The position numbers were made by a program, and so were the translations under genes. Positions 1-64,000 of a stretch of DNA of 64,000 bases are shown piece by piece; within the stretch, counting starts at the first letter, position 1; each line of letters opens with the position of its first letter. The stretch is taken from contig JAFCMP010000008.1 of assembly GCA_017506865.1 (NCBI GenBank), positions 355,001 through 419,000 on the forward strand, written 5' to 3'. This DNA is from Tribonema minus (lineage: Eukaryota > Sar > Xanthophyceae > Tribonematales > Tribonemataceae). Under the pieces are notes generated by a model that did not search any database, had not been told where the DNA came from, and worked only from the letters and a program-made list of their open reading frames with translations.

Positions 1-1966
1 AGCGCAGGGCACCCCTGCCTGGAGCATATTATTCAGAATCATTAGGTATGCATTGCTACTTGTCATGATGGTAAAAAATTCCACCAGAAAAGCAACAACA
101 CTCACTTTTTTCTTTTTTTGCTTGGTGTTTCACCTCAACATACACTTCTATTTGAAGTAGGCTCCACGCTCACGACCTTTTGTCTCCGGTGTTGCATTTC
201 ACGCAAAATCTGATGGCAAGACACTACCAAGGAGACTCTGCCATGGTTCCAGCCTGCGCTGCACCATGAGCATATGAGACGAGGATGAGACAGCAATACC
301 AAGATGAGTGCACCAGAGTACGCTGGGCGATCTACATAGCTTCAAGCGTGTTCTGGCAATCAAAATTACAGCTGACATAAAGAAACCGCGAGTGCTCTGT
401 GAGTTCGGGCTCTATTGCTGAACTCACAGCGCATCAGATCAAAGACACAGAAGGCGGTGATGACATCATCAGACGTGTGTGAGGTGGGGATAGGGTTACT
501 AATGGAGGCGGGGGGGCGGGGGGGGGGGAAGCGGCACGAACATGAAGTGAGGGCAGTTGCAGTGCAGCAGAGTAGTGTGCGTGCCAAGCTCTGGAGAAGG
601 TGGAGGGAGAGTCACCGGAGGGCACTTTGCATATCATGTGTCGTTGAGAGCGTTTTTACCCGGGGCATGAGGCATGATTGCGGTGCGGTGTCTGGCGCTG
701 GGTCCGCACTGATAGGCGTGTCAGCATATTGCCTGTGTAGGCACGTCGATTGGCGGAAGGGGGGGGGGGAGATGTGATGGCGTAACCCTGCCCTAACCCT
801 GAGCTTGCGGCACCCAGTGGGACACCGGCGGACCCAATTACAAATGTGTGTTATCTCATTTGTGCAGGCTTGAGGCGTAGCTTGGGGTGTGTGACTGTTT
901 GCATTGCCATGGGGGCGTATACTTGATGATATGCGCGTACCCTGCTGCAACTGGTCACACAGGAATCGTGGCATTGCTCGGTAGTGTGCCAATCCTCACC
1001 AAATGCACAGCGGTGCAGCTCTGTGGCCGCTTGGCAGTTGTTGTGTAAATGGGCGGCTCAGATGGAGTTATGCTTGCACTTGTATCTGGTGTAGTGGTAT
1101 GCAGCAGTGCCATCGTTCTTGTATGGTTTGCATGGGAATCACGCAATCCCAAAGCCCAACTGGGGACTTGATAACATGAAAATGTTCAGCATCAAAAGTT
1201 ACGTGATCATGCGTGCAGTCATTAAAAACGCTTGAATGCCCACACAGTTTTGCATTGACGCATGGCAAACCAAATATTAACCTCAAGTGAATTGCTATTG
1301 CTACAACCATCTTTGACTGGCACAGCCACTTCAAACTTCATCCATTACGCAGTCCAAGCGCAGTCTTGTGGTGCTTTGATCGCTTGATAACTTTCAGCAC
1401 AGTCCCAATCACAAGGGGGCCTTGTGAGCACTCATTCATGATCGACTGTGTGAAAACTCAGCGGCGGTTTGTTGAATTCACCATCTTTCAGCTCCTAATC
1501 CTGCTAAAGTGTAATCTTTTTGTTTGCCATGTATGTATGTGGTGCATCAGGGAAGTTTGGTATAGCTCCTGTAGCTTTTCCTCTCATTTGCACACAATGA
1601 TGTTGCAGAACATACTTCGAAGTATATGATTTGCATGCAGGCAGCCGTTTCAATGTGCAAGGTATCAATGTCACCTCGCAAGGCAGCTAAATGTGCACAT
1701 GCAGCAGCAACCTAGTCTGACCGAGCAGACCCTCTCAAGTCAGGGTCTGCACTTGCAACTGAATGGCAGCACAATGTCCATTGCACAAGCTCAGTAGTGG
1801 CGCAACAGTAATGACAACTGAGCATGCGGTCATGTACGACATTCGAATGGCAGCGCAAGCAGCAGCGAGACATCACAACTACAAAGACTGGAACAACACT
1901 CAGTAAAAATAATTGCATCGTGGCGCAGTCACCACGACCCAAAATCTCAAGTATCTGCTCCACGTG
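1..1966. other. Left flank without recognisable gene
   Basis: No reading frame in this stretch carries a domain I recognise. The open frames are short, overlap one another on both strands, and lack a consistent coding pattern. Visible features are poly-G runs near 510-530 and 763-772, and a pair of CCCTAA-like words near 790-800 that is too short to be a telomere tract. It may hold introns, UTR or decayed repeats. Confidence 0.5.
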
Positions 1967-4200
1967 CTACGCAAGGTCAGGTACCTGCTGTATACGCAAC
2001 GCGTAATCCTCGGTGGCCATGACCCACTCGTTGACCTCAGCTTTGAATGTGCGATGCGTGCACGCGAGGGGGTCCCACGGACACCCCTGCTCCCATGCCC
2101 ACTGGAGCACATGCAGATGCCCTCCTCGACTGGCTTCCCAGCACGTATTCGCGTCCCAGTGCGCACCGTTGAGCCGTGCCCACTGCATCAGCTCCAGGTG
2201 CCCTCCCAGCGTCGCCTTTGCGCACGTGCGCTTGTCCCAAGGGGCGCCGTTCGCACGAGCCCACTGCAACATTTCTAGGTAGCCGCACAACGCCGCGTAA
2301 GCGCAAGCGGTGGCGTCCAAGTCCGTGCCGTGTGCGTGCCGCCAGCGCAGGCACTCAAAGTGCCCATGAATCGCGGCGGCGTTGCACATGTAGACGGTGA
2401 GCACGGCGCCGTGGTCGTGCGCCCACTTCAAGACGGCGATGTGCCCATTTCTGGCGCCCTCTGCGGCGGCCAAATTGGCCATGTAGGGAGTCAACAGGCA
2501 GCCGAACACGCGCGCCCACTCCAACATGTCCAGGCGACCGCGCATGGCGGCATGGGGTATCATGTCGCCCCACCAGCAGCCGGCGGCGCGCGCGCACTCT
2601 GCGGTGTCGAGGCTGCCGCCGGTGTCGACAACGTAGCAGAGAATGTGTTCGCTCTTGGGGCAGCCGTTGGCAAACGCCCACCGCAGGAGGGGCGTGGAGG
2701 TGGCCATGAGATGTATGGCGGTTGAGGCGTGCTGCCGCTGCTGCTGCTGCTGCTGCTGATTGAGCGCTGCTGCATACAGGGCGCGCCACTCGCGGCTCAC
2801 TGATGACAACTGGAAAAAGCGGCCCGCGGGGCCCAGGAACTCAAAGACGCGGGCCCAGATATCAACACCTACCGGGAGTTTGGGGAGGAGGGCATTTGGC
2901 ACTGGTCTCAGCAGTGGCAGCACGTGAAGCGAGGTGTGTGATGTGAGATGAGCTGCACCATGGAGGCGAAGACATACAAAATGCTATGCTTGGGGAGGTA
3001 GATGCCGCGCCCTTTTGGCTCTTTCGTGGCATTCAGGACAATGAGGGCTCTCGTCCGCAAACACCATCACCTCCGGCGAAAGGGGACAATGACACCACCA
3101 TTGGTAGTGACAACCAATCACTAGGTTCCATGCAAAGTGGCAGATACGCATATGCATGCAGTGGTGCAGGGGGCCGGCTACTGACACTCTGGTGTGTACA
3201 CCCAAATCAAGGCGCCCTCGACTGCGCACTCGACCATGGACAGCGACAAGATCATCATGCTGGTCTGAATATCAACTGGAGTTTGTAGTTGGTGCGGAGC
3301 AGCGCCGCCTTGTGCGCGTGGCCTACCTCTGCGTGTCACTGAAATGAGGCAAGCGCAAAGGGATAAACATGCATCCAGATGTGGCTAGTCACTGACGCGG
3401 GTACACGCTAGTCTACAGGTACGGGATGGTTGATGTTGCAGTTCCAACGCTTGGGGGGGGAGTGGCAGCTGTCATTGGAGCAGGGCCTGGGTTTACATGC
3501 AACCGAATGTACCAAAGTCAGCTCATCTTGCAGCAGAATCGCATGCTAGGACAAAGCAGCAGAATATCATTCTGCCCTGTTGCAGTTATGCAGTGCGGCC
3601 GCACACACCGAGCCCCTCTGCGGCAGGCGCGTGCTTCTGATCCTGGCATTGATCTTTGTAACTCTGCCAGACCATGACAGGCTTGGCATCTACAGGTTAT
3701 ACTGCCAGAGTCGCACCAGCCTGAGCTTCTCACAAAGTAAAGGATGCAGATGCAGATAGCTCAGAGTCTGCTAGCCCAAAGAAGGCACTGGCTGGCGACA
3801 ATCTTGCCCTTGCTTAACGATAGCATCGGGCAAGCAAGCGTGACTTGCACCGAAGTAGGTGGTTTTGTCTCATATAGATAACATTTTGAATTCCATTGTC
3901 AACACATCAACTCATTATAATGTCCACTCCAGCCTCTTATTGTGTCCATTTCAGCGTCGCAGCGAGCAATGACACGTTCATTACGCTAAAATCGATTAAA
4001 AATGCTGCACACGACGGCGCATATATGATATATAGTAGGCTCAAGGAGGTGGAGGGCAGCTCCAGCAACCTTGCAGCAATTCGCATTGACAGAGCCTGCT
4101 GTGTGTGTGTTATCTCTCGTTGTGAAGTGAAAATGTTAAAAGTATGAAAATGAACGCGATTGCGCGCACGCTTACCAAGTTGCTGATGCTGCTCCACCAT
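1967..4200 (-). CDS. F-box-like/ankyrin-repeat protein, left paralogue (2 exons)
   Basis: Seen: exon 1 is 4176-4200 (ATG at 4200, eight codons plus one base). A GTAAG donor follows at 4175, and the acceptor TAG lies at 2871-2873. Exon 2 runs 2870-1967, so the intron is 1305 nt. The join completes a glycine codon and leads straight into WARVFEFLGPAGRF, an F-box-like segment ending in VSREWRALY. Then come a polyglutamine stretch and about nine 27-residue ankyrin-type units of the form GHLELMQWARLNGAHWDANT. Known: F-box proteins with repeat domains act as substrate adaptors of SCF ubiquitin ligases; ankyrin units bind proteins. Inferred: substrate-adaptor role. The same splice junction is conserved in the paralogue at 38003-40167, which is why I prefer this short first exon to the longer unspliced frame starting at 2923. 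The target is unknown. Confidence 0.75.
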
Positions 4201-4256
4201 CAAAAATTGCCGCCCGCAATCGTTCCAGCACTTGAGCCACCGCTTTCTGATTAATC
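1967..4256. repeat. Left arm of inverted gene duplication
   Basis: This segment is the diverged reverse complement of 37944-40167. Similarity covers both exons, about 56 bp upstream of the start codon, and scattered blocks of the intron, for example 3360-3730 against 38390-38720. It stops just after the stop codon on one side and at about 4256 on the other. The two arms are therefore head-to-head duplicated genes rather than terminal repeats of a mobile element. Confidence 0.75.
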
Positions 4257-4434
4257 CAATTATCCAACGCGCGCGCCGCCACTTTCAATTTTTTCTCTCA
4301 ACTTCACTTCCGTTGTTGAAGTTCCCACACTCTTTGGTTCCTGGGTACGTTAGTACGTATGGACTTGTATTTATAAAGGCCCAAGGGAGGCCGGGTTGCC
4401 TATGCAATCGAAAAGCTTGCGTCAACGCAGCAGC
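4257..4434. other. Short gap between ankyrin gene and non-LTR element
   Basis: These 178 bases lie between the end of homology to the ankyrin paralogue and the stop codon of the non-LTR retrotransposon frame. They presumably hold that element's 3' UTR and 3' end. A TTGAAGTT word sits at 4316-4323, the same word found at the target sites of the non-LTR copies at 45.8-57.9 kb. I could not fix the exact 3' terminus or a target-site duplication. Confidence 0.4.
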
Positions 4435-7400
4435 CTAGTCTGCGCTGTGCCCTAGGAGCTTGGATACCGGCGCCGCAACACAGCCCAGCATTCGCGCTCC
4501 ACGTGTGTACGCCATGACGCGCTCCGCCAACTCCCGCGCCAGCGATATGCTCAGCTCAATGAGGATCTGACGCTTAGCTAACCCGGCCTTGCGTAACACA
4601 TCTGCCTTCCCCCCCCCTGAGCACAGTGCTGAGTGCATTGCCAACTCCTTAACAAAAAGGCTTGTCTGCTTGCCCAGCCGTCCGTACGACTCCTGCACGA
4701 ATGGCACAAAAGCCCAAGATGACGTCAAGGTGCCGGTGTGGTGCTTGACCTTCGCGTCCTCCCCCACCCCAGCAGCATAGCCGTCCGTGTTCGAGGCATT
4801 TGTTTTGCCTGTCAGGTACGAGCTCGCTGTGGGCGCGCGCACACTTGTGTCTAGCACTATTCCCTTGTTACGGTATGCACTGCTAAAGTGCAGACACCCT
4901 GGGTCAATGACTGTGTCCGCCCGATACCCCGGTACCTTGAAGGCGCTAGCGTCCTCATTGCGGACAATAGAGACATGGTGCTGTCTCAAGATGCGCTGCA
5001 GGCACCGCTTTTGGGCAGTGTGTGTCGCGTTGTGCCCCCGTATGTGCTGGCTGGGGCAGCTGATCGCATGCGTGGAGGTGGGGCTCACATCACTGCACCG
5101 CCATGGGCACACCTCGCCCTGTATGCCCCACCCGTCTATGAAGATCGCAATCAAAATCATCGTGGCTGCTGCCATACTGGACATGGGCGCCGCACCCGGG
5201 CGGTCATTGGCAGTGGGTGGCACGCTCATCCACGCCATTGCCCCGGGCGCACGCTGGCTGCGCAGCTGCGCCAGGACCCGTGCGCTAGCCTGTTGGCGGC
5301 GGCGGCTGGTGTCGCGCGAGTCACCAATAGGTGCAGCCTGCGTCGGCTTGCCCACGGCACCAGCCGAGGCAGCCTCTAGGTCCTCCACCAGGCAATCCTC
5401 GTATTGACGTCGAAGAACATTTGAAAGGCCGGCTTGTAGTCCGTGCGTGAAGTGACCGCGCCGGCGGCGGGGCACTACCTTCCTGCAGATCTCGTCAGCA
5501 TAGGCCTCCCAGTCGTCGTCGTCGTCCTCCTGCCCGCCGCTGCAGCTGCTTTCTTCCGCGCTAGTTTGTGTTTTAGCGGGCGTGGAAGGGGCAGCCGCGG
5601 CAGCGGCTTGAGGGCCAGGTACGGTCGCCGCCGCAGCGGCCGCCTCGGCGCCAGGCACAATGCCGTGGGTGTGTGGGGCTGGCTCAGTGGTCACTGTCTC
5701 CGTGACGGCAGTTGCGGCGTAGATCGCTTGCACCGCAGTGGGGAGCGTCGACGCTGCGGCCGTCGTATCTGCTGCCCACCGTAGCAACGATGCTGGGAGC
5801 TGCTCGGCCACAGCTGTGCGTGGTTTTTCGCCGCCATCAGCTGTCAGCGCTCGCGTAGAGCGTCGCACGGCCTTGATGATTGGCGGCAGTCCCTGGTCCT
5901 CGCGTATTGCGCATGAGTGCTGCGCGAACCAGGTGACTGCGCCGTGTTCGTCAGTGCCGAGCCTCAGGGCCCCTGCTGCCACAGTGGCATGAATTATTGC
6001 CGGCCTCAGTGTTGTGCATGCCTGGGCCGTGTATGCGGCTGGTGCCAGTAGCCCCAAAAGCGGCATGCCCAGACCGCCTCGTCGCTCCGGCAACCGTGAC
6101 GCCCGCAGTGGCACTGCGATGTCCGTGAGTTCTGGCGGGCCCAAGCGCGGCAATACCAGCACGCTGCCACTGCTGGCTTCCTCATTGTCACCAGCAGTGC
6201 AGGCGGCCAGCAGGTGTGACTTCATGGCTGCCGCGGTAGAGCAGCCGTGCAGATGCAGCATGCGTTCGAGCGTCCATGCACAGAACCCGTCAAACGCGTG
6301 CAACCATGTCTCACTCAAAGCCGTGTCAACGACCCGAGCTAAGAAGCCCATGCGCTTCGTCAGTGACCTGCGTAGAATGAACTGTGCTGCCTGTAGGTGA
6401 TGCCGCGCCATTCCAGCTAGCTGCCACGACAATCGCCATGTCCCTGCGTCGACAAGATGCTTGCTCATGGCAGCGTGCACATAGGCTGGGTGCCCTACCG
6501 GTACCCCGACCGACGTAAAGCCCTGACTGGATTCTGGCATGGTGGTGTCCACAAACGGTATGTCAAGGGCGCGCAGGCGTGCTCTGGCCGCTTCATCAAA
6601 CACTGTGCCGCGCATGGCGATGGCCAGCGACTTGTCTGGTCGAACGCGTAGGCCCCCTGCCGCCAGCCGGCGGATCACCTCTGCCACCCCAGCGGCCGCT
6701 GCATCGTCGAAGTACTACGCAGCTTGCAGCACGTTGAGGTCATCCAGGAAAGCGCAGTGCGGGGCTGGCGGTTCCGCTGTGCTGTGGCCGTAGGCCGGCA
6801 TACTGCCGGGCGTCGCATTCACTCCATCAGGGTAGAAGAGTAGGAAGGCTGCTGCCACTGCAAAGTACAGCGGCCCTAGAGGGTCCCCTTGCTGGCATCC
6901 TAGGTGGGAGCAGATAATGCGAGCTTCACCGTTCACCTCCACCCGCATCTCTGGGGCAGTGTCACCACAGTATACGGACTCAAAGTGCGGGAGCAGCTCC
7001 GGGCAGAAAAGCATAAGCCCCCGCACAATGGCGGCGCGATCCACACTGTTAAATGCGTTCTCACAGTCCAGTTGGATAGTGGTGCCATACAGCTCGTGCC
7101 ACACGCGCGCGCGCGCTGCCACATGCTCGACGCCAGACCGGTATCCTACGCCAAACTGCGACATGGAGGCCAGCAGCCCCGATATCTTGCCCTTGACACT
7201 CCGTGCCGCTGTGGACCCGAGGAGTCTGCGCCAGACACTGGAGCAGGCGATCGGACGCCGCTTCTGTCCTATGCCTGAGAGGGCCGCGGCGCGGAGAAGC
7301 CGTTGCGATTGCTCCGGCAGCAGTTCGGGCTCAACAAGCAGCGTCGTGAACGCCTTGGCCAGGTGATGGGCGAATGCCGGTTCCATCACATCTGATTCTG

Positions 7401-8356
7401 AATCACCAGCTAGTCCTGGCGAGGCACTGCTCACGGGGCGGGTGGCTGCTTTCACTGGTGCACCAGGCCCAGCGGCCATCAAGAGGTGTTCATAGCGTAG
7501 GCCGTCCAGCCCTCCTGCCTTCCCCGCCCCTGCTGCGGACAAGGTCGACAGTATGTCTGCCGCCTCCACCTCGAGGCGCCGTCCGGCTGCGCTGGCAGCA
7601 TCCTCAGGCCTATCGCTGTGATCATGTGCCTGACCCGATTCGAAGACAGGACTGCCGCTGCCAGCTGGCCCGGTGCTCGTTGCCACCCCTGCGCTGTGTA
7701 AGCAGTGCCGCCGGGCGTCGCGTACCAGGCCGCGCACTTGCTCCATTGGCGTATCGACTACCCCCGGCCGGGTGCCAGTTTCAGGGTGCTTTGCTGCCAG
7801 CACCTGTGCCGTGACCTCGTCTGCTGGGGCGCATGCTTCACGCGCCTCTAGTCGTGCGGCAGCCAAGCCTACCCCCCGTCGCTTGCCTGAGAGGGCAGCG
7901 CATGCTGTTTGCTGCCTGGAGTCAGCCTCCGTCCAGTCGGCATCGAAGTTCGTTTGTGCCGACGCCATAGCTGCGTTGTTTGGTTTGGGGGCCCGCAGCG
8001 CCGCTGCTGCTGACAGCGTCTTTCTCAGTAGCTCCGCGAAGTCGCCAGACAGCAACGCTGCCAGCCGGGCCGCAGGCGGCATACCGGTTCCCTCCGGGTG
8101 CCTACCAAAGGCCATCGCTGCTAGCAGGTGCAGCAGCCTGTAGCCGCGCTGCACTAGAGTCTGAGAAACCTGATGAGCAAACGCCCCGGCACCATGGTGG
8201 AGGCGCACCCGTGCCGCCTCACGTGCACTGTCTGTGGCGTCCGCCAGTAGTCGTGTGGCGTGCTCCACTAGCCGTGCCCACTGGGTGCACTGCAGCTGAG
8301 TGCGGAAGGGGTTGGCAGTCGTGGTGAACCGCAGCAGCAGTAGATCCGCCTCATTG
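4435..8356 (-). pseudogene. pol: Reverse transcriptase and C-terminal half of the OTU-bearing non-LTR element
   Basis: Reads in one frame from 8356 to 4435 except for a TAG at 6715-6717. RT motifs are visible: GGLDGLRYEHL, a palm motif A LDCENAFNSVD, motif B CQQGDPLGPL and motif C FLDDL (6737-6751), where most families have F/YADD. The TAG lies just 11 codons after the catalytic FLDD. Near 5000-5110 a CX3C...HX3C cluster is followed by RGHN and, later, an acidic DTVID segment. This resembles the zinc cluster plus restriction-like endonuclease found at the C-terminus of R2/CRE-type elements. Known: such elements move by target-primed reverse transcription. Oddities: the TAG in the RT domain predicts a dead protein unless it is read through. 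The right end of this frame was cut by the gypsy insertion at 8361. Confidence 0.75.
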
Positions 8357-8360
8357 GTCT
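8357..8360. repeat. GTCT target-site duplication, left copy (gypsy)
   Basis: GTCT lies directly before the left gypsy LTR and again directly after the right LTR (27292-27295). A 4-bp duplication fits Ty3/gypsy integration, and removing one copy restores the host element's reading frame. Confidence 0.8.
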
Positions 8361-8758
8361 TGTCGTGAAGCGGCCGCCATTAGCGTGCATTAGGATGATA
8401 GATGTGTGTTGGCAGCACGTAGCACGCCTTGAGGTGGCCAGGGCTCAATTGGAGAGTTGTGCCCGTATTTGTCAACAGTCACCTCAAGTTGAATGGCAGC
8501 AGCGCTCAGCTGCATTTGTGCTTGTGTTCGCCTAATGATCAGAAACCGATCTACATGCTTTAAGGAAGGCTTTTGTCTGCTTTTGCACCGCCACGTTTAC
8601 CGGCGCCATGGCACTTGGTATCTGGAGAGAGTAGTTGCAAGCGCCGCTGCTTTCTCAAGGCAACATTCGCAGGCTTTAGGCTGTAACTGGAGCAATGGAG
8701 CAGTTCCTCACTCCTGAAGAGTCAACACTGTGAGCTGGGACACCACCCAGTCACCACA
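8361..8758 (+). repeat. Left LTR of gypsy element
   Basis: Matches 26894-27291 at a constant offset of 18533 bases. It begins TGTCGTGAAG and ends TCACCACA, the usual TG...CA form. A 74-codon frame inside it (8493-8717) recurs unchanged at 27026-27250, but it is LTR sequence, not a gene. Confidence 0.92.
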
Positions 8759-8759
8759 A

Positions 8760-8777
8760 TGGCTGATCTCGGCAGGT
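8760..8777 (+). other. Probable primer-binding site of gypsy element
   Basis: Two bases after the left LTR the sequence reads TGGCTGATCTCGGCAG. A TGG start is expected for a site that pairs with the CCA 3' end of a tRNA primer. I cannot say which tRNA. Confidence 0.5.
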
Positions 8778-8778
8778 T

Positions 8779-9168
8779 TTAGCCGACTATAGTTAGCTGC
8801 CAGACGCCCGCGTCCTCAACGAGGTTCGGCGGTAGCGGAGGGCCACGAGAGCTTGCAGCTGCCCACCTTTTCTGAAGGTTGAGGTAGCTGCGGGCAATTG
8901 ACGGTTCGAGAGCAAGATCGAGATAGCGTGCAGCCTGCCGGTCATCTGCGGCGTGGCGCTGCTGGCGACTGGACACGGACTCCACTGGCGTGGCTTGCGG
9001 CGAGCTGCTTCGGCGGCTTTCACGCTCGGCATTTTCAGCGGAGTTTTTGGGCCTGTACCAGGTGACATTGTTGCTTCGCCTTGCGAACGAAGGCTGCAGC
9101 AGTAGTGAGTTGCTGAATACTGCTACATTCGTGGCTGTTTGGAGGCGGTAGTGTTGGGTTGTAGTCAA
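8779..9168 (-). CDS. Antisense frame in gypsy leader, weakly like a tyrosine-recombinase N-terminal domain
   Basis: A 129-codon frame lies opposite to the element in its 857-base leader, starting at 9168 and stopping at 8779. Its last 50 residues contain ARYLDLALEPSIARSYLNL followed by KRWAAA and PPLPPNLVED. This spacing recalls the SAM-like core-binding domain of tyrosine recombinases (helix with S/T-x-R-x-Y, then W, then a PLP turn). No catalytic domain with R..HxxR..Y follows. It may be a captured fragment, an antisense accessory frame or chance. Confidence is low. Confidence 0.25.
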   Translation of the reverse strand: MTTTQHYRLQTATNVAVFSNSLLLQPSFARRSNNVTWYRPKNSAENAERESRRSSSPQATPVESVSSRQQRHAADDRQAARYLDLALEPSIARSYLNLQKRWAAASSRGPPLPPNLVEDAGVWQLTIVG

Positions 9169-9615
9169 AAAAAGGTGATTGCGTGCTTCAAGTTGGGGAC
9201 GGGTAAAGATATTCTGGCGTAGTCGGTAGCGATACTGTCTCGGGCTGGAGGTGTGGCGACGGCTTTGCTGCTGTTCACACTATTCGTAGCCCCTGCACTA
9301 TCGTTGCCTATCGCGGGAGGAATTTTGAGGAGAAACTGCAAAAGGGGAACTTTGACGCTTGCGGTTCACTTCGTCGGTGTGCGCTGTTTGCTTTCATCAC
9401 CTTCACTGTACGTCGGTGCTGGGGGGGGAATACACAGCGCTAATCAGGCAAGGCTTGGCAAGCATAGGAGACAAAGGAAGGGGGTGTCAAAGAGAGATAA
9501 CCTATTCTTGTTTGTGAAGTTGGAGAACTGACATTCAAGTTGGCAAGCTCTGTGTCTGGCTAACCATATTTCGGGTCTGTATCGAGGGAGAAGAAGCTTG
9601 ACTCGGAAGTTAATC

Positions 9616-11309
9616 ATGTCAGTACACAGTGCACAGAGTGGTTTGGAGAGCGAAGGAGGGTTGCAGTCGATTGTTCGAGGTCAGCGACGAACAGGTTCAA
9701 TTGCTGGCTCTATAACCACTTCAATCAATTCTGCTCGCCTGGCACGGGCAGAGGCTTTGGTGGATGCTGCACCGTTGAAAGGGCGTTCAGTGTACCGTGA
9801 AGGGGAGCCCCTGACAGCAGGCATACATCAGGTTGCTCGTAGAGCCATAACAACGGCTTGGTACGAATACCCTGCAGGCTATTTGGCAGCTCACTTGCAG
9901 TACTCACATGCCCGTCGTGAAAGCCCGTGGACAATCAACGAGCGACGTGCATTGTTCGAAGGAGAAGTACCACACTCTGGTGAGCTGGTTGTAGTGTGGT
10001 TTGGAAGAAATGACAAACTCGTAGGCCGTATGGGTGTGGTTGCGAAGCGTGATGGCGAAGTGTATGCAACACGTCTGCATGCGGATGACGAGACGCTGGG
10101 TGAGGAGTGGGAAGTAAAGCTGCTGGAGGGAGCGGAGAAGAACTACTCAGTTTGGCGACCCTCGGGTTACGAATTGGCATTATGGCATGACATGCATGCA
10201 CCAACTGTTAAAGGCAAGGCAGGCAAGTTGGATAAGGTGCATCTGGTGCAGGTGGCGCCAGCCTGGTGCCAGCCGATGGGCCGCTTCAGCAGGGCTCACG
10301 CGCTGATGGATTATGTTGTGGTCAGGAAAGTTGTGAGTGCAGAGGTCTGTCAAGTGGCGGCTCATCGACTAACCCCTTGCATCATGCCTGTCAACGCCCC
10401 GGTACGCTGCAAGATCACCACTCAGTGGGAGGATTGTAGGATGGCACAAGACTTCTTGAGCACTAACACAGAGGTAGATGAGGCCAATGTGTTCGACCCG
10501 CTCTTTCGCGTCAGGACGGAGGCTGGGGATGTAGTGTATGATGTGCCTGCCTCGCGCGTCGCAAACTGCACGACACCTTACTGGATCATGCCCGTGACGC
10601 CTTCGCACCCACCAGTCAACCCTCTCATTTGGGGCAAGGATGCAGGCCCACTGCTCTCTGACTATCTGCCGGTGCAGGTGGCGCCAGCCTGGTGCCAGCC
10701 GATGGGCCGCTTCAGCAGGGCTCACGCGCTGATGGATTATGTTGTGGTCAGGAAAGTTGTGAGTGCAGAGGTCTGTCAAGTGGCGGCTCATCGACTAACC
10801 CCTTGCATCATGCCTGTCAACGCCCCGGTACGCTGCAAGATCACCACTCAGTGGGAGGATTGTAGGATGGCACAAGACTTCTTGAGCACTAACACAGAGG
10901 TAGATGAGGCCAATGTGTTCGACCCGCTCTTTCGCGTCAGGACGGAGGCTGGGGATGTAGTGTATGATGTGCCTGCCTCGCGCGTCGCAAACTGCACGAC
11001 ACCTTACTGGATCATGCCCGTGACGCCTTCGCACCCACCAGTCAACCCTCTCATTTGGGGCAAGGATGCAGGCCCACTGCTCTCTGACTATCTGCCGCTC
11101 AGCAAAGGGCAGATGGTGGGGCTCGATGCTCCTCCACCACCTCTGGACTTTCAGGTCCCGGTGGATGTTGTGACCGGGAGGTTTGTGCCGCACACTTTGC
11201 ATGAGAATGCGTTAGGTCGTGCCGCAGTGCCTCGCTACGTGGAGGGCAATCCGCGGGGGGCGGATCTGGCCCAGTTACAGCAGCAGCAAGAAGAGGCACA
11301 GCAGTTGCT

Positions 11310-11341
<32 letters not shown>

Positions 11342-13017
11342 TGCTGTTGCAGCAGCAGTTGCAGCAGCAGCAGCAGTTGTTGCAGCAGCAGCAGCAGGAG
11401 GAACAGCAGCAGCAGCAGTTGTTGCAGCAGCAGCAGCAGCTGTCACAACGAGAAGAGGAAGAACAGCAGCGGCTGCAGTTGCAGCAACGTCACGTTGAGC
11501 AACAGCAGGAGTTGCAGTTGCAGCAGCAGTTGCAGTTGCAGCAGCAGCAGTTGCACCGTCTTGAACAGCAGGTGATGTTGCAGCAACAGCAGCTACAGCA
11601 TCAGGTTGAGCAGGGGCACCAGCAGCGCCCATCCGAGGTGCCGCAGCAGTCGCAGCTGGCAGTCCCAATGGAACAGTCAGCGCAAGAAACAAGAGTTGAA
11701 GTTGGGTCTCACTCTAGCAGGGCAGTTGTGCGCAGTGTAGACGAGGAAGATGAGTCATCTGCAGTGATTCCTCGCCTGATGGCACCGCGGGCTCTCAAAG
11801 GCGTGTCACATGCAACGCTATACTTCTTGGATGACCCCCCAGAGACTGGTTTGGAGTACAAGAATGCGGAGAACAAGGCAGTCAACCATGAGCTGATTAC
11901 ATGCATGATGAGCGAATGGCTCAACTCGCTGGCGGCACGTGTGTCATTCGAAGGGGTCCAACGAATACCCGACGGCAACTCTAGTAACCGCACTTGCCCC
12001 TCATACGTGCCACTAATGCTGCAATATTGCCTCTCTGCTGAGCTGCGAAGGGAAATCACGAAATGGATCAGTGAGAAGCAGGCCAACAGCAATCTGTCTG
12101 GACAGCAGGTCAAGGCCCTGCATACACGATTGACAGACCTGTACAGTGACTCTATGCAGAGAAGTAGGGCCGCAAGCAGGCTGGAGCAGCTGCGCCTGGA
12201 GGCAGGGGTAGGTGTCAAAGTGTTTCTGTTGGACTTTGAGAAGGTCCTGGAGTACACATTGCATCCGCAGGAACGCGGCGGAGCGCTTCTCAAGGACAAA
12301 TATGTGCGCAAGCTCATTGAAGTCATAGGCAGATCTCGTGAGGCCAGACCCAGAGCAGAGAAGTTCATGGAAAAGTTGGTGGCATTCCGTGTGACACTTG
12401 AGGCAGGTGAGGCCTGTGAGGTGTCAACAGAGGCTATCAAAAGACGGTTACACACGGTAGAGAGTGTAATGGCAGCAAGCAAGGGCATGTCAGTGAGAGC
12501 ATATCTGGCGAATGAGGCAGGTAAGAAGTCAGACAAGAAGAGCTCTCTCGCTTTTGCGCTTGAGGAAGGATCAGAGTCGGAGGCGGGAAACGGTAGTGAC
12601 GGCGCCATGGGGGCTGATGCTCTGGCCATTCAGGGCAGCAGCGGCGCCACGTTGACAACTCCTACGCCATCGAACAGCTCAGGTATATCGTTGGAAAGTG
12701 CCTTGCAGCGCCTTGAAATGCACCAACAGCAGCAGGCCAGTGACATCAATCAACGTTTGGATACACTGGTGCGCCTATATGAACGCACCTCACAACCTGC
12801 TCTGGCGCCCAATCGGCCATTTTACGGGCCATACGGGCAAGCGCAGTCCAACAGGTCAGGCTTTGGGGGGGGTACGGTCGCGGAGGCTTTGGTGGCAACA
12901 ACAGCGGCAGTGGCCAGGGGCAGAGGCCAAGTGGCGGTTACATGGGCAATGGCGGCAGCGGTGGACGTATTGCAAACAACTTTGCGTTTGACCCCGCTTC
13001 TGTGTCTCCCGCGATGA
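9616..13017 (+). CDS. gag: Gag polyprotein of gypsy element
   Basis: I start at the first ATG, 9616. The open frame extends slightly upstream but without ATG. Residues about 100-200 hold a small domain (VVVWFGRNDKLVGRMGVV). Residues 210-351 and 352-493 are the same 142 residues twice in a row. Residues 554-675 are a long Gln/Leu-rich stretch likely to form a coiled coil. Residues 758-935 are helical and look like a capsid domain (core around KVFLLDFEKVLEYTLHPQER). The end becomes Gly/Arg/Asn-rich as in RNA-binding RGG boxes, but only after a -1 shift at the G8 run 12865-12872. Unshifted translation leaves this pattern and stops at 13017. Known: Gag forms the particle that packages element RNA. 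Inferred: most product ends at 13017 and some enters the protease frame. Confidence 0.75.
10245..11096 (+). repeat. Exact in-frame 426-bp tandem duplication inside gag
   Basis: 10245-10670 is followed immediately by 10671-11096 with the same sequence at an offset of 426 bases (142 codons). I saw no mismatch. Because 426 is divisible by three the gag frame stays open. The unit encodes a domain with FSRAHALMDYVVV and CKITTQWEDC segments whose function I do not know. Confidence 0.9.
11275..11640 (+). repeat. CAG/TTG-rich polyglutamine tract in gag
   Basis: Imperfect CAG and CAA repeats with interspersed TTG and CTG encode about 120 residues dominated by Gln and Leu with some Glu. Tracts of this kind often expand by slippage and form coiled coils. 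On the opposite strand they create an alanine/threonine-rich frame that I treat as a shadow. Confidence 0.85.
12865..12872 (+). promoter_or_regulatory. G8 run at gag-protease junction, candidate -1 frameshift site
   Basis: Gag reads TTT GGG GGG GGT ACG. Slipping back one base after the second GGG gives GGG TAC GGT CGC GGA GGC, which continues the Gly/Arg-rich RNA-binding pattern and enters the protease frame. The homopolymer is a plausible slippery site. A one-base sequencing or assembly error in the run would look the same. Confidence 0.5.
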
Positions 13018-14447
13018 TGCAGGCCGCGCTAGCCATGATGTACGGTGCTTCCGCCTTGCCACCAACAGTGCACTACATTAGCAACGATGACGACGCCTGT
13101 TACCCCTTCTCAGCGGGAGCATTCTTCGCGCAGGACCCGTCCATTGGAGGTGTGTGTCTGACGTGCGACCCTCAGCAATTCTCTCAGTGCTGTTGCCTAG
13201 GCCCAGGTGATGACATTGCCGAAGTAAGCTGCATGATCTGCATTACAGGTGCTGGCGATGTGAACGGCCCTAGGCCACGCTCAACAGTGCTCATGGTGCA
13301 GGCAACGGTCCACAGAATCATGCCCGCCATCGTGTACCTGGACTCATGTGCTGGGTGCAACGTGATGCAGTTCCGCGCATACTGTCTGCTGTTGCGTAAG
13401 CTGCGCGACAATGCGGACACTGCTCAGCAGGCACTACGTCTTGAGCAATCGCAGCGACCACCAATCTTCAAGGCAATACGCGGCGTGGGCAGGCACTTGG
13501 TCGCAGTGATGTTCATGGTCACGGTTGAAGTTGAAGTTGCAGGGGTCACGGAACAAGTTGATTTTCACGTCAGCAACCAAATTGACCCCCAATTCCTAAT
13601 CAGCTTCACTACAATCAGCAAGATGCGCTTGGACATCCTCACTAGCCGCACTCCTGCCATAGTGCAGCACCCCGACATGCCTACAAAGGGGGTCAAGTCC
13701 CTAAGCCCGGATGAAGTAGCTACGATGCGTGATTCGTGGCGCCAAGGCGCTGGGGGCATCAAAGGAGGTGGTAGTGGCCCTCAGACAGCACTGCACACTG
13801 CTTTGCAATGGGGGTCTGACGGGTCAGCGTCGGCGCCTGACACGTTGAAGTTTGAGTTTGGAGCACTGCCTGCAGATTTGCTCGACGCGCCACTCACACA
13901 GGATGGAGAGCCGGGGCCAAAGTTTGTGCTTGGAACAGGAGTAGGTGCGGAGAAAGTACAAGCACAACCACCCATTGACCTCGACAATGAGCAGGATGAG
14001 CGTGTTGTGAGCGTGGAAGCACTGCCGAAAACAGGCTGGGAGACTGACGTGTCATGTCCGTGTTGGCGCACTGACAAGACTGTTGAAGTAGAGTCAGTGT
14101 ACTCTGATTCCGATGCAAGCAGCGCAGAGTTGGTGGATGACTATGTGCAAGCAACTGACTGGTCGGAAAGTGATGATGATGACACAGACTTGACTTCTGA
14201 TTCAGAAGCAGACTACCCCTCAGACAGTGAGACAGAGATTTGTGTAGCTGCCTCAGAGCTCACTGAGAACAGGCGCTTGGGCTGCTACAACAAAAAGGGG
14301 GGGTCAGACTGGGTGCTGGAGAATTGCCATGTCGATCGCTGGTCTCAGATCTCGGCAGTTGAACATGGTGAGTACCCAAACGTAGAGCAAATGCTGGTAC
14401 CTAACCTAAAGGTGGTAGACCTGGGGGGGGGATTGGCAGCTCCGTAA
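12873..14447 (+). CDS. pro: Protease frame of gypsy element (retropepsin-like)
   Basis: The frame is open from the G8 slippage point at 12873; its first ATG is at 12942. It begins with Gly/Asn/Ser-rich sequence. Around 13336-13360 it encodes VYLDSCAGCNVM, in the position of the retropepsin D-T/S-G-A active site but with Cys in place of Gly. Downstream, a FKAIRGVG segment and a FLISFTTISKMRLDIL segment fit the flap and the ILG-like C-terminal element of retropepsins. The second half is acidic (runs of Asp, Ser and Glu around 14100-14240). It ends at TAA 14445-14447, overlapping the ATG at 14447. Just before that, it encodes KVVDLGGG at a G9 run, the start of a methyltransferase motif I completed only in the next frame. 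Known: the protease matures Gag-Pol. The DSC variant makes activity uncertain. Confidence 0.65.
   Translation, partial: YGRGGFGGNNSGSGQGQRPSGGYMGNGGSGGRIANNFAFDPASVSPAMMQAALAMMYGASALPPTVHYISNDDDACYPFSAGAFFAQDPSIGGVCLTCDPQQFSQCCCLGPGDDIAEVSCMICITGAGDVNGPRPRSTVLMVQATVHRIMPAIVYLDSCAGCNVMQFRAYCLLLRKLRDNADTAQQALRLEQSQRPPIFKAIRGVGRHLVAVMFMVTVEVEVAGVTEQVDFHVSNQIDPQFLISFTTISKMRLDILTSRTPAIVQHPDMPTKGVKSLSPDEVATMRDSWRQGAGGIKGGGSGPQTALHTALQWGSDGSASAPDTLKFEFGALPADLLDAPLTQDGEPGPKFVLGTGVGAEKVQAQPPIDLDNEQDERVVSVEALPKTGWETDVSCPCWRTDKTVEVESVYSDSDASSAELVDDYVQATDWSESDDDDTDLTSDSEADYPSDSETEICVAASELTENRRLGCYNKKGGSDWVLENCHVDRWSQISAVEHGEYPNVEQMLVPNLKVVDLGGGLAAP
14423..14431 (+). promoter_or_regulatory. G9 run at protease-pol junction, candidate -1 frameshift site
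   Basis: The protease frame reads GAC CTG GGG GGG GGA. A -1 slip gives GGG ATT GGC AGC TCC GTA ATG and so joins VVDLGGG to IGSSVMGAIMGG. The result is a proper S-adenosylmethionine-binding motif I that neither frame encodes alone. Direction and base type are the same as at the G8 run 1.55 kb upstream. Confidence 0.55.
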
Positions 14448-17400
14448 TGGGTGCAATAATGGGGGGAGCACAAGTGGCAATGGCAGTAGAGACCAGTGAA
14501 GACTTCGCCAAAGTTTTTCGTGCATCTCACCCCACGGTTCCTACGCTTATAGGGGACTACACCTCTGATGAAGTGTGGGACAAGATAGTCGAGCTGGACC
14601 CAGATCTGGTGACCGCAAGCACCACACCACAGCTGGTGCACAAGGCTGTACAGAAGGGAGTGAAGCGACTCTTAATTGAAAATGCGCCAGAGCTGGGGCT
14701 GACTGTCAGTGGAGTTCTCGCGTTGGAGGCAGCGCTCAACGCAGGTTATCACATATTGTCATTTGAGCTCTCGGGTGAAAACCTGGGGTTCCCTAACCTG
14801 CGCAACCGAGTGTTCCTCCTCATGATGAAGGGTGATCAGAGTGTGGTGGACGCGCTCCAGCGCGTGGCTCACAAGGTGGAGCGCGCAAAGCATAAGGACA
14901 AGCACGAACTGCAGATCACCCCCATGGAGATGTGGGGTGTCACTAACCCAGTGTTTGTGCTGCCACCTCGCAATGCCACAGCGCGCTGGACGCATGAGAT
15001 GACGCGCAGTGTACCAACCCTTGTTGCGCGTCACTTTCATGCATTCCGTGAACCATCAGACAGTGACATGCGAAAGGGGGACACGCAGTACAATGCCACT
15101 CAACGCTATGCTCCATCGCAGGCAGACTTACTGCGGGCCAATGGTCTGTGGTGGCTCAAGGTGCCACCAGGCATCACACAGTCAACACTGGCGAAGGGCA
15201 GTGGTCAGATACTGCTTGCCCCAGTGATGTCATTCATCATTCGCACTCTGCGTACAGAGCCGGTGCTGTTCGACTTGCAGCGCCAGCAGGCACCCATACC
15301 GCCTCGCATGATCGAGGATGGTTTGTTTGTGCAGACCTTGGGTCCCTATGACCTCCCTGACGACCACCCACAGGGAGGCACCTCAGTGGGGCCTGTCCTC
15401 GTATCACAACACCTGCAAGGCATGCCTTTCCTGCGCAAGTTGAAGTACAAGCAGGGCTTCGCGATGGGGGCGGCGAACCACAACCGGGAGCCAGGGCCGC
15501 AGCCCTCCACAGCAGACCACGCCAAGAAGACCGCCTGCGAGACCAGCGCGCAAGCATCAGCCAGCAACTCCACGAGCGAAGGTGACGAGACAAGCACCGA
15601 CAGCGGCGAAGCCGGAGGTGATGACGAGGATGGCCATCGTAGCGGCGGGGCGCGCACGCCAGGTAAGCTGACAATGATGGAAGCATACACCATAGCGATG
15701 GACCATGCAGATGAGCGCTTTGGCAAGAATCAAGTGTCAGACAACCCTGAGTTGGCCGCTGCCGCCGAAACAGAACTACCAGGATGGGACAACATTGTGT
15801 TGGTTGCAGAGCAAGGGGCTGCTTTGCAAAAACAAGCTACTGTCTATATAGCCAAGAAGTACCCCGTCACAGAAGCTACAGCGGATGGAATTGCAGTTGT
15901 GGTGACTTGGACCGGTGACGCACCACCGGGGAACTATGTGCTCGAAGGGGCAATTGACCCACGGGGGCATTGGGCTGTGCGGCGGCAGCGAGTGTTGGTA
16001 GAGGAGGGTATGCACACCAGCACTATAAATCTCACTATTGTCAAGCGTACCGGTAAGCTGAAACCGGGCGTCAAGCTTGGGCACTTGCACTTGCTAGATG
16101 AGGATTTGTGGAAGCGACAATCACACAGATGTGAAGTGGAAACCACACGGAGCTTAATAGCACTGACTTCAGTACAGGAGAAAGACGAGAAACAGCAGTT
16201 GCTAGAAAAGCGCTTGACGGCGATCAAAGCGAGGATAGCACAGATAGAGCGCAATGATCGTCTAGCCACGGTTTGCTTCATGGTTGCTGCTGGTTATGTG
16301 ACACCAGCTGAGGCGCAAGCGGAGGCGCCAAATGTCATTTCGGGAACGGCAGCGGAGGCTCTGTTTGCTGAGAGCTGCGACGTAGGTTGGGGGTGTGGAG
16401 CACAGGTGAACCCTTCTTCAACGTCAACTACTTCAACTAGCAGCATGGCAGACAAAGTCAATTCGGCTAAGTTAAACCCAGTCTCTGATTCACGAGTGCA
16501 AACATTGAGTGTAGAGGAGCCCCACGCAGACAAGATAGTGCACAAGGCGCGGCCCCCCGCAGAACCGCCGCCGCCAAATGCTCCTTGCACTGCCGTCCCT
16601 GAAACTCACAATAAACCAAAAAAGGAAGCGAAGGTTGATGTAGAATCGCAACCTGGTGTTGGTGCTGACTCATCTGCAGCTCAAGAGTGTACGGACGATG
16701 AAGCAGTGCAACGGGCACGGGAGCTGGAATGGCTTGCCGCGTTCCGTGTTGGGGAATTGGAACACTTGACGGAAGTTCAACGAATGCAGTTGACAGATTT
16801 GCTTCGCAAAATGGCACGTAAGGGGATCTTCTCACATGATGGTAGGCCAGGAAAAGTGTCGTTGGTCCGCCACCATATTGATGTTGGAGATGCTAGGCCT
16901 GTGCGTTCCAGATTGCGAAAGTATAGTCTGAAAGAACTTGAAGTTTTATGGAAGGAAATTGACTTCTTGTTGAAGAAGGGCGTGATTGAGCCGTCAAATT
17001 CACCCTGGAACTCTCCTCTCATGATAATACCAAAGCCAGACGGTGGTATGAGAGTTGTGCAGGATTTGAGGGCGGTTAATCAAGCAGTGAAAGAGCGTGG
17101 TGGCGGTCAGGATGGGTTTCCGCTGCCGCGCATAGATGAGGTGCACTCAGTGTTGAATGGCTCTGAGTGGTTTAGCTCTATGGACGCGGTTGCTGGATTT
17201 TGGCATGTTGAATTGGACAGAGAATCCAGACCAATAACGGCTTTTCAAACCAAATGGGGGTGCTATCAATGGAAGGTGGGACCTATGGGGCTTATGAACA
17301 TGCCATCTACTTTTCAGCGTCTAATGCAGCTTGCTATGGGGCATGATGCGCTGTGGGTGTACGCCCTGGTGTACATTGACGATATTCTGGTTTTTAGCAA

Positions 17401-18745
17401 AACCTTCAAAGAGCACATGAAGCACTTGGAGATAGTGTTGAGCCGACTGCTCTCAGTAGGCATAAAGCTGAAGCCGTCCAAGTGTCACTTCGCCATGCGG
17501 GAGGTCAAATTTCTGGGTCATGTCGTAGATGCCCAGGGCAAGCGCGTTGATCCATCAAAAGTAGAGGCAATTGAGAAGATACCTTTGCCCTCTGACCTTC
17601 ATGATGTGCGTTCCTTTTTGTGTATGGCAGCGTACTACAGGCAGTATATCTCCCATTTTTCAACAATCACGGAGCCCCTGGTCAACCTTACTCGCAAAGG
17701 TGTACCGTTTGAGCTCTCGGATGATTGCATTGCTGCGTGGCAGGTGCTCAAGGAGGCCTTGAAGACATCCCCTGTTTTAGCACATCCCGATTTGAAAGGC
17801 ATCCTCAATGGCTCAGTCAAGTTGGTTTTGCAGACTGATGCTTCTGACTATGGACTGGGAGCGGTGTTAACGCAGATATGCCCCACCAACGGAGAGCACC
17901 CGATAGGATACTATAGTCGTACTTTGAAAAGTGCTGAACGCAATTATGGTACTTATGATAGGGAAGCGCTAGCAGCAATGGAAGGAGTTCACTACTTCAG
18001 ACAGTTTTTGCACAATGGTAACACGTTCATCCTACAAACTGACCACTCTGCATTGGCGCACTTGATGGGTGGCTCAGAACCGCGCACCAAGCGGCAGGAA
18101 CGTTACATATCAGAACTGCAAGAATACAACATGGACATTGTGCACAGGCCTGGTAGAGAGAATGGTAATGCTGACGCCCTCTCGCGTATCAGGGATGGCA
18201 CTTTCGTCACAGTGTCTGCAGGTGTGGCCTTTTCTAATGATGCAGCGACGACCTCGCAGCATGGGGGGATACAGCGGCCAGCACCTGTTCCGGGAAATTT
18301 TTCGTCTGTTGTTTTGCCTGCCGCTTGTGAATGTGACGATGCAGCTGGAGTGAAGATAGTGTCAATCAACATCACAGCAAGCAGGGTGGCTCAGCTGTTC
18401 CCAGAAGATGGCGACGAGAACATGGACCTTGAGGCTGAATTGGAGGATGGCCATGAAGACATCAACAACAAGGATACAGGTGGCAAAGTAGATGGTAATA
18501 GGCAACGACATCGCGCCGTGTTTGAAGCGGGCGACTTGGTATCTTCGCTGAGCAAGGATGCGGTATTGGGGAAAGTAGCGAAGTACTTGACTACTAGTCT
18601 AAGAGCAGGTGGTCCCCCACATGGCCTCTCACCTAGAGAAGTTGAGGATGCTCGCGCATTTGAGCGCGCTGGCTACTACATGCGCAATGGGAGAATGCTT
18701 TTGCTGCTGGTGGCAGGTCCCACAAGACAGGCACAGACTTGCTAG
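14447..18745 (+). CDS. pol: Pol of gypsy element: methyltransferase-like domain, RT, RNase H
   Basis: The frame has an ATG at 14447 but logically begins at 14432 after the G9 slip. Residues 1-275 align motif by motif with DNA cytosine-5 methyltransferases: IGSSVMG (I), VETSEDF (II), LIGDY (III), LIENAPEL (the ENV motif), GFPNLRNRVFLL (VIII), and a C-terminal SQADLLRANGL followed by TLAKGSGQILLAP (IX-X). The catalytic Pro-Cys loop is replaced by TASTTPQL and is shortened, so no methyl transfer is expected. RT spans about residues 804-1040: DLRAVNQ, MDAVAGFWHV, and YIDD at 17372-17383. RNase H spans about 1127-1248: LQTDASDYGLGAVL, TYDREALAAM and NGNADALSR, with TDHSAL between. Known: RT and RNase H copy element RNA to DNA. 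The methyltransferase-like part sits where gypsy elements normally have nothing. The frame ends at 18745 and integrase follows in the -1 frame. Confidence 0.85.
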   Translation: MGAIMGGAQVAMAVETSEDFAKVFRASHPTVPTLIGDYTSDEVWDKIVELDPDLVTASTTPQLVHKAVQKGVKRLLIENAPELGLTVSGVLALEAALNAGYHILSFELSGENLGFPNLRNRVFLLMMKGDQSVVDALQRVAHKVERAKHKDKHELQITPMEMWGVTNPVFVLPPRNATARWTHEMTRSVPTLVARHFHAFREPSDSDMRKGDTQYNATQRYAPSQADLLRANGLWWLKVPPGITQSTLAKGSGQILLAPVMSFIIRTLRTEPVLFDLQRQQAPIPPRMIEDGLFVQTLGPYDLPDDHPQGGTSVGPVLVSQHLQGMPFLRKLKYKQGFAMGAANHNREPGPQPSTADHAKKTACETSAQASASNSTSEGDETSTDSGEAGGDDEDGHRSGGARTPGKLTMMEAYTIAMDHADERFGKNQVSDNPELAAAAETELPGWDNIVLVAEQGAALQKQATVYIAKKYPVTEATADGIAVVVTWTGDAPPGNYVLEGAIDPRGHWAVRRQRVLVEEGMHTSTINLTIVKRTGKLKPGVKLGHLHLLDEDLWKRQSHRCEVETTRSLIALTSVQEKDEKQQLLEKRLTAIKARIAQIERNDRLATVCFMVAAGYVTPAEAQAEAPNVISGTAAEALFAESCDVGWGCGAQVNPSSTSTTSTSSMADKVNSAKLNPVSDSRVQTLSVEEPHADKIVHKARPPAEPPPPNAPCTAVPETHNKPKKEAKVDVESQPGVGADSSAAQECTDDEAVQRARELEWLAAFRVGELEHLTEVQRMQLTDLLRKMARKGIFSHDGRPGKVSLVRHHIDVGDARPVRSRLRKYSLKELEVLWKEIDFLLKKGVIEPSNSPWNSPLMIIPKPDGGMRVVQDLRAVNQAVKERGGGQDGFPLPRIDEVHSVLNGSEWFSSMDAVAGFWHVELDRESRPITAFQTKWGCYQWKVGPMGLMNMPSTFQRLMQLAMGHDALWVYALVYIDDILVFSKTFKEHMKHLEIVLSRLLSVGIKLKPSKCHFAMREVKFLGHVVDAQGKRVDPSKVEAIEKIPLPSDLHDVRSFLCMAAYYRQYISHFSTITEPLVNLTRKGVPFELSDDCIAAWQVLKEALKTSPVLAHPDLKGILNGSVKLVLQTDASDYGLGAVLTQICPTNGEHPIGYYSRTLKSAERNYGTYDREALAAMEGVHYFRQFLHNGNTFILQTDHSALAHLMGGSEPRTKRQERYISELQEYNMDIVHRPGRENGNADALSRIRDGTFVTVSAGVAFSNDAATTSQHGGIQRPAPVPGNFSSVVLPAACECDDAAGVKIVSINITASRVAQLFPEDGDENMDLEAELEDGHEDINNKDTGGKVDGNRQRHRAVFEAGDLVSSLSKDAVLGKVAKYLTTSLRAGGPPHGLSPREVEDARAFERAGYYMRNGRMLLLLVAGPTRQAQTC

Positions 18746-19209
18746 TGGTACCGAAGTCACTAAGAGAGCGCGTGTTTGAGGAATGTCATGATGGTGCGAT
18801 TGGTGGAGGTCACAGTGGCTTTGCTCGCACATATGACAAAGTGAGGCGCAGGTACTTCTGGCCTGGCATGTATTCTGATGTTTTCAAGTGGGTGCTGACT
18901 TGCCTGGCATGCCAAAAGCGCAAGTCCAAGCGCGATATGCGTGTGCGTGTGCATGGATTTGGAGATGTAGATCTACAGCATGCGTTTCAATTGGTAGGCT
19001 TCGATATTGTGGGACCGCTGCCCAAGACTGCCAGGGGCAACACTTTCATTTTGGTCTTCACGGATTACCTGACTAGGTGGCCGGAGGCCTTTGCGATACC
19101 TGACAAATCAGCAGTCACTGTTGCGCGTGTCATAGTCAGTGAGATCATACCAAGGCACGGGTGCCCTCAAATGTTCCTCTGTGACAATGCTAAGGAGTTC
19201 AGGGGGTTG

Positions 19210-19214
19210 CTGAT
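19210..19214. repeat. CTGAT target-site duplication, left copy (copia)
   Basis: CTGAT directly precedes the left copia LTR and directly follows the right LTR at 24312-24316. Five-base duplications are typical of Ty1/copia integration. Removing one copy with the element restores the gypsy integrase frame. Confidence 0.92.
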
Positions 19215-19496
19215 TGACGGAGTATGATACCTACATACCCTACTTGCATGTGCATGCATACCTACACAGGTTTCTCCCCATTCTGGGAGTTTCTCTTGTT
19301 CGTCCACCACTGCATGTTCCAGCACCAGTCCGGTACTGTTCCGCCATTGACTCAGGGCTATTTCTCCGCTTGCTCACGCTCCTGCACAATAATCACTTCT
19401 TTGCAATACCAGCCTGCCCTGGTCTAGTGCTGTTCTGCACTTTGCATTGGGTCCACCTTGGGTGTCCTACTCTGCCACGGTGTTATAGTTCCGTCA
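19215..19496 (+). repeat. Left LTR of copia element
   Basis: Matches 24030-24311 at a constant offset of 4815 bases. Ends are TGACGGA and TCCGTCA. The gag-pol ATG lies only four bases beyond its end. Confidence 0.95.
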
Positions 19497-19500
19497 GGTT

Positions 19501-22500
19501 ATGATGGCCTCCATGCGGATGGACACCAAGGTGCCGCTGCCACAGTTTGATGGGCAGCACGAGAACTGGGACCAGTTCTCTTACCTCTTCTTAGCCATCA
19601 TGGCATCAAAGGGGTTCTCCGGAGAGTTTCTCAACTTCCGGCTCTCCGACTCAGAGGAGACGCAGCTGAAAGCCAAGGACGACTACGCCAAGATGAATCA
19701 ACACTTCTTCGGCTGTCTGGTGGCATCAATCAGCTTCACAGCCAGCGCTGCGCACGCAGTGACACGGCAATCCGCAGGGCCACCAGCAGATGGTCGCGGA
19801 GCATGGCGGGCACTCACCGCCAAGTACGAGGGCAACACGCGGGCTCGCACCATGGCCCTGACCAGCGAGTTCCAACGCACTTCCCTTCAGCCAGGCGAGG
19901 ACACGGACGAGTTCCTCATGCGGCTGCAGAACCTGAAGGCGAAGCTGACCGCCTTAGGAGAAACGATCACGGACACCACGTTGATCGGGCAGATCCTCCG
20001 GGGATTGCCTAGCGCCTACGACACCGTGAAGAAGATCATCATGGTCAACGGCGCCATGTCTTTTGCAGACATCCAGCAAGCGCTCCGGACGGAGTACGAC
20101 AGCCAGCGGGAGCAGGGGCTTCTCACAGCCCTCTCAGCTTCGACGCCGGCATTCCGAGGTTCCTGCCGCTCCTGCGGCAAGTTCGGACACAAGGCCAGCA
20201 ACTGCCACGCCAAGAAGCAGCAGAAGGGCCAGCGCCATCGCCCCAGCACTCCCAGCAGCAGCGCTGGTGCCAGCGGCAAGTGGTGTCATCGACACAAGAG
20301 TGACACGCACTCAACCAGCGAATGCGAGCTGCTCGCTCGTGAGCGGCGCAATCGCAACGGGCGACGATCAGAGGGTCACGATGCCTCTTCGGCTGGACAA
20401 GATGGCCCACTCGGCTTCGCCATCAACAGCAGCCACCCCAATGGCGACCAGCACGGTTTCCAAGCTGCCATCGACACAGGCAGCAATCGGTACGTCTTCG
20501 ATCCTCTACTCCTGCCTTGGGACTTCAGCATCGCCCTGTCCAACAAGCGGCCTTGCAGCGAGAAGATCAAAGGAGTCGGAGGTTTGTGCGAAGTTGACAT
20601 CATCGCAGATGTCACGCTGTCGGCACGGACGAAGAACGGCAGCTACACCGACGTCAAGTTCACCGACTCGGTCATCGCAGCAGGTGCAGGCTCGCACCTC
20701 ATCAGCTACTCGCGGCTCGAGGCTGCAGGTGGCACCTTCGAGTTCAGCAACAAGAAGGTTCAAGGCATCAGCAAAGGGAAGGTGCTCATCCCTACTACGC
20801 TCCGCAACGGCCTATACTACATCAGCCTACGTCCTCCGTCTCGCCGCAAGCAGCCGATCGAGACTTTGGCGGCAGTACTTACAATTGCCGAAGCTCAACT
20901 TTGGCACCGACGGTTGGGTCACCTCAACTGGAGGGACGTACAGGCCCTGGCCAAGGACCGCGGCACAGGCATCAGCACGACAGTCAGCAAGGCGCAGCTT
21001 CCGGATTGCTCGACCTGCGCCCTCGCCAAGTCGCGTCATCAGCCGCCAGCAGCAGCAGCATCGAAGCCAGCAGGTACTTCAACTCGCGGCAGTCACTTCC
21101 ACTCTGACTTCGCAGGTCCCATCACGCCTGCGTCGCTACAAGGCTACAGCTATGCGCAAGGCTTCAAGGACGACAGCACGCGCTACAGCTTCATCTACTG
21201 CTGCAAGCGCAAGAGCGACGCTCCCGACAACGCGCACAAGCTCGTCTTTGCCATGGCAAAACAGGGCATCCACATTCGCGGCATCCGCTTCGACAACGCT
21301 CGCGAGTTCATCAGCGAGGACATCATCCACTACTGCAACAGCGCGGGTATCACTCCAGACTACTCAGCGCCGTACACGCCGCAGGAGAACGGCGTCGCAG
21401 AGCGGTCGTGGAGCACCCTGTTCGGCATGGCTCGGTGCATGCTGTACGACACATCGCTGCCCCCATTTCTGTGGGCAGAGGCGCTGCAGACCGCCAACTA
21501 CATCCGCAACCGCTCTCCAACGCGGGCACTCGGCGGCATGACGCCTTATCAGGCATGGACAAACGAGGTGCCGGACCTTGCGCACCTCAGGGTGTTTGGG
21601 GCGCATGCGTACGTGCACCTGGAGCCAGGCGCCAGGGAGGGTAAGCTTGGCCCTAGGGCATGGCGGGGGAGGTTTGTCGGCTACGCGGAGCAGAGCAACA
21701 CCTACCGCGTCTACAACGAGTCTACGCGGCGCATCATCGAGACGCGTCATGTCACATTCATCGAGGACCCTCGCGACGCGCCTGCACTTCCCACCGGTGT
21801 GCAGCTTGAACAGCAGTACATCACCATCGGCATGCCAGAGCCAGAGCAGCCGCTACCTCAGCAACAGCCTGCAGACGCGACGCAGCAGCCCGCAGCGCCG
21901 CCGCAGCCGCCACTGCAACCGCCGCCGCCGCAGCAGCAGCAAAACGAGCATCCTCAGCCGCAGCTACCTCAACTGCCGCCCGCACGTGGGCCGGTCACTC
22001 GCGCCCAGACGCGAGCTGCCCTCCGCGACGAGCTGGCCGCCAAGCGCGCCGACCTCAACGCTTTCCAGGCATTCGCAGCTGTTGCTGGCGTCAGCTCCGA
22101 GGAGCCCAGTACCATTACCGCTTTCGAAACGTTCGCAGCAGCAGCTGCTGAAACCAGCTCATCGGAGCCTAGCAGCTACGGCGAGGCGGTAGTATCGGAG
22201 CAGTGGCGTGCAGCCATGCAGAAGGAGTACGACGCCCTCATCGACAACAACACCTGGGAGCTGGTGCCGCGGACCAGCGGCATGAACGTGGTAAGCTCTA
22301 GGTGGCTGTTCAAGGAGAAGCGCAACGAGCTGGGGGAGGTAGTGGTACACAAAGCTCGTTTCGTAGCAAAGGGCTTTTCACAGCAGCCCGGAGTCGACTT
22401 CCAGCATACCTTCGCGCCAGTAGTGCACATGGCATCGCTGCGCACCGTCATCGCCTTGGCAGCTCACAACGGCTGGCAGCTTCGCCATATCGACGTCAAC

Positions 22501-23700
22501 AACGCCTTCGTCCAGAGTTACATGGAGGAGGAGGTGTACGTCAAGCAGCCTGAGGGGTACGAGCAGCACGCAGCAGACGGCACTCAACTTGTGCTACGGC
22601 TTAACAAGAGCCTTTACGGACTCAAGCAGAGTCCCCGCACCTGGCACCGTACAGTGTCAGACTACCTGCTACAGCAGGGCTTCACCAGCTGCGACTACGA
22701 CCCGTGCGTTTTGTTCGACGCCGAGACCGGCGTCATCCTGCTCATCTACGTCGATGACATCTTCTTCACCGGCACGAGCAACGGCCAGCTCATCACCAGC
22801 ATCACCAGCAAGCTGCAGCAGCGATTCTCCATCAAGGATCTAGGAGAGCTCAAGTGGTTCTTGGGCATCAACATCACTCACAACACCACCAGCCACACCA
22901 TCAGCCTTGGCCAGCACAGCTATGCGGCCACACTGCTCAGCAGGTTCAACATGACTAACTGCAACCCCGCGCCAACACCGGCTGTCTACCAAGGTGACAA
23001 GCTCATCACCTCAGCAGCCTTGGAGCCTGCACAAGCTGAGCTCTACAGGAGCATGGTCGGGGGCTTGCTCTACCTGTCAACGAGCACGCGCCCCGACCTC
23101 GCCTACACAGTTGCTCAACTGGCTCAGCACATGGGCAGCCCCTGCCAGCATCACATGCGCAACGCCAAACGCGCACTGGCGTACCTCAAGGGCACACAGG
23201 ACTACAATCTCACGTTCAGACCCAGCCAGCAGCTTCGACTGATCGGCTATGCGGACGCATCCTTCGCCAGCGATCCGGTTGACAGGCGCTCAACATCGGG
23301 CTTTGTGTTTATGCTGGCGGGAGCGGCGGTCGCATGGCGCAGCAAGAAGCAGGGCCTCGTCACCACTTCTACGACAGAGGCGGAGTATGTGGCGCTGTAC
23401 CACGCGTCACAACAGGCGGTTCCTCTTCTGGGCCTGCTTGCCTTTCTGGGGGTGAGTGGCCAGCAGCCCATGCCCTTGTACGAGGACAACTCCGGGGCGC
23501 TACAGCTGGCGTCCAACCCCTACGCGCAGCAGCGTACTAGACACATTGGCGTCAAATACCACTACACCAGACAGCAAGTGGCAGCCAAAGTCATCGATGT
23601 CACGGCCGTGTGTACACAGCAGCAGTACGCGGACGGCTTCACCAAGCCACTGCCCAAGCCGGCTCACCGCACACACACTGCCTTCATCATGGGCATCTAG
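19501..23700 (+). CDS. pol: Copia Gag-Pol polyprotein
   Basis: 1399 codons, uninterrupted. Order: Gag core (VPLPQFDG, near residues 10-200); zinc knuckle CRSCGKFGHKASNC (about 221-234); protease AAIDTGSNRYVF (about 325); integrase zinc region HRRLGHL ... CSTCALAKSRH; integrase core with HSDFAGP, RFDNAREF and PQENGVAERSW; Pro/Gln-rich linker (about 780-840); RT with WLFKEKRNE, HIDVNNAFV and YVDD (22747-22758); RNase H with YADASFASD, TTEAEYVAL and ADGFTKPLP. The PR-IN-RT-RH order defines Ty1/copia. The start at 19501 is four bases after the LTR; internal ATGs at 19504, 19513 and 19519 are possible starts, and the Gag core begins soon after. All catalytic residues I looked for are present. Confidence 0.95.
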   Translation: MMASMRMDTKVPLPQFDGQHENWDQFSYLFLAIMASKGFSGEFLNFRLSDSEETQLKAKDDYAKMNQHFFGCLVASISFTASAAHAVTRQSAGPPADGRGAWRALTAKYEGNTRARTMALTSEFQRTSLQPGEDTDEFLMRLQNLKAKLTALGETITDTTLIGQILRGLPSAYDTVKKIIMVNGAMSFADIQQALRTEYDSQREQGLLTALSASTPAFRGSCRSCGKFGHKASNCHAKKQQKGQRHRPSTPSSSAGASGKWCHRHKSDTHSTSECELLARERRNRNGRRSEGHDASSAGQDGPLGFAINSSHPNGDQHGFQAAIDTGSNRYVFDPLLLPWDFSIALSNKRPCSEKIKGVGGLCEVDIIADVTLSARTKNGSYTDVKFTDSVIAAGAGSHLISYSRLEAAGGTFEFSNKKVQGISKGKVLIPTTLRNGLYYISLRPPSRRKQPIETLAAVLTIAEAQLWHRRLGHLNWRDVQALAKDRGTGISTTVSKAQLPDCSTCALAKSRHQPPAAAASKPAGTSTRGSHFHSDFAGPITPASLQGYSYAQGFKDDSTRYSFIYCCKRKSDAPDNAHKLVFAMAKQGIHIRGIRFDNAREFISEDIIHYCNSAGITPDYSAPYTPQENGVAERSWSTLFGMARCMLYDTSLPPFLWAEALQTANYIRNRSPTRALGGMTPYQAWTNEVPDLAHLRVFGAHAYVHLEPGAREGKLGPRAWRGRFVGYAEQSNTYRVYNESTRRIIETRHVTFIEDPRDAPALPTGVQLEQQYITIGMPEPEQPLPQQQPADATQQPAAPPQPPLQPPPPQQQQNEHPQPQLPQLPPARGPVTRAQTRAALRDELAAKRADLNAFQAFAAVAGVSSEEPSTITAFETFAAAAAETSSSEPSSYGEAVVSEQWRAAMQKEYDALIDNNTWELVPRTSGMNVVSSRWLFKEKRNELGEVVVHKARFVAKGFSQQPGVDFQHTFAPVVHMASLRTVIALAAHNGWQLRHIDVNNAFVQSYMEEEVYVKQPEGYEQHAADGTQLVLRLNKSLYGLKQSPRTWHRTVSDYLLQQGFTSCDYDPCVLFDAETGVILLIYVDDIFFTGTSNGQLITSITSKLQQRFSIKDLGELKWFLGINITHNTTSHTISLGQHSYAATLLSRFNMTNCNPAPTPAVYQGDKLITSAALEPAQAELYRSMVGGLLYLSTSTRPDLAYTVAQLAQHMGSPCQHHMRNAKRALAYLKGTQDYNLTFRPSQQLRLIGYADASFASDPVDRRSTSGFVFMLAGAAVAWRSKKQGLVTTSTTEAEYVALYHASQQAVPLLGLLAFLGVSGQQPMPLYEDNSGALQLASNPYAQQRTRHIGVKYHYTRQQVAAKVIDVTAVCTQQQYADGFTKPLPKPAHRTHTAFIMGI

Positions 23701-24020
23701 GCAGCAACCTCAGCTTCAATGTCAAGCTCCAACTTCAGCTTCAACAACAACTTCAACGACAGCTTCATCAGCTTCGTCAAACACCATCAGCTCAGCTTCA
23801 ACAGCAGCTACAACCGCAGGAATCAAGCGGCGCACACTCAAGTTTCACACGGCAGCACACCGTTCGCACTTGCAGTACACACTGGTGCCTAATCCAGGTT
23901 TTCAAGAGTACACACTGGTTGCTACACCAGTTAGCATGCACACCGTTGCACATCAAGGAGCACACCCGGCTCATACCTGCATGTTTGCATTTCAGTACTT
24001 CAGCACACGGCTTTCGTACT
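23701..24020 (+). other. Copia 3' untranslated region with CTTCAAC repeats
   Basis: 320 bases between the copia stop codon and the polypurine tract. 23700-23815 is built from imperfect CAGCTTCAA/CAACTTCAA words. 23878-23945 holds two related ACACTGGT...CA segments. No coding signal is apparent. Confidence 0.6.
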
Positions 24021-24029
24021 GAGGGAGGG
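24021..24029 (+). other. Polypurine tract of copia element
   Basis: GAGGGAGGG immediately precedes the right LTR, the expected place of the primer for plus-strand DNA synthesis. Confidence 0.85.
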
Positions 24030-24311
24030 TGACGGAGTATGATACCTACATACCCTACTTGCATGTGCATGCATACCTACACAGGTTTCTCCCCATTCTG
24101 GGAGTTTCTCTTGTTCGTCCACCACTGCATGTTCCAGCACCAGTCCGGTACTGTTCCGCCATTGACTCAGGGCTATTTCTCCGCTTGCTCACGCTCCTGC
24201 ACAATAATCACTTCTTTGCAATACCAGCCTGCCCTGGTCTAGTGCTGTTCTGCACTTTGCATTGGGTCCACCTTGGGTGTCCTACTCTGCCACGGTGTTA
24301 TAGTTCCGTCA
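24030..24311 (+). repeat. Right LTR of copia element
   Basis: Direct repeat of 19215-19496. It is followed by CTGAT (24312-24316), after which gypsy integrase coding resumes at 24317. Confidence 0.95.
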
Positions 24312-25424
24312 CTGATGAAAGAGCTAACTAGGTTAGTGGGCATTGAGCAGCGCTTCACATCCCCTTACCACCCTGCATGCAATGGTCTCACTGAGCGCAC
24401 CAACGGCACGCTTGTCAACCTTCTGGCAATGATGGTAGAAGACAATCAGAAGAATTGGGACTCAGTCTTACCCATGGCTCTTTTCAACCACAGAGCTTGC
24501 ACAAACACGACGTATGGCATGTCACCGTTTCGCATGTTATATGGGCGTGAGCCCCTGCTGCCGTTCGAGGCAATGTTGGGAGATCTTCGTGCACCTGAGC
24601 TGTCGCGCAGGTGGAAGTCAGCAGCTGAGCACCTGCACGTAATTCATGAGCTCATCAAGGAAGGACACAGGCTGGTACAGGTGTCACTACAAGAGCAGGA
24701 GGAGAGGCTACGGGCGGCGGCAGCGCAGGAGAAAGGGTTTGCTCGTCGCTTTGAACCTGGAGATCATGTTCTTGTACACTATCCGCCCGTTCGTAAGGGG
24801 CTGAGTAAGAAATTGAAAGCAGAACGCTGGTTGGGTCCATTTGTAGTAGAAAGGCGAATACCTGGGCTAGACACATATGTTTTGCGGGCGACGCATGCAG
24901 GGCAAGTCATGTTGAAGTACATCCACTGTAGTAGGCTGAAGCTGGCTACTGAGCGACAACTTGAAGTAGCGGTGCCGCCTCCACCAGATGTACACTTGCC
25001 TACGCGTGATCAACAGCATGTGCCCCGTGACCCGGCTGACAGGCCATCAGCGGCTGCAGCACCAGCACCACGTGAAAAATGCCCATATGCTAAAGGTGAC
25101 ATCATAAGAGTTTCATTGGCTGCATGGGTAGATGGCTCTGATGATAGTTGTGATGGCTATGTGGTACACATTGCTTCCAATGGCACGGTGGAATTCATAT
25201 GCCCGATTGATGCAGCAGAGCCGGATGAGTTGACGGCTCAGCTGCCCTCATTTGCAAACCGCTATAAAGGTCATGCGACTAAAGGCGACAAGCATCTGGC
25301 ACGTCTCATCTATACACTGCATCATTCGTCACCGTTCCTTGGCGAGCGCACTGGCAGTTTCTGGCAGCCCCTTGCAACAGCACCAGCGGTTCGGTTCTGC
25401 AATACCATAGTATATGTCAATTAG

Positions 25425-26893
25425 AAATATCCAAGTCTTGTTGTTTGGCAGCGTTCCCTACCCCGCGCCTTGCGTGCCGCATGTTTCAGGAGGAGTGTCA
25501 TATGAGGTGAAGACGGAGTCTTGGCGCGCAGCGGCGGGCGTTCTACATGCGCATCTACCGGTGACGAGATATTCAACTCCGTCTTGGCGCGCAGCGGCGG
25601 GCGTTCTACATGCGCATCTACCGGTGACGAGATTTTCAAGCGAAGCACCTTTCAACTTCAACCACCAGCTCAACTTCAGCAAGGGCGCTTCAACTTCAGC
25701 TATTGGCCTAGCGCAAGTGTGAGTGAGTTACCACACGGCGCAGTGCGTGCTCCAGCGAGTTGCTGAGCACTGCCAAGGCAAGGGCAGCCTCAATCAGTCG
25801 CTGAGCGCTGCCCCAGGCCCGGAGGCGGATTGGGGATTAAGCTATTTGGGACGCACTCATGCGAGCTGCTGAGCGCTGTCAACTTAACGGGCCTGGGCGG
25901 ACTAGCGTTGCATAGTATGGCCTAGCTACGTCGTGCAAAGCAAGTTGCTGAGCAGTGCCAAGCGCTTGGGGGCGTACTGCGGGAGTCAGGACGGGCGCGC
26001 ATGCGAGCTGCTGCGCCGCGCGGAGTGTGCGGTGCTCCTCACGTTGCTGAGCACTGCTACGGCTTGGAACAGGGGACGTGGCCATCGTAGCCGCCGACTG
26101 GGGGGGGGGGCGTCATGGGGGGATGGGTCGTCAGCCTGGTTGGTAGCGCGCGGGAACTCGGGCCGTATGCCATGAGACTGACCGCAGCCGAACTTCCAGC
26201 CTCTTTCCTGTAACGTTCAAGGAAACGCGGGGAGAGTAGGCGCCAGGTGTATCGTTTTCTCCAGCAGGTGCATAGTCGCGTCTACCAGCGCGCACCTTAA
26301 GGCACCGCCTACGTTATGGTGACTTTTTAGGGGTTGGGGAGGGGTTATATCCCTATAACAGGGCGTGCATGACACGGGGTGTAGTGGGGGGTTGCGCGAG
26401 TGCCTCAAGCGGGAGCACAGTAGTGTGGGGGTTGCGTGAGTGCCTCAAGCGGGGGCGCAGTAGTGTGGAGTGCTGGTTTGCATCGCAAGTTGTGCGTTTG
26501 TTTGCTAGTGTAGGCAATTACCGGGGCGTATGTAAGTGGTGCAGCCTCTTTGACGGGTGCAGCATTAGAGGCATATAGCCACACACTGGCAGTACTCCCC
26601 TCTGTTATTTCAGTACCATGACGTCAACATATGGTGCTGCTCTGCCGCTGCCGGTGTCGCCGCCACCGTGTAGCCGCAGCCGCCGCCTAGAGGGGTAGTA
26701 TCTGCTTGTGATGCGCAATCAGGTGTTGCAATCGCATCGACAACACTTGGCGCGCAGTAAAGTGGTGCCAGGCGTGCTGTATCTGCTGAGGATTTGCATT
26801 GCTTATTTGCGGTAGGCCGGGCTTGCAGTAGCTCCTTGCACGCTTCACTGTTATTTGATCCAGACGGTCGATGACGTCATGGATGGGGGCGTA
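25425..26893 (+). other. Repeat-rich 3' tail of gypsy element
   Basis: About 1.5 kb between the integrase stop and the right LTR with no long frame. 25518-25580 is repeated in tandem at 25581-25643 (63-bp unit). Between 25755 and 26060, six spaced copies of a word like GTTGCTGAGCACTGCC occur near 25759, 25797, 25864, 25945, 26001 and 26042. 26390-26468 holds two copies of a roughly 44-bp unit containing GAGTGCCTCAAGCGGG. A G-rich stretch, GGATGGGGGC, just before 26894 may be the polypurine tract. Confidence 0.65.
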
Positions 26894-27291
26894 TGTCGTG
26901 AAGCGGCCGCCATTAGCGTGCATTAGGATGATAGATGTGTGTTGGCAGCACGTAGCACGCCTTGAGGTGGCCAGGGCTCAATTGGAGAGTTGTGCCCGTA
27001 TTTGTCAACAGTCACCTCAAGTTGAATGGCAGCAGCGCTCAGCTGCATTTGTGCTTGTGTTCGCCTAATGATCAGAAACCGATCTACATGCTTTAAGGAA
27101 GGCTTTTGTCTGCTTTTGCACCGCCACGTTTACCGGCGCCATGGCACTTGGTATCTGGAGAGAGTAGTTGCAAGCGCCGCTGCTTTCTCAAGGCAACATT
27201 CGCAGGCTTTAGGCTGTAACTGGAGCAATGGAGCAGTTCCTCACTCCTGAAGAGTCAACACTGTGAGCTGGGACACCACCCAGTCACCACA
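26894..27291 (+). repeat. Right LTR of gypsy element
   Basis: Direct repeat of 8361-8758, ending ACCACA at 27291 and followed by the GTCT duplication at 27292-27295. Confidence 0.92.
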
Positions 27292-30200
27292 GTCTGGTCA
27301 AGTGCGTGGACGACCGAGGGCGTCAAGAGGTCCCAAGCCAGGGATGCTCGTGCCTGGGGCTTTGAGGGCCTGCCACTGGTGGTGGTGGTCGGGGGGGGCG
27401 GTGACGCGGCATCGTCCGGCGGGTCCACGTCCATGTCCGCCCATCCCACGGCCGTCCCGTGGGGGGGGCTGCTGTCCTGCAGCCTCAGGCTGTCAGACTG
27501 AGTGCGGCTGCCGGCGCTGCTAGGCGGTGCCGCAGCAGCTGCCGTTCGGCGCCGGCGTTGCGCGCCGGTTGCCGTGGCCGCCGGGCGTTTCTTGCTAGAC
27601 TTTGAGTTGGCAGCGCCACTAGCCGGCACCGCCGGTAGTTTTGGAGGTGTCGCTGCGGCAGCCCCCGCCGCCGCGGCCGCGCCGTCGCTACCCGCACCCC
27701 CGCCCTCGGACTGGCCCGGGGGTACTGCCGGGCGTGCGCGCGTGGGGGCGCTTCCATTCCGTCGACACGTGTGGCATGGCGAGGTCAGCGCGCATTGCCT
27801 CTGCCCCGCGCTGGCTGACATATGGACCAGGCCGCAGGCACCTGTGCATGCACTCAGCTTCCTTACCGCCCGTAGGAAGTCTTCTGCCGTGCAACCATAC
27901 ATGGTGCTCATCTCCTGCACATGCTTGGCATGGTGTGCCCCAGTGCTGCAGGTACTGCTGCCTGAAGGGGCACGGTCACCGGATGGGTCGTGATCAACCT
28001 GCTGCCGGATGCCCTTGGCGTATGCTGCCGCCGGATTTTGCTGACAGTGTGATGTGCTCGCCTCAGGGTTCAGCATCGACCTCGTGCAGCTACCACCGTT
28101 GAAGTGGGCCACTACCGGTGCCATGCGGCTCGCAGCTGACAGTTTGCCTCGCTGTTTGCTGTCCTCTTTCTGACCAAGCTGCCAAAATGCCAGTGTGCAT
28201 AGTGGACACCTCAGTGGCTCAGGCTGCTGTGGCAACTGCAGCGCAGTACGGGGCTGTGTCCGACTCGGAGCCGTGATGTGGGTGCTGTCAGCTTGAGTGG
28301 TCGCCGACGCTGTCATAGTGGTTGGCAAGGGCGGAGCTGCCGCAGGGGCGACAAGCAGTTCAAAGTGTCCCACATTTGTATATAGCCCAGGCGGCGTCCA
28401 CAGCACATCCAGATGGCAGTCAGGCTGAGCTGGAGTCGCCGGTGCGAATACCGCTGGCAGCCCCATCAGTTGTGCCAGCACCAGCCCTGTTGATTTTTGC
28501 GTGCTGCCAGTGGCCTGAGGCTTGGCCTGCCACACCGTCACCGAGACCGCGTAGACCGCTGCAACAATGGCCCACACAGACAAACCGAGGGGCCGTCCCC
28601 ACACGCCCTCTTCCTGTAGGCGTTGCAGCAGGAGCGTGTGCCCGCTGTCCTTGCTGTCCGTTTCATTTGTGCCGTACTCGATTGCGAGGCAGCGAGCGCG
28701 TGTCCCGTACGTGTCGAATTGTTCACGTGTACACGCAGGTTGGGCTGCGGCATGCGCGGTCAGTTGACGCATCGATGACATGCTGGCCCCTTGTTTGCCC
28801 GCCCCCTGCGTGACGTATGCCACCATCCCGTCCAGCAGTGCCTCTCGCATGGCAATCACCAGCGCTGGGGCCGGCAGTCCGTGCTCAACTGCGACGCTGC
28901 CTATGCCGTGTAGAGCTGTATGAATCAGGCAGTTGCCGTTGCCCACGTTGCTCACGGGGCGAAGCTCCCCACCACGTGCTAGCGTCGCTGTGTTTTCCCC
29001 AAGCGCCTGTTTGTGGAGTGCCTGCAGGCCCGTGTGCCAAGTGGAAAAACCATAGTTGGTGGCTTTTGCCAGCGCGTCTTGCTGCTCCTCCACGGTGACT
29101 GTATGGCACACGGTTGAGGGTATCCGGGTCGCCACCGTCACGGTGGTGACCTTCGCCGGCCCGGATATTGGTGCTGAGGGGGCAGAGGCACCGCCCCTTG
29201 GCGGTGTGGTGGCTGGTGCCAGCTGCCCTAGGGGTGCAGGAGAATTGTCGCACTGGGCCTGTCGCTCCTGCGTCCGCCGTCTGTGTTTACCTCTGCGTCG
29301 ACTGCGCTTTCCACTGGCAACCATAGCCGTGACAGATGCTGTCTCGGTGATTGTTGCGTGGGTGCTGTTATCACCGGCCTGCGTTACGTCTGACTCGCCA
29401 TGTTTCCCGGCTGGCTGGCGAGGCGACCTGGCAACGACCGGTTCCCTAAGGGAGAGTTGGTCAAACACCGCTGCCAGGTCGTTACCCTCTTCTCGGAGGG
29501 AGAGCAAGCCGAACGTGACCGTCAGGTCATGCATCTGATTCACCAGCGGTGCGCAGGGAGTCCGGCCCAGCAGGGTCTGTGTTGCTGGCGCGTGCAGTCG
29601 GCGTGACGTGCGGCAGGGTTCAAGCTTGGTACCCGTCGGCCAAGCGCAAAGCACCGTGACGCGTGCCCGATTGGGGGCAAGGGCCAGTGCACGTACCCTG
29701 CGCGCGAGTGCGCCAGCCGCCCCCAGCAAGCCTTGCCAGTGAGATCCCGTCGGGTCCCTGGGGCATTCGCTAGACTGAGCGCCCGCTGCGACAGCAGCTG
29801 CTGCACTGCCAGGTGTGCTGGGCACACGATCGTTGCTTGACATCGTTGCGCCGCTATCGCTAGCACGACTTTCGCCAGGCAGCACACCCATTGTGCTGCT
29901 CCGGGTCAGTCTCGGCAGCGGCGCAACTGCCACACCGTCCAACGTAGATGCATGGGCTTGCCTGGGGTCCACCCCCAGGTGCTCGCATCCGAGGATTTTG
30001 CGTATGGGACCACATTTGCTAGCGGCGGCGAGCAGCGCGGCTGTTGGCTTCAGGCTATTCCCCCCACCAACAGCTGCACCACCCGCTGCCGCCGCGCATG
30101 TCGTTGGTCGGGTGTGTATGTCAGCAATGTGATCATGGCCTGATGCACGGTCACAGCCTGACAGTGTGTATGCTGTCGCGGCGACCGGGCCTGCGAGGCA

Positions 30201-32225
30201 GTCGGCGCAGCGCCACACGTCGCACTGGTCCAGGGCCCCTAGATCACCAGATGGTGTCGTGGCGCTTGCTGCTGTGCGTTTGATGAAGAGGTTGCCGCAC
30301 CCATCGCAGACCTGCTCCAGGCCGCCGCATATTGGTCGGTGGTCTAGGAAAAGCTGAACATGCAGTTCTGCAAATTGCTTCCCTTTCCCTGTGTGGCGCG
30401 TGCGCTGGTGTGCACATGCGTGTGCCGCTGGGCAATTCTTGTCCAGGGCGCGAGGATTTGCTCGCACTATGAACTTGTCGCACATGCGGCAGTCCAGCCC
30501 CGTGATATTGACCTTCCGGTTGGCAGCGTGTATCTTGGCGGGCGCCAGATCTGTCCTAGCGGTGATGCCGGATATTGGGTGCCCGTTGCGACTGTTACCG
30601 TCAGAGGTGACGCTGCCGCCTGACAGAGAGGCGCCGCTGCCAGCTGGCTGCAAAGACCGGGACGTGATTTGTCTCTGGTGACCCGCCGGCCCAGGTTCGC
30701 CAACTTCCATCGGTACAGGCATGGTCACGGTGACCGGCTTTGCCAGCGCACCGCCAGACTGTGGCTCTGGGCGGGTGACGCTGCCAGTGCTTTGGGCGCT
30801 GGCGCGGCGCCGACCCCGCCGGGGTGCAGCCGCCCCACGTTCGCCGCCCGGTGCAGCAGCGGCCGCTGGTGCTGTTGTCACCATGTCTGCAGCACATGGG
30901 GTTGCCGCTGCGGTGACCTCCATCGGCTGAGGACCGGGATGCCACTGGGGAGAGGCGCCGCTGCTAGCTGGCTGCGAAGGCCGCGACGTGATCCGTCTCT
31001 GGTGACCCGCTGGCCCACTGGTAGGTTCGCCAACTTCCATCGGTACGGGCACGGTCATGGTGACCGCCTTTGCCAGCGCACTCAGTTTGCCACACGGCGA
31101 CTCTGGGCGGTTGATGCTGCCAATGCTTCCGAGGCGGCCCAGGGGCGGCCCAGCGTTGGCGCCGCGGCGCCGACCCCGCCGGGATGCAGCTGCCCCGCGT
31201 TGGCCATCTGATGCGGCAGCGGCTGCCGGTGGTTTTGGCACCATGTCTGCCGCACGTGGCGTTGCCGCCGCCGTTAAGTCGGAGGTAACCTTGCGACGGC
31301 ATGCAGCGGCGGCTGTGACAGTCGTCCGTGGCTGTGCAACCACCGGGTTGGCCGGTGCGGGCCCCGCCGCTGGTGCGGCAGTGGCAGCCGTCACTAAAGG
31401 CGTTTTCCGCCGCGATCGTCGTTTTGGCATTGGCGTTGTCGCTACTGGTGGATCCGGCGGCAGTGTCGCCCGACGGCGTGTACTTGCCGCTGGTGGCGGT
31501 AGTACCACCAAGCTCAGTACAATTATCGCTGTTGGCGGCAGTGCCTCCCGTAAACTCGCCGCTTGAGACTCCGAGTCACTGGCAGGCTGATGCCGCGGGC
31601 GCTTCGTCTGTGAGCATCCCCTGTTACAGTGATTACTGGCACCTGGGCTGGTCAGATGGCGGCGGCGCTTCTTGACGTGCGCATGGCTGCCACTGCCCTG
31701 AGGCTCGTCCGAGTCGGCTGACGACAAGTGTAGTCTGCGCATGCTTCTGCACAGCTCTGCAACCTGACTGCACACTGGCACCTCTGGCATCGGCCGCGGT
31801 CTAGAGCTCTGGGCCATCAGCTGAGGTGGTGGCGGGCCGGGTATCGGCGGCGGGCCCGGAATCGGTGGCGGACCCGGGATCGGCGGCGGGCCCGGTATCG
31901 GTGGCGGGCCCGGTATCGGCGGCGGGCCCGGTATCGGCGGGGGGCCCGGTATCGGCGGCGGGCCCGGGATCGGCGGCGGGCCCGAAATCGGCGGCGGGCC
32001 CGGGATTGGCGGCGGGCCCGGGATCGGTGGCGGCGGCGGTATCGCTAGGCGTACCCAACGGCCAACACCATGGCGGCGTCTGCGGCGTGCGTCAGATTGG
32101 CGTGCAGCTTTGACCTGCCACCACCACAAGCCAGTATTCAGCCCGTGGTTGCGCTGTCCCCGTTTGCGTTTCAGAGGTGACCCCTCCCCATGTGAGGTAG
32201 GGCTGGTAAGCCAGTGGAGGGCCAT
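27292..32225 (-). CDS. N-terminal half of OTU-bearing non-LTR retrotransposon protein
   Basis: The frame is open from upstream. I start at ATG 32225 because codons before it translate a poly-A tract (32255-32278) into Phe and the upstream start is only GTG. The first 100-150 residues include a Lys/Arg-rich stretch, then a PPPIPG repeat. A long Ala/Pro/Ser-rich region with duplicated RRGRRR segments follows. A Cys/His cluster (CRMCDKF ... CAHQRTRH ... CDGCGNLF ... CADC) lies near 30170-30500. An OTU cysteine-protease domain follows: NGNCLIHT with the nucleophile Cys near 28925-28945 and GHFELL with the His near 28356-28376. Two more Cys/His clusters (CPLCTLAF; CHTCRRNG) follow. The protein then runs into RT at 8356 once the gypsy insertion is removed. 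Known: OTU domains cleave ubiquitin-like chains, and some non-LTR retrotransposons carry them. The current frame ends in LTR sequence at 27255. Confidence 0.75.
31838..32042 (-). repeat. 18-bp tandem repeat encoding PPPIPG
   Basis: About a dozen in-frame copies of an 18-base unit (on the plus strand close to GGCGGCGGGCCCGGTATC) encode (PPPIPG)n near the N-terminus of the OTU-bearing retrotransposon protein. Units differ by a few third-position changes and one unit reads PPPISG. Confidence 0.9.
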
Positions 32226-33962
32226 AGCTTTGAAAGGCGACTTTGAGGGGCGAGAAAAAAAAAAAAAAAAAAAAAAAACCCAGGCTCGATCTCGAAAGCG
32301 CGGCTGCCTACCGCGAACATGTCCCTGCACAGCTATACCACTTCCAGTTCAAGATCACACCCTGCTCTGGTGTATCTGGTGAGGTGCTTTTCCCGCCGTC
32401 GTGAAACGAGCGGTGGTGGAACGAGTCGGTGTGCTCAAGCTCTCTGCCTCTGACCAACACAAGGCAGCTAGGTTGAATGCAATGCTGTGCAATTCGTGTC
32501 CTTGCCGCTGCAGTGTCGTGATCCTGTCGTGTCTGTGCGTGTGCTGAATGCAGTCAGTCTCTGCCAGGCGAGGTCCCTTGTGCGGCTGCAAATCAAGCTG
32601 GTCAGCAAGCGTTCAAACCTTAATCTGGTGAACTGCTATCTACTGTCCTGCGATCCAGTGTGCCCTAGGTTCCCCCTTCCCGATCCGTCGACGGCGATAT
32701 CGTCTGATGTTTTCTTTTTTTTTTTTTTTTAGTTTGCCCTTCTTGTGCTTCGGCCGATGTCGCTGTGTGCGTAGGTAGCTTTAGCAAAATCAATGCGAGG
32801 CTTACTTGCTGTCACCGGCGACCCACGCTGCGTGTCTGGCCTTGTTCGCCGCAGGCCCGCGGTGGAGCGAAATCCGCTCTCTAGTCCTCGGGCTGTAGCC
32901 AGGCTGGCAGGTTGAGCGTGCGGTGCTGCTGTGCCCTCAGTGTCCCCTGTGCATCCTCGCCTTCCGCGCCGCCGCTCCGCCAGCGGCTCCTCCTAACCTT
33001 GCGTCCTTGTCCATGCCCTTTGTGTACGTTAGTACTCAGGTCTCCCTGAGATTAAATCACCCTACCCCACCTTTTCGCTTTTTACCTACTGCACGCGCGA
33101 GCGATCTGACAGCTGGTATCAGGTCGGTCTGCTCTAGAAACCTTGTGACGCGAGCGGCGTCAAGCGCCGTGCTGTAGCCACGGTCCATGCAGCAAGTGGT
33201 GAAGCTGCCTGCTGCACCACTGCGCGTCTCATCTCAGTGTGTGTCAGGCGCAGTCTGTGTGAGAGTGCGCTGGCGAGATTTTGAGGATTAAGGGGCCCCC
33301 CCGGGCGGGTCAAGGGGCCTGTTGGCCAACTTCGGGGATCGGATCGCGCTGGTTGGCCAACGTTGCACTGCAATCAATCACACAGCACTTTCATGTATGT
33401 TTGTGGACGACAGCAGGGCTGCTTTTTGTTTTTGTTTTTGTAAATTTTCTTCTTGGGGATTATCCCCCAGAACTTTAAGTTACTTTAGCGACAACACATG
33501 GCTGGACGGTCACTTTTTTGAAGTACAGCACGCGGGGGTGTGTGTAATCGGCAGGTGCTGTTCACCACGCATTTTCCGATGTCCATGTTCATAGACGAAG
33601 GAAATGGCTGCTTTACAATATTCAACATAAACACAACGGTGAACTGATTAATTCCGAAGTAATTTCACCAGTACCTAGTCTGGCAGTAGACGAATCAAGT
33701 TCCCTGCTGCCGCACCATGACCGTTAGGAGTCTCCTCTCAGACATCTATCTCCTCTCGACATCTATGTGCAGATCTGGTCGTCAGGCGCAGTCTGTGAGA
33801 CCATGTCTGCGTGCGATGCCCCCCCCCCCGCCCCGGCCCGGAGGGGGGGAAGGGGGGGCAAACCTGGCATAGTATAGTTAGGCCCCCGCATAGCACATCT
33901 GACTTCAGGGGGGCTAACCTTTTGAGCTGCCGCTGCGCCGGCCAGGCGCATCGCGCAGCATT
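32226..33962. other. Region between non-LTR element and methyltransferase-integrase gene
   Basis: No gene recognised. Landmarks: A24 at 32255-32278; T16 at 32715-32730; TGGTATCAGG at 33114-33123, a word like the primer-binding site for initiator-Met tRNA, three bases after ...GATCTGACA; two copies of the palindrome GTTGGCCAAC near 33323 and 33352; two copies of GTCAGGCGCAGTCTGTG near 33246 and 33781; G/C runs at 33820-33860. Part of this is likely the 5' LTR or leader of the element encoding the protein at 33963, but I could not find a matching right LTR. Confidence 0.4.
33114..33123 (+). other. Primer-binding-site-like word before methyltransferase-integrase gene
   Basis: TGGTATCAGG resembles the initiator-Met tRNA primer-binding site (TGGTATCAG...) used by many plant-type LTR elements. 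It is preceded by ...CTGACA, which could be an LTR end. No second LTR copy was found, so the call is weak. Confidence 0.35.
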
Positions 33963-36900
33963 ATGCAGCCAGCCACCTTTGCCGACTTGGGCTGTGGCAT
34001 CGGCGGCGCCACGGAGGGCGCCGCTGGCTACATGCGCCCCATCATCGCCGTGGAGCTCGACCAACGCACACTAGATGTGTACTCGCAGCGCTTCCCCACG
34101 GTGCCCACCATCTGCGCCGACCTTGCCTCGGAGGAGGTTTACCGTTTCCTACGCGTACGCTCTGTCTACGCCTTGGTACATGGCAGCAACTGCCAGCCCT
34201 ACTCCGCCGCCGGCCCGCGCATCGAAGGACCACTCGCCATCTCCACACTCGACTACGGCCGCCTGCAGCTACGGTGCCGGCCCGTGCTCGGCATCTTGGA
34301 GAACGTGCCCCCTTTTCTCAGCAGTGCCACCTTCCGCGCGTACCGCGACATGCTTCTCAGCGGCGGCTACGACATCGGCATATACACGTTAGACGCAGCG
34401 GCTCTTGGCGCCGCCACTGTACGCCGCCGCGTCTACGTTGTGTCACTGCAACGCAGTGAGCGCTCTGGGTCGCGCCTCATGCTACTGGACCAGTGCATTC
34501 GCGATTGCCACCAGCAGCCGCGCCGCCTCACCGTCCACGACGTCCTGCCCAGCCAGCCGGACGCCTACGTCTACATGTCCCGCTACCCCGCCGGCGCTTG
34601 CATCTTGGATGCTCACGCGCCCGCGCCCACTCTTCTAGCGCGCATCGCTCAGCGCCTGCCGGCCAACTACGTGCCGCGCGCCGGCGATGCCTGCGCACCT
34701 TCTGAGGCTCATACTTTGAGCTTCAGCGACATGCTGCGCATTCAGGGCATGGAGCCTATTTTGCCGCCACTGCCCCTCCCCCGCGCTTTGGAGGGACGCC
34801 TGGCCGCCAACGCCATCCTGCCCATTCACATGAAGACCCTCTCTAGCTGCCTGGCCATGGTAGGAGCGCTGGACTTACTGCCCGTCTCCACGATCATCCC
34901 TGGCCGCCTCATTTGCGCGCCGACTCGCGCCAAGGCCCACATGGCATCAGGAGCTGTTCAGTTTGACCGCGCAGCGCTCAACAGCGCCGCGCTTGTCATC
35001 GCTCCAAACCCTCTGGTGCCCAACACTAGGGTTCTTCGCAGCGCCGCCAAGCCCGCTGCCACCGCTACCACTTCCGCCGCGGCTGATGCAACTGCCAGCG
35101 CCGCCACTTCTTCCGCCGGCGCTAGCGCCGATGTTGAAGTTGGCGTGCAGTCAGCCGCCCTTGGCACCACTGACGCAGCCGTCAGCGCCGCCGCTTCGCC
35201 CGCCGGCGCCAGCCCCGACGTTGAAGTTAGCACGCAGCCGGCCGTCCTTGGCACCGCCGGCGCCGATGGCGTCGGCCGCTCCGCCAGCGCTTCTGAGCCC
35301 GCTGCCGCCGCCGACCCTGCCTCTTCGCCAGCCCCATCAGACAGCAGCAGCGCGCCCATGCCGTCCGCTGCCGCCTCTAGCGTCGCAGACGCTGGCGGCG
35401 CGGACTTCATCAACGACGCGGACTTCACCGCCTCAGCGGAAGGCGACGGCGACTCCAGCGCGCCCGCAAGCTACTCCAGCCTGCCTGGCCTTACGTTAGA
35501 GCGCCTTCGCGAACTTCAAGCCGCTGACGCCGCCGCCGGCCCCATACTGCGACAGCTCGCCGGCGACTCTACTGCTCAGTCATCTGCCGCCGGTGACGCT
35601 CCCACTTCTGCCACCGCCGAACTCGCCAACTACCGTCTCAGTGACGATGGCGTATTATTCCGCGTGGACATGGAGCAGTCACCAGTGTACAGCAACGACA
35701 GGGAGCGCGTTACTCTCTTTGTGCCTCAGGTTTTGGTCTCCACAGTGCTCACCGCCACCCACGACAACCACGTCTCCGGCGGCCACATGGGCGCGGAGGT
35801 CACGCTGCGCCGCGTTCGCGCCAAGTACTACTGGCCCACGCACCGCGCCGACGTATTGCGCTGGTGCGACACGTGCATTACGTGTCAGCGCACCAAGACC
35901 CTCCACCGCAAGGCGCAACTCCCCTCCGGCACGCTCAACACTACACTGGAGCCGCGCCAAGGCCTCCACATCGACCGTATGGGCCCCTTTCAACCGTCCG
36001 CTGATGGCAGCCTATACGTGTGCGCACTGGTGGACCCCTGCACGCGCTTCCGCGTCAACACCGGCATACCAGGCAAGGCGCCCCGCCACGTCGCTCAGCG
36101 CATCGTGGACTACTGGGTGGCCTACTTTGGCGTGCCGCGGTACCTGCACTCGGACCAAGGTACGGAGTTCGTCAATGACGTCATTCGCGAGCTTTGCGAC
36201 CTGCTCGGCATCGACCAGACCACCACCACGCCGTACCGCCCCCAGGCCAACGCCATCGTGGAGCACGGCAACGACGTACTCGGCAACATGATGCGCGTAC
36301 ACGCCCTGCGTCACCCTCAGCATTGGGACCGGCTACTGTTCGCGCACTCCCTCGCCGCCAACACCGCGTACCGCCGCTCGATCTTTGAGTCGCCATTCTT
36401 CCTCCACATGGGCTTTCACCCGCGTCTTCCCATCGACATCATCTTGGGCGAGCCCGCGCCGCCTACTTCCAGCGACTACCGCCGCGAGCTTCAGTCAACA
36501 CTGCAGGAGGCATACGAGCTGCTACGCCGCAACAGCGAGGCCCTACAATGCCGCCTTGACGCTGACGCCGCTGCGCTCGACATACCTACCTACTCAGTTG
36601 GCGACCGCGTCTGGGTGGCCGCCGTACCGGACCCCAAAATCGCCGTCGCGCCCAAGCTTCAGTCGGACTGGGCAGGCCCTTTTGAGGTGCTGCGCGTCAT
36701 CAACCCCATATGTGTTGAAGTACGCATGTCCGCCAACGCTACCACCGGCACGCGCTTCCACATCGCGCACGTCCGCCGCTACGCTGACGGCGAGCGCCCA
36801 TCGCCGCTCACGGAGAGCGACTTTGTCTACATGGGCCGCCCCCTACTCACGGTTCACGCGCCACGCGCGCCTGGCCGCACCGACGGCGCCGACGCCGACG

Positions 36901-37136
36901 TCGCCTGTACGTTGGACCCGTCCGTCGCCGTCGAGGCCACCGTGGCGCGCAAGCCTGGGCGTGGACGTGCCGCCGACGGCAACCAAGTCTACCAAGTCCG
37001 CTACTTCGGCGACCTCAGCGGCACTGACTGGCTCAGCCGTCGTCACCTCATCAACCGTGGCCTTCACGACATGGTCACCGCGTTCGACACGCGTTTCGCG
37101 CTTCCCGAGCCCATCAACCTCGACACCCGCGCCTGA
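33963..37136 (+). CDS. DNA cytosine-5 methyltransferase fused to gypsy-type integrase
   Basis: 1057 codons, ATG at 33963, no interruption. Residues 1-300 form a complete C5 methyltransferase: FADLGCGIGGATEG (motif I, 6-19), VELDQRT (II), SNCQPYSAAG with candidate nucleophile Cys77 (IV), ILENVP (111-116), ATVRRRVYVV (151-160), and LRIQGME with LAANAILP (IX-X, 258-288). Residues about 355-505 are Ala/Ser/Pro-rich. Integrase follows: leader LERLRELQAADA, zinc finger HDNHVSGGHMG ... CDTCITCQRTK (near 600-645), then catalytic D, D and E in LHIDRMGPF, HSDQGTEF and NAIVEHGN with 35 residues between the last two. A GPF motif (DWAGPFEVLRV) and a chromo-like tail (YQVRYFGDLSGTDWL) end it. No protease, RT or RNase H. 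Known: cytosine methyltransferases have been reported inside LTR retrotransposons of some algae and dinoflagellates. Inferred: RT-less derivative or captured fusion. The motif IV PPC is SNC here, so activity needs testing. Confidence 0.85.
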   Translation: MQPATFADLGCGIGGATEGAAGYMRPIIAVELDQRTLDVYSQRFPTVPTICADLASEEVYRFLRVRSVYALVHGSNCQPYSAAGPRIEGPLAISTLDYGRLQLRCRPVLGILENVPPFLSSATFRAYRDMLLSGGYDIGIYTLDAAALGAATVRRRVYVVSLQRSERSGSRLMLLDQCIRDCHQQPRRLTVHDVLPSQPDAYVYMSRYPAGACILDAHAPAPTLLARIAQRLPANYVPRAGDACAPSEAHTLSFSDMLRIQGMEPILPPLPLPRALEGRLAANAILPIHMKTLSSCLAMVGALDLLPVSTIIPGRLICAPTRAKAHMASGAVQFDRAALNSAALVIAPNPLVPNTRVLRSAAKPAATATTSAAADATASAATSSAGASADVEVGVQSAALGTTDAAVSAAASPAGASPDVEVSTQPAVLGTAGADGVGRSASASEPAAAADPASSPAPSDSSSAPMPSAAASSVADAGGADFINDADFTASAEGDGDSSAPASYSSLPGLTLERLRELQAADAAAGPILRQLAGDSTAQSSAAGDAPTSATAELANYRLSDDGVLFRVDMEQSPVYSNDRERVTLFVPQVLVSTVLTATHDNHVSGGHMGAEVTLRRVRAKYYWPTHRADVLRWCDTCITCQRTKTLHRKAQLPSGTLNTTLEPRQGLHIDRMGPFQPSADGSLYVCALVDPCTRFRVNTGIPGKAPRHVAQRIVDYWVAYFGVPRYLHSDQGTEFVNDVIRELCDLLGIDQTTTTPYRPQANAIVEHGNDVLGNMMRVHALRHPQHWDRLLFAHSLAANTAYRRSIFESPFFLHMGFHPRLPIDIILGEPAPPTSSDYRRELQSTLQEAYELLRRNSEALQCRLDADAAALDIPTYSVGDRVWVAAVPDPKIAVAPKLQSDWAGPFEVLRVINPICVEVRMSANATTGTRFHIAHVRRYADGERPSPLTESDFVYMGRPLLTVHAPRAPGRTDGADADVACTLDPSVAVEATVARKPGRGRAADGNQVYQVRYFGDLSGTDWLSRRHLINRGLHDMVTAFDTRFALPEPINLDTRA

Positions 37137-37943
37137 GCCAAGAACTTCAAGAGGCGTTGGAGGGGGGCGTCGCCGCGCACGCGCTAAGTACATGCCGCAC
37201 TCCGCCGCATGTCTGTTGTTTTGCACTCCATGTGCAATGTAGTGTGTCGCGCGCCGCGCGCGCGCGCGTTTCATACAGCTTGGCTGTTCAATGTTAGCAG
37301 CATCGCCGCCCTATTGGCCGCTTTGCGTACATGCAGCTTTTGCTGTTAGGTGTCAGCAGCATCGCCGCCCTATTGGCCGCTTTGCAATGTGGTGCTATTG
37401 TGACACCATTTGAGTAACTATAAGGGAGGGGGGAGCATATTCTTGTGATGCACCACGTTCACACTGGTGTTATCACAGGTACATCAAGGGGGGTATGTGG
37501 GAATCTGCCCCTTTATCCGCCCCACAACTTCATCTTTCAACTTCCGTAACTGCCATCTACCGTTGGTACAGTTGCCCACCACGAGGCCCACTACTTTGGC
37601 ACCCTTGGTGTGGTGTAACTGCCACCTATGATTGGTTAGTTGTCTACCAATCAGGCCCACCACTCTGGCCCTGGGTGTGCCCACACTGGCTCTCTAAGTT
37701 GCCAACTGTTGGCAGCAGCTCTCCTCTGCTCCCTTGCAATGCAATCACTCTTAACCTGCAACACGACAGTGTCAGACTTTGCAACCCTGCCCTGCCTTGC
37801 CAACCTGGAGTCAACAAGTGGCCTGCTGTTTTTCACCTACAGCTGAGTGTGGGCTGACCTACAACTGGTCTGGCCATCACACACTCTGTGTTTTGGGGCT
37901 TAAAACAGCCTACCCCACAAATTCGAAGTGGTTGCACGTGGTT
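37137..37943. other. 3' flank of methyltransferase-integrase gene with short repeats
   Basis: A purine-rich GGAGGGGGGCG at 37158-37170 could be a polypurine tract. A CG alternating run lies at 37251-37268. A 30-base segment, AGCAGCATCGCC...GGCCGCTTTGC, occurs at about 37298 and again at about 37352. Two imperfect roughly 67-bp units (about 37549-37615 and 37616-37683) share AACTGCCAYCTAYC and GGCCCACYACTYTGG. No long frame or right LTR was recognised. Confidence 0.45.
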
Positions 37944-40167
37944 TATCAATCAAAAAGCGGTGGCTAAAGTGCTGGAACGATTGCAGGCGGCAGATTTTTA
38001 CGATGGAGCAGCAGCAGCAACTTGGTAAGCGTCCGCATTGCGTTCATTTTCATACTTGTAACATTCTCACTTCACAACGAGCGACACACACACACAGCAG
38101 GCTCTGTCAATGCGGATTGCTCGTCATGAACATGTCATTCTCGCTGCGAGGCTGGAATGGACACACTAAGAGGCTGGAATGGACATATTTATAAGTTGAA
38201 GTGTTGACAATGAAATTTAAAAATATTCTCCATATGAGACACAACCGCCTACTTCGGGCATGTGCAAGTCGCGCTTGCTCGCTCGATGCTATCGTAAAGC
38301 AAGGGCATTGTCGCCAGCTGGTGCCTTCTTTGGCGAGCGGGCCACCTGCATGCTTTTAAGCAGGGTGGAAAGCTGTTCGAACTCTGGCGGTAGCACCTGT
38401 AGATGCCAAGCCTTTTATGATCTGGCACAGTTACAAAGTCCAATACCCAGGATCAGAAGCAGAACTCACCTGCCCCAGAGGTCAGTGCTGCAGGCGCACT
38501 GCGCAACTGCAACTGAGCAGAACGATAATGATACTTTGCTGCTTTGTCCGGGCATGCACTTTGGCTCCGAGTGGAGCTGGCTGTAGTACATTCGGTTGCA
38601 TGTAAAACCAGGCTCTGCTCCAGTGAAAACTGCTGCCACAGCCCGCCAGCGCTGCAAGTTCAACATCAGTCATACCTTTAGACATGCGTGTACCCGCGTT
38701 AGTGACTAGCCACATGTGGATGCATGTTCATCCCTGTGCACTTGCCTCGTTCAGTGACGTGCAAAAGGAAGCCACGCGCACAAGGCCGCGCTGCTCTGCA
38801 CTAAATATACACTGCAGTCAATATTTTCAGACCAACCTTTTGTCGCTGGCCACGGTCGAGTGCGCAGTCAAGGGCATCTTGATTTGGGTGTACGCGTCAG
38901 ATTGTCAGCAACGAGCCCCTGTGCCATGCACTCATATGCGTATTGGCCACTTTGCATGAAATCATTGATTGGTTGTCACCACTCTGCGTGGTGCCATTGC
39001 CCTCCCTTCGCCGGCGTGCGCACATGAATTACTGTTGATGCGGACCGAAGCCTCACTTTGCTGAATGCCCTGGAAGAGCCGTTAGTGCGCGGCACCTACA
39101 TCGATCGGCGTAGTGTTTGAACTTCACCCGCATCTGGGGGTGCCGCCATTTATGTTCATGTCCCATCAGACATGGACCGCTTCATGTGCTGTCACCATCG
39201 AGTTGCAGTATCAAGAAAGCCCTTTCTCTCTGTCCGTACAGGTGCGGATGCGTGGGCCCGCGTCTTTGAGTTCCTGGGCCCTGCAGGCCGCTTTCTTCAA
39301 CTGCCATCAGTGAGCCGCGAGTGGCGCGCCCTGTATGCAGCAGCGCTCAACGATCATCATCAGCAGCAGCAGCCACAGCCACAGCCGCAGCAGCAGCAGC
39401 AGCAGCAGCAGCATGCCTCAACCGCCATACACCTCATGGCCGCCTCCGCACCGCTCCTGCGGTGGGCATTTGCCAACGGCTGCCCTAAGAGCAGGCACAT
39501 GCTTGGCCACATTGCCAACGCCGGCGGCAGCCTCGACGCCGCCAAGTGCGCGCGCGCCGCCGGCTGCGGGTGGGGTGAGGTGATACTCCATGCCGCCATG
39601 CGCGTTCGCCTGGACATGTTGGAGTGGGCGTGCGCAGGCGGTTACCTAGTGACCCCCGCCATTGCCAATATGGCCGCCACGACGGCCATCATGCACGGGC
39701 ACATCGCCGTCTTGAAGTGGGCGCGCGGCAACGGCGCCATGCTCACCCAGTTCCACTGCGATTTCGCTGCGATGCACGGGCACCTGGCGTGCCTGCAGTG
39801 GCTGCGCGCGGAGGGCACTGACTGGGACGCTACCACTTGCACTCTTGCAGCGCGAGGCGGCCACCTAGCAACGCTGCAGTGGGCGCGAGCGAACGGCGCG
39901 CCGTGGAATGCTCATACGTGCGCACAGGCGGCAGGGGGGGGGCACCTGGAGCTGCTGCAGTGGGCACGGCTCAACGGCGCACCCTGGGATGCGCATACGT
40001 GCTTGGATGCCAGCCGAGGAGGGCATCTATATGTGCTCAAGTGGGCACGGGAGCAGGGGTGTCCGTGGGTGCCCGGACAGTGCCTGGCCGCCACCACCTC
40101 AGCCGAAGTTCGCGAGTATATTGTGGCCACAAGCGATTATGTGCCCCTCGCACATCAGGTCCCTTAG
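37944..40167. repeat. Right arm of inverted gene duplication
   Basis: Diverged reverse complement of 1967-4256; includes about 59 bases upstream of the ATG at 38003, both exons and parts of the intron. Confidence 0.75.
38003..40167 (+). CDS. F-box-like/ankyrin-repeat protein, right paralogue (2 exons)
   Basis: Exon 1 is 38003-38024 (ATG then Gln-rich MEQQQQL plus one base). GTAAG starts the intron at 38025, CAG ends it at 39241, and exon 2 runs 39242-40167. The join makes a Gly codon and continues ADAWARVFEFLGPAGRF, the F-box-like motif, then PSVSREWRALY. A CAG-encoded Gln/Pro stretch follows (39356-39413), then about nine ankyrin-type units such as GHLELLQWARLNGAPWDAHT. Both splice sites match those of the left paralogue, although the exon 1 lengths (22 versus 25 nt) and the Gln tracts differ. 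Likely an adaptor that recruits a protein to an SCF-type ubiquitin ligase, by family analogy only. The unspliced frame starting 39172 would give a different N-terminus, not shared with the paralogue. Confidence 0.78.
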
Positions 40168-41433
40168 TTCTTGAAGGGTAGTTTGCATGTGCCAAAAGGC
40201 CCTGAGGTACAGTAACTGCAGCATGACATTTGTGATTGCGCCGTAAGACATGTCCATGTCAAGTTTGGTGCTGCAGCTGGCTGCTGCATTGTAATCTTGT
40301 GAACACATCTACATGCACGGTTCAGTGGCACATGTACAAGATGGGCGCCCGCTGTGGGTTATGTGCTGTAATAAGCTTAAGCAATTGCCTTGCATGCTGC
40401 ACATGAATGACCACAATGCTGCATGGCGGCCGATGCCAAAAATAAAGCCAAGACATGAGTGTGCCAAAATGTTGCGGACAATAATGTGGCGTTCTGTTGA
40501 TATCATGTTCGGGCAGCAGCATTCAGAAAGATTATTTGACGGCATGGATGCACGCAGCACGGCAATGCACAGCGACTCAGAGAAGCTGGCAGCATTGAAC
40601 TGCAAGTGCATTAAGGTGAGGTGTGTCATGAAGTTGGCAAATTGTTGTCTCAATCACGGTCTCAGTCAGCCTGGCTCACTGTATGATGAATGCGTTTTTA
40701 GAGCATCCATGTGGGCGGCTGTGCCTGTTACTGACTGTGGTTCTAGCCAAACAACGGTGATGTCAGTGCTGACGCGATGTCTAAGAGAGCCTGGATGCCA
40801 TAATTCGTGCAGCGGAAGAGCAGCTGTGATAGCAACACACAGGCTCCCACAGATGGCTATGGGCCGCCCTGTCACAATGCATCAACAGTAACTTTAAGGT
40901 CCTGTCTGTTACTGTACACACATATATATATAGCCACTGCCAAAAGCATTATGCTTCATAAACACACTCACAAGCACAGGCAGACGGCAAGAATAAAGAC
41001 AAGTACCCAGATCCAAACGAAACACTTGTATTCTTCAATTGGGACGCTGCCTTCAAACCACGCCAAGGCGCCACACAACAACGCCTCTACAGTAACCCAA
41101 GGCTGCGCAGGAGAGCATGCCCAGTCACAGAGAACAATATGGGACCACATGTGTAGGCGGCATGCAGGCGCCGTGCTGCATGGTAGGTGATCATGGCGCC
41201 TGCAGGAGCTGCTAGCAGCTGCTGTGACTCAATTAGGCTACTGTAGCTGCGGCTGCTGAATCGCAAGCTGCTGTATAGAATCGGAAGGGGGCTGTTGGCC
41301 TACACTCATTCTCTAGAGTCTTGACTCACTACTGGTGACCAGTGGAATGCTGCACCTGATGTGCCGGAAACACATGAAACAACCATTACTGGCCCTTACA
41401 AGATTGCTGCTGGCCCTGCACCTGTGCGGGCAA

Positions 41434-41515
41434 TGTTGCAGCAGCAGCAGCAGCGGCAGCAGTTGCAGCAGCAGTTGCAGCATCGGCAGTAGCTGCAGCA
41501 GCAGCAGCAGCAGCA
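41434..41515. repeat. CAG microsatellite
   Basis: Imperfect GCA/CAG repeat of about 80 bases, interrupted by TTG and CGG. It gives poly-Ala, poly-Ser or poly-Leu frames depending on strand and phase. No gene can be assigned with confidence. Confidence 0.8.
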
Positions 41516-41546
41516 AGAGCGGGACCGGCCACTCGGTCTGTTGCGG

Positions 41547-41960
41547 TCACACCAAGACGCTCCCTTCTCTTGCGGAGCAGCACCGGCAGTCCCGGAGAGC
41601 TGTCTGCAACAGAGTGGGCAACGCAACGCAATGCGCGCCGCCGCAGCTGCGGCACCACTCAACACGGGTCGAAGCATGCGCCACGCGCGCAAGCGCCATC
41701 AGCATATCCCACAGACCCTGGCCCAGGCGCATGTAGGGCGGGGACGGCGGTGGCGAGTAGTAGATGTGCGTCGCCTCGCCATGCGCAGGACGTTGGTAGG
41801 GGTAGAGCAATCCGTCGGCGCCCATGCAGTACAGCTGGCCGGTGTACGCGGCTTGCCCCTGCGGCGTAAGCGGGGTGCCATGAGGCGCAGGAGAGGCGGT
41901 TAGTGCCTCCATGTACTGGCCTAGAGGGGGGAGGGGGGGGGATCCATGCGTCACTAGCAA
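41547..41960 (-). CDS. Hypothetical protein or exon, Pro/Tyr-rich
   Basis: A 137-codon frame on the minus strand. Residues about 15-95 are rich in Pro, Tyr, Gly and Gln, including QAAYTGQLYCMGADGLLYPY and YYSPPPSPPY, which look more like real low-complexity protein than chance translation. It may be one exon of a larger gene. I see no domain, and no splice site I would commit to. Confidence 0.3.
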   Translation of the reverse strand: MLVTHGSPPLPPLGQYMEALTASPAPHGTPLTPQGQAAYTGQLYCMGADGLLYPYQRPAHGEATHIYYSPPPSPPYMRLGQGLWDMLMALARVAHASTRVEWCRSCGGAHCVALPTLLQTALRDCRCCSAREGSVLV

Positions 41961-44900
41961 GTCACCGCGCCACAGGAAAGGGCCTGTATTTGATCATCAT
42001 GCATATGCCGCCAAAGTCACCACCGTGGGACAAAGCAGAGGGGAGGGGGGGGCATACAAATATGCTGAGCCATGTTGGGGTTGGGGCGCGCAGTCTGTCA
42101 GTGTACGGTTTTGGGTGCGACGCTGCACGCACTGTTTCAATTGTAAAGTACATCATGCAGTTCCCGCCGGTTCCTCCCTGTCACGCATGCGCTTCAGCCT
42201 CCTCGCTGCATTTGCTACAGGCCAGACAGTTGCCTAAAGTTGAAATACTTTTTTTGATGGCATAGGCCGGCCAAGTTGCTTGCTTTCATTGACACGCAGG
42301 CAGCGTTAGACACAGGCATGTGCTCTGGCGCCACCGTGACAACCTGGATGTGAAAGCATGGGCTGATGGCATGAATGCAAGTCTGCACTTGCACATGCAT
42401 TTGTGCCTCGTACAAATCCACGAACTGTTGCATGCAGCACCTAGTGAGCCATGCCTTACAAATCCTGATCATGCCACAGCGCAACAGTTCGGTATTTCAC
42501 GGATCAAGTGGCTGCAACAGTGCATATGATTCACCATCAATCCAGACGCAGCTGCACAACTTTAGAGACAAGAGAGGGATGATCTAGGAACGGCTGGCAC
42601 TGAACTCTTCACAATTGCTACTTATGCTACTCATAGGCCATGTGGCATGCACTCCTTTGCTTGAGGTAGGGCACGCTTTGCAGCTGGACATCTCTTCAGA
42701 CTTTTTACTATACATAAGATAATGCGACTTGATGCTGCCGGTGCCATTTGTCTTGCACGTCAGGTAGTTTAAGAGTTGAACCAAATTGACGCTGCTGATG
42801 CCGGCTTGGTTTGCTGCTGGTGCCGGTTTGGCTTGCACACTAGGGGATTCTGATGTACAGCAAAAAGCACCACAAGATTTGCAAGGCTACACGCAATTTT
42901 ACCTGGCTGGTACTGGCTCCCGTCCTTCATGAAGATGAGCTGTTGTAAGGTTCAAGCCGCAGCCATGCCGGGAAAGCATTGCAACACTGACACGCTGTGC
43001 TAAGCGAATTCCAAATATTATTGGCTTGGTCCGCTGTTGCTGTACACTAGAAGTATGTAGCAATTTTTCAAAATAAAGCCACACAGACCTGGACTACCAG
43101 CACTGCAGTAGCCTTGCCACCTTTTACAGCAGCTGTCGACAAATGCGCCAAGATGAGCATACTAGTAATTAAGTCAGTCGATGAGAACGCGGGCAACGTC
43201 GCGCCCATAGGCCAAGTACTGTGCATCTGGACTGCTTGCACCACTTACCTAGAACAAAATGCACTCACCTCAAAGTCACTCTGAAACATGACAGCAGGGG
43301 GACAACTTGAACATCAGCCATACGGCTCCTTTGCAGCAATGTCAGCCTAGGCAATCGGCCGGGGAGGGGGCAGGTCGGGGTCAATGACTTGTGCATACTG
43401 CGTGCACAAGATGACTCTGCTGTTGTGGCATACAGAGATTTCACAGATAACATGCGCGTCATCTCAGAATTCATGGTGCTGCACGATCTAAAGCGCAAGG
43501 CAGAGCAGAGCCAGCAATGGGTCGGGAGAGGACAGCGTGGCCATTGACACGAATAGGGACTGCGGATAGTAAGGATAATGCGCGGCGGAAGCATTATTGA
43601 GTCTAGGGATCATGCCAGCGCGGGGCATGATCCTTGTTGTCTGCCATATGATGACTGAACAGTTGCAGCGGTTTGTCTGTGGTCTTCACTGCAAATCCTA
43701 GTTAATTTGGGCTTAGGGTTTGACGGCAGTTTCTGTGGGTTAGATGCGGGTTCACTCAACTCGCGGGAGCAGGTGAATGCAGCAGCAGGGCAACAAAGTC
43801 TGAGGCGAGCCCAGTACACCACCAGTGACACAAGTAAGACTAGCTCAGCAATTATCATGCCAAGCACCCAACCTTTATACTCCTTGTAGGCAAAGTCTAT
43901 GGGCCTGCGAGCGAAGCTGACGTGATCAGTGCCGGCCCATAAGCTCCGGTCAATCCTGCTTTGATGTTAAAGCTGGTGTGTTACAGAATGAAGTCTTGGT
44001 GGATTGTATTTGACTTACTACTTCATTGAATGATAAGTGATACAGCAACTAACTACAGGACTAGTACACTATGGTTCGACAGAGTCTTGACGGATAATCA
44101 AAGTGTTCGATTTCCCCAGTTGAGATAACGCAACAGTCCAGCTGGTGCCCCGTAGACTCTCACTGACAGAATGCCTCGTGTTGCACTACACTTACGTTCA
44201 AGTCCTGCTTTATCTACTGCCTATATTAGTATGTTTGCCATACACAGACGCATGAGATGGTTATGATAATACCCGGTCACATTACAAACCCACCAGCCAG
44301 CCAGATCTGCATTGCACGGCATGCTTGAGCAGCACCTGGTGCCGCACGGCAGCCGCAGTGCTGCTTGTTTCATGGTACAGCCATGCCAGAGGCAGCGTGA
44401 AGGCATAGCACGGCAGTGCACTACTAGCAGCAGCAATGCACTGCAGTGCACTGTGCGCACTCAGGCACTGGGGCGGTTGCTCTGCAATGAAGCCGAACCG
44501 GACATGCACAGTGCTGCCTAAGGTAGAAGAGGATTATGCTGAGGTCCACTTCAGTTACATCAGTGCTCTGCATGACCTCAAACAAACAAACTTAGAGGTC
44601 GCCTTCCCGCCACATACGCGCACGCGCGTGCGGCCTAGATTCTCGCTCTGCTCTGTAAGGCCAGGGGCCCTGCTGCGAGCTTCGCTCGCAGATAAATACA
44701 AGTCCATAAGTACCCACCCTGCTTCACCATTGTTCATCAAGGTGCACACGTTGCCTGCGGCCGCGCTCAGGCTGCACCGTCACGGTGACTGTGGTCACCT
44801 GCTGTTGACAGCATGATGCTCCATGGCCTGACACGACCTATATGCAGACTGGCCATAGCTGCAGGTAGCATTGTAGGCCATTGTGTGACACTGCCAGTGG

Positions 44901-45501
44901 GTTGAAAATCACACATGTTCACTGCTCAAGCATCCACTTGGCAACGCTCATGCACTCGGATAGTAAAGCAGAACTGCATGATGCAGCAGGGAGGCCATAA
45001 TCATTTTGGCATGGGCAGAGGCTCTTCATTGCTAAGTGAGAAGTCGCAAATTAACTTATCCTGTCCCCAGGTTTTAGTTCGTAGGTGTGACATTCTAAAG
45101 GTTGAGGCAGCTCGACATGGGCAGCACTGGTGAAACCAATTAAGCTATTACAATTACACTTCTAGTTGCAGTTATGCCAGTAGTTGCTGTATTGACATGT
45201 CTTTGTGCACATGAGCTGATAATTTATTCACTGTTCTGGGTCATTTACAGATCAAATGCCAACAGTTGTCACCGAGGAGGCGGATAATACCTGGCAGTTG
45301 AGGTGCATACATACAAGACAGCTTTCATGGCACATGCGCATCAGCCAGCTTCTGGATCGTGTGCACATAACTTTTGAAATATTACTTCGACACGTTTCTC
45401 AACGCTGTAAGCCTAGAAAAGCGTTGAGGAAGCTACTTGTCCACATACTTAAAGATAGAAGTAATACTTATCCCATCTGTCAGTGTTGTGCACTGCACAG
45501 T

Positions 45502-45545
45502 TAGTAGAAGCTTCTGCAAAAGCTAGTAGAAGCTTCTGCAAAAGG
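45502..45545. repeat. 22-bp tandem duplication containing AGAAGCTTCT
   Basis: TAGTAGAAGCTTCTGCAAAAG occurs twice with a 22-base period (45502 and 45524). Each copy contains the palindrome AGAAGCTTCT. Perfect copies suggest recent slippage or unequal repair. Confidence 0.85.
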
Positions 45546-45811
45546 AGCTCGTCCGCAAGAACAGCAAAAGCGTTTGGAACGTGTTGATGACCCTGGTCGC
45601 TGCAATGCACGTGCACTGCCGCCGAAGCAGCTGGCTGCAAATGCCCGCATGCGCAGCGACTACCGCAGATGTGATGCCCGCCATGACAAGCACCGTCAAG
45701 AGCCGGCGGCACGGAGCCAGCGGCAGCAAACAGCCCCCCAGTTCTCCTCATGTTGACGCAGGCCACGGCCTTTTCCACCCACTGCGTAAGGCGCGCGTCT
45801 CTCAGCTCAAT

Positions 45812-45823
45812 GCAATTGAAGTT
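45812..45823. repeat. GCAATTGAAGTT target duplication, left copy (non-LTR copy 2)
   Basis: The 12-base word GCAATTGAAGTT occurs here and at 50915-50926, exactly flanking the truncated non-LTR copy. Confidence 0.8.
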
Positions 45824-45886
45824 GTATATTATGTCCTGGACCGCATGGGCTGCGCGCACGATAAATCGGGCTTGCAATAACTAAAT

Positions 45887-48800
45887 CTACGGAGGGGCCG
45901 GCGGTTCGGCGCTGGCCGGCGAGGGCCGCGGCACTTGCAACAGTGCGATGCGGCGGTAAGCGCTGACGTCGCCATCAGGGGCAATGACTGCGTTCCAGTT
46001 GTCGATCACGACACGTGTGAGCGCGCGCTGTAGCGCGAGGGAGGTGCGGCGGCGCCAGAAGGCAACGCGCTGCGCGAGATTGTAGCTGCCCTGCGAGCTC
46101 TGCTCGGCGAGTGCGTGTAGCAGCGCTTGGGTGTCGCGTGACATAGCGCCGAAGTGGTCAAAGGCTGCGGAAAATAGGGTGTGTGTAGTGGGGTCCAGGG
46201 CCAATGAGACTACGCATGTGTCTATCTTTTCCTGCGAAGCCGATTCTAGCACGCGCTGCACATCGCGCGCGCCCCCCTGAGCCTGACGGAGGCGGGAGGG
46301 ACATGAGCTGTCACGTATGGTGACGTCTACGCAACAAGCTACTTCAAAGCCGCCGCGCAGTTTAGTGCACCGGCCTGCTGCTACCGCGTCGGCGCTCGGC
46401 TGCACTTTAGGGACTGGAAGGCAGATCTGGTTGCTGCCAAAGACGATGTCCATGAACTTGTTGAACCCGTGGCGCGCCGCGTAGCGGCGGAAGGGGGCAA
46501 GGGTGTCCCGGTCGAGACCGCGGAGGTGGGCCACCTGCTTGAGCAGCTGAAAGAGCGCGTCTGCGAGCAAGTTGTGTCGCGTGACGTTAAGCCCTTGTGT
46601 GCAGCGGCGCAGGTGGGCACCCGAGTCCACTGGTTTATGGCACTTGGGGCACCGCGCCGCAGCGGGGGCGGGGCGCTCCACGCCCAGGTGGCGCCGCAGC
46701 GTCTCGCGGAATTCCGGCGGGGACATGGTCTCCGCTGGGTCAGTGCTCGGCAGTTGCGCCAAGAAACCCATGGCCCCCTTAGAGGCGCCGCTGCGCCACG
46801 CCGCGACTGCTTCCAACGCATCTGCTGCTTCAAGCTGACGCAGCTGCGTGGCGGCGAGCGCTGCGTCTAGCAACCGTGATAGCGCCGCTTGACGCCGCGG
46901 CAGCACGGCGGCCGGCGGGGCCTGGGCAGAGCCTGGCTCGCGCGCCACCGCTGGCGCAGCAGCGCGGTGCGCGCCGGCGCGAGTCCGCATGCCCGGCCCC
47001 GCAGCTCCGCCTGCCCGTTGTAGCAGATCGCGCAGCGCCCGCCACGCGCCGTCGTCCTGGCGCCGGTCCTGGTACCAGACCGAGGGCAGGAGCAGTGCGA
47101 GGGCCGATGCAGCATCGTCGCTGCCGCTGCGCAGCTGCTGCAGGCAGGTAGCTATCTGCGTGAAGGTGAAGCCGTAGCGGGCGTGCTGCAGGATGCGGCT
47201 GCGTGCCGGGGCTGGAAACGCCGCCAGTGCCGGTTCCATGCACTCGAGGGTACGTGCAGCAAATGCGGCACATGCACGCGGCGCTGCGCCCAGCACGCCA
47301 AAGCCACCGCTCCCCAGCCGCAGATGCACGCGTACTTGCTGGTGTGCTGGTAGCGTCACTGGGGCCCCGCCACCCCAGTCGGCGCCGCGTACCCATGCCA
47401 CTGCCGCCGCCCACGGAGAGGGCGGCGCCGCCGTCGCCGCAACCGCCGGCGGGCCGCGGCGATCGTCAGCAGCCGCCGGCGCGCCCCCGTGGGCCGGCGG
47501 CGCGCCCTCGTGGGCCGGCGGCGTAAGACCCGCCGATGGTTCCTGCGCCAGCGCGGCCACGGCCGCTTGCGTGACGGCGTCGAAGCGCTGTAGCTCCTCG
47601 TGCGTGAGGGATGGCGCCGTGTTGCGCGCGACATGCCCTGCGCAGGCGGGGACGGCAAGACGCAGAATGGAGAAGGCAGCCTGCACATCCTCCATCTGCA
47701 CCAGCTCCGCCACCAGGCGGTCGGTGCTGGGGGCACGAAGAGTCGCCGCTACGTGTGCGCGCACGAACTCCTCGGTGCCGACCGCCACCTCCCATCGTCC
47801 CGTATATTATAAAATTGAAGCGTGATGCCGTCGTCGCATACTGGTACGGGGACATTGGCGGCGGCGAAGATGGCAGCGGCGCGCTCGCGAGCGCCGCCTG
47901 AGGCCGGCACCAGCGCCGCGCATTTCGTGACGTTGACCTGAATGTTTAGCTCGCTCAGCGCCTGTTGTATGAAGCAGAACGCGCGACCGACGTGGCCGAG
48001 CACTGACGCGTCAAAGCTGGGCGTCATGATGGTGAGGTCATCGAGGTAGCCCGGAAGCGCCAGCTGCGGGAACTTGGCGCGGGCAGCCACCATGGTGCCG
48101 CGCAGTGCCAGCGCGAACAGCAGCGGCCCCAATGGGTCGCCCTGCTGCACGCCCTGTTGGGAGAGGATGATGGCGGCGTCGGCGTGCCCATCTAGGCCAA
48201 ATTGCAGCCAATGGGCCCGGCCGGGGCCGTAGATGTGCTCGACGTAGCCGTACAGGTCAGGCAGATGCTCGGCCACCGCGGTGAGGACTGCCGAGCGCGA
48301 CAGCGCGTTGAAGGCATTACTGCCGTCAATGGCAAGGAGCACGCCGCCGCACTCATGCGTGAGCTGCGCCATGAGCGCCACTCTCTCTGCGCCCCCCCGC
48401 GCGTCGACCCCAAACTGGCCAATTGGTTCCAGCAGCGCGGAGACGCGGTCCCGGGTGTCCGTGCAGAAGGTGCGGGCGAACAGGTGGCGGATGGTGTCGC
48501 CGCACGCGATGGGGCGCGCCTTCTCGCCCACAGCGCTGAGGCGCGCGGCCGCGTGAAGGCGCCAAAAGGGGGCGGGCAGCGCGGCGGGGGTGGAGTACAC
48601 CGCGGTACCCAGCCACGCCAGCAGCTCAAGGAGCCAGTCAACCGTGCGCCCCGACGCGTGCGCCGTGTGCCGAACGCACTGCTGGAGGTGGGAGTTGCGC
48701 AGCCCAGAGGGACCGGCGGCCGAGCCAGGGTTGGCGGCGAGGATGGCCTCGCGCAGCCCGTCCGCCGTGAACGAAACGCCGTTGAGTGGTGCTGCCGCTG

Positions 48801-50098
48801 CCAGCGCCGACGCCGCCACCGAGCTGCGCGCTCGCGTTGCCGCGGCATCCAGCTTCGCAGACGCGTCGCCGGCTGGGTGTTTAGCCCTGCAGTTTATGCA
48901 AGGTAGCGGAGTCGCGGGGGGCAGATGTGTCAGCACCCTCCGCCAGCAGCCGCGCGGCGCGCCCGACGCCGCCCGGCTGCCGCGCCGTCGCCGCCGCGCG
49001 CTCCCGCACTGCCGCCGCCGCCTCCGTCATAGATCTAGCGCGGCGCGCGCACGCACGGGCGGCGCCGCGGCGGCAGAAGGCCAGCGCTGTGTGCGTGAGC
49101 AGGTCCAGGTCGCCTGCCACAAAGGCCGCAAAACGGTGCGCCCGCGGCAGGGAGCCGTCGGGTACAAGCAGCAGGCACGGCAGCAGATGCAGCAGCTTGC
49201 ACCATGCACCGGCTGTGGCGGACGCCTGTGCCGCTGCCTCAACCCCGTGTGCCTGCACTACCGCCGTCTGCGCTTCCCGGAGGCCCGCCAGCGCGGCCGT
49301 CAAGGCGGCTGTGAAGTCCGAGCGGTGCTCCAGGCGAATGCGGCGGCCGACCACCAGTTGCTGCTGCAGAACATAGTCAAAGGAGAGGTCGTCAAGCGCT
49401 GCGCGCGCGGGCGAGAGCGGCGCTAGCGTCCAGAGCGGAAGCGCGCTGCGCCATGTTGGCCCTGCCGCAGCCACAGCGGCAGCTGCGCGGGCGCCGGGGC
49501 CGCGCGCGCCGCCGCTGGCTGTAGAGAGGGGGAGGATGGGGGGCAGAGGCGCGACGCGGGGCCCGTGTGGCCGCTGCGTTGCGGCCGCCCCCCGGGACTT
49601 GTAGAGGTGGTCGCGCTGGTGCAATTTCGTGCGCACGCACCCGGGCTCGCCGCACGAGGCGCATGCGCAGAGTAGCAGCTCGGGTTCCACGGCGTAGTAG
49701 GTGCCCGCGCCGGCTCGGTGGAGAGTCAAACACTCGTCGTCGATCGCCTGCATACGCGCGAGAAAGTCGGCAGGCACATTCGGATGCTCGCGGCGCTGGT
49801 GATCCGCCAGCGTCGTGGGGATGCGGCGCGCCAGCGCCAGCGACGCCGACGTCTGCGCCGTGAGCGTGTGCGCCTCCCCGTTCCGGCGGAGGCGCGGTTT
49901 GGGCACTGGCACCCGAAAGAGGCAGCCAGTGTCATGTAAAGGGCAGCGCGGATAGATGGCAGCCGTTGCAGGCTGAGCGGGCGCCTGCACTGCCTCAGGC
50001 TGCGCAGGGTCTACGCCCGCCGCGGCAGCCGCTGCTGCAGCAGCAGCTGCCGCAATGGCCGCCGGTGCGGCTCCCCCTGAAGTAGAGTCAGACATCAT
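45887..50098 (-). pseudogene. pol: ORF2 of non-LTR copy 2: RT with zinc cluster and RLE-like end (broken)
   Basis: Starts at ATG 50098 and ends at 45887. Compared with copy 1 it has an extra C in the CCC run at about 48884-48887 and about 23 extra bases near 47790-47818, each shifting the frame. Segments: N-terminal Cys/His fingers (CPLHDTGC ... CACASCGEPGC); RT motifs GPSGLRNSHL, AIDGSNAFNAL, QQGDPLGPLL and YLDDL (about 48032-48051); C-terminal CPKCHKPVDSGAHLRRC followed by RHNLLADAL and CCVDVTIRDSS, the layout of a zinc cluster plus restriction-like endonuclease. Known: this layout belongs to site-specific non-LTR elements of the R2/CRE type. The lesions make this copy inactive. Confidence 0.8.
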
Positions 50099-50131
50099 TA
50101 CGATGGATGAGGGGAGCGCCGCACCGGCGGC

Positions 50132-50914
50132 TTACAGGCCCGTGGCGCCGCCGCCTCCCTCCGGTGCCGGCGGCTGGGCCGTCGAGGTGGAGAGGAAGCG
50201 GTCGGCGGCGGACTGACCTTGGGGCAGCCCGCGCGCGGGGCGTGCAGCGGGGGGTTCCGCCGCCGAGCCCGGCGTGCGCTCAGCAGCCGTGCGCTTGCGG
50301 CTGGCGCGGGGTGTGCCACTGTCGGACATAAGCGCGCTGCTGTCACTGGCAGGCATGGGGGGCTGCCTACTGCGCGAGGGGGAGGCGCTGCAGCCGCTGC
50401 CGTGCCGAGCCGCTGGCGACGATGCGCGCCGACACCGCGAGCGCCCGCGTGAGCAAGAGCGCGGCAGCTGCCGCGGCGCCGCCGCTGCCTCCAGTGCCAC
50501 CGCGGGGTCCGCTGCTGCACTTGCGGCCGCTGCCGCTGCCGCGCTTGCGGCCGCTGCCGCTGCCGCGCTGGCAGCACCTACAGCGGGCGGCGGCGCGCCC
50601 GCCGCCGCCGCGCCTGCCGCCTCCGCGCCCGCCGCCGTTGCCCCGTCCGCCGCCACCCCCGCCGCAGCGCCAGCCGCTGCAGAGCTAGCCTCAAGGGCTC
50701 CCGCCACGGGCGTGGTGGCCACCGTGCCGGCGGCGTCCGCCGCCGGCACCGCCACGCTCGCAGCGCGCGCCGCTTCCGCTGTCAGCTGCGCCTCGAGTCG
50801 AGCGGTCGCCGCAGCGTTGCGCACCTGCTCTCCTTCGCGCAGGCTCCGTTGCTGCGCCGCCAGCCGCTCCGCACGAACTTGCTCTGCCAGAGACCGGTCG
50901 CGATCGGCCTCAGC
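50132..50914 (-). pseudogene. 3' part of ORF1, non-LTR copy 2 (5'-truncated)
   Basis: Reads from the truncation point 50914 to the stop at 50132. It begins inside the coiled-coil region (SLAEQVRAERLAAQQRSLRE), then Ala-rich sequence, then a Ser/Arg-rich tail (SRKRTAAERTPGSAAEPPA). The last part follows the frame that copy 1 loses through a one-base deletion, so copy 2 preserves the original C-terminus of ORF1. Confidence 0.75.
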
Positions 50915-50926
50915 AATTGAAGTTGT
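50915..50926. repeat. GCAATTGAAGTT target duplication, right copy (non-LTR copy 2)
   Basis: Second copy of the word at 45812-45823. Only 10 bases separate it from the left target duplication of copy 1 at 50937. Confidence 0.8.
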
Positions 50927-50936
50927 AGTTAGGATC

Positions 50937-50950
50937 GCGGTTGAAGTTGT
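50937..50950. repeat. TCGCGGTTGAAGTT target duplication, left copy (non-LTR copy 1)
   Basis: This 14-base word recurs at 57927-57940, exactly flanking the near full-length copy 1. Confidence 0.85.
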
Positions 50951-51008
50951 ATATTATGTCCTGGACCGCATGTGGGTTGAGCACACGATAATCGGGCGAT
51001 AACTAAAT

Positions 51009-54000
51009 CTACGGAGGGGCCGGCGGTTCGGCGCTGGCCGGCGAGGGCCGCGGCACTTGCAACAGTGCGATGCGGCGGTAAGCACTGACGTCGCCATCAG
51101 GGGCAATGACTGCGTTCCAGTTGTCGATCACGACACGTGTGAGCGCGCGCTGTAGCGCGAGGGAGGTGCGGCGGCGCCAGAAGGCAACGCGCTGCGCGAG
51201 ATTGTAGCTGCCCTGCGAGCTCTGCTCGGCGAGTGCGTGTAGCAGCGCTTGGGTGTCGCGTGACATAGCGCCGAAGTGGTCAAAGGCTGCGGAAAATAGG
51301 GTGTGTGTAGTGGGGTCCAGGGCCCCTGAGACTACGTATGTGTCTACCTTTTCCTGCGAAGCCGATTCTAGCACGCGCTGCACATCGCGCGCGCCCCCCT
51401 GAGCCTGACGGAGCCTCTGAGGCGGGAGGGACATGAGCTGTCACGTATGGTGACGTTTATGCAACAAGCTACTCCAAAGCCGCCGCGCAGTTTAGTGCAC
51501 CGGCCTGCCGCTACCGCGTCGGCGCTCGGCTGCACTTTAGGGACTGGAAGGCAGATCTGGTTGCTGCCGAAGACGATGTCCATGAACTTGTTGAACCCGT
51601 GGCGCGCCGCGTAGCGGCGGAAGGGGGCAAGGGTGTCCCGGTCGAGACCGCGGAGGTGGGCCACCTGCTTGAGCAGCTGAAAAAGCGCGTCTGCGAGCAA
51701 GTTGTGTCGCGTGACGTTGAGCCCTTGTGTGCAGCGGCGCAGGTGGGCACCTGACTCCACTGTTTTATGGCACTTGGGGCACCGCGCCGCAGCGGAGGCG
51801 GGGCGCTCCACGCCCAGGTGGCGCCGCAGCGTCTCGCGGAATTCTGGCGGCGACATGGTCTCTGCTGGGTCAGTGCTCGGCAGTTGCGCCAAGAAACCCA
51901 TGGCCCCCTTAGAGGCACCGCTGCGCCACGCCGCGACTGCTTCCAACGCATTTGCTGCTTCAAGCCGGCGCAGCTGCGTGGCGGCGAGCCCTGCGTCTAG
52001 CACCCGTGATAGCGCGGCTTGACGCCGCGGCAGCACGGCGGCCGGCGGGGCCTGGGCGGAGCCTGGCTCGCGCGCCGCCGCTGGCGCGGCGCGGCGCGCG
52101 CCGGCGCGAGTCCGCATGCCCAGCCCCGCAGCTCCGCCTGCCCGTTGCAGCAGATCGCGCAGTGCCCGCCACGCGCCGTCGTCCTGGCGCCAGTCCTGGT
52201 ACCAGACCGAGGGCAGGAGCAGTGCGAGGGCCGCTGCGGCATCATCGCTGCCGCTGCGCAGCTGCTGCAGGCAGGTAGCTATCTGAGTGAAGGTGAAGCT
52301 GTAGCGGGCGTGCTCCAGGACGCGGCTGCGTGCCGCCACTGGAAACGCCGCCAGTGCCGGTCCCATGCACTCGAGGGTACGCGCAGCAAATGCGGCACAT
52401 GCACGCGGCGCCGCGCCCAGCACGCCAAAGCCGCCGCTCCCCAGCCGCAGATGCACGCGTACCTGCTGATGTGCTAGTAGCGTCACCGGGGCCTCGCCAC
52501 CCCAGTCTGCGCCGCGTACCCATGCCACTGCCGCCGCCCACAGAGAGGGCGGTGCCGCCGCCGCCGCAACCGCCGGCGGGCTGCGGCAATCGCCACCAGC
52601 CGCCGGCGCGCCATCGTGGGCCGGCGGCGTAAGGCCCGCCGATGGCTCCTGCGCCAGCGCAGCCACGGCCGCCAGCGTGATGGCGTCGAAGCGCCGTAGC
52701 TCCTCGTGCGTGAGGGATGGCGCCGTGTTGCGCGCAACATGCCCTGCGCGGGCGGGGACAGCAAGACGCAGAATCGAGAAGGCAGCCTGCACATCCTCCA
52801 TCTGCACCAGCTCCGCCACCAGGCGGTCGGTGCCGGGGGCACGAAGGGTCGCCGTTACGTGTGTGCGCACGAAGTCCTCGGTGCCCACCGGCACCCCCAT
52901 CAGCGTGACGCCGTCGTCACATACTGGTACGGGGACATCGGCGGCGGCGAAGACGGCGGCGGCGCGCTCGCGAGCGCCGCCTGAGGCCGGCACCAGCGCT
53001 GCGCATTTCGTGACATTGACCTGAATGTTCAGCTCGCTCAGCGCCTGTTGTATGAAACAGAAAGCGCGGCCAACGTGGCCGAGCACTGGCGCGTCACAGC
53101 TGGGCGTCATGATGGTGAGGTCATCGAGGTAGCCCGGAAGCGCCAGCTGCGGGAACTTGGCGCGGGCAGCCACCATGGTGCCGCGCAGTGCCAGCGCGAA
53201 CAGCAGCGGCCCCAATGCGTCGCCCTGCTGCACGCCCTGTTGGGAGAGGATGATGGCGGCGTCGGCGTGCCCATCTAGGCCAAATTGTAGCCAAGGGGCC
53301 CGCCCGGGGCCGTAGATGTGCTCGACGTAGCCGTACAGGCCAGGCAGATGCTCGGCCACCGCAGTGAGGACTGCCGAGCGCGACAGCGCGTTGAAGGCAT
53401 TACTGCCGTCAATGGCAAGGAGCACGCCACCGCACTCATGCGTGAGCTGCGCCATGAGCGCCACCCTCTCCGCGCCCCCCCGCGCGCCGACCCCAAACTG
53501 GCCAATGGGTTCTAGCAGCGCGGAGACACGGTCTCGGGTGTCCGTGCAAAAGGTGCGGGCGAACAGGCGGCGGATGGTGTCGCCGCACGCGATGGGGCGC
53601 GCCTTCTCGCCCACAGCGCTGAGGCGCGCGGCTGCATGGAGGCGCCAAAAGGGGGCGGGCAGCGTGGCGGGGGTGGAGTACGCCGTGGTACCCAGCCACG
53701 CCAGTAGCTCAAGGAGCCAGTCAACCATGCGCCCCGACGTGTGCGCCGTGTGCCGGACGCACTGCTGGAGGTGGGAGTTGCGCAGCCCAGAGGGACCGGC
53801 GGCCGAGCCAGGGTTGGCGGCGAGGATGGCCTCACGTAGCCCGTCCGCTGTGAACGAAGCGCAGTTGAGTGGTGCCGGCGCCGCCAGCGCCGCCGCCGCC
53901 ACTGAGCTGCGCGCCCGCGATGCCGCGGCATCCAGCTTCGCAGTCGCATCGCCAGCTGGGTGTTTAGCCTGCAGTTTATGCAAGGTAGCGGAGTCGCGGG

Positions 54001-55186
54001 GGGCAGATGTGTCAGTGCCCTCCGCCAGCAGCCGCGCGGCGCGCCCGACGCCGCCCGGCTGCCGCGCCGTCGCCGCCGCGCGCTCGCGGACTGCCGCCGC
54101 CGCCTCCGTCATGGACCTAGCGCGACGCACGCACGCACAGGCGGCGCCACGGCGGCAGAAGGCCAGCGCTGTGCGCGTGAGTAGCTCCAGCTCGCCTGCC
54201 GCGAAGGCCGCGAAACGGTGCGCCCGCGGCAGGGAGCCGTCGGGCACTAGCAGCAGGCACGGCAGCAGATGCAGCAGCTTGCACCATGCACCCGCTGTAG
54301 CGGACGCCTGCGCCGCTGCCTCGGCACCGTGCGCCTGCGCTACCGCCGTTTGCGCCTCCCGGAGGCCCGCCAGCGTGGCCGTCAAAGCGGCCGTGAAGTC
54401 TGAGCGGTGCTCCAGGCGAATGCGGCGGCCAACCACCAGTTGCTGCTGCAGTACGTAGTCAAAGGAGAGTTCGTCCAGCGCTGCGCGCGCGGGCGAGAGC
54501 GGCGCGAGCGTCCAGAGCGGAAGCGCGCTGCGCCACGTTGGCCCTGCCGCAGCCACCGCGGCAGCTGCGCGGGCGCCGTGGCCCTGCGTGCCGCCACTGG
54601 CTGTAGGGAGGGGGAGAATGGGGGGCAGAGGCGCGACGCCGCGAGGCCCGCGCGGCGGCTGCGTTGTGCTCGCGGGCCGGGATTTGTCGAGGTGCTTGCG
54701 CAGGTGCAACTTCGTGAGCACGCACCCGGGCTCGCCGCACGAGACGCATGCGCAGAGTACCAGCTCAGGTTCCACGGCGCGGTAGGTGCCCTCGCCAGCG
54801 CGGTGGAGGGTCAGACACTCGGCGTCAATCACCTGCATACGCGTGAGGAAATCTGCAGGCATATCCGGATGCTCGCGGCGCTGGTGATCCGCCAGCGCCG
54901 TGGCGATGCGGCGCGCCAGCGCCGGCGACGCTGATGTCTGCGCGGTGAGCGCGTGCGCCTCCCCGTTCCTGCGAAGGCGCGGTTTGGGCACTGGCACCCG
55001 AAAGAGGCAGCTGTCATGTAAAGGGCAGCGCGGATAAATGGCAGCCGTTGCAGGCTGAGCGGGCGCCTGCACTGCCTCGGGCTGCGCCGGATCTGTGCCC
55101 GCCGCGGCAGCCGCTGCTGCAGCAGCAGCTGCCGCAAAGGCCGCTGATGCGGCTCCCCCTGATTCAGAAGTAGAGTCGAACATCAT
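51009..55186 (-). pseudogene. pol: ORF2 of non-LTR copy 1: zinc fingers, RT, RLE-like domain (one frameshift)
   Basis: ATG at 55186 (MMFDSTSESGG). Fingers CPLHDSC and CACVSCGEPGC are followed by KLHLRKHL. An Ala-rich middle leads to RT: GPSGLRNSHL, LLAIDGSNAFNAL, GVQQGDALGPLLF and GYLDDLTI (YLDD 53113-53132). The CX2C-H-C cluster CPKCHKTVESGAHLRRC lies at 51718-51783, then RHNLLADAL and CCINVTIRDSS. An 8-base insertion (CCTCTGAG) at 51412-51423 shifts the frame before the last about 130 residues, which continue at 51434-51009. In motif B, Ala replaces the Pro of QGDPLGP, unlike copy 2. Known: RT primes on the nicked target; the endonuclease gives site choice. Probably inactive as it stands. 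Confidence 0.82.
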
Positions 55187-55217
55187 TACGATGAATGAGG
55201 GGAGCGCCGCACCGGCG

Positions 55218-57768
55218 GCTTACAGGCCCGAGGCGCCGCCGCCTCCCTCCGGTGCCGGCGGCGGCGCCGTCAAGGTGCAGAGGAAGCGGTCGGCGGCGGA
55301 CTGACGCTGAGGCAGCCCGCGCGAAGGGCGTGCAGCGGGGGGTTCCGCCGCCGAGCCCGGCGTGCGCTCAGCAGCCGTGCGCTTGCGGCTGGGGCGGGGT
55401 GTGCCACTGTCGGACATAAGCGCGCTGCTGTCACTGGCAGGCATGGGGGGCTGCCCGCTGCGCGAGGGGGAGGCGCTGCAGCCGCTGCCGTGCCGAGCCG
55501 CTGGCGACGATGCGCGCCGACACCGCGAGCGCCCGCGTGAGCAGGAGCGCGGCGGCTGCCGCGGCGCCGCCGCTGCCTCCCGTGCCACCGCGGGTCTGCT
55601 GCCGCACATGCGGCCGCTGCCGCTGCCGCGCCGGCAGCACCTACAGCAGGCGGCGGCGCGCCCGCCTCCTCCGCCGCGGCGGCGCCCGCCGGCGCCGCGC
55701 CCGCCGCCTCCGCCGCGGCGGCGCCCGCCGCCGCCGCGCCTGCCGCCTCCGCGCCCGCCGCCGCCGTTGCCCCGTCCGCCGCCACCGCGGCCGCCGCGCC
55801 AGCCGCTTCAGAGCTAGCCTCAAGGTCTCCCGCCACGGGCATGGTGGCCACCGCGCCGGCGGCGTCCGCCGCCGGCACCGCCACGCGCGCAGCGCGCGCC
55901 GCTTCCGCTGTCAGCTGCGCCTCGAGTCGAGCGGTCGCCGCAGCGTTGCGCACCTGCTCTCCTTCGCGCAGGCTCCGTTGCTGCGCCGCCAGCCGTTCCG
56001 CACGAACTTGCTCTGCCAGAGACCGGTCACAATCGGCCTCAGCAGCCCGCTTTCCCGCCTCGGCGGCTGCCAGCCGTTTTGTCAGTGCCTTGACCTGCTG
56101 CTGCAGCCCCTTCCGCGCGGTCCTCCCCTCCATGATGGCCCCCTGCAGCTGCTGAATGCGCTGCTCCTGGCCCAGCTGCGCAGGGTCCGCGTCGGCCGCC
56201 GGCGGCGGCGGCGAGGCGCCCGGCGACGCGCTCGCCCGCGCGGGTGTCGAGGCGGCGGCAGCGTCCGTCGCGGCGGCGCCGGTCGCCGCCGGCGCTGGAG
56301 GCTGCGAGGCGGCGGCGCCGGTAGGCGCACGCTGCGTCGCGGCGGCTGCCGCCGCGGCTGGAGCCGCGGCTACCGCAGGGTCACCGGCCGCTGTGCCAGT
56401 GGCGGCAGCTGGCGTGGTGCATATGGCGGGGAGCGTGGTGTGTGCGCAACGCGCTGCCCGGCACTGCTGACCTGGGCGCGTGAAGTGCCGTCGCAGGCAG
56501 GACGGGCACGCCGTCAGATTATCTGGGCCCAGCAGCCGCAGCGCTACTTCCGTGCCGTCCACTGTGCATAGGACCGAGTGCGCGAGTTGCCGCGCCACGC
56601 CGCGGGCCACTGTGAGCTCCCAAACACCAGCGGCGCCTGGCGATGCCGCCGACGCCGGCGCCGCGGATGAGGCCGCACCGCCAATGCCCACGCCACAGGT
56701 CTTCGGAGCGCTGGCCAGCAGCAGAAAGGCGGCGGAAGTACCGCCGCCGCCCGCCCGCAAGCGCACCGGCGCGATGGGCACGCCAGGAGCTGCGAGTGCG
56801 GGCGCAAGCAGCATTGCAAGCTGCGCTGCAGACCACGCAGCCGGCGCGCCGCGCACAGTCACCGTGACCGGGGCACTCATGTCACCAGCGCGGTCGATGC
56901 GCAAGCGGAAGCCGCTGAAGCTGAAGTCAGCGGAGTCGCCGGCCGCGCCGAGAGCCGCGTCAACGAGCGCAGCCGGCGCACGCAAGCATAGCACGCGGAA
57001 GTCATCGCGAGGCGACAGCGGCGCCAGCGTCTCTGCACCCTTGAGCAAGGATGCAAGCGAGGCAGCGTCTACGGCGCCCGCCCTCGCCGCCTCATGCATG
57101 TACGTGAGCGCCGTCGCTAGCAGCTGCTGGCGCCCCCGCGTGAGTCGGGCGCGGCGCTGGGCGGCCGCCGCTGGGGTGCTGCGCTCGCGCTCGTGAGGCT
57201 GACGGGCCGGCGCGAGCTCCGCTAACAGTGCGCGGACACTGGCCGGCAAGGCAGCCAAGTGCTCCTGGTTGTAGCAGGAGACAGAATCCACCGTAAAGGA
57301 TGTGTAGTCCGCGCCAGCTGCCGCAGCAGGTGGTACAAACGGCTGTCCTTCTACTGTCTGGCGGCCCTGCAGGCGCGCTGCCGCTGCCATGAGGCGACCC
57401 GCAGCGGCTCCGCCCTTGCGCCCCGCCGCCGCTACAGCGGGGGGAACGAAGAATTACTGCTCCTGATCAGCAGCCTGAAACATCGCGCGTGCCTGCTGGT
57501 CCAGTTGCTCCCGCGTGAAGGCGGACGAGGCAGCAGTGTAGCTGCCTCGGGGAGTGAAGTAGGCTGCATCGTGGCCGTGCAGCAGCCGTGCCTCCTCCCG
57601 AAGCAGGTTGCTCTTCGCTGTAAGCGACGGGACTGTTGTCGCGGTTTTGGCGGCTTTGGCCGCCCACGAGGCAGCAGCGGCGGGAGGGGTGGTCGCACGA
57701 CCAGTTGGACCAGCTGGCGTGTCGCCAGTCGCCGCTGGCAGCACCACCTCCATCGCTTCAGATGCCAT
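55218..57768 (-). pseudogene. ORF1 of non-LTR copy 1: RNA-binding and coiled-coil protein
   Basis: Possible starts are ATG 57768 (MASEAMEVV), followed by an in-frame TAA at 57454-57456, or ATG 57390 (MAAAARLQGRQ) after the stop. From 57390: a helical region, a PVTVTVRGAP segment that could be part of an RRM-like fold, a zinc-knuckle-like CPSCLRRHFTRPGQQCRAARC (near 56430-56510), long Ala/Pro-rich sequence, and a coiled coil (KALTKRLAAAEAGKRAAEAD). One base is missing near 55591 relative to copy 2, so the frame ends early at 55270 in unrelated Arg-rich sequence. The original C-terminus lies in the frame ending at 55218. Known: ORF1 proteins of non-LTR elements bind the element RNA. Confidence 0.7.
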
Positions 57769-57926
57769 GAAACGACTTGAAGTTGAAAGTGGGGCGGGCC
57801 CCTGCCCCGCCCCTGAGACACTGTGGCGGCTGCCCCTCGCTGAGGGTGCCGAGCGTTGGCTGAACAGCAGGCACACAGGGTGGGATTCACCAACGTGGCG
57901 TCAGCAAAATCCACCCTGCGCGGAGT

Positions 57927-57940
57927 TCGCGGTTGAAGTT
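57927..57940. repeat. TCGCGGTTGAAGTT target duplication, right copy (non-LTR copy 1)
   Basis: Second copy of the 14-base word at 50937-50950, marking the 5' end of copy 1. Confidence 0.85.
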
Positions 57941-57988
57941 AGGTACATCAAAACATCCCACCATGGTCAACTTCTGCTGCTAGCTGCC

Positions 57989-59030
57989 ATGGCCGCCTCC
58001 CTGGCTGTCCAAATCAGTGCATTCGCACTGCGCACCAGCAGCACGTGGATGACCCTTCCGAAAAATGAGGTAAAGCGCCTGGCAGCAAAGCATGGGCGGA
58101 CCCACATCCAGAGCAACCTGACCACCAAGGTGCTGGGATTCCGAAAGGAAGATCAGAGGGTCAACGTGTACTACGCTGCCTGCCTAGCCCACCCCACGCG
58201 AGGGCGTACGCAGCTGATAAGGAAGCACCAGAGCATGCAGCAGCTGGAAGACATCTTCATCAAGCCACGGACACACACGGGGGTGGGATACTACAGCAAC
58301 CAGCACCAGCAACAAAGCTCACTTGAGGGTTTTTACTACGAGGACGGCAAAGTAGCCACATCTTGCAAGGGCTACTGGTTCGCTGATGACAGCGTCAGAC
58401 ACTTTTTTGAGGAGAACATCCGAGAATCGCAGGTGCGGCACATTGCGATGTGGGGAGGAATTTGCGTGCTGAACAGCGATGGCGGGCTATGGGGGAGAAG
58501 ACTGCCGGACGCTGGTTACGACAAGCTGCGTGAACACCATCTCTCGCCGCCGACTGTCGACTACGTCGTCCTGGGGCCCGATGACCAATACTACCTTCGG
58601 CTTGCTGACGGCAGGCACAGTGGAGCGTCACGCACGCCCTGCATGCTGAATTCAGTGCAAAGTTCAACTCCGGACTCGGCGCGACGGTACAGGCGCTTGC
58701 GTTTGCACCGCATGGAGGGTGGTACGTGCGGTACAGCGACGACACGCACTCAGCGTATGGTCTGCCAAGCGGCCTGCACAACGAGCTGCTCGAGCAACAC
58801 CAGTGGAGAGGGGGCGTTGAGTACATCAACGTCGGCGGTACATCAACGTCGGCGCACATGGTGAGTGGTTTGTGCGCTAACGTGACTGCCACTGGAAGTG
58901 CGGAGGCTACAGCAAGCGCCTCGGGCATACAATCAACGTCGTGCAGGGCCCTAGGAGTCCGTACAGCATCAGCCGCATCACCTTTGGTGCGGACCGGTCA
59001 TGGGTGCTTGAAGTTGATATGCGCATGTAG
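57989..59030 (+). pseudogene. Decayed gene with FGxDGxWxVRY-type repeats
   Basis: ATG at 57989. After about 150 residues without a known domain (FRKEDQRVNVYYAACLAHP), repeating units begin: VLGPDDQYYLRLADG, LAFAPHGGWYVRYSDD, GAHGEWFVR and ITFGADRSWVLEV. Each has a turn (GPD/APH/GAD) followed by a strand, reminiscent of beta-propeller-like repeats. Copies with PSGLHN between units are familiar to me from uncharacterised eukaryotic proteins. The frame shifts near 58600-58625 and a TAA interrupts at 58888-58890; repeats continue to TAG 59028-59030. Either this is a pseudogene, or unrecognised introns remove the faults. The two non-LTR insertions lie immediately upstream and may have cut off its promoter. 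Confidence 0.5.
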
Positions 59031-60749
59031 GAAGAATGACCTATTAAATAGGGACCGATCCGGACAACATCAGGGGCGCGCACGAGCGTGAGTAAGATAG
59101 CATATGCGTGAGAGTCGTCAGTGCAGGGCGCACGATGCGGATCAGGTGTCTGCCATGCTGCTTCATGAAAGCTGCGACATTGACGCCTGTCATGACCAGT
59201 GCCGCACCAGATTTCTCTGCATCAGGGTGGCTTAGCATCACGTATGTAGTACATGCAATCTCGCCACGCTTCATTCAGGCTCAAATCCTGGCTGCGCTGT
59301 CTTTCCAAGCACTGAATACCATGAATATGACGATATTTCACCCTCAATTGCCTTTCATGGGTGTAAATACTATCAATCTCTCCCATCCTGTGCGCCACAT
59401 GTGGCAATGCTTCTCAGACGCATGCAGCGCCATGTATGCAAGATTTCCCATCTCAATTGATGTCCATGCTGTTGAATCCTCTTGTCGTGGGTCACCCGTT
59501 TTGTGCATGTAAGTGTGGACCTTCTGCTCATACAGGCAGGATTTTGATAGAAAGTGTGGAAAATCAGGTTCTGCGTCTTCAGCTTGCTCTTCGATCGCGA
59601 GCAGCAGTAGCATGTCAAATGCTTCGATGTCTACATTGGTTTACATGTGACATTTTAAAATTATTTGTTGTCTGTCAAACACAAGTCTAACTAATACAGA
59701 GTACATGACAGATTTGCATACCTACGAGCATTTTCCATGGGCCACCAACAGCAGCAACGGTTGTGCGGAAGAGTGCAATGCTGTGGACCGCTGATGTCGT
59801 GCGACGCGCGGGCGGCGTGATGGCCACAATGTTATTGCAGCCATGCCAACGACGGACATGCCATCTTTGTCTGCTCTCAATGAACACTGCCACCTGATGT
59901 TGCAAGCGGCGCCCAGCAGGGATTCATCGCATCGCTTGCATCAGCAGGCTTTCAAATGCAGTGCATATGCCGCCTTTGCCTTCAACACATGCCAAATCAG
60001 CAAGGGATGCCAATGGCCAACATGACACCTCTGTGCAAGGCAAAGCGGCGCCTGAAGTCGCTGCAAGTATACTCCTAGTTTGAAATTGGCATAGCTGGGC
60101 ATAACTGCTTGTGAATTGCAAACTCATGACTAGACGACCATTTTACCTGGTTTTCATATACATGGCAACGTACCGCAACTTGTCTCCGGTCTTAGTTTGA
60201 GCTGATCTATCCATGTGTGGTAGCTGGGGGCGGGTGGAGGGGGGTCATTGTCAAGTGTAGTCGCTATAGTGCTGCCCACGGCCGATCGCTAGCACACAAT
60301 GCTGCGGCAGGCTGTGCACTGAGTGTACTTGCTCATTGTCAAAGAGGAGATGCTTCAACTTGAAGAAGCACTCGCCACCCCTTTTTGACAGACGCTGCTC
60401 CACCCCTGCCGCATCTGCGGTAGCTGTTTCCTTCAAATTGACCATGCGCGTTGGGTGCTTGTGCGTGCGCGGTGGGCCTTGTTGCTCACATCCAAGTCCT
60501 CCTGATGGTAAGCATACACTCTGCTACCATGATAGAGGCCATAACAATGGGGTGCATATGCATGATGCAGCACAACAGTAACAAAAACAACCAGACAAGG
60601 GAGCATCAGCACCGACGCGTCCCTTTATTCACATCCGCTTCCGCTGAAGCGCTAAAGGAAACGACCAAAACGCACGCACACCGACACCATGCGCACCCGA
60701 TACAGACACCACAACATATAGGTAGAGAATGCGCACGCGCAGCTCTCCC
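59031..60749. other. Intergenic stretch without recognisable gene
   Basis: Short frames only, no domain recognised. A G-rich patch lies at 60226-60245. Part of the right side is presumably 3' UTR of the ankyrin gene that ends at 60750. Confidence 0.5.
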
Positions 60750-63485
60750 TCATGTGCCCTCCTCATCAGACCCATCCTCATTCCCCTCCTGAGGCTGCGC
60801 CGCCACCGCCACGCCCTCTGCCACTTCAGCTTCTTCCGCCTCATCCCCTGAGCAGCGCTGCTTCAGCCTCAGACTGTCGCTGGTGAGCACCGCGCGCACC
60901 GCCTCGCGCGCGTCCTCCCCCACCCCCTCCCGAAACACAATCCCCGCGGGCCCGAGCGTGCACGCCGTCGCCAGCGCCGCCGTTGCCCCCTTCTCCATCA
61001 GCATCGCCACAATCCTGTCGAACCCCCCGTAGGCAGCGCTCCACAGGGGCGTCGTCCCATCCGCCGCGGCCGCCCCTGGCGCCGCCCCCTTGTTGAGCAG
61101 CTTGCGCGCGCACCCCGCGGAACCGGCCGCGGCCGACAGGTAGAGGGCCGTGCGGCCCTCGTCGTCGCGCGCCTCGAGGTCGAGGTCCGCCTTGAAGACG
61201 AGCAGCGCGTCCATCATGGCGTCGCGGCCGCACTGGACGGCAGCGCTCAGGAGCGTGCGGCCGTCGCGCGCGCGCACGTCCAGGCGCGGCGCGTTCTCCA
61301 GCGCCACCTGCAAAAGCCATGTTGCGCGTGTGTGCGTTATAGAAGTAAGTTGTACATTTTCGGAGGGTGCGTGACGGCGTGTCAACTGGCTCTTGGAGCG
61401 TGGCACTGGGCGGCGGCGCTCAGGAGGGTGCAGCCGTCGCGCGCGCGCAAGTCGAGCTGCGGCGCGTTCTCCAGCGCCACCTGTAAAATGGTGTTTTGAG
61501 TGTGCGTTGTCGACAACTTGTAGTGCGTGCACAGGTGTGAGGCAGTGGTTTGTACTGTGTGTTGTTGTAGCGCATGTGCGTGCGCGTGTGTGCGGTCGTC
61601 GCGCGCGCGCACGTCGAGGCGCGGCGCATTCTCCAGCGCCACCTGCAAAAGCGGTGCGTTAGTCGTGTGTGTGTGTGTTGTAGTGCATGTTCAGGGGGTG
61701 CGTGCAAGTGTGTCAACTGGCACGTTGAAGCGGGACAGTGTTGTGCGGTGCGTGAGCGCGCGCGCGAAAGCGTGCGCATGGCAGCCGCGGCTCGTTCTCC
61801 AGCGCCACCTGCAAAAGTCGCGCGTTGCGTGTTTCTGGCGTCATGCGCTTGCATTGCTTAAGCAGCAGTTTGTACTCTGTGTTGCAGTGCCGCGCACGTG
61901 TGTGTGCGGGCGTGCGGCAAGTGTTACTTTGGAGCATGCGATTGGGTTTTCAGCGCCACCTGCAAAGTGGCACTAGAGAGTCGTGATTTAGCACACTTTC
62001 TGTGGCGCGTTCTCCAGCGCCACCTGCGGGAAGCTGTGTGTTGCGCGAGTGTACGTTGTAGTGCACTTTCAGGGGGTGCGTGAAAGCGCGTCAAGTGGCA
62101 CTTCGCGTAGCATTGCGACGGCATTGTTGTGCGGTGCGTGTGCGTGCGCGCGTAAAAGCGCACGTCCAGCCGCGGCGCAGCACACAGCCTGGTGATAAAA
62201 AGCATTCTCTAGCGCCATCTCAAGGTGACTTGTGCAAGCAGTTGCACCACACAATTTGCGGTGTTTGCATACTTGACATGGCGAACCATACGAGATCATG
62301 CTGTTACATTGATGGAAGACTGCATGACTCTGCTGCAGAGCCATGGTACGTTTAAGTGTACCGATGTTGCAGTATTGCTTGTGCAGCAGCATACTGCTTG
62401 CACTGCCGCATACATGGCAATGCGCCAAATGTTGAGTACTTGGCACACCAAATAGAGATCACTGTGAAATTGTAACCAAGTGATACGTGTTGCGGCAACT
62501 CAAGCACGGGGCATTGGCCTTTTGGTGGGAGACAAATGGACTTTGTTCTAGACAGTCATGATCACTCAATGTCATGTAAGTTTTCTTGTTGTTGAGACTG
62601 CACCTCCCCAGCCTCTGCATGGCCGTTTGCAGCCAATGTGTGACAGCGTCGTGCCACCCTTGACAGGCACAGTGTACAAGCTAGCCACAATCTCATGGCG
62701 TATGTTTGCAGAGACTTCGTGACCCACGGCGAGCACTGCCACAGGACAAAGATCTAGCTAGCGTTAGGGTTAGGGTGAGGGATAGTGCCGCACAGCAGCA
62801 TACGACGGTGTGTGAAGCCGGTTACACCACCACTTGGCCATTTATTTTGCACAGCAGCCTCCAAAAGCGTGGCGTGCAGCAAACCACTGAAGCTTTGGTC
62901 AAAGTTGAAGTTTTCGCCCCACCTGCGCAGCCTCCACATGCCAATTTGTGACGGCCGCAAACAGCGGTGTCGTGCCGTCCCTTGCGGCAGCTACTTCAAC
63001 TGTAAGATTTAAGGTGAAGTTTGTCATAGTTTAAGTTATCATCCTTATCATCTCACCTGCGCAGCCTCCACATGCCCATTAGCGACTGCCGCAAACAGCG
63101 GCGTCGTGCCGTCCCTTGCGGGCTCATCCACTGCAGTCACTGTACAATGACTGTCACCTCAAAAGAGAGAAGTTCATCAAACGTGAAGTTCTCATTGCAC
63201 CTGTGCAGCCTCCACGTGCCCATTCGCAACCGCCGCAAACAGCGGCGTCGTGCCGTCCCGTGCGGGCTTATCCACCGCCGCCCCCAGCGATATCAGCAGC
63301 TTTACCATCTCCGTCCGCCCCACCGCACACGCCGCGTACAAGGGCGTCTGCCCCAGCGAGTTTGGCAGTTCCAGAGCGCTGCCCTCGTCGACTAGGTACT
63401 GCACGACGGGGACCCTGCCCGCCTGCGCTGCGAGCCACAGCGCCGTACATCTGTTCTTGTCGTTGGTCTTCTCGTCCAGGTAGAC
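60750..63485 (-). CDS. Ankyrin-repeat protein, at least two supported exons
   Basis: Supported exons: 63485-63201 (95 codons, acceptor CCGCAG before GTCTAC, donor GTGCAA) and the last exon 61307-60750 (acceptor TTTTGCAG, stop TGA 60752-60750). Both boundaries are in phase 0, so they can join directly as VEAAQ|VALENAP. The first encodes VYLDEKTNDKNRCTALWLAA then ankyrin repeats (LGQTPLYAACAVGRTEMVKL, DGTTPLFAAVANGHVEAA). The last adds DGRTLLSAAVQCGRDAMMDA, EGRTALYLSAAAGSAGC and DGTTPLWSAAYGGFDRIV, then an acidic tail. Exon-like copies at 63130-63057 and 62999-62923 encode the DGTTPLFAAV unit again but do not keep phase. The true 5' end probably lies beyond 63485 or off the window. Ankyrin proteins bind other proteins; the partner is unknown. 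Confidence 0.65.
61301..62221 (-). repeat. Array of decayed intron-acceptor/exon-start copies
   Basis: The acceptor plus exon start of the last ankyrin exon (plus-strand core GCGCCACCTG, preceded by CGTTCTCCA) recurs at 61301, 61474, 61636, 61802, 61953, 62017 and, diverged, 62212. Spacings are 173, 162, 166, 151, 64 and 195 bases. Several copies keep the following codons for VALENAP and RARDG. The copies lie in the intron upstream of the live exon. Confidence 0.8.
62921..63210 (-). repeat. Three copies of an ankyrin exon end with donor
   Basis: The plus-strand segment CACCTGYGCAGCCTCCACRTG, followed by the reverse complement of GGCACGACRCCGCTGTTTGC, occurs near 62921, 63055 and 63198. Spacings are about 134 and 143 bases. 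Each copy encodes DGTTPLFAAV...HVEAAQ and ends in a GT donor. Confidence 0.8.
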
Positions 63486-64000
63486 CTGCGGCGAGATAGA
63501 GCATACGGGTGGCATTTGACTGCATTGTCACAACATTGCATTGCGCTGTGACGCGACGCAACGCTGTCGCGTTGCGTTGAATCGCCACAGCCTCATTAGA
63601 GGCAGTTTGGGCACTGCGTTTGCAGAGTGGCGAGTGTGGCATTGATGACAAAAGGGGTGCACGGTGTCACATTGCATTGCTACGGCACCGTACATCTGTT
63701 CGTGTCGTTGGTCTTCTCGTCCAGGTACACCTGCGGCGAGAGCCAGGTTTTGACATCGTCATCACATGAGAATGCGCCGTGTCGTGTTGCGTCGCATTGT
63801 CACAGCGCCGCAAGAGGCAGTTTACGGAGAGGCGAGGGTGACCTGATTGCGTCGTGTCATGCTGCAAGCCACAGCGCCGTACATCTATTCTTGTCGTTGG
63901 TCTTCTTGTCCAGGTGCACCTGCAGTGAGAGGAAGTGGTGGTGCGTGTGATGTATGCTACTGTCTACATGCACTGTTTTACGTTCAACTTTGGCGGTCGG
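63400..64000 (-). repeat. Repeated VYLDEKTND exon starts
   Basis: The acceptor and first codons of the exon at 63485 recur with acceptor CTG (plus strand) at 63486, 63731 and 63920. Each has GTCCAGGT and GTCGTTGGTCTTCT on its left. The last two copies keep only about 15-20 codons before diverging. No further gene is visible before the window ends. Confidence 0.7.

Follow-up and report, generated by a model that had tools for sequence, protein, structure and literature searches.

A DNA methyltransferase–integrase reading frame in Tribonema minus as part of a 5'-truncated Gypsy-type LTR retrotransposon

A single open reading frame in the xanthophyte alga Tribonema minus joins a C5-cytosine methyltransferase (DNMT) to a Gypsy-type integrase, and the question it raises is whether this pair is a self-contained fusion gene or the remainder of a longer polyprotein. 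We analysed a window of 64 kb, the whole stretch of DNA under study (G000:C8:355001-419000), within a genome assembly of 158.18 Mb; coordinates are window positions, and features are on the forward strand except for a repeat X and a Copia element, to which no strand is assigned. The frame, P0001 (33963..37136; 1057 amino acids), was confirmed to be open throughout, and its length exceeds chance expectation: among 100 sequences of 64 kb simulated with the dinucleotide composition of the ORF, no open run was longer than 658 codons. Pfam verified the domain pair reported earlier, with DNA_methylase at residues 5-167 (E 4.3e-15), Integrase_H2C2 at 587-646 and rve at 664-760, as well as SH3_Tf2-1 below the Pfam cut-off. 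Judged by their residues, both catalytic centres look intact. Scans of viral contigs with the whole of P0001 and with its integrase part revealed no relatives, a scan of prokaryote genomes found none of the DNMT part, and no tRNA or Rfam matches were detected within the 64-kb window. Elsewhere in the genome, 92 matches to light-harvesting proteins were found; one of these antenna proteins resembled long multi-domain LHCI chains most closely and, of the single-domain chains, ACPI and CAC chains, which are cryptophyte chlorophyll a/c proteins, in line with an algal host that is probably no charophyte.

The methyltransferase domain (33963..34922, residues 1-320) contains C77 in the sequence GSNCQPYS; in alignments C77 occupies the position of the catalytic Cys in C5-methyltransferases from bacteria and phages. 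Motifs I, IV, VI, VIII, IX and X could all be aligned. Invariant columns of a five-sequence alignment included G12, G14, G15, D53, G74, C77, ENV113-115, R154, R156 and N283; when 34 sequences were compared, C77, ENV, R154 and R156 were invariant, and G12 and N283 nearly so. An AlphaFold2 model of residues 1-330 had a mean pLDDT of 80.5, and the 50 matches listed by Foldseek against the PDB were all C5-methyltransferases or complexes containing one. Alignment and model together bear out the claimed C5-methyltransferase motif set with Cys77, with the caveat that motif IV reads NCQ instead of PCQ. NCQ was also present in all eight other genomic copies compared. Among 72 viral-contig relatives, a sample biased because one of the two patterns in the scan was PCQ/NCQ, PCQ was found in 67 and VCS in 1, with no pattern match in 4. 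NCQ thus appears unusual for motif IV, and this substitution makes the activity of the P0001 enzyme uncertain. The residues expected of an active C5-methyltransferase (catalytic Cys, ENV, RxR and the motif X Asn) are all present. Neither the 8 sequence matches from the PDB nor the 50 fold matches listed included a DNMT3 chain. Motif IV of Dnmt3 reads PCN.

Downstream of the methyltransferase lies an Ala/Ser/Pro-rich linker (34923..35490) that holds an 87-bp tandem duplication (35083-35256); Pfam gave no match in 34953-35800. The integrase (35721..36782, residues 587-940) comprises an H2C2 zinc finger, a DDE core and a GPF/SH3-like region, and matches Ty3 and foamy-virus integrases. Every residue of the HHCC/DDE Gypsy integrase with GPF that had been claimed could be located (H600, H608, C638 and C641; D671, D731 and E767; GPF), and GPF was shared by the window copy and six of eight other copies, the remaining two having no aligned sequence there. 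The chromo-like tail that had also been proposed did not hold up. No chromodomain was found in the tail by Pfam at E<=5 or among PDB sequences, so that in these searches P0001 showed no C-terminal chromodomain, the hallmark of chromoviruses.

The preliminary description had suggested counting copies of the frame and looking for flanking LTRs and target site duplications (TSDs). A genome protein search with P0001 gave at least 48 matches (with 43 of the 13,676 candidates scored), revealing a multicopy family with several members about 98% identical. Among the matches listed, three besides the window (C96, C35 and C509) were 98% identical over residues 1-1057 or 2-1057; C96 and C35 had no stop, and C509 had one TAG. 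Flanks were then taken for six copies of about 98% identity (C96, C35, C509, C224, C334 and C401). In all six, tblastn located reverse transcriptase (RT) and RNase H directly upstream of the DNMT, at 95–100% identity to C224, which served as the query and whose own 100% match is by construction. All six also carried a 5' LTR 5–7 kb upstream of the DNMT, which matched the 3' LTR of the window over 424–427 columns. Pfam placed RVT_1 (1462-1623), RNaseH (1715-1831) and DNA_methylase (1888-2050) in one open frame of C334, and the frame of C224 was unbroken from RNase H into the DNMT. RT-RNaseH therefore lies upstream of the integrase in Pol, by Pfam in two copies and by tblastn in 6/6.

Direct pairs of LTRs, 98.8–99.5% identical, were found in five copies (C96, C35, C509, C224 and C334). 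They are 423–424 bp long, starting with TGTGGG and ending with CCCACA (CCCATA in the 3' LTR of C509). Three of these five copies are flanked by TSDs of 4 bp (ACAG, TGTG and GCTG), and the other two are inserted inside TA repeats. LTR matches of at least 97% over at least 417 bp numbered at least 27 in the genome, window included (40 of 52 candidates scored). Signs of decay included stop codons in two copies, C509 and C57, and a change of frame within the RT of C96. Gag and protease of the family were not identified by Pfam. A relative that is 42–45% identical, C112, has the same order of RT-RNaseH, DNMT and integrase, in separate frames. The P0001 family thus shows the characters of Ty3/Gypsy elements, namely direct LTRs of the form TG...CA, RT-RNaseH before the integrase, a short TSD and a GPY/F integrase. 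The claim that gag, protease, RT and RNase H are missing consequently stands for RT in the window copy and fails for the element, which has RT and RNase H upstream in all six copies. Copies with RT between the two domains had been named as evidence against a fusion of its own kind; in substance such evidence exists, since longer copies do carry RT, although there it precedes the DNMT.

Why the window copy has no RT is apparent from its left boundary. Similarity to the six other copies starts at 33927 and, in five of them, extends to about 37919, delimiting the window copy as 33927..37919. At its right end are a polypurine tract, AAGGGGGGTA (37485..37495, approximate limits), and directly after it an intact 3' LTR of 424 bp (37496..37919; TGTGGG...CCCACA) that is 97–99% identical to the 5' LTRs of the six copies; it is the only LTR of this copy. 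At the left end the element breaks off where an unrelated repeat outside it, X (33021-33926), stops. When 200 bases spanning the 33926/33927 junction served as the query, 40 matches were scored (of 52 candidates), in which the window alone spanned the junction, 9 covered the Gypsy side only and 30 the repeat side only. The missing 5' part was not found in the window, searched with pieces of C96, C35 and C224, nor in the 10 kb to the left, searched with C224. Because similarity begins at 33927, the junction is unique, the missing part is absent nearby and the 3' LTR is intact, the window copy is a 5'-truncated copy of an LTR retrotransposon and not an RT-less fusion element. The loss may have come about by a deletion or together with the arrival of repeat X. 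A PBS-like sequence, TGGTATCAG, at 33114 was rejected, being inside repeat X, and a 19-bp resemblance between 33052 and 37900 was rejected with a score below that of the best shuffle. An internal deletion of RT between DNMT and integrase, an idea that arose because another element in the window has a DNMT-like domain upstream of RT, was ruled out by the position of RT upstream of the DNMT in the P0001 family.

We conclude, with a probability of about 95%, that P0001 represents the 3' portion of Pol, the polyprotein of a Ty3/Gypsy-type LTR retrotransposon, and that the window copy has lost all sequence 5' of the DNMT. The longer copies run from LTR through an upstream region, RT-RNaseH-DNMT-linker-integrase and polypurine tract to LTR. 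Judged from these parts, the element moves by reverse transcription and integrase, leaving TSDs of 4 bp. With an ATG where the DNMT domain begins, the truncated remainder mimics a stand-alone fusion gene. The DNMT may act as an active cytosine methyltransferase on the element's own cDNA or on freshly inserted copies, a role that has been put forward for DNMTs of other retrotransposons (PMC5890265). The full element may also couple integration with cytosine methylation, an idea raised in the preliminary description. The CpG observed/expected ratio was 1.18 in the P0001 ORF and 1.04–1.10 in three stretches of two copies; CpG is thus not depleted and bears no mark of long-term self-methylation.

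It is also conceivable, though improbable, that the junction between repeat X and the Gypsy sequence is an assembly error, the locus holding a full element or none. Repeats on both sides and the occurrence of the junction in the window only would fit such an error, but the break coincides precisely with the end of repeat X, which is what an insertion or deletion boundary should look like. An assembly error would in any case leave the main reading unchanged, the ORF then still belonging to a Pol with RT. Still less probable is that the DNMT-integrase protein functions by itself, either as a gene domesticated by the host or as a non-autonomous element designed to do without RT, with methylation targeted through an integrase or chromatin-reader part, much like the plant chromomethylases that combine a chromodomain with a DNMT. 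The intact 1057-residue frame with both catalytic centres is compatible with it, as are the dN/dS ratios of some pairs. Paired with C96, C35 or C257, the window copy gave a dN/dS of 0.25–0.30 over the frame and 0.23–0.46 in the DNMT; other pairs gave 0.52 (window–C509), 0.46 (window–C57), 0.81 (window–C224), 0.80 (window–C168) and 4.9 (C96–C35), values that are noisy, as the window copy differs from each partner by 0–3 synonymous changes in the DNMT. These ratios fit constraint during the active life of the family and are uninformative on selection at the window copy. Against domestication, the family is multicopy and has LTRs, a 3' LTR in the window copy included, with no single host locus free of termini; RT lies upstream in all six copies checked; the RT-less junction occurs once in 40 scored matches; and the chromodomain was found neither by Pfam (E<=5) nor among PDB sequences. 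The suggestion of a domesticated or non-autonomous element thus gives way to truncation of one copy of a multicopy LTR family. A Ginger-type cut-and-paste DNA transposon with an acquired DNMT, which would suit a lone ORF encoding a Gypsy-like, GPF-containing integrase, as in Ginger1 (PMC2836005), is refuted by the LTRs and RT of the other copies and by the finding of 0 inverted pairs of at least 40 bp in 24000-46000, where Ginger1, in the same source, has terminal inverted repeats of 40–270 bp.

The original sequence observation therefore holds, truncation accounts for its RT-less reading, and the element belongs to a known kind while showing new features. A caution follows for similar cases: an intact two-domain frame can be a truncated polyprotein.

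The same window holds a second Gypsy element, element A (8361..27291), with identical 398-bp LTRs (8361-8758 and 26894-27291) and the TSD GTCT. It is split by a Copia element (19215-24311) with identical 282-bp LTRs and the TSD CTGAT. Its ORF at 14447-18745 begins with a DNMT-like domain (14447..15400), followed by RT and RNase H. The domain scored 26.3 bits against a profile built from eight enzymes of bacteria and phages, the highest of 1000 shuffles reaching 6.5, and 19.0 against one built from 53 viral-contig proteins, with 4.6 for shuffles; blastp against P0001 gave E 1e-5 without composition correction. Pfam DNA_methylase was unreported at E<=5. A phage search with the domain gave 4 matches, none better than E 0.6, of which one was a methyltransferase, and the PDB sequence search returned an unrelated cell-wall protein at the top (E 0.014), followed by DNMT2 (E 0.05). 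DNMT2 was also the best match of an AlphaFold2 model (mean pLDDT 65.2), which was built on an input alignment of DNMTs and hence is not independent. A related copy, C190, settles the matter best: at this one locus DLGAGIGS, TRCEGAS and ENV are read in one frame, and element A is without about 25 residues there, the Cys included; its DNMT-like domain has no catalytic loop. At least 16 copies, window included, are 100% identical over 318 residues of the domain, and at least 11 more are 98–100% identical. The window copy of element A has a frame break near a run of nine G; since other copies have frames of up to 3455 residues, the break is not general.

DNMT-bearing elements were not confined to these two families. 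At least 123 PF00145 matches were found in the genome (of 378 candidates; that of the window itself is missing from the list), and the surrounding frame reaches 1000 residues or more in 88 of the 123 listed and 2000 or more in 48. Architecture was viewed in 4.5-kb stretches at five of these loci (C66, C89, C4, C23 and C101) and in C112. The order in C66 was a weak protease match (E 9e-4), DNMT and RT; in C89 the DNMT came first and then a weak protease match (E 1.2e-4); in C4 and C23 the DNMT preceded a protease match of only E 0.05–0.09; and in the stretch from C101 the DNMT alone was seen. None of these protease matches reaches the Pfam cut-off. When 39 DNMTs were placed in a tree, P0001 paired with C112 (100/100), C101 with C66 apart from these (100/100), and P0001, C112, C89, C23, C4 and element A were split from the rest (95/98); the branch of element A is very long, which makes its position unsure. 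In the first DNMT tree, element A and P0001 had grouped together, both with long branches (SH-aLRT 84), a grouping undone by the addition of genome members.

The genome thus holds many retrotransposons carrying a DNA methyltransferase, at several positions in Pol, and this is a weightier finding than P0001 itself. We tentatively propose, with somewhat less than even confidence, that non-Dnmt3 DNMTs occupy at least three polyprotein positions in Gypsy-type elements of one algal genome (between RNase H and integrase; between weak protease and RT; before weak protease), and that in one recently amplified family, with its catalytic loop deleted, the methyltransferase fold may serve as a non-catalytic module, e.g. 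for DNA or chromatin binding. If true, this would be a natural experiment on why retrotransposons need a methyltransferase. A high-copy family without the catalytic loop stands beside a related copy that keeps the Cys, and methylation at both kinds of insertion could be compared within one organism.

The literature surveyed, as far as the accessible texts go, describes retrotransposon-borne DNMTs from dinoflagellates and charophytes and leaves the benefit to the element unsettled; the accessible open-licence PMC literature yielded no report of the DNMT-Pol architectures found here. Copia LTR and DIRS elements carry DNMT3, and orphan DNMTs also occur (PMC12344493). The closest known system is KnitGypsy-Dnmt3 of the charophyte Klebsormidium nitens, for which de Mendoza et al. 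(2018; PMC5890265) report a DNMT in the Gypsy Pol frame, several copies, conserved key residues and low Ka/Ks. The P0001 family resembles it, as described there, in having a cytosine DNMT inside a multicopy Gypsy Pol frame. It differs in four respects: KnitGypsy-Dnmt3 is Dnmt3-related, whereas searches with P0001 gave no Dnmt3 relative, a difference read from the match lists; it has DIRS-like repeats in place of the ordinary direct LTRs of about 424 bp; the one antenna protein compared from the present host is not of charophyte type; and here several DNMT positions coexist in one genome. The same paper reports de novo CG methylation by retrotransposon DNMTs. The coexistence is shared, according to that paper, with SymbioDIRS-Dnmt3 and SymbioLINE-Dnmt of Symbiodinium, where many DNMTs are embedded in distinct domain orders in one algal genome; these are, however, DIRS (tyrosine recombinase) and LINE elements, and the P0001 family is an LTR element with a DDE integrase. 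In fold and motifs the DNMT of P0001 is like bacterial, phage and DNMT2-like C5-methyltransferases (prophage 3g7u, HaeIII, HhaI, DNMT2 and HindV-type), and it is unlike them in its identity of only about 20–30%, its NCQ for PCQ and its place in a polyprotein. With Ty3/Gypsy elements generally, the P0001 family shares LTRs, the RT-RNaseH-integrase order, 4-bp TSDs, a polypurine tract and an HHCC-DDE-GPF integrase, and it is set apart from them by the DNMT of about 320 residues and the linker inserted between RNase H and integrase.

Element A, a Gypsy element with identical 398-bp long terminal repeats (LTRs; window 8361-27291), carries a DNMT-like domain that lacks the catalytic loop and was found in at least 27 copies at 98-100% identity in the 158-Mb assembly. 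Its presumed gag frame contains an exact 427-bp tandem duplication (10245-11097). Nested within element A is a Copia element (19215-24311) that has identical 282-bp LTRs and a 5-bp target-site duplication, CTGAT. Element A in turn appears to split a LINE-like unit, the two parts of which lie at 27255-32330 and 4435-8268, both on the minus strand. A sub-threshold reverse transcriptase (RT) match was detected in this unit at 6715-8268, and in its 1691-residue frame a repeat rich in proline and a segment resembling OTU were discernible by eye only; a Pfam search of that frame returned no match.

The nested elements are bracketed by an inverted pair of ankyrin-repeat paralogues, at 1967-4255 (minus strand) and 37945-40167 (plus strand), whose matched blocks are 76-88% identical and which both begin, as judged by eye, with an F-box-like sequence. 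Repeat X, of about 0.9 kb (33021-33926), has a right end common, within a few bases, to 30 other genomic matches among those scored. A GC-rich tandem pair of 5.1-kb units (45816-50915 and 50941-56044), 92% identical to each other, contains an RT-like frame.

Elsewhere in the assembly, two regions on contigs C15 and C122 (loci L109-L112) are 97-100% alike over some 19 kb. Neither an RT nor a DNMT match was found in the 10 kb upstream of their integrases, each of which is about 82% identical to the integrase of P0001, the 1057-residue DNMT-integrase frame. Two DNMT genes with short frames of 390 and 367 residues (L105 and L106, at C223:937874 and C223:702740) both have PCVGLS as motif IV, and are perhaps host enzymes.
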